A stretch of DNA of 64,000 nucleotides, taken from NCBI GenBank assembly GCA_003194525.1, contig NBIV01000103.1, positions 1 through 64,000 of the forward strand, read 5' to 3'. Numbering within the stretch: the first letter of the stretch is position 1; the number at the start of each line of letters is the position of its first letter. This document shows positions 1-64,000 of the stretch, piece by piece. The stretch comes from Gracilariopsis chorda. Taxonomy: Eukaryota; Rhodophyta; Florideophyceae; Gracilariales; Gracilariaceae. The translations under genes and the position numbers were made by a program. The notes beneath the pieces are model-generated. The model was not told where the DNA came from, did no database searches, and was given only the letters and a program-made list of their open reading frames with translations.

Positions 1-210
1 GTACGTGTTTGTTTTGCCATCACTACCAATAAGGCACAGGTCAGTCGTATACTGGTCGCGTCGGACTGGATTTGCGTGATGGCTGTTTCACCCATGGCCA
101 GCTGTACGTCGATTTTTCTTGGACCACCAACCCGTCCAACATCGTGGCCTGTCTCCCTGCCGGTAGCACCTCTACCAATTAATGTAGTGTACCCCGAAGT
201 TCTTTCGTAG
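1..210 (+). pseudogene. 3' end of Helitron Rep-helicase gene (copy A)
   Basis: This is the last ~70 codons of the Pif1-type helicase. They match the corresponding parts of copies B and C, including the C-terminal helicase motif that reads TTNKAQGQSY in those copies. The reading ends at TAG 208-210. Compared with the other copies it lacks one G within the GGG of that motif's codons, so the frame is interrupted here. Everything upstream is outside the window. Confidence 0.8.
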
Positions 211-369
211 AGGAACTTGATAGCTTTTAAGTAAACCTCTTCTTTTTTCTTTCATTTTTTCTTTTCTTCTCCCTTCTCCTCCCCAAAAATACTTGCATTC
301 TAAACCGACTACCCAAAACACGCTAGCTAAATACTCCTTTTCACTCTATTGCTTCTTTTACTCCTCAAC

Positions 370-384
370 GCGTGCGAAGCACGC
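370..384 (+). repeat. Helitron family 1 3'-terminal hairpin, copy A
   Basis: Perfect stem of 6 bp (GCGTGC / GCACGC) with a GAA loop. It is 14 nt from the CTTG terminus. Identical hairpins lie at 6509-6523 and 12641-12655. In known Helitrons this hairpin signals the end of transfer. Confidence 0.88.
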
Positions 385-526
385 AATGGAGCCACTTGTC
401 CCCCCTTACTAAAGACAATGATTGTCCGTCTGTGTGTCTGTGTGTCAGCTAACGCCCACTCATTGGCCGCAAAATCGAGAAGGAGGCTGCCAAGTGGAAA
501 CGTGGCATTTTATGCGCTCCAAGAGG

Positions 527-629
527 CATCTTGCACCGCATAATGCGACACGTTGCCACCTTGGCGCCTTTTGCACGCCATCTTGCACCGCATAATGCGA
601 CACGTTTCCACCTGGCGCCTTCTGCACGC
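527..629 (+). repeat. 51/52-bp tandem duplication in Helitron 5' region (copy B)
   Basis: Two units, 527-578 and 579-629, each starting CATCTTGCACCGCATAATGC. The same pair is present in copy C at 6666-6716 and 6717-6767. Single copies of related sequence occur in the diverged family-1 fragment near 55,310-55,380. No coding role is apparent; open frames across it are by-products of the repeat. Confidence 0.8.
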
Positions 630-699
630 CACAGTAGCCTAGCCGTTTCACCAAAGTAGCCCACCCGTTACACTACAGTAACCGAGCCGTTGCAGTGCA

Positions 700-746
700 G
701 TGCACATGACCGTTTTTAATTAATATTTTTCAACGGTCATGTGCAC
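700..746 (+). repeat. 15-bp inverted repeat in Helitron 5' region (copy B)
   Basis: Arms 700-714 (GTGCACATGACCGTT) and 732-746 are perfect reverse complements, separated by a 17-nt AT-rich loop. The structure is kept in copy C at 6838-6883. It sits about 300 bp inside the 5' end and ahead of the gene. Its role is unknown; promoter, origin or Rep-binding structure are possible. Confidence 0.85.
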
Positions 747-1455
747 CAATCACATTGCACGCTATACAAAAGCGTGCAAAGCACTCGCCCACTGAACACT
801 CGCGTTCTCCTTCGCTGTGGTTAACCTACGGTGTGGGTTTCTAGCACTCTGGGCGAGTCAGGGACGTCTGAAAAAAGGTACGCTGGCGGTACCGGCGGGA
901 TCTGTTAAGTTTAACTTTCTCACCAAACAACGCGTTCGTCATCCAGATTTAATTGGTTCGGCAACTATTTCTGGGTGGCGTTCACGTGAGGTACGATAGC
1001 TCCCCACAAAACGTGCATTGCGTGGAAGGAGTAGCCCTTGAAGAGTCTAGAAAGGGACAACAAGAGTAGGAGTCGAGCAACAGCGGCTCTGTCTGGATCT
1101 AAGGAACTGTTTAAGGGAAACGGTCTTCGGACTAAAGTTACGTCCAGCACAGAGTTGCCTAGCGATTTTGGGATTGTAAATCTCGCAGTCCTGGCAGACT
1201 CTCCAGGCACGACCCCCTGTTTACTCTGTACAGGTCAGTTCCCAATCTAGGCGGTTTCTTTGTGGTCAAGATATTCTATCTTCGCTGCAACGATCCAAAA
1301 CTTCGGTGCTAGGTGCATAAAAGGGTTTGGCAGCCCGTAGCACAATTGTTCTCGACTATATCCTTTTTTTTTCTTTTTTCTTTCTTTTCTTTTTTTGCTT
1401 TGCCAGTCTTTGGACAGTTTTTTCTTTTTTTGTGGTCTGCGTGAGATCTTTTACA

Positions 1456-4400
1456 ATGCCTCCAATTCAGCCCAGTGCCTCAGGAGATGCCACATGTGAG
1501 CAGAACCGTCAACGTACTGCTGCAAGACGTCGAGCAGAGTCCAGTGAGCAACAGGCAGAGAGGAGACGTCGTAATAGAGAGCAAGCAGCCATACGGAGGG
1601 CAAATAAAACTGAGGAACAGCGTGAAGCACGAAGAACAGCTGATAAGGAACGTGCGCGAAGACGAAGGGCTAGAGCGTCCGCCGCGCACACTTGATGACG
1701 TTCGTGAGGCCAACCGTACAGCCACTGCTTCGGCACGAGCTTCAGAGACGCCAGATAATCGCGCAAATCGTCAGGCAAACGATCGTGACGCCCATCGTGC
1801 TGCAAGGCAACAGGATGACCCCGCTGCTGAACATTCTCGCCGTCACTCTGAAAGAACATCTAGACAGGCATCACGAGAGCTCGAGAGCACAGCTGATCGA
1901 CAACAGCGTCTTGAATCTCAGCGCGAGAGCCAAAATGTGGCCGCCGATTGTTTGACTCGGATGATGTCGACGACAGCGGCTACATGGACCTCAGTCTCAT
2001 GAATGTAGAGTGCCGCTTTTGCAAGGCACTGCATTTCAAAGAGGAAAGGGTTGTGAGCAGCTCCCGCTCGCAACCTCTTTTCTCGCAGTGCTGCGCAAAG
2101 GGGCATCTCAGCTTCCCTGCGCTTCTGGAGCCTCCACCTCTTCTTCGCCAACTACTGACTGCAACTGGGCCCGAGAGAACCACTTTCGTGCTGAGATCCG
2201 TGCCTACAACACAGTTATGTCTATGGCGTCCGTCAAGGCAAACTGGGTGAGCCGTGGTTTAGGAGACTCTACCCTCAATACTACGATCACCATGCAGGGA
2301 CAGATCTATCACTACATGGGTCCGCTCATTCCCGCTCAGGGTGTCCAGCCCGCATTTCTGTGTGTGTACATCCATGACACAGACTATGACGCGCAGTCTG
2401 CGAGGCGAGCGGGGTTGCTGCCCCGCCTCCAACCAGAACTGCTGTCTCAGTTGGCTGCCATGCTGCACACAGGCAATCCATACGTGCAGACATTCTGCAG
2501 CCTGCGCGAGTGGGCTATCACCGATACGCCAGCAAATACGTATCAGATGGTGATCCATGCTGATAGACGACCCCGCGGCGAGCATGTTCGTCGCTACAAC
2601 GGGCCCGAGGCGTCGCAAGTAGCCGCCATCATTCCAGGGAATGATGACGGCGAGATTGAGACGCGCGATATTGTTGTGCGTAGGCGTGGAGAGCTGACTG
2701 TAAATGGTGATGAGGTGCTGGACACTATCCCCGTCAGTCACAGATCGTACGATCCCTTGAGCTACGTTCTTTTGTTCCCATGTTGCCAGACGGATGGCAC
2801 CCTGACATGAGGTATTGCTCACCAAACGCCTCGTGAGAGAAGAAGGTGACTCCGCTGATGTATTATTCGTGGCAGCTTTTCGAGAGACCGACCGAGTTCA
2901 GTACGATTCTACGCGGCAAACGACTCTTGCAGCAGTACATGGTTGACCAGTTCTGCAAGGTTGAGTCGGAGCGTTTGTCTTACTTGCGACACAACCAGGA
3001 CAGACTTCGAGCTGCGGACTATACATCCCTGCGGGAGAGCCTGGGTGACTCTCTGCTGGGCGTGGATGAGGCCGATGCTGTTCGCGCTGGACGACTGTTC
3101 GTGTTGCCATCCACATTTGTAGGAGGTGACCGATACATGAGACAGCAAATGCACGACATCATCGCCATATCCAACACCATTGGGCACCCCGATATCTTTC
3201 TCACGATGACGTGCAATCCGAACTGGCCTGAGATCACCAGGGCACTGTTCGATGGTCAGCGCGCTCTCGATCGACCTGATCTTTGTGCTCGAGTGTTTCG
3301 TCTCAAGATGAAAGCCTTTGATGTCGTTTGTCATTGATGAACAGTTCTTTGGAGCCGTTCTTGCTCACGTGCGGGTAATCGAGTTCCAAAAGCGAGGCCT
3401 GCCGCACGCGCAAATTATCTTCTTCCTCAACGAAGATGCAAAGCAGCAGCTCCGAGACCCTGCTCACATTGACGAGCTCATCTCAGCTGAGATTCCTCCT
3501 CCTTCCGACTCCATCTTCCAAGAGTTGGTGCTCAAGCAAATGATTCACAATCTGTGCGGTGCAGGCAACCGGTCAGCGCTGTGCATGCGCGAGCTGACAT
3601 GCTTGAAGCACTTTCCGAAGCCGTTTCGCTCCGAAACTGCACGGCTTGAGAATGAGTATTACATCAGCTACAGAAGACGCGCTCCTTCCGAGGGCGGGGT
3701 GTCTGTGGAAAGAAGCTGCAGGGTCGGCCTTCGACCAGCGCGTAGTGACGTTGGACAATTCGTGGGTGGTTCCACATTGCCCAGAGCTTCTCCGCCGGTT
3801 TGCATGCCACATCAACGTTGAGCTATGCGTATCGCGAACTTGGCGGTATCAAGTACCTCTTCAAGTATGTGTGCAAGGGTCCCGACAGAGTCACTATGGA
3901 GATTGTAGGTGAAAACGGACGCCATGACGAGATCCAGAACTTCCAGGACGCACGGTATGTGTCAGCCTCCGAAGCAGTGTGGCGGTTGCTTGCGTTCGAC
4001 ATTGTCGATCGCAATCCACCCGTCGTGTGGCTTGAAGTATACTTGGAAGATCACCATACGGTGTTCTTCCAGGAAGGCGACGAGCACTCTGCTGCTAACA
4101 GAGAGCGGGCAGGAACCAAGCTGACTGAGTGGTTTGTGGCCAACCAAAAGTACCCCGGTGCACAGCATATCCCTTATGCCCAGTTCCCGAGGTTCTTTAC
4201 TTGGAACAAATCAACCAAATGCTGGAAGCCGCGTGCATGTCTCCGACGTCGTTCGGTGTCTCGAAGCCAGCCCGCCTCCTCCTCAGCGGCCACTGCAGCA
4301 GCCGATCTATACGACTTCACTGGCAGCGGTGCGCATGTAGTTGGGCGCATTTACACTGCCAGTCCACGAGAGGGAGAGCGGTACTACCTCCGCTTACTCT

Positions 4401-6348
4401 TGACCCACACAGCGGGTGCTACTTCCTTTCAGCACCTCCGCAACGTGGATGGTCAGCAGTGTGGTAGCTTCAGGGAGGCCTGCCTCAAGATGGGACCTCT
4501 CGCCGACGACAGCGAGTGGAGACGGGCACTACGCGAGTCCTTTCGCTCCTCATTTGTTCCGCTCTCTCATTTGTTTGCCACCATATTGCTCTAATGCGAG
4601 CCGTCGGACCCCCGTTCTCTGTGAGAGCAGCATCTATCGATGTTCCTGCAGGATATACGCGCTCGAGATCGCGGCATGATGCACGCACTGGCCGACGACG
4701 AAAGAGCCAGCTCTTACGTTCTCTTAGAATTGCAAAAGGCATTGCAAGAAATGGGTGGCCCACTGGCGTCTCTGTCATCGTACGGTCTTCCGACACCCAT
4801 GCAGGACCTACCGGAATTGCGCGCTCCAACTCGGTCTCCGCAGCAAATCCAGTCAGAGCTGAACGACACTGTGCAAGCTGCACTCCCTCTCTTCAATGAG
4901 CGTCAGCGTCTGGCGTTCAATACCGTCGTGGGTGCCATCCTTCCTGGCGTGTCCGCGGAGAGCTTGCAGGGTCTTGGTGGTCCTTGTACGCCAACGCAGC
5001 CAACCACTCACGTCTTCTACTTGGATGCTCCGGGTGGAACCGGCAAGACCTTCCTCTACAAGGCAATCCAGGCCACGTTACGCCTTCGTGGCAAGTCCGT
5101 CCTTACGGTAGCCACGTCTGCTGTAGCAGCCATACTGCTTGAGGGCGGTCGGACGGCCCACTCCGTGTTCAGGATTCCCATCCCAGCCACCGCTGAGAGC
5201 ACGTGCAACATCCCGGTCAACTCGCACCTGGCCACTCGGATGAAGAACGTCGACCTCATTATCTGGGACGAGATCGTAATGTGTCACCGCTTCTGCGTCG
5301 AAGCCGTAGACCGCACTCTCCGTGACATAACGCGCTCGCAGCTCCTCTTTGGAGGCAAGTTCGTATTGCTTTCTGGCGACTTTCGGCAGATCCTTGCCGT
5401 TGCTCGTGGCGGCTTTCGATCAGTGAGCGTCAACGCATGCATCAAACGCTCAAGTCTCTTTTCCCACTTTCGCACCTTGAGATTGACTGAGGACATGCGC
5501 CTTTCTGCGCTCCGTCGAGACCCACAGCCACACAGGGGGCACTGCAGTTTCTAAACACGCTGTTGCAGATTGGAGAGGGCAGACTGCCAGGCACTGTCCC
5601 GCCATAGCACCCCTTCACCCTGCCAGAGTCCGTAAAATGTGTGGAGTCGTTCCGCACCATGGTCCGTAACGTCTTTCATGGTATCGCTCAAAGGTACATA
5701 GATGCAGATTGGCTAACGTCAACGTTGATTATAACCGCACGAAACTATCGCCTACCAGAGCTTAACGACTACGTAGGCCACATGATACCTGGCGCGTATC
5801 GCACGTACCTGAGTGCGGACAAGGTGATCGACGACGACGGTGCTGCGCTGCAGTACCCTGTCGAGATGCTCAACACTCTGACTGCCGGGTCAGCGCTGCC
5901 CGACCACTGCCTCAAACTCAAAAAGGGCTTTGTGGTTATGCTCCTTCGCAACTTGGATCCCTCAAACGGCCACGTCAATGGTGCCATCTATACCGTAGAA
6001 GACATGCAAAGCAACGTACTGTTTCTTCGACTCGCTTCTGGAGTAAATCGTGGCAACGCACTATGCCTGCCGCGCATGCCCTGTGGACCTGGAGACAACA
6101 ACTTTCCGGTTCCCAACTTCACTCGCACCCAGTTCCCAGTACGTGTTTGTTTTGCCATCACTACCAATAAGGCACAGGGTCAGTCGTATACTGGTCGCGT
6201 CGGACTGGATTTGCGTGATGGCTGTTTCACCCATGGCCAGCTGTACGTCGATTTTTCTTGGACCACCAACCCGTCCAACATCGTGGCCTGTCTCCCTGCC
6301 GGTAGCACCTCTACCATTAATGTAGTGTACCCCGAAGTTCTTTCGTAG
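1456..6348 (+). pseudogene. Helitron Rep-helicase (RepHel) gene, copy B, decayed
   Basis: Gene for the Helitron transposase, which nicks DNA and unwinds it during rolling-circle transposition. The start ATG at 1456 (MPPIQPS) follows a T-rich leader. Parts in order: an Arg/Glu-rich N-terminus; a Cys/His cluster with a CRFCKALH motif; the Rep nuclease, with EFQKRGLPHAQ and the paired tyrosines of YLFKYVCKG (codons at 3854 and 3866); and a Pif1-type helicase with GGTGKT, IIWDE and GDFRQ. The frame is interrupted several times. Shared with copy C are stops at 2834, 4592, 4622 and 5605 and frame changes near 2170 and 3700. Private ones are mostly homopolymer length changes (near 1690, 1943, 2790, 3315, 3838, 5520). 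Stretch 3800-4594, which is broken in copy C, is open here. The second His of the HUH motif reads as Gln. Confidence 0.88.
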
Positions 6349-6508
6349 AGGAACTTGATAGCTTTAAGTAAACCTCTTCTTTTTTCTTTCATTTTTTCTT
6401 TTCTTCTCCCTTCTCCCTCCCCAAAAATACTTGCATTCTACAAACCGACTACCCAAAACACGCTAGCTAAATACTCCTTTCACTCTATTGCTTCTTTTAC
6501 TCCTCAAC

Positions 6509-6523
6509 GCGTGCGAAGCACGC
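6509..6523 (+). repeat. Helitron family 1 3'-terminal hairpin, copy B
   Basis: Same perfect GCGTGC-GAA-GCACGC hairpin as in copies A and C, 14 nt before the unit end at 6537. Confidence 0.88.
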
Positions 6524-6837
6524 AATGGAGCCACTTGTCCCCCCTTACTAAAGACAATGATTGTCCGTCTGTGTGTCTGTGTGTCAGCTAACGCCCACTC
6601 ATTGGCCGCAAAATCGAGAAGGAGGCTGCCAAGTGGAAACGTGGCATTTTATGCGCTCCAAGAGGCATCTTGCACCGCATAATGCGACACGTTGCCACCT
6701 GGCGCCTTTTGCACGCCATCTTGCACCGCATAATGCGACACGTTTCCACCTGGCGCCTTCTGCACGCCACAGTAGCCTAGCCGTTTCACCAAAGTAGCCC
6801 ACCCGTTACACTACAGTAACCGAGCCGTTGCAGTGCA

Positions 6838-6883
6838 GTGCACATGACCGTTTTAATTAATATTTTTCAACGGTCATGTGCAC
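6838..6883 (+). repeat. 15-bp inverted repeat in Helitron 5' region (copy C)
   Basis: Arms 6838-6852 and 6869-6883, identical to those of copy B, with a loop one base shorter (16 nt). Confidence 0.85.
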
Positions 6884-7588
6884 CAATCACATTGCACGCT
6901 ATACAAAAGCGTGCAAAGCACTCGCCCACTGAACACTCGCGTTCTCCTTCGCTGTGGTTAACCTACGGTGTGGGTTCTAGCACTCTGGGCGAGTCAGGAC
7001 GTCTGAAAAAGGTACGCTGGCGGTACCGGCGGGATCTGTTAAGTTTAACTTTCTCACCAAACAACGCGTTCGTCATCCAGATTTAATTGGTTCGGCAACT
7101 ATTTCTGGGTGGCGTTCACGTGAGGTACGATAGCTCCCCACAAAACGTGCATTGCGTGGAAGGAGTAGCCCTTGAAGAGTCTAGAAAGGGACAACAGAGT
7201 AGGAGTCGAGCAACAGCGGCTCTGTCTGGATCTAAGGAACTGTTAAAGGGAAACGGTCTTCGGACTAAAGTACGTCCAGCACAGAGTTGCCTAGCGATTT
7301 TGGGATTGTAAATCTCGCAGTCCTGGCAGACTCTCCAGGCACGACCCCCTGTTTACTCTGTACAGGTCAGTTCCCAATCTAGGCGGTTTCTTTGTGGTCA
7401 AGATATTCTATCTTCGCTGCAACGATCCAAAACTTCGGTGCTAGGTGCATAAAAGGGTTTGGCAGCCCGTAGCACAATTGTTCTCGACTATATCCTTTTT
7501 TTTTTCTTTTTTCTTTCTTTTCTTTTTTTGCTTTGCCAGTCTTTGGACAGTTTTTTCTTTTTTTGTGGTCTGCGTGAGATCTTTTACA

Positions 7589-10500
7589 ATGCCTCCAATT
7601 CAGCCCAGTGCCTCAGGAGATGCCACATGTGAGCAGAACCGTCAACGTACTGCTGCAAGACGTCGAGCAGAGTCCAGTGAGCAACAGGCAGAGAGGAGAC
7701 GTCGTAATAGAGAGCAAGCAGCCATACGGAGGGCAAATAAAACTGAGGAACAGCGTGAAGCACGAAGAACAGCTGATAGGGAACGTGCGCGAAGACGAAG
7801 GGCTAGAGCGTCCGCCGCGCACACTGATGACGTTCGTGAGGCCAACCGTACAGCCACTGCTTCGGCACGAGCTTCAGAGACGCCAGATAATCGCGAAAAT
7901 CGTCAGGCAAACGATCGTGACGCCCATCGTGCTGCAAGGCAACAGGATGACCCCGCTGCTGAACATTCTCGCCGTCACTCTGAAAGAACATCTAGACAGG
8001 CATCACGAGAGCTCGAGAGCACAGCTGATCGACAACAGCGTCTTGAATCTCAGCGCGAGAGCCAAAATGTGGCCCGCCGATTGTTTGACTCGGATGATGT
8101 CGACGACAGCGGCTACATGGACCTCAGTCTCATGAATGTAGAGTGCCGCTTTTGCAAGGCACTGCATTTCAAAGAGGAAAGGGTTGTGAGCAGCTCCCGC
8201 TCGCAACCTCTTTTCTCGCAGTGCTGCGCAAAGGGGCATCTCAGCTTCCCTGCGCTTCTGGAGCCTCCACCTCTTCTTCGCCAACTACTGACTGAAACTG
8301 GGCCCGAGAGAACCACTTTCGTGCTGAGATCCGTGCCTACAACACAGTTATGTCTATGGCGTCCGTCAAGGCAAACTGGGTGAGCCGTGGTTTAGGAGAC
8401 TCTACCCTCAATACTACGATCACCATGCAGGGACAGATCTATCACTACATGGGTCCGCTCATTCCCGCTCAGGGTGTCCAGCCCGCATTTCTGTGTGTGT
8501 ACATCCATGACACAGACTATGACGCGCAGTCTGCGAGGCGAGCGGGGTTGCTGCCCCGCCTCCAACCAGAACTGCTGTCTCAGTTGGCTGCCATGCTGCA
8601 CACAGGCAATCCATACGTGCAGACATTCTGCAGCCTGCGCGAGTGGGCTATCACCGATACGCCAGCAAATACGTATCAGATGGTGATCCATGCTGATAGA
8701 CGACCCCGCGGCGAGCATGTTCGTCGCTACAACGGGCCCGAGGCGTCGCAAGTAGCCGCCATCATTCCAGGGAATGATGACGGCGAGATTGAGACGCGCG
8801 ATATTGTTGTGCGTAGGCGTGGAGAGCTGACTGTAAATGGTGATGAGGTGCTGGACACTATCCCCGTCAGTCACAGATCGTACGATCCCTTGAGCTACGT
8901 TCTTTTGTTCCCATGTTGCCAGGACGGATGGCACCCTGACATGAGGTATTGCTCACCAAACGCCTCGTGAGAGAAGAAGGTGACTCCGCTGATGTATTAT
9001 TCGTGGCAGCTTTTCGAGAGACCGACCGAGTTCAGTACGATTCTACGCGGCAAACGACTCTTGCAGCAGTACATGGTTGACCAGTTCTGCAAGGTTGAGT
9101 CGGAGCGTTTGTCTTACTTGCGACACAACCAGGACAGACTTCGAGCTGCGGACTATACATCCCTGCGGGAGAGCCTGGGTGACTCTCTGCTGGGCGTGGA
9201 TGAGGCCGATGCTGTTCGCGCTGGACGACTGTTCGTGTTGCCATCCACATTTGTAGGAGGTGACCGATACATGAGACAGCAAATGCACGACATCATCGCC
9301 ATATCCAACACCATTGGGCACCCCGATATCTTTCTCACGATGACGTGCAATCCGAACTGGCCTGAGATCACCAGGGCACTGTTCGATGGTCAGCGCGCTC
9401 TCGATCGACCTGATCTTTGTGCTCGAGTGTTTCGTCTCAAGATGAAAGCCTTGATGTCGTTTGTCATTGATGAACAGTTCTTTGGAGCCGTTCTTGCTCA
9501 CGTGCGGGTAATCGAGTTCCAAAAGCGAGGCCTGCCGCACGCGCAAATTATCTTCTTCCTCAACGAAGATGCAAAGCAGCAGCTCCGAGACCCTGCTCAC
9601 ATTGACGAGCTCATCTCAGCTGAGATTCCTCCTCCTTCCGACTCCATCTTCCAAGAGTTGGTGCTCAAGCAAATGATTCACAATCTGTGCGGTGCAGGCA
9701 ACCGGTCAGCGCTGTGCATGCGCGAGCTGACATGCTTGAAGCACTTTCCGAAGCCGTTTCGCTCCGAAACTGCACGGCTTGAGAATGAGTATTACATCAG
9801 CTACAGAAGACGCGCTCCTTCCGAGGGCGGGGTGTCTGTGGAAAGAAGCTGCAGGGTCGGCCATCGACCAGCGCGTAGTGACGTTGGACAATTCGTGGGT
9901 GGTTCCACATTGCCCAGAGCTTCTCCGCCGGTTTGCATGCCACATCAACGTTGAGCTATGCGTATCGCGACTTGGCGGTATCAAGTACCTCTTCAAGTAT
10001 GTGTGCAAGGGTCCCGACAGAGTCACTATGGAGATTGTAGGTGAAAACGGACGCCATGACGAGATCCAGAACTTCCAGGACGCACGGTATGTGTCAGCCT
10101 CCGAAGCAGTGTGGCGGTTGCTTGCGTTCGACATTGTCGATCGCAATCCACCCGTCGTGTGGCTTGAAGTATACTTGGAAGATCACCATACGGTGTTCTT
10201 CCAGGAAGGCGACGAGCACTCTGCTGCTAACAGAGAGCGGGCAGGAACCAAGCTGACTGAGTGGTTTGTGGCCAACCAAAAGTACCCGGTGCACAGCATA
10301 TCCCTTATGCCCAGTTCCCGAGGTTCTTTACTTGGAACAAATCAACCAAATGCTGGAAGCCGCGTGCATGTCTCCGACGTCGTTCGGTGTCTCGAAGCCA
10401 GCCCACCTCCTCCTCAGCGGCCACTGCAGCAGCCGATCTATACGACTTCACTGGCAGCGGTGCGCATGTAGTTGGGCGCATTTACACTGCCAGTCCACGA

Positions 10501-12480
10501 GAGGGAGAGCGGTACTACCTCCGCTTACTCTTGACCCACACAGCGGGTGCTACTTCCTTTCAGCACCTCCGCAACGTGGATGGTCAGCAGTGTGGTAGCT
10601 TCAGGGAGGCCTGCCTCAAGATGGGACCTCTCGCCGACGACAGCGAGTGGAGACGGGCACTACGCGAGTCCTTTCGCTCCTCATTTGTTCCGCTCTCTCA
10701 TTTGTTTGCCACCATATTGCTCTAATGCGAGCCGTCGGACCCCCGTTCTCTGTGAGAGCAGCATCTATCGATGTTCCTGCAGGATATACGCGCTCGAGAT
10801 CGCGGCATGATGCACGCACTGGCCGACGACGAAAGAGCCAGCTCTTACGTTCTCTTAGAATTGCAAAAGGCATTGCAAGAAATGGGTGGCCCACTGGCGT
10901 CTCTGTCATCGTACGGTCTTCCGACACCCATGCAGGACCTACCGGAATTGCGCGCTCCAACTCGGTCTCCGCAGCAAATCCAGTCAGAGCTGAACGACAC
11001 TGTGCAAGCTGCACTCCCTCTCTTCAATGAGCGTCAGCGTCTGGCGTTCAATACCGTCGTGGGTGCCATCCTTCCTGGCGTGTCCGCGGAGAGCTTGCAG
11101 GGTCTTGGTGGTCCTTGTACGCCAACGCAGCCAACCACTCACGTCTTCTACTTGGATGCTCCGGGTGGAACCGGCAAGACCTTCCTCTACAAGGCAATCC
11201 AGGCCACGTTACGCCTTCGTGGCAAGTCCGTCCTTACGGTAGCCACGTCTGCTGTAGCAGCCATACTGCTTGAGGGCGGTCGGACGGCCCACTCCGTGTT
11301 CAGGATTCCCATCCCAGCCACCGCTGAGAGCACGTGCAACATCCCGGTCAACTCGCACCTGGCCACTCGGATGAAGAACGTCGACCTCATTATCTGGGAC
11401 GAGATCGTAATGTGTCACCGCTTCTGCGTCGAAGCCGTAGACCGCACTCTCCGTGACATAACGCGCTCGCAGCTCCTCTTTGGAGGCAAGTTCGTATTGC
11501 TTTCTGGCGACTTTCGGCAGATCCTTGCCGTTGCTCGTGGCGGCTTTCGATCAGTGAGCGTCAACGCATGCATCAAACGCTCAAGTCTCTTTTCCCACTT
11601 TCGCACCTTGAGATTGACTGAGGACATGCGCCTTTCTGCGCTCCGTCGAGACCCCACAGCCACACAGGGGGCACTGCAGTTTCTAAACACGCTGTTGCAG
11701 ATTGGAGAGGGCAGACTGCCAGGCACTGTCCCGCCATAGCACCCCTTCACCCTGCCAGAGTCCGTAAAATGTGTGGAGTCGTTCCGCACCATGGTCCGTA
11801 ACGTCTTTCATGGTATCGCTCAAAGGTACATAGATGCAGATTGGCTAACGTCAACGGTAATTATAACCGCACGAAACTATCGCCTACCAGAGCTTAACGA
11901 CTACGTAGGCCACATGATACCTGGCGCGTATCGCACGTACCTGAGTGCGGACAAGGTGATCGACGACGACGGTGCTGCGCTGCAGTACCCTGTCGAGATG
12001 CTCAACACTCTGACTGCCGGGTCAGCGCTGCCCGACCACTGCCTCAAACTCAAAAAGGGCTTTGTGGTTATGCTCCTTCGCAACTTGGATCCCTCAAACG
12101 GCCACGTCAATGGTGCCATCTATACCGTAGAAGACATGCAAAGCAACGTACTGTTCCTTCGACTCGCTTCTGGAGTAAATCGTGGCAACGCACTATGCCT
12201 GCCGCGCATGCCCTGTGGACCTGGAGACAACAACTTTCCGGTTCCCAACTTCACTCGCACCCAGTTCCCAGTACGTGTTTGTTTTGCCATCACTACCAAT
12301 AAGGCACAGGGTCAGTCGTATACTGGTCGCGTCGGACTGGATTTGCGTGATGGCTGTTTCACCCATGGCCAGCTGTACGTCGATTTTTCTTGGACCACCA
12401 ACCCGTCCAACATCGTGGCCTGTCTCCCTGCCGGTAGCACCTCTACCAATAATGTAGTGTACCCCGAAGTTCTTTCGTAG
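7589..12480 (+). pseudogene. Helitron Rep-helicase (RepHel) gene, copy C, decayed
   Basis: Same gene as in copy B, and the better preserved of the two. ATG at 7589; 7589-8383 is open and holds the charged N-terminus and Cys/His cluster. The reading then moves to another frame (from about 8300) for 8350-8970 and 8980-9850, with the Rep core including EFQKRGLPHAQ (His codon 9538, Gln codon 9544). The tyrosine pair lies at 9986 and 9998. The helicase follows in 10771-11739 (Walker A at 11164-11181) and 11773-12480. In-frame stops at 8968 (TGA), 10723 (TAA), 10753 (TGA) and 11737 (TAG) are shared with copy B. The conserved context CEPSDPRSL-stop-E shows that 10753 replaces a normally conserved Trp. 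A missing C near 10290 is private to C. No functional transposase is predicted. Confidence 0.9.
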
Positions 12481-12640
12481 AGGAACTTGATAGCTTTAAG
12501 TAAACCTCTTCTTTTTTCTTTCATTTTTTCTTTTCTTCTCCCTTCTCCCTCCCCAAAAATACTTGCATTCTACAAACCGACTACCCAAAACACGCTAGCT
12601 AAATACTCCTTTCACTCTATTGCTTCTTTTACTCCTCAAC

Positions 12641-12655
12641 GCGTGCGAAGCACGC
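12641..12655 (+). repeat. Helitron family 1 3'-terminal hairpin, copy C
   Basis: Perfect GCGTGC-GAA-GCACGC hairpin, 14 nt before the array's right end. Confidence 0.9.
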
Positions 12656-12934
12656 AATGGAGCCACTTGTATTCTTACGAATTCCATCCCACCAGTAGCC
12701 ATCAGGCCATCATGGCCTGGTTATCGATGATCTCCTTCAGGCTGTCTCACATCGCCCTCAGGGAATCTTTATCCGTATGCGCCTTCCTGAGCTCCAAATG
12801 CTAGCCATGAGCCTCGTACATAGCCTACATGGAAGAAGCTGGTGCACTGATGCCCACCACCAGGCAGCCTTGCTCCGAATTCTAAAAGCAACTGCCATCG
12901 CACCTTCTGGTGACTCGAAGGCGGTAGCAACCAC

Positions 12935-13758
12935 TTAAAAAGCTGCGGATACTGCCATTGGGGCAGACACACTAGCCTGGATAGGAGAAGCAGGTCCAGC
13001 CACCGAAGGCGATGGCGATGGAGCAGCCGGAGAAACTGCCGCAGGCGCCGACACCGTAGATGAGGAGGACGCCGGAGGTAGCACACTCTTGAATGCGGGC
13101 TGAACCAGAGGAGGCGAATGAACCGAAGGCGTGGGAATCACTGGAGCAGGATCGATCGCATCCTCCACCATCGGCAAATCATCCATCCCCACCGCAAAAA
13201 CCGCAGGCATCAATGCCGGAATGACAGTGATAGGAGCTGCAGGATCAACCGCAGGAGTAGGAGAATTATCAATACTCACTGCAGGGGCTACGGCTAATCC
13301 TTCAACCAGCGAAGGAACTGGAGAGCAGATCAACAGACTCCCCACCTTAGGATCATAATCGGGACCTGCACTTGTGGCACTTCAGGCGCGCTCCCTTCAA
13401 TATGGCGGGGAAAAGCAACATATTGGCCTCCGTCATCGCCACCCTTTGGACTTCGCCTGATGGGGTAGAACTTGTCTTCGTCATAGTCATACCAAAGAAA
13501 ACCCAGGGTTTCAGAACAGTCCACCTGAAGGCTGTAGTCAAGAAGAGGCTCCACTTCGTCTGTACTCCACATGGTGCCCCTGAAAAGGTTTTGGACACCC
13601 CAGGAGCGAATATACCAGATCATGGCCACCGAAAGGGAAAGTAAACGACCCGGTGCAGGTTGGTATGACGAGTCCGGATACAAGCAAACATCGCGGCTCC
13701 GCGTATAGGAGAGGACACTCTCGCCTGCCGCCTGAAGGTACGCCATGAGGACCTCCAA
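12935..13758 (-). pseudogene. Possible broken gene, Ala/Pro-rich C-terminal part
   Basis: Two overlapping minus-strand frames. The upstream one (13758-13330, 142 codons) is rich in aromatic and acidic residues (e.g. LGFLWYDYDEDKFYPIRR). The downstream one (13345-12935, 136 codons) is Ala/Pro/Val-rich and low in complexity. They overlap by 16 bp in different frames, so they may be one gene with a frame change or two chance frames. I do not recognise the family. The right end of the Helitron array lies 265 bp downstream. Codon composition of the first part looks protein-like; the second could be a compositional artefact. Confidence 0.3.
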
Positions 13759-16145
13759 AGCAAGCTATGTAGAGGTAATCAACATAACGAAACCCCTCAC
13801 GGAGCCGTGGGTATCCAGAACCTCAGAGGTATCCTATGCAAAGAGGAGGGCGTCACCACGCTCAGGTGAGGCGAGACCCAATGGTCCCTCCAGGAGTTGA
13901 CAATGGGGACGTAGTATTTGGAACGTTGACCTGAAGGCATATCACGGAACTACGTGTTGTGCCATACGAAGAAGAATCCAAATGTGTTCCTGATAATGGT
14001 TTTTTCTGCGGAGTTGGTACCCCTACTGCGGTCTAACTAGTAGAGGCCGTCCTAGGGAGGGTCATAAAGAAGCAAAGACAGAGGAGAACGGCCATACGAG
14101 ATACTGCAAGGACGGTGCTCTGCATGGTGATTGGATTCCTTCTGGAGGAGAAGTTACAGACGCGACTGCGTTTCGCATTTCTCGATACAACTAAGGTAGG
14201 AGGTATCGCAGTACCCCACCGTTCTCAGAGCGTTATCGCCATGCACCGAAACATGAAGCCAATGGGCGCGATACGAATCCTCACCGTTCCGTTTGCCCTC
14301 ACTCCAGGGAGTCTTGGGAACTGCGCGAAAGCGCCCCGCCTGAAAGTACTGCGCGAAATGATGGATTTATTCACTGATGGAGCACAGTAGGCTTACTCGC
14401 CGATCGCGGAAAGGCATGAAAACCCGAGTGGCACGGTAATTGAGATGCTTCCAAATCCGGAGTGGCGCATCAGTAGAGTTGTGGTACACCTACAGATCCA
14501 CAAGAGTTCAAGATTGATCGTTGTAAGCTTGAGATATTCCAAACGATAAGAAGAAAGCATGACGAGGAGGAGAAATTTGTGTGTTGACACCACAAAAGGA
14601 TGGGGATACCTGCAGAGGAATTCAGCCGCTTATACGTCCTTCAAAAATCGCCAGACTATCGCAACGCTGTCGAGAATTTCGTGTAAATGACGCCTTGGAG
14701 AAGGGAAGAGACGTATGCCGCTCTATAATGCGTAACCGATTCATATTTCTGCCTTCAGACATTCCTCCAGCATATGAAAATCGCCCGCACGATTAGGTGG
14801 AAAAACGAGGCTAAGATGCACCCGCTCAACAGAAGGAGTTACACCTGAGATGTAACCGGACGCAAATGGATAAGACTGAGATTAGATCCAATCCATCGCC
14901 TTGGAAGTCCCGAAAAGACGCCGAGCGTAGTCAAAGTGTACGCCAGGACAGCATCGGCCATGAAAGTAACAAGAATCGCCGCTGCAAAGAGCGCCTCTAG
15001 AGAACTCGCTGAATCACCAAAGAAAACGAGAACTTAGGCGTGATGCACATCGAGGACGTGGTGAAATTCAAGAAAGGGGGTATGTAGTACATTGGGTACA
15101 ATATATACTCATAAGGATGGTCTGTTACGGAAAAAGTTGAACGGAGTATTTGTGTTTTCTAACTAGTGCCAATTAGCACACCAGTTTACAAGATTCGTTC
15201 TAGCGGACTGTAATTTGATTAGATAGAATAACTTAACGTAGAGTTTTATATGATACAGTGGATTGTTTTTGTCGAGGTCAGATTGCGGCACGGTATATAG
15301 TGCACCGCTGAGATTCCACGTCTTGGGAAGTAAACCAAGCACACTCGAGGCTTTTTTTAGTTTTTCTGGTTTAACCGCGTGATACCCAAGTTCAGGTACA
15401 CTATTAAATCATCCTGTAGGTGTGGTTTCTGAGCCGCCAATACTCAGCGCGTCGCATAGCAGCGTCTGTAGAATTATCTTCCGCCCAGTGAGCCCGCCCT
15501 TATTTTGGTGCTTGTGGATGTACTTTCAGGATTTCCCCTGTCTACGCCCGTATATTAGGGAGACCACCACCTATTGGAACCTATTTATTAGACCAAAACT
15601 AAAATTGCTATTTTACGTATGTTTTGCTCACCACTAGCAGTACCAAATTTAGTGATAGCGCGTTTTGAATGCCGTGAAGCGTACAATGCACATCATAAAC
15701 GGTGTAACTATATATGGCACAATAATCGTGAAAATATAAAATTTTCTTTATAGAAGGGGAAGGAGGCGGCTTGAAGAGTCGAAATTGCACTTGATCGCCC
15801 AAAAAGGAACTTCTGTGCCTTTTGGACACAGCGTGATACTGGAAGTTGTCTATCATCAGTGTTATGAAATTTGTCAGCTTTGAAACTAAGGCGTCGTTTT
15901 GTCTGTTGACCTCTAGTTGTTAAGCTTAATTTGTGCCGTGTGCTGTGCAGTTGTGAGGGAAATGGTGTAGTGCGGTAGTTGAAGCTCCCTGATTCTTTTT
16001 TACTCAGATCAAGCGAGATCTATGGCTACATATACTATTTTTTAGACATAGGCTACTTAGCTGTTCAACGGATTCTTACATCCTGCTTGGAGGTGAAATT
16101 CCTCTCTAAAAAAATCCACCGGTGGCTACCTACCCATGTGGCAGT
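13759..16145. other. 2.4 kb with no recognisable gene
   Basis: Only short frames (under about 95 codons), none with recognisable motifs. No terminal repeats, tRNA-like structure or transposon motif was noticed. Confidence 0.5.
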
Positions 16146-16889
16146 CTAGTACATGACGAACAGACCTCGAGGTTCGACCAGTCTGCCTGCGCAGGAAAGC
16201 CTCATTGTCCGACGTGAAAAGCGGCGCAAATGCGCCAACCAGGATATGCTAAAATATCCTGATGTTTTTCTCAATGCAGCATTCTGCTGTAGCGCAACAC
16301 TAGCAACTGCCGAGGTAATTGTGGCTTCGAAGCCATCATGCAAAGCTGATGTAGGGTGAGAAGATGATTTGGATATGCTACATTGGTGGAGGATTTTTTG
16401 AAGTTTACTGAGAGAAGCGACTGCGGTTGAGAGTGATATATTGGAACTTAACATTTTTTTGGCGGTATTTCGTATGCACATGAGGCAACCGGCGTCCGGC
16501 ATTTCCAGCATTCTTGAGATGCAGTTGGGGCAGAAGATGCATTGCAGTTGATAAGCTTCTTACATGTGGTCGAGACATATGGAGCATGTGAGACCGGCGG
16601 CGAGTTTTTCGAAGAGCGGTGGGAGGTTTCTGAGACGTTGTAGAGCGAAGGCTTGAGCATCGGCGGCTGGACGTGCTCTGGCGGCAAGAAGTGCTTCGGA
16701 GCTACGGGCTATTTTGTTGGATGCAGCTGCTTTGACTGCAGTGGCAGCTTTAGCAACAGGAGGTGCTTTTTTGCCAGCAGCTGCCTTGTTGGTAGAAGCT
16801 GCATTGCCGGGGGCAGCTCTGTTAATGGGATTTGCACTGGCAATAGGATCCAGCTGAGACGGGTTGGATTGAGGCCGGTCACTTGGCAT
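16146..16889 (-). pseudogene. RING-type zinc-finger gene with one internal stop
   Basis: A single minus-strand frame of 248 codons, from ATG at 16889 to a stop at 16146, interrupted only by TAA at 16560-16562. The first 85 residues are Ala/Pro/Lys-rich and look disordered. Then comes LTCSICLDHM, the start of a RING finger (C-x2-C). After the stop, in the same frame, follow LQCIFCPNC and DAGCLMC, matching the later RING metal-ligand pairs although the usual His is missing (CIF where CGH is typical). RING proteins usually act as E3 ubiquitin ligases. The clean frame on both sides of one stop suggests a recent loss, a base-call error or a truncated product of 109 residues. The lost His argues for a degenerate finger. 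Confidence 0.6.
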
Positions 16890-17196
16890 ATTTACAGGCG
16901 CCTAGGACGGAAACTGGGGGTCATCGAGAAGCTCTTGGAATGAGATGACGTAGGGTAGGTGGATAGATAGGGGCGGGACGATTCGCATGATGATATTTAA
17001 GTTGCTGCGAGGTGCGTCCGTCGCCCGCCTGCGCGTGGAAAGCGGTTTGCTGTTTCTGAAGCACTGCCGCACCAAGTTTTTGGCTTGATCCGTCAGGACG
17101 TACACTCGCTGGACAGGTGCATAAGCAGAACTACCTAAGCGATATGTGCGACGTCGCGCATGGCTAGCTCCCTTCCCGGTTGGGTGGTGAGAGAGA

Positions 17197-18088
17197 GAGC
17201 GCAGTTCAGCTGCACGGTTCCCACTGTACCACGAGGCGTACCTCAAGCAGATGTTGAAGGTGGTGAAATCTGAACTGGAGAAACACGGCATTGGCTGTGA
17301 GCTGAATTTGATAGAGGGAAGCATGACGGTGAGCACGACTAAATGAACGTGGGACCCTTACGCAATCATAAAGGTGAGGGATTTTATCAAGCTTTTCCCG
17401 CGGTCAGTACCCGTAGCACAGGCCCGGGAAATTATGCATTACAACATGAACTGTGACATTGTGAAGATATGTGGACTGGTGCACAATCGCAAACGGTTTG
17501 TAATGCGATGTCAGCAATTTATCGGAGCCAACGGGTCGACACTTAAATAAATTGAGCTGTTGAGGGAGTGTTACATGCTGGTACAAGGGAACAAGTTGTC
17601 GTGCATGGGCGGTTCTAAGGGTCTAAAACAGCCCAGACGCAATGTTGAAGACTTCATAAAGAATATTCACCCCGTGTACAACATCAAGACGATGATGATG
17701 AGACGGTAGTTGGAGAAGGATGGAAACCTCAAACAAGTGAACTGGGAGTGCCTTTTACCAAAGTTCAAGAAGAAGAACGTGAAGAGGAAGAAAGCCAAGG
17801 CAGAATCAGCAAAGAAGAGTAAGGTGGTGACAGTGCGTTCCCGCCGCTACCGAAGGCGTCCAAGGCGGACTTTCATCTGAGTCTGGAGAGTAATTTTTGA
17901 GCGAGAACAGACGGAAGGGGAAGGGCGTGGCCGAGGAGAAGGAATCTCATAAGGAGCAGAGCGCGTTGAAACAGGCGTAGCTGGAGCAAATTTACGAAAT
18001 GCCAAGCGATCAGCGCAAGCACTCGCATGGCGAGGACGATGAAGACGATGAAGATGTTAGGCAACAAGCGAAGCGATTGAAAAAATGA
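17197..18088 (+). pseudogene. KRR1: Decayed copy of KRR1 (small-subunit processome factor)
   Basis: The plus strand translates into a clear relative of KRR1, the KH-domain protein needed for 18S rRNA processing in the nucleolus. Recognisable blocks in order: RFPLYHEAYLKQ, KHGIGCELNLIEGSMTV, TWDPYAIIKVRDFIKL, CDIVKICGLVHNRKRFV, FIGANGSTLK (the KH loop, normally GPKGSTLK), IKNIHPVYNIKTMM and LLPKFKKKNVKRKK. The acidic/basic tail ends at TGA 18086. The frame is broken by in-frame stops at 17344, 17548, 17707 and 17978 and by two frame changes (near 17825 and 17895). The first 50-70 residues are missing. No introns are seen. The gene is dead; the working copy must be elsewhere. Confidence 0.85.
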
Positions 18089-18323
18089 GCTCGAAAAGCG
18101 GCGAAACGAAAAGGTTAGCTGTTGAGGTGTTTGAGCTGTTGGCGAAGCTCGTGTATCTTCGCGTCAAAACGAGAATTTATGAGACGCTTTCGAAAGTCGT
18201 AATAAGAGGGCTCAAGAGGCAGCAGGCATTACGATGTGATACAAATTATACGTGAACGCAATATATGCTACCTAACAGGCAATCAATCTCCTTATTCTCC
18301 GTGCAAAGTGGTTACTGAGCGAT

Positions 18324-18985
18324 CTACATTTCACTGTCAAATCCATCAATGAATTCGTTTTCATCATTGGAGGTTTTTAGCATCTCTTTAATGCTCGGAA
18401 GGAGTTTAGTGAGTAACATAGGTCCAGCACGATATGTTGGTAGTATCAAGTCGCTGAGTGTGCTGCACAGAGCCTTTGAAGCTCCCTTTTGTATAAAATC
18501 CTTGATCATTGGAAGTGGTACGAAACTGGACTCATTTTTAACTGCGTGCCTCACACAGTTTTCAACGTCTATCATTGTAATAGACATGATTTCCATATGC
18601 TTTCCAATATCAACCTGCATACGCTTGGCTAATAGAAAGCGACAGTCAACCACAAATCCTGTCTTGAGTCGCTGCTCTAATAATCTTGTCGTATTTACGG
18701 CTCGCTGCATCTGCTGATCTGAAGTTGCAATGTTTTCTTCGTAACTACCAAGAGATTTTGCTTGCTATTTGACGTGAATATTCTGATATATTAGCTTCGC
18801 ACGACGCACTCCTGGGGAAATGTTTGGGTCATTGTTTTCTTCTTGTTATATGAAAGTTTATCAAACTTTCTTTCAGACTTTTCAATTGTCTTGGATGCCT
18901 TTCGTTGCTCTCTGCCTACTGCTTGAACTTCTCGCATACCACTACCAAATGATTTCCGCCCAGGCGTTTTACGTTGGCCACTAAG
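18324..18985 (-). pseudogene. Unidentified decayed gene, helical C-terminal part
   Basis: The minus strand has one clean stretch, 18710-18324 (128 codons, ending GFDSEM). Upstream the same frame continues protein-like (e.g. GSYEENIATSDQQ) but is cut by a stop near 18766. Further up, readable pieces occur in other frames, such as KTIEKSERKFDKL and YLLDLVANVKRLGGN. The sequence is rich in Lys, Glu, Leu and predicted helix. I do not recognise the family; a coiled-coil or BAR-like scaffold is a guess only. It lies next to two other dead host genes. Confidence 0.4.
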
Positions 18986-20373
18986 TCTAAAAGATACTCA
19001 AAGTCAGCAGAGCTATAGTGGAGGCTTTGTTTTCAAAAATGTTTTCAGGTCTTGCAGATGTAATGAACCTCTCACATTATCGTTTGTAATCTGTGAACGC
19101 TACATCGATAGATATATAGTTGTCTCAGAGTCAGAAAAGTAAAGAATACGGCATCTGTTTCTGAGCATGTTGATGTAGAGAGAAGATTTGGATGAAATTT
19201 CACAGTTTGCAAACCTTACAAATGGCCATGCAGCCTTGATTAAAACATGGCTATTTTTAAGCTAGGAAGATTAGCGTATGAGTCTTTTCAGGCAGACGTA
19301 AGTGGCCAAAATTTGGCAAGGACCTCTCTATGTCTCAAGTGTCAATGTGTTCGTTTTTGGAAAGTTCAATCTGTCTATGTACAAGCTTTCCGGCACGCTT
19401 CGTACTTCAGAAGATTTGCGGTCGTTCGGGAAGGGGAGCCGGACTAGAATTAAGCGTATCCTCGTGCATTCATAGTCGACAAATCATTTTTGTACAAGGT
19501 AGGCTTAATTTTTAGGAATTTGCGGCAAAAATTGGCAATTCCTTAGAGCAAGTCTAACAGAGAGCTATATCCCCAAAAAATCTTAAAATATCGCGCCCTA
19601 GGCAATTTGGCATATCTACCGGCGTTTCTATTGCCATTTCTCGTTGCCATATCCGCCTTATGATTCCTTTTTTCATTTCAGTACGAGGAAAATAGAGAAA
19701 TAAATTTGACGCCGTGTTTTGAAATTTTAATGGGTTTTGAGGACTTTATTAACCTATCAGAGCATTAGGTCTATATCAAACAGGTTTCTGGTGTGTAAAA
19801 TGAGTGGAAAACAAATCTTTGCGCCAACGAAAAACATTTTCTGGTACAACCTCTACCTGTTCACACCTTAAAGTATTGTAATTTCAGTGGCAGGAGCGAT
19901 CGAGCAGAAGCGATGCGATCGAACGGCGTCGTTCGAACATGTTGGCTGTGATTCTTTGTACCTCATACAGGGCGCTTGGTTGAGTGCTGACCCCCCGCTA
20001 GCGTTTCTTGTATTGCAAATGGCTCGTACTCGTAGTCAAGCATATCGCACTCGACTGGTAGACTTGCACATTATTTGGGATGCTAAATTGAATGTTATTT
20101 TCAAAACAAGTGTCTATAACATAGAGCACTAGTAGACTTGCTGTTAGGGGTGCTGCAGTCGCAATTGGCGATTTCAGGAGTGTTCCAATTGCTGGGGCTG
20201 ATTAGAAACCACTGGTTGCTGCCGACACTGCAGGTACAAAGGTACAAAAGATATTCTGCAAAGCAGCAGTAATAACAAGGCCCAGTTATTTAAAGTGCAA
20301 AGTTATGGCATATTGCATCCTGAAGGATAGCATTCCCCGCAGAGGTTTGAATCTATGACAGTTAAGAAGTTAG
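18986..20373. other. 1.4 kb with no recognisable gene
   Basis: AT-rich, short frames only, nothing recognised. It includes the region downstream of the vWA gene that ends at 20374. Confidence 0.5.
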
Positions 20374-21105
20374 CTAAAGCGCAGCCGATTCAGCTCCACA
20401 AACTTGAACGACAAGGGCATCAAGGGCATCAAGGACGCTTTCCCAGTCACTAACCATAAATACTTTCGATGCGTCACCGGTGATCTGCTCAAGCATAGAA
20501 GTGTCTCGAAAATTGACACCAACTGCACAAATACCATGACTCGGATCTGACAAGAATGCTTGCGAAACCGAAACAGGGTCGCGTGGAGGACCATATGTTT
20601 GGAATCTACTCCGACCGTCGCCAAGAACAACAATTTTTTTCGCCCCGCGTTTAGCTCTTCGCAATTGTCTGGCACATCGGGAAATTCCGCGCGCGACGAA
20701 TGTTCTTGAAGAGCACTGTTGCACGGTACCCTTAACGTTAAGAAGGAACGACTTGGTGTCTCTCGTTAGCCTGCTAATGACGCTTGATCGCCGTCCATAC
20801 TGAACGGCTGCGTATCGGGAAGTTGGGTCCAAAGACACAATGCCAGCCACGAGATTAATGAAGTCCAACTGCATTTTGAAATCTTTGCCATGCATGTACC
20901 CGCTTCCATCGACCGCAAAGCAAATGTTGAGGTTACATTTCTTCTTTCTCACTACATCCATTGCGGCTTTGACAAATTTCATGTTCTCTTCGCTTTTCGT
21001 TAGCAACGAGTTAGGATCGAGCACACTGCGAAGTGCCGTTTGATAGCTGAAAGCACTGGTAAGTCGAACGAACGCGATAAAGAAGAAAATCATGCGAAGA
21101 GCCAT
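20374..21105 (-). CDS. Secreted vWA-domain protein, 243 aa
   Basis: Intact single frame. Residues 1-20 (MALRMIFFFIAFVRLTSAFS) form a signal peptide, so the product should be secreted. A von Willebrand factor A domain follows (about 58-235). The metal-site (MIDAS) motif is D66-G-S-G-Y70: the first Asp and Ser are kept but the usual last Ser is Tyr. A Thr in SRTFVARGI (T135) and an Asp in VVLGDGRSRF (D163) sit where the other two MIDAS loops are expected. vWA domains bind protein ligands, often through a divalent metal. The start is the first Met of the frame and directly opens the signal peptide. There is no close partner gene; the 840-aa vWA/lectin gene 12 kb away is the only other vWA gene here. 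Confidence 0.82.
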   Translation of the reverse strand: MALRMIFFFIAFVRLTSAFSYQTALRSVLDPNSLLTKSEENMKFVKAAMDVVRKKKCNLNICFAVDGSGYMHGKDFKMQLDFINLVAGIVSLDPTSRYAAVQYGRRSSVISRLTRDTKSFLLNVKGTVQQCSSRTFVARGISRCARQLRRAKRGAKKIVVLGDGRSRFQTYGPPRDPVSVSQAFLSDPSHGICAVGVNFRDTSMLEQITGDASKVFMVSDWESVLDALDALVVQVCGAESAAL

Positions 21106-24100
21106 TGCTTGAGTTAAGCAGTGCTACAAAATGGGATATGTACGGTCCACTCGTAGAGGGGTGGAAGTGGTGAGGATGAGTTTCTTTTTATGTGGTTGGG
21201 CCTGGAGATGATTTGACTAAAACATAAGGCAAGAGCTCTGCTGTGATACATAGCTATCTGTCTTGTTGCACGGTATAGTGCTCACGTGGGAAAAAAAAAG
21301 AATACTTAGAAGGAACAGAACGGCAATAAGCACCGAGGGCTAACCCAGGAATACAACATACATGGACAGAAACAGCGGGATCTGAGTGCCAGCAAGAAGC
21401 TAACAAAGATACTGAGGCTGGTATCTATGGGGTAACTCTTTAGAAGGATAATGTTATCCCTGCCTTATACAACCTGCTTCCTGAGCTGGCTCGACGTGGA
21501 CCGTATCATATACCGATTAGTTGGATCTTGGTTCCAACGAATTGCCGCTCGAAAATCGAGCTTCGCCATGATTGCTGACAGCAGCCGTTCGTCGTGTACA
21601 CCCATAAGTGATGGGAGCTCACGTCAGTGCGGAGTCACCCGCGTGACACTCGGGCTTGCACTTTCCATTCATGATCAGTGCAGCATTCAACGCAAGTCCT
21701 GCCCTATTATGAACAGCCGGCCTCACAGAGACTGCCAACTCGACAACGAATTCACTTTTGGAGGGTATGTATCATGATGCCACTGCTGACCTGACAGCAA
21801 CAAGACACCACATGGCTTACAGTGTCTGCCTGTTACGTCGGCAGGCAGCAATACACAGCTGTTTCGAATGCAACAAGTTCCCTCGAGGCGTTGAGTAGCT
21901 CTATACAAGCCAGCTTCGACAGCCGTTCGAGCGTCAAGGCGGAAGTCCTCAACGTCATCCAATGCTGTCAAAACAAGTCAACGTTGCAACAAGGATCACT
22001 CCACAAAGAGCTTGTGTTAGTACAGCTCGGCGAGAAGCAAATTTCATTGGAGGCAGCAGCATGGAGAACCAGCTGCTTAAATGATTATGCGCCTGCATTG
22101 TTTGGGCGGAAGAAAGAACAGGTTCAACTATAGACGAAATCTAGCGAAAGCATGCTTCTCCTTTCGAGAACGCGAAAATTGAGTGTAAATTGTTTCACAA
22201 ACCTTGTGATTAGGATGAAACCGTTTCATTACCATTGAACTCCTTCCACGCTTCAAGTGATCCCTATACTACCCTAGGTAACCTTTACCTCTAACCTATC
22301 CTATATTCCGTTACGACTTGTCTTCGCCGCTGTTTATTACTGGAAACAATGAACTTGCTGAATGACAAGAATACTCGTCTACGAAGGTACAGCTTTCAAG
22401 CCTCCCCAGTTCTGTGCAGGAAAATCTCTCTCAAAACTGGGAACGTTGTATGACGGGATGCCTGGTGTGAAACAACGAGTCCTCGAACAGCATGTTTCAA
22501 GAAAGCAGTTGGTTCCTGACACGCTATGAGTTGTCGTACTGCATCTTTCAAAAATATAGAGGTTGACAATTTCAGAAAGCGTGGTAAGTTAGAGCAAGAC
22601 GAGCAGTTAAGTGATATTTTTGTGGTGCAAGATGGAACGCCACGGCCTATCCCTGTTCATTTCGCTGTGGAAAATGTGCCGAACTGTCATCATCATGATC
22701 AGCTGGATGTGTTGCACCTTGACAATCCCATGGCTTGACGTTAGCCAAGGTACGTAACTGCCTCGTGCCTAGGGCTTTGTCCCTGCTGCGATTTCCAGTC
22801 CTTGCTGTGCACGCCTATCAAAGAGAAACATATACACAAAACAGGGACCTAATCCCGCAGGGATTCTGAGACATCCTCAATTTGAATCCTATCATTTCGG
22901 ATAACGTCATCGAAGGGTCCTTTGGAAATGGTGATCTGTTTTCATCTGATGTTGGATTATACTACTAGGACACTACTAGTGTAGCACCTTGAATCCGTTC
23001 GTTTCCGTTTGTGTTGTACTGGAGTTTTTTTCAACACCTGCTGTCAAAGAAAAAGTTTAGCCTGTTGCGCAAGAGCTCGAATGCTAACTGAACTGAAGTT
23101 GGACGTCTACATGGATCCGGTAGAGAGACAGGCTGCAGATATGCTAGTACGCTGGTATATTAAGGTTTGTTTTGCACTCTGTGCGAAAAGAGACTTCTCT
23201 GGTTAACGATAGAGTTGACGGTCTAGAAGAGAGGACTACGTCCACCAGTCAAAGAACGTGCATGCGACGTCATAAACTCTGAATATGCGAAGGAGCACAT
23301 TGAGAATACCAACCAGTAGACTAGAGTACTAGAAAGCGTAAACATTGTTACTTGTTCTGCGCTTGGTTCTGCTCAGAAGTAGACCTACCAAGCCAGAACA
23401 TGATAGTCCATCGATTAATGTCTCGTGATGTTGTTTGTTTTTGTAAATGAGGGCAAAATCTATCGCATTTTGAGCTTTGTGAGACATGGATGCTATATGA
23501 CCATTGGGTATGTTTTTTCTAGCCCTGGTTAACGATATTTCAAGTTGTTTATGGATGCAACTGTACTGCCAGGTGATAATATTTGACGAAAACAATGTGA
23601 GATTGTGCTGCTGCACTCAACGATGAACCAGGTTTTGAGGGAGAGCGAAACTCTGTTCAATGATGTACTTGAAGTCACCTGATCCTTCATTTGTCGTTCA
23701 TGAAGTTGCACAACGAGTCATTCTGCAGAACGTTGCGACCATCTGTGAGACAAATCTTGGTTCTACCATGAAGTCCGTGCTGTCCTACACGTGCAGTTTT
23801 ATCTGACGATCTGGACCCCTTTCCAAGAAGAGTCCTCAAGTTTTATGTGAGACAAAGGCTATCATGTACCGTGTGTATGTTTGCCTGTCTGTCGTCGGAC
23901 CCAGAACGCTTAGCTTTCAAAACGTTGGACTTGTGTTGCTTGCAACGAAGAGTAAGGCGCTGGTCACGTTCAACGTATTGGATCTTGTGACGAGAGCACT
24001 TGTTGTCTTGATGAAGCAGAGTTTCACTTTCTATCATACCTCCCGAAATCTTGTACTGAACGTTTGCATTGAGTGATATTAAAAATAGATGTAAATTGGA

Positions 24101-24668
24101 GAACAAAGAGGTTTAGTGTCAAGAAAAGCGCAGGACAGAACAAGCAATTGGGTATTATGGCATTTGCTTGAAACGGAAGCCTCTTATCCTAGGGGTGAGA
24201 AACCATGCTGTCATACGCACGTCCAGAAGATGTTTGTGTAATATAATGAAGGCTGATGCAAACTGGTACTGAACATCTTTAACAGAACCAGGATCGACAC
24301 ATTGCCGATGACTGGAACAAAGCAGAGCGTCGCTCCATCAGTGACCTCTGTACTTATACTACTTGTACGGTCGTACGTAATCATATGGAATGGTCGCAAT
24401 GCTAAGTGGGTGTTATTCTATTACAGTTTGAGACTTGCTATGATTTGTACAGAGGTGCACCTGAGATCAACTTACTTGTACTGCCGAACTGGTGGATACA
24501 CACAGCCGTGAAAAAATCTCGCTGCATGGATGCTTTACAAGAGCTGATTACCAATGGAAGAAACGGACATGGAGCAACAACAATTGAACTGAGGGCGAGG
24601 AGGCCGAAAGACTATGATAAACGGTACTCTTGGTACGAAGGTATAACAGTACCCTTGATAGTATTTAT
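21106..24668. other. 3.6 kb with no recognisable gene
   Basis: Several short frames on both strands (up to 108 codons at 21451-21777 +), none with motifs or neighbouring frames that continue them. I see no transposon ends or RNA gene. The first ~200 bp would hold the promoter of the vWA gene. Confidence 0.5.
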
Positions 24669-26258
24669 TCACAGAACCACTCGCAAAAAACCCAAAATGA
24701 TGACGCACACGATGGCCGCCAACACCGGCGTGAGGGCAGCACCTATCAAAATGTTGGAGAGCGTGGCCCAGTTGACGCCGTTGGCGGATCCGATGCGCAC
24801 TCCGACCACCGAACCCACGACGGCGTGCGACGTAGATACCGGCAGACCAAAGGAGGACGCCATGAGCACGGACGCCGCTGCGGCAAATTGTGCCGGGAAC
24901 GCCTTGGCAAACGTCCACGGCTGCGAACTGAGCGACTTCTCGCCACTACCACCGATGGTGGCGATGACGCGCTCGCCGAAGATGGTCAGGCCCATGGCGA
25001 TGGCAACGCCGCCAGTGGCTAGCACCGCTAGCAACAGCGTGTGAGGTACTACGGCGTTTTTGTCACCGCTTTCCGTGATCACGTAGTAGCGCAAGATGGC
25101 CACAAACGGTCCGACACCATTGGAAACGTCGTTGCTACCATGCGCGAATGACAACGCTGGTACTGTGCACACAAGCAGAGCCCCGAAGAGTGACGAACTT
25201 TCTGTGAGCGGGGAGTCGGCGCTAGTGACGACTGGCGCGGCGTCATTAGATGTGGTGGAACCGTAGCCTGCTTCAGAGTCTGACGGGTGGTTCTTCGCTA
25301 ACGAGTTGTTCTCACGGTACTCGTATTCTGATCGCACAGCGACGAATCCGATCACGAATCCGACTGCAAATGCAATGGCAAGACCGGACCAAATGTCGCA
25401 CAAACGAGGAATTTCGAAGCCGAGAACCTGCGCCAGAGAATCCGTGAGCACACCGCCCACAGCGGCTGTCGTGAGTCCTGACAGGATGGGTGCGACAATG
25501 TGAGATGTCTGCTTGTTGGACAGTGCTACATTGGTAATGATGCGCAGTACAAATGCGAAAACGGCGCCGACAAGCGGCGAGACAAGCCATGCCGAAGCGA
25601 TCTGCCACAACTTCTCCATGTGAAGAGCAGAGGCACCATGTAACATTACGGCGGCACCAGCCACCGCACCGACGACGGCATGCGTGGAGGACAATGGGAG
25701 AGCTAGTACAGTGCCGATGAAGATGATGAACATTGCGGAGAGCAACACGGCGAGAAATGCTAGGGCGGCTTCATGGGATGAAGCGTCTTCGGCGAGTTTG
25801 GGGGATACGCCTTTGGAAAGAGTATGGGAGACGCGAGATCCGGCTAAGGAGGCGCCGAGAATGTTACACAACGCGGCGAGAAAGATTGCTGCACGCGGGG
25901 TTAGAGCGCCACATCCGATAGGTACACCAATGGAATTTGCTACGTCGTTTGCGCCTAGTACGAAGAGCATGCCGAAGCCGCCCACGGCACCCGCGCATAG
26001 TAGGACAAACGGGTCGTCGAAGAACATTTTCGCCGGGTTGAGATGGGTCGTGACGGCGAGAGTGAAGGCGGTGAAGGCGGTGAGTAGCGCATCGCGGGTC
26101 GGGATGGATGGACTGGAAGGGTTGTTGTGGGCATTTGTGGGTGTGGGGATGTGGAAGAAGACACGGGCAGATGGTTTTGGCTTGGGCCGATTTTGGTGGT
26201 GGCGGGTTTTAGTCTCAGCCAGGAGTGATGCATGTGAAGGGACACAGGTTGAGAGCAT
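24669..26258 (-). CDS. PiT/PHO4-family inorganic phosphate transporter, 529 aa
   Basis: Symporter that brings inorganic phosphate across a membrane with Na+ or H+. Both halves of the inverted-repeat PiT fold show the family signature: GANDVANSIG (102-111) and FAHGSNDVSNGVGP (371-384). The repeated LPLSSTHAVVGAVAG (187-201) and LPVSTSHAVVGSVVG (472-486) also match. About ten to twelve hydrophobic segments and a central hydrophilic loop (about 310-352) are visible, and the protein ends directly after the last membrane segment. The first Met gives a 77-residue extension rich in Pro, Ser, Thr and His. Met78 (near 26027) would give a protein of usual PiT length, so the extension may be a targeting peptide or untranslated. 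It lies 150 bp downstream of an MFS transporter gene on the same strand. Confidence 0.95.
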   Translation of the reverse strand: MLSTCVPSHASLLAETKTRHHQNRPKPKPSARVFFHIPTPTNAHNNPSSPSIPTRDALLTAFTAFTLAVTTHLNPAKMFFDDPFVLLCAGAVGGFGMLFVLGANDVANSIGVPIGCGALTPRAAIFLAALCNILGASLAGSRVSHTLSKGVSPKLAEDASSHEAALAFLAVLLSAMFIIFIGTVLALPLSSTHAVVGAVAGAAVMLHGASALHMEKLWQIASAWLVSPLVGAVFAFVLRIITNVALSNKQTSHIVAPILSGLTTAAVGGVLTDSLAQVLGFEIPRLCDIWSGLAIAFAVGFVIGFVAVRSEYEYRENNSLAKNHPSDSEAGYGSTTSNDAAPVVTSADSPLTESSSLFGALLVCTVPALSFAHGSNDVSNGVGPFVAILRYYVITESGDKNAVVPHTLLLAVLATGGVAIAMGLTIFGERVIATIGGSGEKSLSSQPWTFAKAFPAQFAAAASVLMASSFGLPVSTSHAVVGSVVGVRIGSANGVNWATLSNILIGAALTPVLAAIVCVIILGFLRVVL

Positions 26259-26408
26259 GTAAGCTTAAGCGGTGCCACCTGGCGGGGCAAGAAGGGTGAG
26301 GGGAAATTCTTAAGATTCATCTTCACGTGCACCTACATTATGTCTACAACATGTTATACGAATCAGCAGTACAGAGCGGAATAGCAGGAGAGTTCGGAGA
26401 GGGAGGGT

Positions 26409-28148
26409 TTAGGGTTGTTGTTGTTGCTGTACAGTCGGGTGCTTAAGGGGATGATGTCGGGGGAGTTGGGGGGATTCATCGACGTGTGCCCGCCAACGGA
26501 GCCAACGGATAACACTGCTGTTGGAGAAATGGTTATCACCGAATAATCCAGCAAGCGGCTTCCCAGCGGAGAGCACGGCGACTAAGTCCGGAGTGGTCTG
26601 TAACATAGGTCGACCGGTAGTCTCCACCTGCAACGCGACAGAAGCGCAAACGGCGGCAAACCCAACGGCAAACAAGCTCCATAAAGCGGAGACCAAGGAG
26701 ACATTGGCGAGGTATTGGGCAACAAGAGGCGATATCATGAGTCCCGCACGAGCCACAGAACTATTAATTCCCATTGCAGTGGCGCGTAAGTCGGCGGCGT
26801 ATACCTCGTTAGTGTAGAGGTACACGGCTTGAAAAGCACCCGCTGAGGAACCTCTAGCAATGAAGAAGAGGATGGTTTGGTAGGAGCGAGAAATACAGAC
26901 TTGAAGTAGAATGCAACATAAGGCGGTTATGGCAAAGGTGTAGGCTATAACTGGACGTCTTCCAATAAGGTCAATGGTGATGAGCGCTAGGAGAATGCCG
27001 GGCAGTTCGCCTACGGATGCCCAAAAGGCGGAGACAAAGTCTTCACGTGTTAGTTGTTGGTGACAGGCGTCGATGGGCTCTTTGAGCGATGCTCGAAGTG
27101 AGGTTGTGGCTGGTGTTGTCAGTCCTTGGGAGGTGGAGTGGGGAGGCAAGATAGGGGCTGGGGCAGGACAATTTGAACGTGATGTACCGGCTGCAGCGAG
27201 CATCTCCGGCTGCAACATGACGAGGGCGTAGTAGACGAAGGCGGCAGCAAACCACATGATGAAAACGGTGACGGTGAGAAGTCGAACTCGATGGTGCACA
27301 AATAGTTCCGTAATGCTCTTCCTACGCGGGGGAGGTTGCTGTTGAGACGGAGAGGAGGGTGCGGTGGTGGCGCTAAGATAGGACTCGGGGAGGTCAGCAC
27401 GGTTGATAGAAGCGACGCGACGTAAGACGTGAGCAGCTTGTTGGTGGCGGTGATGCGTGGCGAGCCAGCGTGGAGACTCAGAGAGGCCGACGGTCATAAT
27501 GATGACGAGCAGCAACGGGAGCGAAGACACGAGGATAAGGTTTCGCCATCCAAAGGCTGGAAGCACGACCATAGCAACGGCGGCTTCAAAGATAGCGCCC
27601 AACGCCCAGAAAAGGGAGATAGCCATGCCCCAATAGCCGCGACTAGAGGCCGGAAGAAACTCCATAAGCACGGAAAACGAAACCGGGACGCCGCCGACGC
27701 CAACTCCGACAGCGCTTCGAGTGAGGAGCATGGCGGGGTACGAGGGGGCCAGGGCGGAAAGGACGCCAAAGATAAAGGTGGTTACGGTGCAGGCTAGAAA
27801 AACAGGTCTTCTTCCATAGGTGTCTGCGAGACGACCCCAGGCATAGGCGCCGATGAGCATTCCGAAGGCGACTGCGGTGGTGATGAGCGCTGCCTGCGCG
27901 TCTGAAATGCGCCATTCGCACTGGAGCGGCTGCTTGATGAAGGAGAGAAGGAGCATTTCCATGGACTCCGCGGTCCAGGCGAGGCCGGTTAGGGCGATGA
28001 GGTAGACGTGGTAGGCGCCCATTCCGATGTGCTCCAGCGCGTCGTCGACGGGCGACGGGGAGGGGGACGGGGACGGCGGTGGCGTGGCGCCGCCGCGGGG
28101 CGACGGACGCCCATTCCTGAGCAGGGCGCTTCCTTCATGAGCTCCCAT
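26409..28148 (-). CDS. MFS transporter, SV2/SVOP-like, 579 aa
   Basis: Twelve-segment major facilitator superfamily carrier. The first ~35 residues are Pro/Ser-rich and cytosolic. The family motif GRLADTYGRRP (105-115) joins membrane segments 2 and 3. EFLPASSRG (163-171) and SESPRWL (223-229) mark the sugar/organic-cation branch that includes SVOP and plant OCT7. A long loop between segments 7 and 8 (about 310-370) is typical of SV2/OCT relatives. The C-terminal ~60 residues are hydrophilic and end in a Gln run. The substrate cannot be read from sequence; organic ions, sugars or nicotinate are possible. It is followed by the phosphate transporter gene, and its promoter region faces that of the gene at 28475. 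Confidence 0.92.
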   Translation of the reverse strand: MGAHEGSALLRNGRPSPRGGATPPPSPSPSPSPVDDALEHIGMGAYHVYLIALTGLAWTAESMEMLLLSFIKQPLQCEWRISDAQAALITTAVAFGMLIGAYAWGRLADTYGRRPVFLACTVTTFIFGVLSALAPSYPAMLLTRSAVGVGVGGVPVSFSVLMEFLPASSRGYWGMAISLFWALGAIFEAAVAMVVLPAFGWRNLILVSSLPLLLVIIMTVGLSESPRWLATHHRHQQAAHVLRRVASINRADLPESYLSATTAPSSPSQQQPPPRRKSITELFVHHRVRLLTVTVFIMWFAAAFVYYALVMLQPEMLAAAGTSRSNCPAPAPILPPHSTSQGLTTPATTSLRASLKEPIDACHQQLTREDFVSAFWASVGELPGILLALITIDLIGRRPVIAYTFAITALCCILLQVCISRSYQTILFFIARGSSAGAFQAVYLYTNEVYAADLRATAMGINSSVARAGLMISPLVAQYLANVSLVSALWSLFAVGFAAVCASVALQVETTGRPMLQTTPDLVAVLSAGKPLAGLFGDNHFSNSSVIRWLRWRAHVDESPQLPRHHPLKHPTVQQQQQP

Positions 28149-28474
28149 GTGACGGTGAGACGATGCGCCACTTCGGTGCGAGCGACACTCTGGTGCGCCA
28201 TCGCGGTGGCGCCAACGGCGCGTGGGCTGTTAAGAGAGACGCACCGCCAAGGGGCGGATACGGCGGTGGAGAACGGGCCACGTGGAGGGAGGTGGTTGGC
28301 GAGGGGGTGGACCGCCACGGCACTTTCCGCAGCCTCGAGTAGCCGTGCCACTGGGGGTAACCTTCTTACCAAGAGGGACTTAGCCGTCGTTGCTGTGCAA
28401 AGTGGAGGTGTGGGGGCGGGGGTGGCCGTAGGGCGGCTGCAAGCACTCGCAAGGCACAGACACGGCGACAGTCG
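28149..28474. promoter_or_regulatory. 326-bp divergent intergenic region
   Basis: Lies between the start of the MFS gene (minus strand) and the start of the Sel1-like gene (plus strand). It must hold both promoters and leaders. GC-rich; I see no clear TATA element or operator. Short frames run through it but show no motif. Confidence 0.6.
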
Positions 28475-29452
28475 GTGACACCACTTCCACCCCCCTTCGG
28501 CGTCGTGGCGCCTGCGCCTCCCCTAGATATGTTCGGGCCCTTCGGCGTGGATGCATTTGCCCTCACAAATGCCCTTTCTCTACTTCAGGAGCTCATCACG
28601 CGCGTGCAGGCACCGCGCGAGCTTCTTCGCACCGCCGCCTACCTCTCCGACAGGCGCTCCAAACTTCTCCCTCACCTCAACGACGACGGTGACGCCGCCG
28701 CGCGTTCCGTCCCACTTGCGTCCAGCAAGCTTCTCGACCAACATGCCTTTCTCGTGCCGTCTCAGCGCGACCAATCCGCCTCGGGAGGGCTGCTTCCGCC
28801 GCGCGTTCTGCGCGCAGCCCGCATCTTTCTCACACGCGACTCCCTCCATGACGTGTTGCAAGCCGTGTCCAGACTGCAGAACGATGAGCTTCTGGAGCGC
28901 CTGCTCATCAAGCAAACGCAAATAGGATTGCGTCTGGATTCTATCGAAAATGCCGTCAACACCATGCCCTTCCTCTCTAATCTAATCTCGCCCTGCTCGC
29001 AGGTCGAATCTGCCGGCAAGATACAAAACCTTCCAGTTCTAAGACTTAAAGGTCTTTCCGTTCGCGAAAGGAAGGATTATACGTCCATTCACACCCCTCT
29101 GCCGCCGGACAGCCCCGTTTCCACACCGACCCGCCCAATATGGCCCCCTGCGTCTGCATCCCCTCCGCTCTTCTCCAACTCCCAACAGCTTGACCTCCGC
29201 TTTGAGCTGCTGCTCTCCGTCGCCACTTCGCTTGCAGCTGCGCATTCTTTTGGCTGGTATCACACCTTTCTCGCCCCGACAATGATTCGCATTCCCATCC
29301 ATCCAACCTCCGCCCATACCCATCCTCCAGTCGTGCTCAACTTTCTACATCGCGGCAAAGGCTGCAAGGCGTGCGGAAGCTGCACCGAAAACCCACTCCC
29401 CCACCCAAACCAGACGATCCTTTTTCCTTTCGCGATGTCACCGCTGCCCTAG
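28475..29452 (+). CDS. N-terminal part of Sel1-like protein gene (pseudokinase-like?), 325 codons
   Basis: Open frame starting MTPLPPPFGV. Residues 25-190 look helical (e.g. TNALSLLQELITR, LQAVSRLQNDELLERLL), recalling the N-terminal helical domains of fungal and plant signalling proteins. Around residue 245-275, LRFELLLSVATSLAAAHSFGWYHTFLAPTMIRI resembles the catalytic-loop region of protein kinases, where xIAxALxxLHxxGxxHRDLxPxNIxI is expected; the HRD and Asn are absent, so if it is a kinase fold it is inactive. The last 82 bp overlap the next frame, which carries on the protein. I read both as one gene interrupted by a frame change, small intron or base error between 29371 and 29452. The start could also be at Met19. 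Confidence 0.6.
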   Translation: MTPLPPPFGVVAPAPPLDMFGPFGVDAFALTNALSLLQELITRVQAPRELLRTAAYLSDRRSKLLPHLNDDGDAAARSVPLASSKLLDQHAFLVPSQRDQSASGGLLPPRVLRAARIFLTRDSLHDVLQAVSRLQNDELLERLLIKQTQIGLRLDSIENAVNTMPFLSNLISPCSQVESAGKIQNLPVLRLKGLSVRERKDYTSIHTPLPPDSPVSTPTRPIWPPASASPPLFSNSQQLDLRFELLLSVATSLAAAHSFGWYHTFLAPTMIRIPIHPTSAHTHPPVVLNFLHRGKGCKACGSCTENPLPHPNQTILFPFAMSPLP

Positions 29453-31479
29453 ATTCTGTCAGAACGCCCGAAGAAGAGGACAGACTTATTTTCGGAAACT
29501 TTGTCTGTTGGGTCTACTCCACGACTCTCTTCGATTACGCACATCCACGCTCTGAGCACAATCTCAAACGTCTCATGTGCGTTCCGTGGCCGCTACGAAT
29601 GCTCGTTACAGATGCGCTGCAAATCCCCCTTGAAGTCGCACACCTCTGGCTCTCCAAATTAAAAAACCGTACCATTGATCCAGACTCACTGCAACCCCCG
29701 TTCTGTCCTTATCCCGCTCCGTATAACCTCTCATCAACGCCTGTTTCCACGAGTCTAAACGGGCACCATCCATCTAAACCGCCCTTTAAAACCGAAGATC
29801 AAGTGCTACAAGAATGTCGTCTCCGCTCCGTAGTCACCGCTTCAGAAACCGCAGAACCTCAAGCAGCACTTCATCTCGCCATTCACTTCGAGTTGCATCA
29901 CAAACATCTCGCTCGACAACAATTTGGTAAACACCAAGATGCCGTCACCCAATTCTGTCATGCCTATGATTACTACCTTGCCGCCGCTAAGCTAGGATCC
30001 GTTCCCGCCCTTGTTCACGTTGCTCGACTTCAATCTCGTGCGCTTCACTTTCACTGGCAGTACGTTGAAATCAGTCCGACTCCAACTGTCGAATCGGTGC
30101 TGGCACTCTTATTGGCAGCCGCTTTTCAGGGCAGTGTACAAGCCTTTCAAGCGCTCCCAAGAGTAATGGATGATGGTGTGTTTAACGCTCTGAAGCCGTT
30201 TGAACCGTCTCTCGACACTCGTGCCGCAAAGAGTGGCCGGTCTTTCGCCGAACAAAATTGCGTTATCGAGCGCGAATTGTTCAACGTTACGTATCGTGTC
30301 GCGCTTGACCTCCGTGTAGGCACGAAACATCTTCCACAACGAGAAGATTTGGCCGTTGCTTTGTTGCATATTGCGCATCGTAGAAGGCATTCTCGGTCCT
30401 CTCTCGAACTTGGTCTTTATATGGTTCAAACGGCGCGCTCCTTCGAAGAAGCTAGGGCGGGGATGGATATCCTTAGCAAACTCACCAACACTGATGCCCA
30501 CGAGGGGCTGCAAGCATGCTTCCGTCTCGGAAGATGGTTGTACTACGGCCTGCCGCATGAATTTGCATGCTCCAATGGCCGCATCACGGCGAGTACGCAG
30601 CACTCGAATCGACAACAAGGGCGACAACGACAAGAGAATATGGACCATGATCAAGCGACTTGCCTTGTGAAGACAGCCGCGGAGGGCGGCCTCAGAGAGG
30701 CCATGGTGCTGTATGGCACTCTGTTAAAAAAGTGGGCCGCCAGACATCCTGACCAGGGCTACCTCGACGAGGGCAACTACTGGATCAAGAAAGCTGGTAC
30801 CTGCCCAATGGCATACTACGCAAAAGCGCTATTGCTCATCTATGAGGCCGAATCCTCCTTCAAACCAAGGTGCAAAATGACCGGTGCGGAGTCGTTCGGG
30901 TCCACCACCTCCGGCTCTAACCCCGGCACCTCAAACGCCAGTAGTGCCAACATGAGCAGCTCTACACCGTCGAGAATCGGCTCCAAAAAGTCCAAGAAAA
31001 GAGGTGAGAAGAAAAAGCTCCTCAAATGGTTACAAAACTCCTCGAGTGGAGCTCTAGAGGTTATCGAGAAACCCAACCGCTCCACTTTGAGTGCAGAGAC
31101 CTTGACTCAAGACGCCAGTCAAATCGAGGACAACGCCATGAACAAAGCCATTCAAAAGAAGTTCGAGAAGGTATATAATATCCTTGTGGATGGCCCGGCG
31201 GCACTTGCCAAGGACTTTCCAGGTGAGAATCTCAATCCCTACCCTTACTACAAAGCAGCGGAATTTATGATAGGATTTGGCTACATCTGGGCCGATTGTG
31301 ACCCAAGCAAAACAGAAGCTGGACTTAAGGAGGAGGCTCGCATTTTGCTCAAAAAAGTCACGGAAATTCCTCGCAGCCACGACCCTACTACATGGGAGCA
31401 CCTCAGAAGGAACTGGAGGCAAGAAGATATGTTTTACGTCCGAAAGGCGCGAGATCTAGAAACAAAGATGTTCAAATAA
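29371..31479 (+). CDS. Sel1-like (TPR-type) repeat protein, C-terminal part, 702 codons
   Basis: Long intact frame that is probably the continuation of the frame starting at 28475. Helical repeats of the Sel1/TPR kind are visible, for example FCHAYDYYLAAAKLGSVPALVHVARL (about residues 190-215), CLVKTAAEGGLREAMVLYG (about 431-449) and NYWIKKAGTCPMAYYAKALLL (about 468-488). A Ser/Gly/Lys-rich disordered insert (about 505-555) precedes a last conserved-looking block, YPYYKAAEFMIGFGYIWAD (about 628-646). Sel1-like proteins scaffold signalling complexes; fungal Skt5-like chitin-synthase activators share this type of repeat, but a specific role cannot be assigned. Its 3' end converges on the vWA/lectin gene. 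Confidence 0.75.
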   Translation: MRKLHRKPTPPPKPDDPFSFRDVTAALDSVRTPEEEDRLIFGNFVCWVYSTTLFDYAHPRSEHNLKRLMCVPWPLRMLVTDALQIPLEVAHLWLSKLKNRTIDPDSLQPPFCPYPAPYNLSSTPVSTSLNGHHPSKPPFKTEDQVLQECRLRSVVTASETAEPQAALHLAIHFELHHKHLARQQFGKHQDAVTQFCHAYDYYLAAAKLGSVPALVHVARLQSRALHFHWQYVEISPTPTVESVLALLLAAAFQGSVQAFQALPRVMDDGVFNALKPFEPSLDTRAAKSGRSFAEQNCVIERELFNVTYRVALDLRVGTKHLPQREDLAVALLHIAHRRRHSRSSLELGLYMVQTARSFEEARAGMDILSKLTNTDAHEGLQACFRLGRWLYYGLPHEFACSNGRITASTQHSNRQQGRQRQENMDHDQATCLVKTAAEGGLREAMVLYGTLLKKWAARHPDQGYLDEGNYWIKKAGTCPMAYYAKALLLIYEAESSFKPRCKMTGAESFGSTTSGSNPGTSNASSANMSSSTPSRIGSKKSKKRGEKKKLLKWLQNSSSGALEVIEKPNRSTLSAETLTQDASQIEDNAMNKAIQKKFEKVYNILVDGPAALAKDFPGENLNPYPYYKAAEFMIGFGYIWADCDPSKTEAGLKEEARILLKKVTEIPRSHDPTTWEHLRRNWRQEDMFYVRKARDLETKMFK

Positions 31480-32856
31480 GCACAAGAAAGAAGCCGCGTC
31501 TTACCTTCGAGATCGCCTTGCACTTTGATGTCGATGGGGTGGGGGAAAACTCCGCGTTTTGAAAGAAACAGGGAAGGTCGACGTCACGGAAAGCAGAAGG
31601 GTTCGCTTGCTGTGGTTGTATTGTGCAAGGTGTCGCGTCATTAACCTTGTGCATGGAGAAGGAGAAGCAGAAAAAGGAGGCGAAGAGCCTTAGACGTGTG
31701 CAGTATCTAATCACTTGTTTCTGTAACAGTGCCTCTACACCTTCCAGAGTATTGTAAAAGTAAACGGTAACCCTTACCATGTACATAGCTGAACGACTTT
31801 GCGCGTGCACAGACGCAGTGAGTATCGTTTTGTGTCTTGCACCACTCAAGAGTATCTTTTGGCGGATTAAAGGATACGTGGGGTCGCCAATTCCCGGGAA
31901 AAGAAGCGCAGAAGGCTAGCTAGCATTAGATTGCTAACTCTTACCATCCTTCAAACCTCGAAAGCTAATCGCCACAGCAGAAGGCTACCAGAAACCTAAT
32001 CATCACTATATCTATCAGCTCCGGTTTGGTCTCACCTTGAGGTGCCGAGGAGGCCATTGTCATGCGTCCTGATGACGAGTTGCGCATGTCCAGATCAGTC
32101 TATATCAATATGTGCGTATCCACCGCGCCGGAATACTGCGCATTTCTTCGTTCGCCCAGTCTTGATTAGCGGCTGATGGTGCGGCACACTATCGTACACC
32201 GCACGAAGTCACAAAACACTGCCACGGTTTGCTTTTTCTGGTTCCATCCGTTCGTGCTATCTTCACACAGAGCGGCAACTTGCTCCTCCGGCGAGCTGTT
32301 TATCCGGAATCCTGTCCGGTGCAGTGGGACCAAAGATTCCAGCCATTTCATGTTGATCCTGTTAAAGGGTTTCCCGTTACTTTGTGCAGTCTTGCGATCG
32401 CAGAGTTCGAAAAGGCCTGAAACTTGTGCCGTGCTCCAGATTCTTGTATTGTTACGGTACTGTCCATATGAGCGTTGCCCTTTTGTCAGCCAGAGAAACT
32501 CGTGTTTACCAGCAAGAGCATCTCAAGAAGGTGGATCGCCTTGTGCCTTTGTACACGTGATTCTTTTTTGTCAACCAGTCTACGGACATGTTGGGGAACC
32601 CCTTCACTGGTGTCGTTTGTGAGATAACACTTGTGCTGTTCTTCCGACTGGACCAATAGGAGAAGATTTTTCTGCGCTGGTAGCCTTCATCGTAAGACTT
32701 TGTAGCTCAGCGGAGCAAGTTGACCTCAGAATAACCTGCAAACTTCCACCGTTCACGACAAATGGCAAGCCTCTTTTCTTTTACATCAATACGCCTCTAT
32801 CTGTGCTTCCCTTCGATAGTTTCAGGTACCATACATTCGCCTTCAAACGGAAGTAC
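31480..32856. other. 1.4-kb convergent intergenic region
   Basis: Holds the 3' ends of the Sel1-like gene (+) and the vWA/lectin gene (-). Short frames such as 31849-31472 (-) and 32176-32622 (+) show no recognisable motif. I see no transposon ends. Confidence 0.5.
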
Positions 32857-35379
32857 TCAAATGTCCAATCTGTCGTACAGATCACTGGGAGGCTTGGACC
32901 TGTCAACGTTCTTCGAGGGAGATTCAGGGGCTTGTGATTTGGGGAACGGTAGCTGCAAATCATCTTCACTGCGATCTGGAGGAGACGACGGGTCACTGCC
33001 CGGTGGTTCTAACGGAGGACCCTGAACTTTCTCCGGTTTTCGTTTCCGCCTGAAGAATATTATCGCAACTAATGCTGCAAGACCAACAACGATGACCGCC
33101 CCAACCGCACCACCAATCACCGCCCCTGACGATGACTTTTTGTCAGTTGTTTGACATTGCGTGGGACCTGTATCCGAACGGCCACCACAACACCTCCTGT
33201 CGGACTCAGACCTACCTCTGCTGTTTCCCTCTGGGCAAAGAGGGTTGGCGTTCTTTAGCGCGCTATCGTTATCCACGGGGCATCTGTCCGTCTCAGATAA
33301 GTCGCAGTCAACCTTGTGGACTGGTTCGTATACAGTAGTTCTCCTGTCAAATATGGTGTCTTGGGGGCAGATAGAGCTGACGTTTTCTGCAGTCGTTTTC
33401 ACCTCGCATATTGCCATGCGTTTGGAGTCACATGGCTCAATGTTCCAATTACCTGAAGTTCCACGTCTATCCACAGTCACACATGCAGCGATAAGTTCAC
33501 CCTCGTGAAGGCGATTTATGTCTATTTCATAGTCAAAGTTGAAGCTGAAGTCCTTTTTTTCGAATGGTGATCCACTGATCCATTCTAACTCTCTATTCTG
33601 CTCTGCTCGAAGCCCGATCCATGATCCGTCGTAAGCGCTGATAGCAGCGACTAGTTCATTCTTACCGTCGTTGTCCAGAACAGCGAGGTCAGCCCCACTG
33701 CCGAAGGTTCGGCAACTTGCCCGAGCATCCTCCCATGATTCGAGCGTCTCTGATCGAAAGAACAGAGAGCTTCCAGCTCTGTAGCACCTCCAAGGCCTTG
33801 TTTCTCCGACAAGCACATCGGCGCATATTCCACCATATCTAGCCCGAAGCTTCTGCTGAGCACATGAATCCGGTTTTCTCGGGCTGCAACTCCTTCTTTC
33901 TTTCCGAATTTGGTCCTCAATGGCATCTCTTGCAGCGTCGCTGCCACCAACTCTGTCCGCGACCTCTGTGATAGTAATATCAACGCCGCTCACGCCAACA
34001 AGAGCATTTGTCTCTCTTTCGTACACCGGCTTTGCGATCGTGATCATATCGCCCAGTCCAAACCCATCAATGTATATGTCCGAAGTGTACTCTCTGCTCG
34101 TCTGCGTGAGAGACCCTATATCGGTATATGCGGAAAGGGCCGAGTCTGATGACTCATCGGGCTCCACTTGATGCCACACGCTTGCAGCAGCGGATTCACA
34201 AACAATACTCCTTGCCACCCGCTGGGCATCATTGTCCTTTCCTTCTGTGAATGACACGATGGAAACTCTTCTGTTTCCCATACCGTTCTGCTTCGCTCTT
34301 ACAGCGTTTACAATTTCGGCTGTGCACGTACACTCGCTAGCAGATTGGTCGTTACAATCTTGGAAGCAAGCCGGGGCGTTCCCAGCTAGAACAACGATAA
34401 TCCTTGAGCATAAACTTGACCGCCGTTGCGTTTCCGACTCCTGTAGAATATCGAATGCCTTTTCGATGGCTTCTTTCATGACCGGCTTACCCGGGGAGGG
34501 TGATAGTCTGCGTACAGCCTGAACAAGTGTTTCTTTGAAGCTTTCGTCTGCTTGTCGAAGGGTAGATGGCGAACCCGAAGATGCGAGCACCTCAGCTTTG
34601 TCGCCTGAAACAGCGATAACAGCGACGAAGTCATCACGCTGCAACCTCTCCAGCTCGCTTAAGAACGCCTTTCGCAAGACCTTTTCAGTGGTGGTTAATG
34701 AGGTGCGGTCAAACAGAAACACCACGTCCTTGCTACCAGAGGCAGCTGCAATATACCATGGCCGTGTCATGGGGACAAAGCCACACGTTTGAAGACTGGG
34801 TTCACTGCGAGGATGTGCGGCACTAGGGTACGTCATCATAAGGCCCGTATTGGAGGCAACATACAGCCAACTTCGCAACTTGTGCTTGTTAAACGCTTCA
34901 CGAAGAGAGGGTTGAATACGTTTAAACGCACATACATCTCGACGGAGTTCGAGACTTCTCACCTCGATGTTCTGTACGCGTCCTGTTCTCTTGTGACGTA
35001 GCGTATTTGACGGGAGGGTGAGTGAGGGTGTACGCAGACTGAGTAAGCGATTTCGTGGGATACAGCTTTCCGAACAGAAGTCGGACTGTCCCACGGTTTG
35101 AAGCAAACTGGAACATTTGTAGTCTTTTCCAAACGAATCATGTGAGCATGCGTTTGGAAGACACTCTCCGTCATTGCAGTTCTGCGCGGCGCGGCAACGT
35201 GCAGAGCGTTCGAGGGTGTTTATCAGTTGCGAAGATACGTCACTCAAGGCTTCAATTTTCTCGTTGTAGAGCTGATTGAAGCGTTCGTTGGCGAGGGAGG
35301 TGAGCACTGATGTGCAAAGGAGTGCTAGAAATAGCGCGGGCTTGGCGGAGGTGGAAGACATGTTGTTGGAGGGATTCAA
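32857..35379 (-). CDS. Type I membrane protein: vWA + Cache + C-type lectin, 840 aa
   Basis: Intact frame encoding a cell-surface receptor-like protein. Order: signal peptide (1-30); Cys-rich segment (61-106); first Cache-like half ending RPWYIAAASGSKDVVFLF (206-223); vWA domain (about 217-390); second Cache half with DMITIAKPVYE and LVGVSGVDITI (444-470); C-type lectin domain (about 520-660) with SWIGL (586-590), LEW (598-600), GNWNIEPC (643-650) and paired cysteines at C532, C556, C633, C650 and C658. Then a Cys-rich stalk (671-742), one membrane helix (751-776), RRKRK stop-transfer and a Pro-rich cytoplasmic tail. A vWA nested in a Cache domain is the architecture of animal calcium-channel alpha2-delta and CACHD1. 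The MIDAS is degenerate: D224 remains, but the Ser/Ser, Thr and second Asp are replaced. The ligand is unknown. Confidence 0.88.
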   Translation of the reverse strand: MNPSNNMSSTSAKPALFLALLCTSVLTSLANERFNQLYNEKIEALSDVSSQLINTLERSARCRAAQNCNDGECLPNACSHDSFGKDYKCSSLLQTVGQSDFCSESCIPRNRLLSLRTPSLTLPSNTLRHKRTGRVQNIEVRSLELRRDVCAFKRIQPSLREAFNKHKLRSWLYVASNTGLMMTYPSAAHPRSEPSLQTCGFVPMTRPWYIAAASGSKDVVFLFDRTSLTTTEKVLRKAFLSELERLQRDDFVAVIAVSGDKAEVLASSGSPSTLRQADESFKETLVQAVRRLSPSPGKPVMKEAIEKAFDILQESETQRRSSLCSRIIVVLAGNAPACFQDCNDQSASECTCTAEIVNAVRAKQNGMGNRRVSIVSFTEGKDNDAQRVARSIVCESAAASVWHQVEPDESSDSALSAYTDIGSLTQTSREYTSDIYIDGFGLGDMITIAKPVYERETNALVGVSGVDITITEVADRVGGSDAARDAIEDQIRKERRSCSPRKPDSCAQQKLRARYGGICADVLVGETRPWRCYRAGSSLFFRSETLESWEDARASCRTFGSGADLAVLDNDGKNELVAAISAYDGSWIGLRAEQNRELEWISGSPFEKKDFSFNFDYEIDINRLHEGELIAACVTVDRRGTSGNWNIEPCDSKRMAICEVKTTAENVSSICPQDTIFDRRTTVYEPVHKVDCDLSETDRCPVDNDSALKNANPLCPEGNSRGRSESDRRCCGGRSDTGPTQCQTTDKKSSSGAVIGGAVGAVIVVGLAALVAIIFFRRKRKPEKVQGPPLEPPGSDPSSPPDRSEDDLQLPFPKSQAPESPSKNVDRSKPPSDLYDRLDI

Positions 35380-36303
35380 AGCAGAAGGAGAGTGATCACG
35401 TTGATCGGGAAGACGAGTTCTGCGTCCGGGGTATGGTCCAAGAAGCGTTGAACTTCAGTTGGGCAATGAAGGAATGGTAGTATGCGCAATCGCACAGGGC
35501 TGGAATGGAGGTCGTGGCAAAGCAGAGCAATGCGGAGAGCGGTCACGAGTGAACTCTTACACTCAGCTGGAAGAGAGGTGAGTTGGCGTGCAAAAGGTTT
35601 GAGTGGTTAGCGGGAACCTTTTGCAGTTGGTAGCGCATTGGCGTGGCAGCATAGCCTTGCGTAATTTGTGGCGGCATTCACGTTGGTCATGAGATATGTG
35701 AACAGATGAGTCCGGTGAGAAGATGGCAACGAAGCATGTCGGAAGCAGCATGCGCCTGCAGGATGATTCGCGATAGAATTGAGGCACCCATACTGGTCCA
35801 GTAGTAAGGTTTAACCCACAGATTTCATTGGCTAAGGCGTTAGGGTAGCGAACCTGTACCGACCGAATAAGGTGGTCGGCGAGCGAGGCAAGTACTAGAG
35901 GTTTTGGTCAAAAGAGGTGTGGGCGGTACGTGCGACGCAGCGAGTTTAGACGTAGAGTTATTGTTTGGGTACCTTTGGTAAAGACGGTGGCATGCTTGGT
36001 GTTTGTGTCCAAGGTTGCATATTGTACAGAGAGGTGGAGAGAGATTGAAAGCTGTTTTCGATACGGCGACCAGGCGACTCGGGATGTTAGAGCATATCTA
36101 TTGTGCCTCTTACATGAAATTTAGAGCCAGAGTTTTAGAGTAGGGAATTTGTATTCCGTCTCCAAATACCCATTTCGAGAATCGTTTAGGCCCTGTCTAC
36201 ATTAGGACCCAGCTGGATGCGGTTGCCTAGTTTGTTTCACGGAGGAGCCTAAATTTAGATGTCCTACAAATTTTTGGGCAATATACTAGTCGTTATACGG
36301 CTA
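35380..36303. other. 0.9-kb upstream region of the vWA/lectin gene
   Basis: No gene recognised. The first few hundred bases should contain the promoter and leader of the minus-strand gene. The region ends at the 3' terminus of Helitron element V; base 36303 (A on plus, T on minus) is the flanking target T. Confidence 0.5.
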
Positions 36304-36312
36304 CAAGGAAAA

Positions 36313-36344
36313 GCGGCCTTCGGCCGCAGGCGGCGCTTCGCGCC
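36313..36344 (-). repeat. Double 3'-terminal hairpin of element V
   Basis: GCGGCC-TTC-GGCCGC (36313-36327) and GGCGC-TTC-GCGCC (36332-36344), given on the plus strand. Related double hairpins sit next to the CTTG ends of elements Y, W and T (near 42815, 44011-44040 and 50704-50738). The terminus is 9 nt beyond the outer hairpin. Confidence 0.8.
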
Positions 36345-36411
36345 ACAGCCAAAAGTTTGCATAAGATATCCGCACAAATTTTAGTTTACGCATAAACTAA
36401 ACTATGTCAAA

Positions 36412-39400
36412 TTAATGACGCCTCTCTACAAATTTCAACAGCTTCTTGTAGAACAGTTTTTTTGATGCTCTCTGGCACTGGATAGAAATCATGCGCATTT
36501 CGGGACGTCTCGGCTTCATTATGCCGCAATAACACATCAACATATGTTCCCACCCGCGAAAGTACAACATAGACCTGAACCGGAAAAAAGAAGTTACTTT
36601 CGTTTGAAAGTCAAATATCATTTTCTTCAGCTTTTGTCCTTTCCCTTTGTGCACAGTTGCTGCAAATGCCAATCTGATGGAAAACTTTCGACGTTTGATT
36701 TTCACATCTGAAAACTCAAAAACAAAGTCTATGCAGTGCAGTAGAAAGCTTCGCTGAATTTCTCCATTTTCATTAATGCCCGAAAATCGAATCACTTTGC
36801 GATAAACACTGGTAACGATAAACATCTTTCCATTCAGCAAGTGCGGATGAAGTATGTTTCGAGTCATCATAACAAGAACATCCAACTTCAGTTTCAAAGG
36901 GTGGCGCGGGACTCCAGTTGGAGCGTAATTATACGTCGGTTCAGGTCCATTGATACTATTTGTGTGAAATTTTTCACCGGTTGGCCCTTGATTGGGAACG
37001 ATCGTCGTTGCAGACGTCAAGTCAAACATCCTTCCTGGGAAATACTCCAATGCGTTCTGGTTATGTTCCTCCACTAATTGATTTGTTGGCATAACAATCA
37101 ATCGGTTGACCTTGACATATTCTTTCTTTCGTGTTGTAAATCATTTCCAAAGCCACTTTTATGCTTCGTGTACATCTGATGTAGACATGAGTGGAAGCCT
37201 TGCAGATGCTGGAAACGTCCCACGACCAAGACTGAGCAAAACTTTTGCAAAAACTAGATCATCTTGTTGACGAACCTGTTCTGTTAGTCTGAGAACTTTG
37301 ACTCTTCTATCCCAAAGCTCGCAGGAGTACCATGGAAGCCCCCGTAGGAGACTCACTGGAATAATACGAAATTTTTCCATCCTTTTTGGATACTGTTCTC
37401 GTTCTTGGAACCACTGGAAGCGGTTGCATATCGTCGCCTGCCATAACTACCACCATGCCTCCAAAGTCTTTCGTAGATTTTCTTAAGTCCTTCAGTATGG
37501 TGTTTAAAATCTCGAAGAGCATTTTCGGGCACTTTGAAGCCTCATCAGCTACCATCAAAACAGTCTTCCGTATTAGTTCTGCTCTCTGTGATCGTGGTCC
37601 GTACTTGGAAAGTGTGCAACGCTCTCTACTTTGCAAATCTTTGTTTTCATCAACTCCCAATCCAAGCAAACTATGCAAAGTTCTTCCACCTTCATATAAG
37701 GCAGCAGCAATACCTGTTGTGGCTGTCATCTGCACCAATAGGCCTTCGTGCTCAACAATATCTCTCCGCAAAGATAGGAGATAGGTCTTCCCTGTCCCCG
37801 CTAGTTCTTGTAACAAGAAAACGCTTCCGTATGTGTTGAGTCTTTCAGACTCTCCCATTCTCTCTCGGTATTGTATTTCTCTCAGTAGTTTGTCAATACT
37901 TGCTTCTGGCCTTCTTTCAGATCATCATATCGCTCTTTTAACCTTCACCTGGACCTCGAAGAAGAGCTGCGACGTACTTCAGCTTTTTCCTCTGCTAATT
38001 GCAGTTAGCTCTTTCTGAGATGAAGTTTTCATACAGTATGATGAAAGAAGGGATCATTTCTGATAAGCCGAATGCCATGTCTGTCCGAAATCTCAATGAT
38101 TCTTCGAAGTAGTTCTTCTCTTCTTTGTGCTCTGTTTCCCTCGGTTATATCTTCAGTTAGAGCTCGTTCGTGCTTTTCAATCACAGTTTTAGGATTTACC
38201 CCTTGTTGTAAGGAAGTGACGACCAATTAACACAGCTCAGCAGGAGTAGAATGGTATCTTACTTCCTGACCAAAAGCCGTTTCGTACTCTTCACCATAGA
38301 TATATAATCCACGGGCTACTGCCCCTTCTCTATAAGTTGAGTAGGATTCGTTCCCAACACGTTTCAGATCATCAAAGGAGCTGAATGCAGAGTTCATAAG
38401 CAATATTCGAAGACCGAAGAGTTCGGGATTTGTGGGAGAAGCAAATCTAACTCGAGTCACAGTTCGATCATTTTCGGATCGCTGCACGACGTACATTTGT
38501 GGACTTCCTCCATCCCGAGTAGAGTAAGACTCTGGTACAGAGCAGGGTAGCTTATCTTATACACGTACAGTCTTGTAGTATGTCATTTAGTCCAAGTCCA
38601 TGTAACGGGAGGGTCGTTTGAAATATCTTTCCAGCAGGGAAGACTTCAGACGTCTAGGCAGTCTTACGTTTCGAATCAAAACCTGTCCCTCTCCACGGAG
38701 ATGTATGTCAAGTGCCTGTACAGTTGGATTGATGCAAATATGCCTGAACTCAAAGAGAATCCATGCAGCTTCAACCACGCCCACCACTCTCGCTCTCATG
38801 TACGCCCTGATCTCATTTTGAAGCATTTCGCTCTGTGCCCTTGATTGGCTTTCCGTTCAACTTGATACAACCAAATCCCGTTCTTTGGCACTCTTGAAAG
38901 CATACTTCATCAGGTACGCTACAGCACTGCCACCTTGGGTTCTTTCAACATTGACGTGAGCCTTGTACTTCATTGTGAGATCTGGATTGTAGGGAACCAC
39001 TTTCAAATCTTATGTTCTTCTTCTTCGGTAGGTCACTCGGTTTGTGTACCCATTTATCGTTGTTTGGGCCACAATTTCTTGTCGATCATACCCGAAGCAG
39101 CAACTCCCGTCAGAGATACGACCACGGCAATATGGAGAGTGTCTGTGCACATTCAATTTCTTCACCAATTTTCTGAGTTCCTGGTCTTCAGGCGAGTCAC
39201 CCGGAGGCAGTTAGGCTTTGATCGAAGTGTCAATGATCTCAGGTTCTTCAATTACGCCCCCCTCCAAACAAAGAGTAATGTGATGATGTGCAGTAGTTCT
39301 ATCCTGGAACTCAAGCTTGGCGGCAATCCCAATGCATTTCAATCCAAAAAGCTCTTCTGAATTATTCTGTAGATCCTTCATGATTGAATTTGCATACTGG

Positions 39401-41231
39401 TTGTACACTCTTGCAATAAGATCTGGCCTATCAGAAGGACGGCATCTGTCTCCCTGTGGAGAAAATGCTCCGGTGTTTTCATTGTCCATACTAATCCTTT
39501 TCATCTCTTCCCGCCATATGTTCATTGTGACTGCGACGAAAAGCGTCAGGGAGCCCAGGCGAGCTACGATTGCTTGGACATCCAGTCATTTTTGTCTCCA
39601 GTACGCCGGAGAGTTTTTTTTTTATTACCTGGAAGGAACAGTTTATCGGGAGGGCCAAGCTCATCTGTTCCGGTATGGGTTTCAGCCCGCAGCTCCCGTT
39701 CTTCAACCATTCTCACCTGTTTTGTTTCCAAGTAACGAAATCTCAAGTCTTCAATGTTTGTGCTAGTACGAAGCAACAATCGCTGAAGAAGAGTACCAGA
39801 GTTCTTCAGCACATTATCGGTATACAGTCTTCGCTTAGAGTGTTCTGCCCATGTCAGACCCCTTTCGTCTCGGTTGTTCGCATCCATTGATGAAATATAT
39901 GTTGCTGTATCATACGGGGCATGAATCTCACCGTAAGGGTAGAGCAGTAGAAAAGCTCCTTTCTCAGCGTTCATTGAATCAGGCTTGAAACGCTTGTACT
40001 TGACAACTCGACGTCGAATATTAACGGTTGACATGTGATGGAATTCTCTTCCCCCTACCAGCTGGGCAACTGGGGCTTCCGACCTGAACAGTCCACTTGC
40101 CTCTACGACGAAAGCTCTCATTGCAAGAGGTCTGCCTCGGATGTCTTCTGGTAACGGTCTCGCACCGGAGCTCACCTCGTTTTGGGCTTCATGGGCACCT
40201 TTATAATTATGGACAAGTAATCCTTCTTGAATAGCGTTTGCAGAGATGTCCAGAGTAGAATCGTCCGCGTTTGATCTCCTGCGGACACTTTCATCTGGTC
40301 TGAACAACTTTCTATATCTCTGTCGGACAATATCTGGTCTTGGTTGCATGAGATCGTATGAATTTGGAACCAAGTATCGAGTATTCGGGTTAGACACCAT
40401 TCTTCTCGGGAAATAATAATAATAATCTCGTGAATTAAGACTGGGAGGACCTTCCAACCACAAATTGTGTAGCGCACGTCCTTGCCAGGAACAGAAAGAG
40501 ACACATTGCCTTGAAGTCGAAGAAATGATGGTCCTCCACCCCGAACGTACTTTATATCCTTGAATGTGATAACGGTTGCAAATAACACATTTAAGTGTGT
40601 TCATAGCGTTTGAAAAGAACGTAAGCGCTATATGTCTTTAAGTTGCGAATTGATATGCACTCGTCTGAAAGAAACTCCGAGCTACCTGGAGCTTTTATAT
40701 TCACATCATGTTCCTTCAGTCTCTGCATCAAGCAGAAATGCGCCACAATACTTGCACATACGAATACAAAGCTCCCATCCCGAATCTTTCAGAGTACATC
40801 GAGTTGCTCGATGGCCGTTTGCACCGCACGTCCCGCAAAAAGCTTGAAGTGTGCTACTGATTGGTTTTTACTCCGGATATGAAGAGCTCGGACGTGCGAG
40901 GCCTTGACGAATATTTTCTGCCCTTGCATCCCAGACATATTTTGCTCCATAGTGAATGCCTTGGCGAGGTCTCCCAGCGAACTGCACAACCGTTCTATCT
41001 CGTTCCTGTTGAATGCCGGAAGAATGAGAAGAGTTCAAGTAATATCTCTTCAGGGTTATGAGGTTCCATAACATTTTGGGGAAGCTCGGTTCTAGTTCCT
41101 AAGTCTACCTGGGCAAGCTCATCGGTTATGTCTCGATGATGCACGGGCTGTATATTCTCTCTTGGACGACGGCCTGCTCCTGACCGGCGTCCATCAATTT
41201 TTGATGGCGGTCGATGCAACGAAGAGCTCAT
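36412..41231 (-). pseudogene. Helitron family 2 Rep-helicase gene, decayed
   Basis: Gene pieces in several frames on the minus strand. N-terminal part 40604-39564 includes LLYPYGEIHAPYD and a Cys motif (CVICNRYH). The Rep motif is in 39525-39211: LEFQDRTTAHHHITLCLE, so both histidines of the HUH motif are kept. Blocks 38826-38587 and 38496-38227 follow. The Pif1-type helicase starts in 37858-37307 with QELAGTGKTYLL (Walker A), VADEAS (Walker B) and GDDMQPLPVV. The C-terminal part 37101-36412 includes TVHKGKGQKL. The pieces lie in order but are separated by many stops and frame changes, so the gene is dead and older-looking than family 1. Frames at 40995-41231 may be the extreme N-terminus; this is unsure. 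Confidence 0.8.
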
Positions 41232-42373
41232 GTCAGACTGCGGGAACCGAAGAGAGATTGCGATAGGTAGTCATCACTTTTCGATGGAACATGTACCGTC
41301 TCTGCTCCTTAAGTAGAGAACTGGTGTTGCAAAATAGTTTCCCGCCTGACATATACGTATATATATTGTCTTCATTGTCTCAAGATGTTCCTGACATCAG
41401 CAATACCTTGACAGTTTACATACGTAGTACTTTACTAAGTACATATGCATTGCATTCTTATTCGTTCTTAGTTTCAGACGTCAATACATATCGAGTACGA
41501 TTAACCTACGTATGCAACGTATAGTTAGTTCCTATTCTTGTTACAGCGTTCTAAGTTTGTAGAAATGTGTGGCTTAAGTATGCACTACATAGATTAAAAC
41601 CATTTTTGTTAGAAGGGTATACGTTTGCAGTACTGCGCAGCCTACGTATGCACTGCGTAAACTATAATTATTCTTGATAGAAGGGTAAACGTAGGTTGTA
41701 CTATACTTTATTTATTTTTGTTGTTTGAATAGGATACGCTTGTATTTTACCTATTGTCTAGTGTGCTGACGATTATGTACTTAATCTAGGACGTACCCTA
41801 AAGTTGCAGAAAACGTTTCTCCAAGCAGCCAACTACAACTTATTTCACTCTACTTCTTCATTTCAACTATCGTCTAACACCATGGCCGATATGTCCCAAA
41901 GAGAGATTCGCTACCTACAACTATGCCTTTTGCGCGACCGTAAGGATGCTGTTCTACCGCGCTTGGGCACATTATTGGAAAATTTTGCATAATACAGGCT
42001 GCGTTGAAGCACATTGATGTGCACGGTGGCGATGTTAATTGGTTTCTTTGGAAGAGATTTTGTGCTCCATTGGCCCGAAAATCGACACTGTGTACACGTA
42101 ATTGAGAGACTACCACGTGATTGGACACCGCAAGGATTTTCCTGTTCGCTGGCCGTCAGAGATATCCGCGTTTGAGACAGGTTCAACGGGGCTAATAGAA
42201 GTTGAGGCTGTCGAGAGTGACAGATCGTACACGTGCTCGACTGATTCGCGCCAGTAGGGCAAATCCTTTGAGTACCATTGGCTAGTCGTTTGGAGGGAAA
42301 TTAATGTGCGTTTATTGATGTATTCTAAGGGGTCAACTTGCTCGTTGTCAGAGCAATCCATTGGTAGGTTAGA

Positions 42374-42805
42374 CAAGGGTAAGAAGGGCCTTCGGCCCTA
42401 CCATTTTCCTGCAGTTGCAAAGTCTGCATCTTGCCTGCAGGAAAGAGTGGTAGGGCCGCCCTACCACACTTTTCTGCCGTTGTGACGTGCATTTTGCCTG
42501 CAGGAAAGAGTGGTAAGGACGCCCTACCACACTTTTCTGCATTTGTGACGTCTGCATCTCGCCTGCAAGAAAACGTAGTAGGGCCGGAGCTTGAGCGGTC
42601 ACAAACGTGAGAACCAAACGTTTTGGTTGTCCAAAACGTTGGATTATCATTGGCGCAAGTACCGAAAAGTCTCAAAAATTGAACGTGAAACACGATTTTG
42701 GGTGCTGGCGCAGTTTACCCCAATAAAACCAAATCGTGCATTTTACTAAATTTTGAAGGGGTGCAAAGGCCGTTGTCGCACAAATCCTTAGTTAGGTTAG
42801 AGAGA
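42374..42805 (-). mobile_element. Short non-autonomous Helitron, element X (432 bp)
   Basis: 5' end at 42805 reads TCTCTCTAACCTAACTAAGG, similar to that of element V. The 3' end at 42374 has hairpin GGGCC-GAA-GGCCC and ends ...TTACCCTTG. No gene. Most of its 3' half is tandem repeat (42397-42590). Both ends abut neighbouring elements directly. Confidence 0.65.
42397..42590 (-). repeat. 63-65-bp tandem repeats inside element X
   Basis: Units begin GCCTGCAGGAAAGAGTGG at 42433 and 42496 and in diverged form at 42561, with a partial copy before 42433. Each full unit contains a near-palindrome (GTGGTAGGGC / GCCCTACCAC), so every unit can fold into a hairpin. Confidence 0.75.
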
Positions 42806-43501
42806 CAAGAGAAAGCGGCCTTAGGCCGCGGGCGGCGCTGCGCGCCGCTGAATGAAGGTGACTTTGAGGGATCTGCAGGCCGTTTCTGCTTGCTATCGCT
42901 CGCAAATGGCCTGCAAATCAATGAGGGCCACGGCGTCGAGAGAAAATATAGAATAAAGTTTCAATCGAGCGCTAGCGCGTTTCTGCTTGGCGGGAAGTGC
43001 AGTTGTGGATATAGAGTACACTAGATTGTAATTGGCTGGGATTGCCAAACTGACTGCAGTGCCAGCCACTGAGCAGCAGCAGCAGTCAATGTGAATTGTG
43101 CTGCACTGGCGCAGTGCAAGAAAACCAGCCACGTGTCGCGCAAGCCAGCGACTGCTGAGTGGCTGGCACTGCAGTCATTTACTGTACTGCCAGCCACTGA
43201 GCAGCAAGCAGGCAATCAACATGCCGCAGCAGCCAATGCACCCTACGCTTTGCATCTGCTGCTGCTGCTGCTGCTGCTCAACGTTTTAAGTGGTAGGACG
43301 GCATTGCGCAAAATGTGCGTTTTGCATGTGTGTACAGAGGCGTGCAAAGCTCTTTGGTTGCACAACGCCTTCTATCAGTCAACCACACCCCCCTCATACA
43401 CGAACAAATCATTTAGAGTGGGAGATGTTGAGGTAGGTTGGAGTTAGTTAGGTTAAGAGAGAGAGAGAAAGGTTGTCGCACAAATATTTAGTTAGATTAG
43501 A
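42806..43501 (-). mobile_element. Short non-autonomous Helitron, element Y (696 bp)
   Basis: 3' end at 42806 (…CTCTTG) with hairpin GCGGCC-TTA-GGCCGC (42815-42829) and a second hairpin GCGGCGC-TGC-GCGCCGC just inside. The 5' end at 43501 starts TCTAATCTAAC, like those of X and V. An alternative, shorter 5' end near 43433 (TCAACATCTCCC) resembles that of element Z, so the left-over piece could be a separate remnant. It contains a conserved inverted repeat (about 43150-43207) and a CTG run (43255-43279). No gene. Confidence 0.6.
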
Positions 43502-43996
43502 CAAGTAGAAACGGCATTCGGTCTCGGGGAGCGCTGCACGCCACTGAATAGGGTCCCTTTGGCGGATCTGCAAGCCGTTTGCGAGCATTAGCTTGCAAAC
43601 GGCCAGGAGACCAATGAAGGCCGCGGCGCTGAGAGTGTCTTTGAGCGGCTATTGACTGAAATATCTAGTGCAATGTGCAGCTGCACTAGACGTCGAACGA
43701 TCGCGTAGGCCTCGTTGTAAAACCTGCCTGCATCTGAGTGGCTGGGACTTCAGTCATTTTAGAAGTGCTAACCACTCAGCAGCAAGCATGCAATCAACAT
43801 GCACCAGCAACCAATGAACTGTACGCTTTGCTGCTGCTGCTGAGTTTTCTTAATAATAGGGTGGTGTTGTGCCAAATAGAAGTTTTTCATGCGCTTAGAG
43901 GGGCATACAGGGCGGTATATTAGCGGAACGCCTCCAATCACTCAACGACACCCCCTTCACACATGAGCAAATCATTAAGAGTGGGGGATGTTGAGA
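43502..43996 (-). mobile_element. Short non-autonomous Helitron, element Z (495 bp)
   Basis: 5' end at 43996 reads TCTCAACATCCCCCAC and is preceded by A (43997) and T (43998). The 3' end at 43502 ends in CTTG. It shares the 5' subterminal inverted repeat with elements Y, W and T. The 3' hairpins are degraded. No gene. Confidence 0.6.
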
Positions 43997-44112
43997 TACA
44001 AGAGGAGACAGCCTTCGGCCACGATCGGCGCTGCGCGCCGCGGTGGGGGAGTGATAAACAGCGTTAAGAAGAAACAAATGGTGGGGAAAACAAAAGCAGA
44101 AAGGCAAGTAGT

Positions 44113-47100
44113 TTAATTCAATGAATGAAGAACGCAAGAAATATGAATACGGTTGTGGAGGGATGCAGAACTGAATGGCTTCAGGCAGCACTGGTTTGGA
44201 AATGGCCACAGGCATGGTATGAATCGTGCGCGCATTCCCAGATATAAGCTGCGGGTTATGCAGGAGCAGCACATGGTTGTTCCTTTGAATCCACGACAAT
44301 GCGACATACAACGGTCCGGTGCAGAGGAAGTTGGATCGCACATCCACACCAAGCCATCCAAGTTCTTTCCTTGTCCTTTGTGGACAGTAGCTGCAAACGC
44401 GAGACGAATGGGGAACTGCCTTCGAATCATGCAAATGTATGCGAAAGAAAACTTGAAGTCGATACGATGCAGGAGCTATCGATCCAGCACCTGTCCGTTC
44501 TCGTCAAATCAAACCACCTGCCTCGTAGACTGATGGGCGCGCACGACTACGAACAGCTTTCCATTGACTAAAGCAGGATGCAGCACGTTTTGAATGACCA
44601 TAACTGGCTCACCAATCTTCAGGTCCAAGTTATGAGGTGGTACTCCAGTAGGTGTATACTGATATGCAAAATCGGGAAGAAAAGTATTGGTGACGTCGGG
44701 CTCTGGGATCTGTCCACAATCGGGCTGCACGGTTGTCGCTGACGGAAGAGTGAAGCACTCAGCAGGAAACAGATCGAGCGCTGCAGCATTATGCTCGTCG
44801 ACCAACTGGTTTGTGGACGAAATGAGCATTTTTGCTGAGATCCACATCCTCCTTGCGTCGTGGTGTGAGCCGCTTCCACAAGTTTAAGTAAGCAATTTGC
44901 ATGCCACTGGTAGATCTGAGCGGTAGTGGAGCGTTGTTGGATATTGTGTTCCGTGCAATAGAACGTAAAAACGACACAAATGCTGGATCATCGGCTTGGC
45001 GTACTTGTTCGGTGAGATACAGAACTTGAACCGAGCAGAATGTCCACAGATAACTCTTCCACGGCAATTCGTTGAGAAACTTTGTGTACACTCGTCTCAT
45101 ATTTCCACTTTTCTTGTCCTCCACGTAGACCTGCAGCACCACTGGAAGCAGCTGGGAGTAGTCGCCGGATAGAACGATGGTCAAGACCGCAAACGGAGGC
45201 GGTTTTTCCATTCCACTGCAGCAAAGAACTTTGAGCAACGCATCCATGAGTTCAAAGAGCTTTCGTGAGAGCATGGACGCCTCATCCAAGACGAACGGTT
45301 GCATTTCGCGTAGCAGTTCTGCACGTTGAGATCGGGGACCGTACTTTGACAAAGTGGCTGTAGTGCTGCTTGTACTGTCCTTGTCAGCTACACTCAGTCC
45401 AAACAGGTTTTGCAGTGTGCAGCCACCTTCGTACAACGATGCTGCAATGCCTGTTGTAGCAGTCATTTCGGTGAGAATTCCTTCCGACTCAGTGATACCG
45501 CAAAGCAGGTTGAGCACGTACGTCTCTCCGATTCCTGTGGATCCTTGCACAAGGAACACGTTTCTAGGAGTGCTTGTTCTCTTCTGCAGCGCTTGCCTTT
45601 GTTGCAATGAGACAATGCTGGTGTCAATGACTTGTCTTTGGCGAGGTTTTAAGGTGGCGTACCTTGACTGCAACGATGACGCAATTCTCAGCACGCACGC
45701 GTCTCGAGCTGTGGTAGCTCGATTCATCTCAGTGAATTCTGCCTTATCTTGCTGTAGATGTTTTGAGAAGAAGCTGTGATCGCGTAGCAGTTTTCCATCG
45801 CCCCGGTCTGAGATCTCCACCACAGGTCGATTCATTTCTTGCTTTTGTTGCTGCCCATCTCCTGTATGTATGTCGTTACATAGCGCCTCCCATTTTCGAC
45901 ACCCGTTCTCTCTGCGCGTCTGCACCTTATTGGTATACTTTGAAAACCAGAAGTCATAGCTCAGAAGAGGTGCTGTAGATCTGCAACGCTTCTTGAAAAG
46001 CAGTATGAAACTCGGTTCCGTCCGCGAGCAGTCCGCTTGCAATCGTCATTTCACGATAAGTATCATAGTGCTGTTCGTTGAAAGTCTTTTCGTCTTCATA
46101 AGAGCTCGAGCCGTGATTCATGAGCAGCAAGCGCAGAGCAAAGAGCTCAATGTCGGACGGTGAAACACCTCTGATCCTTGCGACGCACTGCTCGTCTTCT
46201 GTGCGCTCTACCACGTACATGGGCGGATCGCAGTCGTCTGTGGGCACCTGAGTGCTGTTTCCGTCGTATCGGTTAAGCACACAGGCGGAAAGCGTGCGAT
46301 ACAATCACACTTTTTCAAAGTACGAAAGGTAGTCGGGGTTTGCATAAGCTTCGGGCCTTGCAAAGTATCTGTCCAACGTAGACGGCTGCGATGTGGAATG
46401 GATCTGATTTGAACCTTTCAGCCGAAACATGTGCTCTCCTTCCAGTGAATGGCAAGTCGCTGTACTTTAGGTATGATGTGAACATGTCCAAACTCGAAAA
46501 TTCTCCAAGCTGCGGTGACGGCGCCCACCACGCGCGATGGCATGTATGCACAAATGTCATTCTGCGCCTGTGGCTCTTGTTACTGCTCATTCTGCGTGCC
46601 TGTCTCATTAGCAACACTCACATTGAGCACCACCTCCTGAGCTTTTAACTGCTTAAACGCGTACTTCATTAGTTAAGCCACTGCACCCCCTCCTTGCGGT
46701 CGTTCTACGTTGATATGGGAACAGTACTTCTTGGTCATAGTTGGGTTGTAGGGCACAATCTTGAGGTCTTCTTGCCTTCTTCTGCGGTAGATCACGCGAT
46801 TCGTGCCTTCTTCAATTTACGTCTCTGGCACAATCATGTTGCTGTCGTATCCAAACTTGCACCGCCCAGCGCGACTCCGGCTGTAGAGGGAGTGGTGGTG
46901 CCTGTGAATGGAACAAATGGGGCCAGGCAATGCTTTTTCTTCTCTTATAAGGGGAAGTTTTGCACGATTCATCTCGTCGATCACATCAACGTCTTCAATT
47001 ACGCCTTTTTCGAGCCACACGAGCATGTGGTGATGAGGCACATTGTGCTATTGAAACTCGAGCTTGATGCAAGCCTCAGGCACTTCATCCAAAGATTTGT

Positions 47101-48598
47101 TCCGATTTCTTCTCCAATTTCTTCATGAAGTCGTTTGCGTACGGTTTGTAAACCATTGCGATCAGATCCGGTCGTTCAAACGATTAACGGCGGTTATTCT
47201 GTGCAATTAATGGGTTACGATTGCTGGTCTCCATCCTAAGGCACTGGATGTCCTCTTGCCAGATATTCATGGTGATTGTAATGAAAAGAGAAGGCAGTCT
47301 TCTCTGCGCTACGATTGCCTTACATCCATGCGCTTGTTCTTCCAGTACGCTGCCGAATTGAGCGAGTCCTCGGGCAGAAATATGCGTCCCATTTATGCGA
47401 ACTGTGATGGTGACACATGAGCTGTCTGTTGGTCTGCTTGCTAGGTGGCTTGCTCTTGTACAATACTTGCCTTTTGTTCTCTCTCCAGGCAACGCAGTCG
47501 CATGTATTCAATGTTTGTTTGGATGCGAAGCATCCACATCTGCATCAACGGTCCACTAGTCATGAGGATGTTGTCTGAGTACAGATGTCACTTCGCGTTC
47601 TCAGCTTAGGTGACCTTTCGGAGCTTCCAATCGTTGACTCTGAGACCTGAGATTTGCTGTGTAGAGTTTCTTGTATCCAGAAACAGGTAGATGTCAAATG
47701 GCTCGTGCTGATCACCGTACGGGTAGAGAAGAGGGAAAGTGCCCTTTTCTGCAAGTTTAGATGCGGGTTTTAGAAGCCGGTACCACACTGGCGCAGTATG
47801 TGCGGCATTTACAGTCGCCACTGCTCTGGAAGCAGCAGCAGTGGTCACTGCAGCGTGCTCTTCTATTACGGTTCCTTTTACCAAGCGCGGTACTTGGGAC
47901 TCCACTCGACACAGGCCAGTAGGATCAACCACGAGCGTTCTCATCATGGTTTCCTCCCCACCAAGAACATCTTCAGGGAGAGGACCTGCAAATGCATTAA
48001 GAGCACTGAATCTGGCAGTTCGGTTTCATTCGTATCCACGTACGAGTACTCCTTGTTCTGCCGCATGCACGCTGATGTCCACGGCAGTCTCCGCATTCTG
48101 TTGTTGTTGTTGCGTGCTTAGCATGGAGCGGTTCTGCTCACGCACCACGTCTGGCTTGGGCTGGAGCACATCGTACAACTTTAACACGATGTATCCTACG
48201 TTAATGTCTTGACTGAACGCACGCATACTAGCACGAGCATAGTGCGATGATTACAATGAAGGCGGACTGGTACCCTACAGAAAGCTGTATCGCGTGTTGT
48301 TCTGGTTCTGCGTAGGGAGAGCGAGAGCTGCGTTGCCCTCAAGTCCGAGAAAGGAGGGACCGCCTACCGTCACATGCGAAATGTCCATGATCGCTTGTGT
48401 CGTCGCTAAGAGTGTATTAAAGTTGAGTAAATGGGAGTGAAATAGTCTCAGGCTATGAAGACTGCAAACGAACTGGCTGCTATGCCTTCTGCGAAACTTG
48501 ACGCCCCATCCCGACATTCTTCTCATTCCATAGCACACTCCGGTGGTCTCTTTGCCAATCAAAACACAAACGCAATATTTGCAGCTATGAGTTTTCAA
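44113..48598 (-). pseudogene. Helitron family 3 Rep-helicase gene, decayed
   Basis: Minus-strand pieces in order: 48598-48275 (contains GGPSFLGLEGN), 48226-48026, 47947-47606 (LLYPYGDQHEPFD), 47041-46817 with the HUH motif MPHHHMLVWLEKG, 46304-45954, the helicase 46042-44789, then 44847-44509 and 44430-44113 (ATVHKGQGKNLDGL). The helicase part is open for 417 codons, but its Walker A reads GSTGIGET where GxxGxGKT is required, so the ATP-binding Lys is Glu. Walker B (VLDEAS) and GDYSQLLPVV are kept. Many other interruptions exist. It is a different family from element V (the proteins align but are clearly diverged). Confidence 0.8.
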
Positions 48599-48811
48599 TG
48601 TTTGGCCCGCGGTGGAAAGCGTCTCAAAGTCTGGAACACTTGCACGGATGGCTGGATCATTCCAAACTTCAGCTGCTACGGTATTCCACTCATACTACAT
48701 GCGATACAGTCCTCCAACCAGACGTCCAACAGACTGCATAATGGTCGTATCACGCTGCTGCTGTGGCTGCCGTGGTTACTGTGGCTGCTGCGGCTACTGT
48801 TGCTGCTGCGG

Positions 48812-49356
48812 CTACTTTGGCTGCTCATGAGGTGGCTGTAAAGGAGCAGGAGCCATCTCGTCTTCTTCCACGTCCATGGAAACAGCCTTCTGCTTTCGTT
48901 CGTCAGCTTGCCGCAGAACAGGCTGCTGCGGCGGGTGTGAGGTAGCAGGAGTGATATTATCCTGTTCCACTTCTATCGTAAAGGGCATCTGTTCTTCTTC
49001 TGGTCCAGCTTGTGTCAGAGCAGGCTGCTGTGGTGGCGGTGGCTGTGAGGGAGAAGAAGTGATCTCATCTTCTTCCAATTCTATTGCAACCGGCATCTGT
49101 TCTGCATGAATCCATGGGAGAGACAGATGCATCGGAGGCGGAGGAATGTGAGAAAGAAGACCTCTCACGAACTCGATAAATCCAGGTGTCGGAGAGGACG
49201 TTGGTAGCGCTTTGGGAATGGAACCACCCCCCCCCCCCCAACCACTTTTGCACTGTCCGTCGCTGCGACTGACGTAGGTGCAGGAGTAGTTTTGTCTTCT
49301 TCCATGGCTTGAACAATAATTCCTTGCACGTGCGCATCGCTCTCATTAACCTCCAC
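48812..49356 (-). repeat. Acidic ~32-residue coding repeats in element W
   Basis: On the minus strand three units follow each other in one frame (49168-48812): EQMPVAIELEEDEI, EQMPFTIEVEQDNI and KQKAVSMDVEEDEM, each followed by a Pro/Gln-rich stretch. A fourth, GIIVQAMEEDKT, lies upstream in another frame (49356-49165). The core is a hydrophobic strand followed by acidic residues, resembling SUMO-interacting motifs. The repeats lie 5' of the Rep gene and may be its N-terminus or a separate frame. Confidence 0.6.
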
Positions 49357-49477
49357 TTCATCTGGAACGGAAGGAACTGGTAATCCTTGAGGTCTTCCAG
49401 CCCCTTCGCGTGCTCCACCGCTGTTGACCCAACGACCTCCAGCGTTTTACCTTGCGCTGCCTGCGTTCACCCTGGAT

Positions 49478-49603
49478 CCTCAAAACTTGGCTCTCACACT
49501 TCCCAAATTGGGCCTTAGTCCTCCAGAATTTGTTCTCGTGCCTCCGAAAATGGCTCTAGAACCTCCACAATTCGCTCTTGCACCTCCAGAGGTATATTGG
49601 ACC
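49478..49603. repeat. 21-bp minisatellite, six units
   Basis: Units of exactly 21 bp start at 49478, 49499, 49520, 49541, 49562 and 49583, typically beginning CCTCC (e.g. CCTCCACAATTCGCTCTTGCA). The period is a multiple of three, so both strands stay open: PP-x-F-x-L-x heptads on plus, Gly-Gly-rich on minus. It is within element W's 5' region; coding value unproven. Confidence 0.8.
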
Positions 49604-49779
49604 CCATCAGAGCTCGTACGTCGCCCTCCTCTCTTCATTTCAATTAACTTAAGTAAGAAACAACAATTCCATTTTTCTAAAACCCTAAAACATTTGCCAG
49701 AGTTCCAGAAAAGATTCCAATATAACACAAAGTTGAAAGTGAAAAAACGGTTGCAGTTTGTTGCTTTGTACCCACTGGG

Positions 49780-50640
49780 CTCAGTTGCATGAGCAATTAA
49801 AAATATTTGCTACAAGACTTATATCTTTTCGATGCAGTCGTGCGCAGCATACGGACTCTCGACACGCTCATGTTGGATTATGACGCACGGAGTGTGCCCA
49901 GCCCCTTTTCAAACCGTTTGATGTTTAACCCGCGTCCTGTTGTAAGGATTGGTTTGCCTTTACTCACACACCAAAGTGTGCTTTCCGGCCCCAAAAAGTT
50001 ACGACACGGCGACCACCCCGTACTCTGCACAGCAAGCTGGTATTAGATCCCGGAAACTCTCAGACTTCCTAATTGCCGTCAAACTACCAGTATATGACAG
50101 AGGAGCCCGTGACCTTTCCTAGATCTGTGGTACCCAGTGGGTTACTGTTGTGGCGACCTGCACACGAACTCGGCCTTGCCTAGGTCCCTGGCCAGCAACA
50201 GTGCCCAAAGTAGCAAAAGGTTACGAAACTACGCTATCGGCCAAGACTGAAATTGGAGGTCAAAGTAGTGTTTAGGTTCAGCAAGGGAGATGCATTTGGC
50301 ACTGCACCAGTGCAGTATATAAGCTCTGTGCAATGTGCTGCGCTGGCGCAGTGCAAGAGGACAGCCCCGTGTCGCGCAAGCTAGCTACTTCTGAGTGGCT
50401 AGCACTGCAGTCATTTACGGTAGTGCTAGCCACTGAGCAGCAGCAGTCAACATACAGCAGCAGCCAATTAGCTTTGAGCTTTGCGGCTGCTGTTGATGCT
50501 GGTGCTGGTGCTGGTGCTGCCGCTGCTGCCGCTGCTGCTGCTCGCGAATGTTTTGAATTGAAGGGAGGCGTTGCACCAAGAGGTGTTTTTTTTCACGCTT
50601 TGAAGGGGGTGTGCGTGCGTGTTTATTGGGTCAACGCTTC
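49780..50640 (-). repeat. Family 3 Helitron 5' region, copy in element W
   Basis: About 0.85 kb, highly similar in direct orientation to 51603-52445. It includes the inverted repeat around 50387-50446 (TGGCTAGCACTGCAG with its complement) and a GCTGGT/GCTGCC triplet tract (50493-50545). It is interpreted as the 5' regulatory part of the family. Confidence 0.8.
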
Positions 50641-50791
50641 GGTTCAATCAACGGCTATGGCCTCATCCACTTGAAAATTTATAGAAAAGAGAGACAAGAG
50701 GAAGCAGCCTTCGGCCGCGGGCGGCGCTGCGCTCCGCTGTGGAGGAGTGATAGACAGCATTAAGAAGAAAAAAAGGGTGGAGAAAGCCAAA

Positions 50792-51600
50792 TCAGAAATG
50801 CAAGTAGTTTAATTCAATGAATGAAGAACGCAAGAAATATGAATACGGTTGTGGAGGGATGCAGAACTGAATGGCTTCAGGCAGCACTGGGTTGGAAATG
50901 GCCACAGGCATGGTATGAATTGTCCGCGCCTTCCCAGATATAAGCTGCAGGTCATGCAGGAGCAACAAATGGTCGTTCCTTTGAACCCGCGACAATGCGA
51001 CATACAACGGTCCGGTACAGAAGAAGTTGGATCGCAACATCCACAACCAAGCAATCCAAGTTCTTTCCTTGTCTTTTGTGAACGGTAGCTGCAAATGCGA
51101 GACGAATGGGGAACTGCCTTCGAATCATGCAAATGTATGCGAAAGAAAACTTGAATTCAATACGATGCAGAAGCTGTCGATCCAGCACCTGTCCGTTCTC
51201 GTCAAATCCAACCACCTGCCTCGTAGACTGATGGGCGCGCACGACTACGAACAGCTTTTCATTGACTAAAGCAGGATGCAGCACGTTTTGAATGACCATA
51301 ATTGGCACACAAATCTTCAGATTAAGTTATGGGGCGGTTCTCTAGTAGGCGCATACTGATATGCAAACTCGGGAACGATAGTACTCGCAATGTAAGACTC
51401 TGGGTTCTGTCCACAATCGGGCTGCAAGGTTGTCGCTCAACGAAGATTCAAGCACTCAGCAGGAAACAGATCGAGCGCTGCCGCATTATGTTCGTCGACC
51501 AAGTGGTCTGTGGACGCAATGAGCATTTTGCTTAGATCCACATCATCCTTGCGTCGTGTTGTGAGACACTTTCATAGGAATTGTTAAGCGGTTTGCACCT
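50792..51600 (-). pseudogene. C-terminal remnant of family 3 helicase (element T)
   Basis: Matches the C-terminal helicase part of element W (44113-44890) closely in order and sequence, e.g. FPIRLAFAATVHKRQGKNLD and the preceding PIMVIQNVLHPALVNEKLF. Broken by several frame changes. Confidence 0.75.
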
Positions 51601-51602
51601 AA

Positions 51603-52445
51603 TTGGCCTAGCTTCATGAGCAATTTAAAATAGTTCTGCAAGACTTATGTTTACCCGATGCATTCGTGCGCAGCACAGGGACTATCGACACACTCCTGTT
51701 GGATTATGACGCACGGAGTGTGCCCAGCCCATTTTCGAACCGTTTGATATTTAACCCCCGTCCTGTTGTAAGGATTGTTCTGCCTTTACTCACATACTAA
51801 AGTGTGCTTTCTGGCCCCAAAAAGTTACGACACGGCGGCCGCCCCATACCCTGCACAGCAAGCTGGTATTAGATCCCGGAAACTCTCAGACTTCCTAATT
51901 GCCGTCAAACTACCATTATATGACAGAGGAGCCCGTGACCTTTCCTAGATCTGTGGTACCCAGTGGGTTACTGTTGTGGCGACCTGCACACGAACTCGGC
52001 CTTGCCTAGGTCCCTGGCCAGCAACAGTGCCCAAAGTAGCAAAAGGTTACGAAACTACGCTATCGGCCAAGCCTGAAATTGGAGGTCAAAGTAGTGGTTA
52101 TGTTCAGCAAGCGAGATGCATTTGGCACTGCACCAGTACAGTATATGAGCTCTGTGCAATGTGCTGCACTGGCACAGTGCAAAAGGCCAGCCACGTGTCG
52201 TGCAAGCCAGGTACTGCTGAGTGGCTGGCATTGCAGTCATTTACTGTAGTTCCAGCCAGTGAGCAGCAGCGGCAGTCAAGATACAGCAGCAGCCAATTAG
52301 CTTTGAGCTTTCCTGCTGCTGGTGATGCTGCTGCTGGTGAAGTTTTTGAATGGGAGGGAGGCTTTGCGCCAAGAGAGGTTTTGCACGCGGTGAAGGGGGC
52401 GTGCGCCCGTTTTTAATAACGCAACGCCTCCCATCAATCAACAAC
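51603..52445 (-). repeat. Family 3 Helitron 5' region, copy in element T
   Basis: Direct repeat of 49780-50640 with scattered substitutions and small indels. It keeps the subterminal inverted repeat (about 52216-52262). Confidence 0.8.
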
Positions 52446-52493
52446 ACCCCCCTCATACATAAACAAACCATTATAGTACGGGGCGTGTTATGA

Positions 52494-53398
52494 TTTCAGG
52501 ATAGCTTTGCCCCCAATTGACCGCAAGCTGTCCACGTATAAAGACCAGCCGGAACTGGCAGGTATACATCTACTGGAAGTATAGTTGGTCCATCTAAAGA
52601 CTTCTAAATAATTTTTAAACGAATATCGAACTATTTTTGCAATGAAAACATGAAAGTTTCAGAAAACGTCAGGAGCCCACAACTCTGAAATCTCGTCCAG
52701 AAAATAGGTCAATTGTAGCTTCCAAAAAAAGCTATAATACTCTGCGCTTGGATAAGCTGAGAACTCAATCAAGATTCTGGGAAAAAATAAGTTTGCAGGC
52801 TGCCGGGCAGGATGCCACTGGGGCCATTAAACTCTCCGTTCAGCAGACTTGACAAACATAAAACACACTTTCTCCTTGTTTCTTAGCCGCAGTTACACAA
52901 GAAAATACATATAATCGTCGTCCCGATTCGAGTCAATAAAATTCTAACGTTTCTCGCGCTAAGGTCCACTCATTTCAGCGGTGTAACGCATTCTTTGCGC
53001 AAGTAATCGAGAACCAGATTTGTGAAGACTCCTTGGGGATGAACGATGACTAAAGTAACCAAGAGCTTTCGTTCGAAGAGACAAAAGTACTTCTACAAGA
53101 ACGTGGAATTTCTCTACCGCAAGAAGCTCTAAATGTCGTTTCCAATACCTTCGACAAACCTTCGACTAATGATACTCCTGTAACTACATCAGAAGTCTAA
53201 CATTCGGATGTCAATCGTGTGGCTCAATTCCCAACATCATCTCCAATTGTGGTTTCCTGCGGCCTCCGAAGCAACGCATCTGGTCCATCAGCAGCCTCTC
53301 TGCAGTTCCCAACAACCTCCGTTCCTCCCTTTTTTCACTTGTGACCACCTCATGCTCTAGTTGCAGGATTTCTGAGCGAAGTTAAACTGCAGCCTTCT
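52494..53398. other. 0.9 kb without recognisable gene
   Basis: AT-rich; no long frames. It may contain the 5' part of the hAT element that follows, but no terminal inverted repeat was recognised. Confidence 0.4.
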
Positions 53399-54540
53399 AT
53401 GTTTATTCGTTCTAGTCAGCTGGTTGCAGGGTCCTCAGCTCCTTCAAGTAGAAGAAGCTTAACGTCCTCTTCATCGGCGCAGGTAAGGTACGATGGGCGC
53501 AGGAAAAAGAAACGCAGCAGAGCTGAGAAACTCCACGAATTCTTTGAATTCGTTCCTGGGACTAGCAAGAGTGGAAATCCGGGTTTTGGTTCCAAATCTC
53601 CTGAGGAAGATTGTTAGTATACGGTAAACGGATCAGACAATAGAATCAGTCGTTCTCATATCATTCTATGTCCTGGATTTCCGTTTCGTGTTCGGGAATT
53701 TTGGTGGTCTTGTAGCAAGGACAAGAACAAACCTCCACTTCTCAGATACCCTCTTTCAAATATGACGGTCTCGCAGGCAAAGAATTATGTTGCCAACGCG
53801 TCATCACGCATGATGGACATGACTGATGCAGATGTCATTAATCCCATTCCTTGGGATATGGATCCGTTGTATGCTAAATTTGCTGAGCATCAAGCCCGGA
53901 TTGCCCTAAATTGCCTAACGCAAAAACACTCTGAAGTGGAACAGAGGCTGGCCAGTTTGCTCTTGGCCAGATTGTTTGTGAACGAAACCTTGGCCTTTGC
54001 GTTCCTTAATAAGAAAAAAGACCAAGACAGGCACTTTGCGGAGTAGTCGAAGTGCATTAGAAGTTGGATTAATGTTCCTTCTGGATATCAGCTGCGAGGA
54101 CTCATTGCAGAGTATCACTCAACTATCAAAAAACCAGTTGTTAGGGAGCTTTGCACCCTGCTTGAGGAGGGTTTTGCGACATTGATGTTTGAATCTCTGG
54201 AGGACATCACAGGTTTTATTATGACTAACATACTCGTAAGAGTTACAGGAGCTTCTCGAGCTACCCTTAGAACGTTCTTTTTGGAGACTATCTACTCAGG
54301 AACAGATAAGAACAATGCAGGTTATTACGTCAGAGTGGCTGAGACCGCCATCCGAAATTCGATAGGATTTGACAAAGTAGCTGGAATTGTCACAGACAAC
54401 ATGGTATCTGTCAAACGCGCAAGGGAAAAACTCATGGGCTCCCATCCGAGATTTGTGGCATCGGCTGAGGCATTAGGCTGAGTTGGAGGCATGGTAAAAG
54501 AATTTAAGCACGTGGCAAGAAAAGTGAAAAGTTCACAGAC
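53399..54540 (+). pseudogene. hAT-type (DUF659) transposase, dead and truncated
   Basis: A plain cut-and-paste DNA transposon gene. One reading frame runs from 53399 to 54481, interrupted by in-frame TAG at 53615 and 54044. Blocks typical of hAT/DUF659 transposases are INVPSGYQLRGLIAEYHSTIKKPVV, LMFESLEDITG, FFLETIYSGT and FDKVAGIVTDNM (the catalytic-Asp region). After 54481 the match goes on weakly (GGMVKEFKHVARKV) and is lost where the Helitron fragment begins near 54545. The C-terminal dimerisation domain is missing. No terminal inverted repeats were identified. Confidence 0.72.
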
Positions 54541-54544
54541 AACA

Positions 54545-55493
54545 AAAGCAAGAAAAAGAAAAGAAGAAAAAAAGAAGAAAGTATGTAGTCGGTAACAATT
54601 GTGCTACGGGCTTCCAAACCCTTTTATGCACCTAGCACCGAAGTTTAGGATCTTTGCAACGAAGGTAAAATACCTTGACCACAAAGAAACCGCCTAGATT
54701 GAGCACTAACCTGTACAGAGTAAACAGGGGGCCATGCCTGGAACGTCTGCCACGACTGCGAGATTTACAATCCCAAATTTGCTCGGCATCTCTGTGCTGG
54801 ACTTATTTTAGTCCGAAGACCTTTTCTCTTTTACCGTTCCTTAGATCGAGACAGAGCCACTTTTGCTCTACTCGTACTCTGTTGTCCCCTTTCTAGACTC
54901 TTGAAGGGCTATTCCTTCCGCGCAGAGCAAGTTTGATGGGGAGGCATCGTATCTCACGTGAACGCCACCAAGAAATATTTGCCGAACCGATTAAATTTAG
55001 ATGGTGAACGCGTTATTCGCAGAGAAAGTTACACTTAGCAGAACCCACCAGTACCGCCAGCGTAACTTTTTCAGACGTCCTGACTCGCCCAGAGCGCTAG
55101 AATCCATGCCTGTACGTTAACCACGGCGAAGGAGAACGCAAGCGCTCAGTGGGCGTGTGCATTGCACACTTTTGTATAGCGTGCAATGCCATTGGTGCAC
55201 AACACCTTTGAAAAATGGTAATTAAAACGGTCATGTGCACCGCACTGCAACGGTTCAGTTACTGTAGTGTAACGGGTGGGCTACTTTAGTCAAACTGCTA
55301 GGCTACTGTGGCGTGCAAATGGCGCCAGGTTGAAACGTGTTGCATTATGTCGTGCAAGATGGCTCATGGAGCGCATAAAGTTACGCGTTTTCACTTTGCG
55401 GACTCCTTGCCAATTTTCCAGCAAATGAATGGCCGTAGAGCAACACGCGGACAGATAGACACACAAACTTCCGCTTTGATATATGTGGGGGGA
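54545..55493 (-). mobile_element. Diverged 5' fragment of Helitron family 1
   Basis: On the minus strand the sequence starts TCCCCCCACATA at 55493, like the family-1 5' end. It continues through the 5' region and T-rich leader of copies B and C (compare 399-1400), ending near 54545 before the gene. It is clearly more diverged than B is from C and has only one copy of the 52-bp repeat. The cut end adjoins the dead hAT gene. Confidence 0.8.
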
Positions 55494-57777
55494 CACCGAG
55501 AATGGGCATAAATCGTTCACTCGATGAGGAGAGAACCACCGTGGTCTGTGGATTACGTTTTTGGGCATGGTGTTCGTCGGCATTAGTGTATCGCCGCGAG
55601 GTCGTGGCCGTCGATAGGAGGGGGTCTGTAGTATAGTAAGTTGAGCTTCACGGCGGTTGTGCCAGAGCCCTCATTAAGCGGACCACGTTGGTAGGCGCAT
55701 ACTGGGAAGGGAGTGACTAATGTGTTATGTAGATTGTTCCTAACTTGATAGTCATGAGGGGAGGTGTTCCAGTAGTGTACACCTTGGAGGTAGCACACAT
55801 GTGCTGTATGCTGGGCGTATGAGCCCACTTACACTTAACGTGAGTGAAAGGTTTCTCCCTAGGCCTGAGTGAAGTCAAGCACTTATTGGCTTAGTACTAC
55901 AATTCTTGGATTCTACAGTCGACCACTTGGTTAGTCAGGATATTACAGCCTTTAATAGTCGGTCTCGCGCCGTACTACCAAGTCAACCAAATGGTTATTA
56001 CTAGCCGACTGACTATCTGGCGCCCGTAATGGTTTGGTGATGCCATTCAGCTACCGGTTACTGACCTACACCTTCAGGTCAAGCCCAAGACGCGCTACCT
56101 CTAAAGCCAGAAATCAAGCTCTACAAAAATTTTACACTTGGCACACGTTACGCGTTGTTATGAAAAATATTCTCAACGTGACACAACTGTCTTTTTCTCT
56201 TTGCAACTTCTGTGAAAATGCAAAACAAAAACCACCATTACAAGATTTACTACTGCTTGAAAGAATTATTCATGTCAGTAGGTCATTCTATTCTATTCTG
56301 TGTAAGTGAGTGTTAGATTTTGTTACTATTATACCTTTGCTTGAGTATAGTTGGCTCCAGCATCAGTTCTAACCTGTCCAATTTTCCTATTTTTATTCTA
56401 CTCGATCTCCTGAAGAGACTGGTTACCTATTTGAAATGTCTACCTGGCCTCAAAGCCGATTTGACATCTTTTGTGACATAATTTCAATATGACACGATAA
56501 CACGCTTATGTCAGAAAAGCCCCCACCGACCACGGGAATAAAGGTGGCTCCGAAATACACGTCGCCTACTATATACAACGTTGACAAACACCTCACACGG
56601 TACAGCAATGATCAAACATTCATAGAAGGTTCCCGAGAGATCCATGCCAAGTCATAATGAGCACTCTGAGGCCATGCCAGATCATCAAGTCCCTGTCTTT
56701 TGCTGATTTTTGCCAATTCATAGAACAAGTTATCAGCTGGGGAATTTGCCAAGTCATGAAATGGCTAGATCTGGAATGGTACCCGCTAAACCACCCACAT
56801 ATGGAGACCGACGAGAAGACCAAGCATAATGCCGTTAAAGTCAGACGGTTTCTCATTGACTAGTGGCAATGATAGATTTAGGCTAGACCCTCTATACAAA
56901 CCACGATAGATGCTCCGAACTTCAACTTGTATCATCTCCATCGACTTACAACCCTTCTCAACCATTGCACCTCTATTCCTAACAGTGAGGTAGCTCTTCT
57001 TGCAAGCATCAGCTGCTATGCAGAGGTTATCTTGTTGAACAATAATCTGGAACTCAGAGCAACAAAAATATGGTTTTTTTAAGTGGAAAGCTCAAGATTG
57101 ACGTCATTGTATGAACCATAGACGTCTCAATGTCACAGCAGTGTGCTTTCATACATTCAAGCAGTTACTGCTCACTAAGGCCGTTTCTCACGGCAGCAGC
57201 TCACAGTGTGAGTTGCCATCGTAAGTAGTCGGCGAGCCCCACAGGGTCGTTTCCGTGGACGCCTTGCCACGTTCAACACCATACTTTAAATATCTTCCTA
57301 TCCTTTTCTGTTTTGAGTGCTTTGTATCGTTTACGTTTTTTTCGAAGGCACAGGCATGAATTCTCCAGAATGTCTTGCAGTATTTGTTTGGCGCAGAACC
57401 AAATACTGTCGTGCTCTACACGATCTAAAAAAAGACTTCAATGAGTCGGTCACTTATCTTGAGCGAACCATTGCATTTTCCAAAGGAGTAGAAGAGTGTG
57501 TTGATATCAGCAATTCTTATGTTTGGCGGCTATAATTCAATTCACGTTCTTTGTCCGCGTCAGCGAAGTTTCAGCGCTAAATGAAAGAAGCCACTGTCCG
57601 GTATTATCGCTTTGTGAGACTGCATGAGCACATATGTGAAAATCGCCCGCCTTCACCTCAATCTAAGTCAAGTCGGGCCACAAAATAGCGTTCACTGCTC
57701 ATTTGTCATCTTTCAACCATGTTCATACAGCATTATACTAACCAAGTTCACTCTTACAAGACTTTTTGCGGTTCCAT
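55494..57777. other. 2.3 kb without a gene I can name
   Basis: Short frames only. A segment near 56034-56309 (+) has a faint Cys pattern that could come from an old retroelement, but it is too weak to call. Nothing else recognised. Confidence 0.4.
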
Positions 57778-58450
57778 ATCGCTGCAAACTCGTGAATGAC
57801 GAACGGTTCTTGGCCCGTAATTCTGAAGTTCATTGTGCCCAATTGGTATATCCAGGCACGCCATTAGAAACCCATAAGAAGCTGGCTACGGAAGCCCGCG
57901 ATTTAATCGACCTCTATAACCTGCAAGATTATCAATTTTTTCTGAATATCTTCTTCCCCGCGTTTAAGAATGTCCTTAGCCAATTAACTCGGCCACAGCA
58001 GGTAGAAAACACAACGCATCGATTTCGGGCTCCGATTCTGGAAATATTAAACCGCTATCCTCACAATGATATCCTGAAGGCAAAACTTCTCAACATGCTC
58101 AACCCAGTCATGGATGCGCTACGGATAGGTAACGAAAATTATACTGCGCTTGACATTCACAATGTTTCGAATCTTCACAAGAACTTTAGGAATCATCTTG
58201 TCGGTCAGGGTCAGCCGTTTCTAGATTTTAAGACTCTTGTTTATGAAAGGTTTGGGGAAACCGTGGAAAACTAACTTGTATGCGACAGGGATGTGCCTGA
58301 AACTGGGAAGCTGGCACCAGCTCAAATTGTTCCGTCAATGCAGTTCTTTAAGGTAATTATCGAGCGCCCTCTTCTTATCATATTGATTTTTCAGATGTAT
58401 CTGCGTATGAGTTTGAAGAATATTCACAATCTTCTTCCGCTAATGGTATA
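57778..58450 (+). pseudogene. TRA1: Fragment of TRRAP/Tra1 (HEAT-repeat region), decayed
   Basis: The plus-strand frame 57624-58274 continues in the same frame at 58293. From about 57778 it resembles the N-terminal HEAT-repeat part of TRRAP/Tra1, the ~3,800-residue scaffold of the SAGA and NuA4 histone acetyltransferase complexes. Matching blocks: ATEARDLIDLYNLQDYQFFLNIFFPAFKNVL, FRAPILEILNRYPHNDILK, GQPFLDFKTLVYERF and, after an in-frame TAA at 58272, ETGKLAPAQIVPSMQFFKVIIERPLLIILIFQMY. Similarity fades after about 58450. Only some 220 codons of a very large gene are present, so this is a pseudogene fragment. Assignment rests on recognised motifs, not an alignment. Confidence 0.6.
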
Positions 58451-59479
58451 CGCAATTCAGCACGAGTGTACTAGTTCTGCCAGAAATGAGTATGGAATTG
58501 GTCGCAGCGTATCCGTTGTAGCACGCCCGGTACCCAGAAGTACCTTTTCATCCAAAAGGACGTCCAGTTGGTCAAAACAGACACTGCGATATGGGCTTCC
58601 CAGGATATGCCTTGTTCCAACCAGGAGCTATTTTCCGATACTAGTAGTGCTTCCTGGGCACGACTGCATCGATTTCACAACGCCTCTCCGCACAGAGGTC
58701 TCATCGGTCTTCATTAGTTGAGGAAACCGTTTCAATAGGTACGCCAGAAATGAAACTGTCTTGACCTGAGCCGCGATGATCTCATTGAAGGTGATCATTG
58801 GTATCATAATATTTGAATCACGGAGTGGGAATAGAGAAGGTCAATAAAGGCCTGAAAACGTGGAAGAAGAGTAGAACAAATGTCTGCTTTAGAATGACTA
58901 CGAGCAGGCAGCTAATAGTCGGGTAGCCCTTCACTAGAGTTGTGCATGTAGTATTGTGCTATGAATTGTGCTACTTAAGTTTCTTTGCTACTTTTTATCA
59001 CACTGGTAGTCTTGGTCTTACGATGTAAGATATTAAACGTACCGTGCAACAATACTGATGGAAAAGGTTCAAATTGGAAGAGCTGTGACTTCAAATTGGG
59101 CACATGTGGATGTAGACGGTTTTAATAGGTCTTTTACCAGAGACAGTTTGCGCAGAATGAGCGGTATAAAAGTCCGGAGGAAAGAAAGATGCATAAGGAT
59201 GGAACTCCATCGACCAGTCAGAGAATAAAGCCTCCACATCCCAGTAACTTGTCTCACTACCCTTGTTGCACTGGTAAGCATCGCTACAATGGAAGCTCAG
59301 AGCCGTTCTTCGTCGATCAATCTCATGCCGAATAAACCCGAAAGTTTCAGTGAAAAGCGCGATTCTTCGTTTTCAAAACTTGGCTCTGCAAGGTAGAACA
59401 GTAGTTTGTTCTCATTCAAGTTGTAAATGCCAACGTCGTTCTTTCTGATGATAATCGCATATCGTTTGGCACTAAACTT
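58451..59479. other. 1 kb without recognised gene
   Basis: Part of 58451-58721 may be scrambled continuation of the TRRAP-like fragment. The remainder leads into the Ty3/gypsy fossil and may include its untranslated leader. Confidence 0.35.
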
Positions 59480-60730
59480 CTAACTCATACAGTGGCAATT
59501 TGGTGGTATACGGTTTTGAAGGCTAATGAAGTCCAACAGTCATGGGAAAGTTTTGTTGCAGCTATCAGACGTGAATTTGTTCCAGAAGATCATGAACGCC
59601 GAGCACAAGATTCTCTCAAGACTTGCAAGCAGACTGGCTCGGTTGCTAGCTATTTGTTCGACTTCCGCAATATTGTGCTCACCATCCCGGACACGAGCGG
59701 AAGTGAAAAGTGGGATAAGTTTGTCAGCGGTCTCACATCTATGATACAGTTCGAAGTTCGTAAGTCCAACTGTGCTGAATTTGAAGAAGCAACCAAAAAT
59801 ACAATGAGAGTAGAAGCTGCTTTTGTTGTTGTTTACCTTGAACAGTGGTCTTCTTGCCCAGCCTATGGTTCCTCGGATCCTATGGATATTGAAAACATGG
59901 AAATACGCCGCACGGTGCGTTCAAAGCATCGCTCACTTGACATCCGCAACAACGCATGTTTCAAGTGCCATAAAACGGAACGCCTTCCGTGAACGCATCG
60001 CGCAGAGGCACATTGTCATGCGACTGTATCGAATGTTGAAACTGCGCTGGCTAAAGCGGATGATGACGATAGTTCTGATAGTTTGAAAAACTACAGCGTC
60101 CTTTCGAAAATAATAAGTGCACAAGGGAAGGACCTTTTTGTAATAACGTGTCGCCGAACTCTGAGCAGCAGAGTTCGCACGTTATTCCTTGTGGACCTTC
60201 AATGGTGTTGTCAGGAACCTTCAAGGACATACCCACACGAATAATCAAAGATGATGGATGTACCTCTAATGTGATTTCGAGAGATTTTGCTGAAGCGCAT
60301 AGAAATGAATTTGCATTCCGTGTGATCCTAATGGATGTGTGTCACTCCAAGCAAGGCTCCCGTGAGATTGCTACGGAAATGAATGCTAATGGGACACTTC
60401 GAATCGGAAACCACTCTTTTACCGCGCACTGGATTGTGGCCAATGCCCTTTACGATGTCCTTGTGGGAATGCCATGGCATGTAGACTGTAACCCAAAAGC
60501 AGATTATCAGGCACATACAGAAATCGTGGATGGATTTGAGCTATCAACACAAACATTGCCTCGTGAAGGTACTCGCCACCTCCGGTCTGTGGTCGTAAAG
60601 CAGTTTCGTCGCGCCCTCCGTTCCCCGAAGTCGGGCACGCAAGTCTTTCGGGTGGCTCAAGTGAGCAGCTCGGAACTTGGGGTTGTGGTACTGGCCAAAC
60701 CAGATCCAAAAGCAGAACTCTTGGACTAAG
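59480..60730 (+). mobile_element. Ty3/gypsy-type LTR retrotransposon fossil (gag and protease parts)
   Basis: Two recognisable parts: a gag-like capsid region (about 59490-59990), ending near a short Cys motif, and a retropepsin-like protease region (about 60148-60730), with the usual YDVLVGMPW context. Reverse transcriptase and integrase parts are not seen, and no LTR pair was identified. The element is broken in several places and incomplete; it looks old. Confidence 0.65.
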
Positions 60731-61329
60731 ATGACGTACATCTACGGGCCATACTTTGTCAATGTCAGGATGCTTTTCAGGTCAAGCTACCTCTCGGCCT
60801 TTCCCCTTCTCACCACGTCGATCAGACCATCAAGCTTGTGAGAAACCTGCAACGTCCGTATGGCACTATCTGGTGCAAAGGGCAGCACAAAGTTCTGTGG
60901 TGTGTGGACAGCATTTTTGGTGCAAAGTTGCACCAGTTTTGTGTACAGCGTTCCAAAACGGAATAATCGGTGTTGCTCCAACGAGCAAATGGAGCAAACA
61001 CCGAAAGACAAAAATGTTCAAACGAGTCTGCTCCGTAGTTAGTGGAAGCTAGAGACCATTAGGTAGAGTAGCTCTGAAAGTAAACCGACAACATTGGAAC
61101 TAGAACTAACGTTCCTACAAAAATATCCTACCTATTCTTTCAACAGGTTAGAGGGCCCCCTTACGCGCTGCTATCGAGCTCTCAGGTTCTCTTACTCACT
61201 CCCAGTGTTCGATCTGCAAACATCCACGAAGGCTGAAAGTCTGTTTGACGGGGCAAAACTACGTATTGCGCTGCTGATGGCCGACAACCACTTCATGTGA
61301 TCCCACAAAGTTGAGTTGGTACTACTATC
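60731..61329. other. 0.6 kb between two retroelement fossils
   Basis: Contains no frame I recognise. The first ~100 bp may still belong to the gypsy fossil. Confidence 0.35.
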
Positions 61330-64000
61330 GAAGGGTGTTTAGCGACTGGTGACGGGAACTGAGGTGAAACCAGAAACGGATGAAGAGATGCTGAAGTTCG
61401 AGACAATGGTTGAGATTGCATTGGCGTGCATTCTGCTTTCAGATCGCGAATCATGTGTCGCTGCAGTTGTGACCATGCACGATCCATCTGCAACATGGGC
61501 AAAACTGAAATCTGACTTTGAGACCCATGACCACTCGGACAAGTCACTCATTACCTGTACGCAGAGAGAGAGAACTTTACAGTAACCTGGCACAGACGCC
61601 TTGGACATGCCAGTGCAGACTACATCAGAAGAACTCTAAGGCTAGTCAGCGGTGTGAGACCAGAACCTATCCAGGAAATCGACCATTGTGAACCTTGTAA
61701 GAAGGGAAAAGCTAGACGAGAGCTACACCATCCGACCCCTGCGTCAAGCCAACAAATTGAGGTGCTCGACCTCGTACACTCGGACGTTATGGGTTCGATA
61801 AACGTCGAGAGTCTCAGTGAGTCGAATTATATCGTGACAGCATACGATGAAAAGAGTTGCATGTCTTCCGTACGGTTGATGAGAAACCGTAGCGAAGTGG
61901 AAACCATTTTGAAAGCATGAGCACGATGTTTGAAACGCAGTCTGGTCGTCAGGTCAAGCGTTTTAGGTTTAATAATGCAAAGGAATATCTATCGAATTCG
62001 CTGAAGACCTGGTTCAAGAGCAAAGGAGTAGTCCTTGAACCTTCCCTTCCATACAGTCCGGAATCTAGTGGAAAGGCCGAGCCCCTCAACCGAACTCTGA
62101 ACGACAAAGGGCGGACCATGCTAAGGACAATTGATGGCACACCTCGCTGCCTTCAAGTGTGGGCTGAACCAGTCAATACTGCGAGCTACCTACGAAACCG
62201 TACATTCGTTCACAGAGAAGACGAACCAGATATGACTCCGTTCCAGGCATTCACGGGACAGAAGGCTGACATTGATCATGTTAGGCCATTTGGTGCACAG
62301 TATTACGTACAAATTTCTCGCAAACGACTCCAACGCAGCGCGAAGTACGACAGCAGAACTATCAAAGGAATATTGTTGGGTTACGAAAGCGGGAAATGTT
62401 ACAAGGTGTACATCCCCAACGAGAACGGTATGATGTTTTTAAAGGTCTTAGACGTCAAAGAGACCTTCATAGGCTGGAACCAACAATACGCCGCCACAGC
62501 AGAAGAAGTGGACCTGGCTGGGGTCCAGCATGAAGAAGTCATAGAAGATTTGCAGGTGCAAAATGTGGCCCTGGATGAAGAAGATCAATTGGCCGCAGTA
62601 CATGTGAAGAATGAGGAGGTACCAGTCGATGGGCAAGAAGACCTTCCCTACGACCCCAAACTGGTGAATAACTACCCTGCGGAGCCCAGGAGGTCTACTA
62701 GAACGCGTCAGAAGCCACAGCGATTCTCACCACACACAGTGCTAGCCATTCTAACTGGTGATACGCTGGGAAACTGCGATAATGACGATCCTCTGACTGT
62801 ACCTGATGCTGTACGGGGTACTGAAGCCCAGCAGTGGAAGGCTGAAATGCGCGAAAAGATGACACACATAGAAACCAGATCTGTTTGGACACTCGTACAA
62901 CCTTCACGCGACTGCAAGCCTATTAGCAACAGATGCAGTTTTTGAATAAGCGCGACGAAAGTGGCAATCTTGAACGTTATCGCGCGCTACTGGTAGCTAG
63001 AGGATTCCCCCAGCGGTCTGGCCTGGACTACGAAGAGCTTTTTTCTCCTGTCGTCAAGTATAGCACAGTTCGCACCTTTATGGCGTTGATGGAAAACAAA
63101 GATTTGAACAGCATTCAGTTCGACATACGCACTGCATTTTTTATGGCGGACTCCACGAAGATCTCTAAATGAAGCAACCTGAGAGCTCTGTGGCCCAGGC
63201 AAAGCCAATCTGTGTGTACAAACTGGACAAGGCTATCTACGGCCTTAAGAAGGCATGAAGAGCCTGGAGGACTAAGTTCAAGAAAATCATGAAGAAGATT
63301 GTCTGCTCTGTATCCGAAAAAGACCTTGAACTGTTCTTTCTTGGACGAGGCGCACACAAGATCATTATCCTCGTGTACGTAGACGACGGAATCGTCATCG
63401 TCAAGGATAAGGACAACCTCTACCAATTTTGTAAGAAAATGGAAGAGCATGTCAACATTCGAATCTACGATGAACCTAGAAAGTTCCTAGGCATGTTTAT
63501 TGAGTGCAGTAAGGACCAGAAGGCACTCAAGCTTCATAAAGCACCGATGATTTCTCGTCTTGGTATTCAGTTCGAGGTTGAACGTGCTGCTGCTGTGCCT
63601 ATACCACTACAAGCTGCGGTCATCAAGGACGAAGAAAATGAAGAACGAAACCCCGTGGCACTACCGTTCAGAGATCTGGTTGGTTCGTTGATGCATATTT
63701 GCAACAATGTACGCCGTGACATAGCCTTTGCAGTCTCTTACCTTGCCGGTTTTATGCAAAGCTACACTCGTTCATACTGAAAAGCAGCGAAGCATGTGCT
63801 GAAGTACCTACTCAGTACACAGAATACCGCTTTGATATACTGTGAAAACAATCATGATGAACTTGTTGCAATATCTGATGCGGACTTTGCAGGAGACACG
63901 ATCGCAAGTCCACCAGCGGGTTTGTGTTCCAATATGAAGGTGCTGCAATATCTTGGCGTAGCAAGAAGCAAACAGTAGTTGCCCAATCAAAACTGGAAGT
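61330..64000 (+). mobile_element. Ty1/copia-type LTR retrotransposon fossil (runs off the window)
   Basis: Parts in the order typical of Ty1/copia: a gag-like region (about 61350-61590), pre-integrase and integrase (about 61590-62450), reverse transcriptase (about 62830-63500) and the beginning of RNase H (about 63780 to the edge). Integrase before reverse transcriptase separates copia from gypsy. The gag part is short, and no LTR is seen within the window. The element is broken, with roughly half a dozen interruptions. Age appears moderate, since protein blocks are still easy to read. Confidence 0.85.

Follow-up and report, generated by a model that had tools for sequence, protein, structure and literature searches.

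A mixed block of six adjoining Helitrons in Gracilariopsis chorda, probably formed by serial insertion at resident ends

Introduction

Canonical Helitron1-like elements encode a RepHel protein (Rep plus a PIF1-type helicase), start with a 5' TC, end with a 3' CTRR that follows a hairpin, and insert between A and T without duplication of the target. Helentron or Helitron2 elements are characterized by an endonuclease domain, a T-T or T-A target and inverted repeats at their termini.

The closest described case of abutting Helitrons comes from maize, where two Helitrons of different content adjoin and individual lines carry none, one or both of them (2008, PMC2267711). The pair was explained by consecutive insertions at one of the two edges of the resident element, the 5' edge with its A^T or the 3' edge with its G^T. 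Maize lines with a single Helitron keep the one on the 5' side, as that report describes them, which leans towards insertion at the 3' edge or towards later loss. Maize Helitrons with multiple termini are described as arising from nested ones (PMC3288121). Tandem Helitrons in bats and plants are cited in PMC5876387 and PMC2267711, the latter presenting the bat cases as suggested tandem repeats. Among fungi, three tandem Helitrons were reported in Metarhizium acridum (Chellapan et al. 2016, PMC5148889). According to the same paper, FoHeli4 sits 2 bp upstream of the partial 5' end of another element, and there are FoHelis with multiple 5' termini, explained by self-insertion followed by transposition from the leftmost terminus. 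HELPO2 of Pleurotus ostreatus has the 3' end CTTG and inserts with AT specificity (PMC4289320). Helraiser strongly prefers AT, with 46 of 1751 insertions elsewhere (PMC4778049).

Head-to-tail joints, consecutive insertion of unlike Helitrons, tandem groups of three and multiple 5' termini are thus already published. The literature searched, the coverage of which was partial, most subscription papers lying outside it, yielded no description of six Helitrons in one mixed block.

Results

Layout and joints of the block

The window, a stretch of 64 kb, contains six Helitron units that adjoin on the minus strand in a single orientation and occupy about 16 kb (36304-52493). In 5' to 3' order these are T, W, Z, Y, X and V. 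A previous sequence-only reading had proposed the six segments, their coordinates, their common orientation and a CTTG end for each, as well as an A as outermost 5' flank and a T as outermost 3' flank; the sequence bears out all of these. No target duplication was seen by eye at the outer flanks of the block, and an A...T flank pair has a probability of 0.064 by chance. That reading also had each next unit start with TC. At four of the five joints (T|W, Z|Y, Y|X and X|V) this TC follows CTTG with no spare base; W|Z reads CTTG-TA-TC. The TA dinucleotide between W and Z (43997-43998, minus strand) may be a remnant of the original target.

The CTTGTC motif by itself is not significant. The minus strand of the block has five copies of it and the two strands of the window together have 31 (14 + 17), and the case for the joints therefore rests on the homology of the ends. 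All six units as delimited start with TC, although the starts of Z and X are ambiguous by 2 to 4 nt and that of W is placed by adjacency. At the extreme 5' end of W (50694), Z (43996) and X (42805), TC is repeated two or three times, which makes three of the seven listed starts against a background of 7.7%.

3' ends and hairpins

The 3' ends were compared by leave-one-out profile searches of the whole window, in which each end was sought with the other five. Those of T (E = 9.3e-9), W (8.4e-7), Z (5.4e-6), Y (6.6e-11) and V (2.5e-8) were recovered, that is five of six with E-values from 5.4e-6 to 6.6e-11, and every recovered match stops on the G of CTTG. The top match outside the array had an E-value of 0.25. 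The 3' end of X was not recovered in the window by the ends of the other five units. Five of the six 3' ends thus belong to one family that ends at CTTG, while X has a different hairpin of its own ahead of this motif.

The shared 3' ends extend over about 45 bp and contain two short hairpins, which are decayed in Z. Over the five ends, 90.8% of the cells of the twin hairpins pair, compared with 25-59% when the structure is slid by 1 to 3 columns. The shuffle control was uninformative (500 of 500 for every measure). Covariation gives the hairpins no support: no pair changed on both sides over the five ends, and a slide of +3 equals or exceeds the hairpin structure (score 0.215 versus 0.200; double changes one versus none). 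Compared with shuffles, folding energies gave z values of -3.8 for Y, -2.2 for X, -1.7 for V, -0.8 for W, -0.3 for T and +1.0 for Z; by this measure z falls below -2 only for Y, X and a second Helitron of the window, named E and described below. Mismatches plus wobbles, counted by eye from the alignment, amount to 2 in T, 4 in W, 7 in Z, 0 in Y and 1 in V, and their totals are consistent with the pairing analysis. Hairpin decay along the array is monotonic in neither direction.

5' ends and the chimeric unit Y

Each comparison of 5' ends was scored against 2000 random windows. One type of end, type A, is common to X, V and a stub in Y; the numbers of random windows that scored as well were 0 for X and the stub, 1 for X and V, and 25 for V and the stub. 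The other, type B, unites the ends of T and Z with an internal site of Y, and here 0, 0 and 1 random windows scored as well. The two types are not wholly clean, as a short part of the Y stub resembles the internal type-B end too, to a degree reached by 9 of 2000 random windows. The 5' end of W matches neither type clearly: 30, 41 and 83 random windows scored as well in comparisons with the three type-B ends, and 1933 and 1562 in those with X and V. The W start at 50694 is supported by its adjacency to T only. X may start at 42805 or at 42801. Z may start at 43996 or at 43994, and the alignment with Y allows both; position 43994 is preceded by C.

The 696-bp unit Y (42806-43501, minus strand) is chimeric. 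It is composed of a type-A stub from 43501 to about 43432, a type-B 5' end at about 43431, a Z-like body and a twin-hairpin 3' end. The first residues align with X (Y1-30 with X5-34 at 90%), whereas the alignments of Y with Z and T begin no further out than about 43435 (Y70-347 with Z2-263; Y89-412 with T22-341). Judging from these alignments, Y carries the 5' ends of two families and a single 3' end. The previous reading would be refuted by element ends that lie off the CTTG|TC points, and this holds in part for Y, in which family alignment locates a 5' end some 70 bp from the start of the unit. Nesting of Y inside X was also considered and is less likely, since a type-A 5' end starts again directly after Y.

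Unit bodies and genes

Two units have the remains of RepHel genes. V (6070 bp, 36304-42373, minus strand) has a type-A 5' end and a 3' flank of T, and matches the Pfam families Helitron_like_N (E = 1.1e-11) and PIF1 (E = 1.2e-30) as well as Helraiser (E = 3.3e-4 and 4.8e-13). W (6696 bp, 43999-50694, minus strand) matches PIF1 (E = 1.1e-25). Its Rep side is seen through a colinear protein similarity to V that includes the Rep segment of the latter; the Rep-side piece at 46820-47047 had no match in the PDB. The V and W proteins are colinear with 32-63% identity by segment, whereas their DNA shares only short patches at 66-70%, plus one patch of 33 bp at 85%, and the two units thus represent different families. 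Both genes are broken. The V frame has 11 stops and 4 frame changes in the 1316 codons followed; for W the counts are 15 and 5, over 1497 codons, so that the density of stops is about equal; some of these stops and frame changes could be introns or sequence errors. Neither the hairpin decay, which is not monotonic, nor the similar decay of the V and W frames points to an order of insertion.

The other four units carry no RepHel gene. T (1799 bp, 50695-52493, minus strand) is non-autonomous, with a type-B 5' end flanked by A and a twin-hairpin CTTG 3' end. It resembles W in three stretches (T155-902 with W185-930 at 91%; T897-1799 with W5794-6696 at 89.5%; T52-168 with W43-162 at 76%) and is a W-like unit without about 4.9 kb of the middle. 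Z (495 bp, 43502-43996, minus strand, the start being 43996 or 43994) is non-autonomous with a type-B 5' end, and aligns with Y in two segments (Z2-263 with Y70-347 at 72%; Z362-495 with Y560-696 at 75%); Z and Y form one non-autonomous family. X (432 bp, 42374-42805, minus strand) is non-autonomous, with a type-A 5' end and its own 3' hairpin before CTTG. Tandem repeats of 63 bp, in 2.8 copies, are located beside this hairpin (42405-42586).

The proposed Helitron identity and mixed families hold up. Four units had been taken to lack complete genes, and no open reading frame of at least 150 residues lies wholly within T, Z, Y or X. V and W had been taken as near full length and of different families; the comparisons of DNA and protein agree with the latter, but both units are decayed by stops and frame changes.

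Pfam scans of eight open reading frames of the array, a subset of the total, gave no endonuclease family. All six units and E end with CTTG instead of a strict CTRR, a variant recorded for HELPO2, with which they share this 3' end; the word "tandem" is absent from the main text of that paper (PMC4289320).

A companion array of Helitron E

A second array, located at positions 1-12669 of the plus strand, comprises two complete 6.1-kb copies of E and the 3' tail of a third (1-398) that runs off the window. Copy B (399-6537, 6139 bp) starts with TCCCCCC and ends with CCACTTG, and adjoins copy C (6538-12669, 6132 bp), which has a 3' flank of T. The copies end at 398, 6537 and 12669, and the first two of these positions are joints that read CCACTTG|TCCCCCC. 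Direct 3'-to-5' joining, the mark of a tandem head-to-tail array, is thus observed at both joints of the E array as at four of five in the mixed block, and the E array is independent evidence that CTTG and TC adjoin at such joints. Over 6143 columns copies B and C are 99.6% alike, with 10 substitutions and 15 single gap columns between them. As most of these differences are single-base gaps, they may be residual sequencing errors, and the frame counts given for the window are to be read accordingly; the E reading frame is also interrupted as written.

The Rep and helicase segments of E match Helraiser (E = 3.4e-61 and 1.2e-34, respectively), which places E with the canonical Helitrons. In contrast to the mixed block, the E array may have formed as a concatemer. 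It resembles the tandem Helitrons cited for bats and plants, whereas the mixed block, while sharing their perfect head-to-tail joints, does not (PMC5876387, PMC2267711).

Other features of the window and searches for relatives

An E-like fragment is present on the minus strand at 54454-55493. Its similarity to E, within part of the 5' kilobase of the latter, is 85-86%, and 74% in the outer 105 columns. Its start was placed by TCCCCCC at 55493 and is flanked by G, not A, so that A^T is not strict in this window. The fragment ends against an open reading frame (54047-54478, plus strand) with a DUF659 match below the curated cut-off. Long open reading frames between 20377 and 35454 match a VWA domain, a PHO4 phosphate transporter, an MFS transporter and a C-type lectin domain in Pfam; one frame of 757 residues in this region has no Pfam match. 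A retroelement fragment at 61893-62942 (plus strand), which is probably Copia-like, matches a retroviral polymerase SH3-like domain. Scans of the window for tRNAs and Rfam families gave no match.

Relatives were sought in viral contigs with the W helicase, the E Rep and the exact 3'-end pattern, and in GTDB contigs with the exact pattern and the E helicase. None was confirmed; these are viral and prokaryotic collections, and their silence says little. Four viral loci with helicase-like matches, obtained with an alignment of three helicase proteins, were dropped; the E Rep finds nothing convincing there (best E = 1.4).

Discussion

The block at 36304-52493 is probably the product of six stepwise insertions, in which Helitrons of at least two RepHel families and their non-autonomous derivatives were added at the ends of resident elements, at either edge. 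Serial insertion and mobilization as a composite had both been offered for this block, and the former is the better supported; the units are too divergent for a single tandem amplification, since V and W share only short patches of DNA and 32-63% protein identity. Serial insertion is further favoured by the homology of the 3' ends as far as CTTG, the recurrence of the two 5' types, the outer flanks and the TA, the CTTG|TC joints of the independent E array, the maize precedent (PMC2267711) and the strong AT preference of Helraiser (PMC4778049).

Serial insertion could proceed by canonical steps throughout. Insertion at A^T would leave A|TC at the 5' edge of the newcomer, which is again A^T, and a resident Helitron would thus stay a legal landing site. 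A further newcomer would land at the 5' edge of its neighbour, or 2 bp before it in the case of W, with the host A and the T of the resident providing the A^T. The array would grow at its 5' edge, all six insertions being canonical. The original target would have read CTGAAATATAGCC, and a pre-insertion sequence CTGAAA-TA-TAGCC would hold all six insertions at A^T targets only. The TA between W and Z would fit two A^T insertions 2 bp apart in a AAATATAG target, provided that Z starts at 43996. With this start the canonical inner flanks are kept, a T after W and an A before Z; a start at 43994 would weaken the scheme.

Growth at the 3' edge, where a newcomer inserts at the G^T formed by the CTTG of the resident and the following T, is possible rather than probable, as a variant within serial insertion whose odds are not to be added to it. 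It fits every joint equally well, and W|Z would then be one canonical insertion 2 bp downstream of W. The maize lines in which the 5'-side Helitron stands alone (PMC2267711) also agree with it, as does the E-like fragment with a 5' flank of G. It needs, however, four of the five later insertions to have occurred at G^T, which is not among the most prominent Helraiser alternatives named (TT, AC and AA; PMC4778049). Transposition of the whole block, or a large part of it, as one composite would start at the 5' end of T and read through the inner CTTG ends to that of V. The outer A and T flanks agree with such an event, terminators can be bypassed, as shown by the capture of flanking DNA in about 11.7% of events with intact Helraiser (PMC4778049), and Y combines two families of 5' end with one 3' end. 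We nevertheless consider it quite unlikely: no second copy of the block was seen in the 64-kb window, and transposition would have to run past five inner 3' ends. Among these, the hairpins of Y and X still surpass shuffles in folding (z = -3.8 and -2.2), whereas those of T, W and Z do not. Only Y looks like a small product of composite mobilization. Formation of the units in place, by rolling-circle concatemers or by unequal crossing-over at shared ends, is very improbable for the mixed block. Such a process is likely for the E array, with copies 99.6% alike, and crossing-over could take place within the roughly 45 bp that the 3' ends have in common, but a concatemer would not give six units of mixed families with different bodies, and crossing-over at shared ends reshuffles units and cannot create them.

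Serial insertion at plain A^T sites does not account for the single orientation of the block. The A^T target is palindromic and allows either orientation, and the common orientation hints at a strand-specific action of the transposase on the resident end, rather than the use of any A^T. Six of six units lying one way has a probability of 1 in 32 by chance, and is a hint only, the block having been chosen partly for that feature. Resident Helitron ends might be a preferred landing site that imposes polarity, the transposase engaging the resident terminus on one strand and joining the newcomer to it; we put this forward as a rather doubtful proposal.

The maize pair shares with this locus a 3' end directly followed by the next TC, a G/T joint and units of different content. 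It differs in having two units, the first of which ends in CTAG, and in being backed by strain data, compared with six units ending in CTTG, a possible TA remnant and a single sequence here (PMC2267711). The fungal Helitrons are similar in having inserted at a resident 5' end or slightly ahead of it, and in stacked 5' termini like those of Y. They are grouped with Helitron2, however, and the preferred site of FoHeli1 and FoHeli2 lies between TNAT and A (PMC5148889). The array termini, TC...CTTG, are unlike those described for FoHelis, and the best-preserved Rep of the window, that of E, is Helraiser-like.

As pairs and groups of three abutting Helitrons are already known, the block is a longer instance of them and not a novel type of element. 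It adds an extended case in which Helitrons of mixed families abut, with what may be a TA target remnant inside and a predicted empty site. If resident ends do impose polarity as proposed, Helitrons of different families would build arrays in which all units point one way, and this 64-kb window would hold one mixed and one uniform example. The block sharpens the question that the maize case, as reported, had left (PMC2267711), namely at which edge such arrays grow, the 5' one with its A^T or the 3' one with its G^T, and why their units share one orientation.
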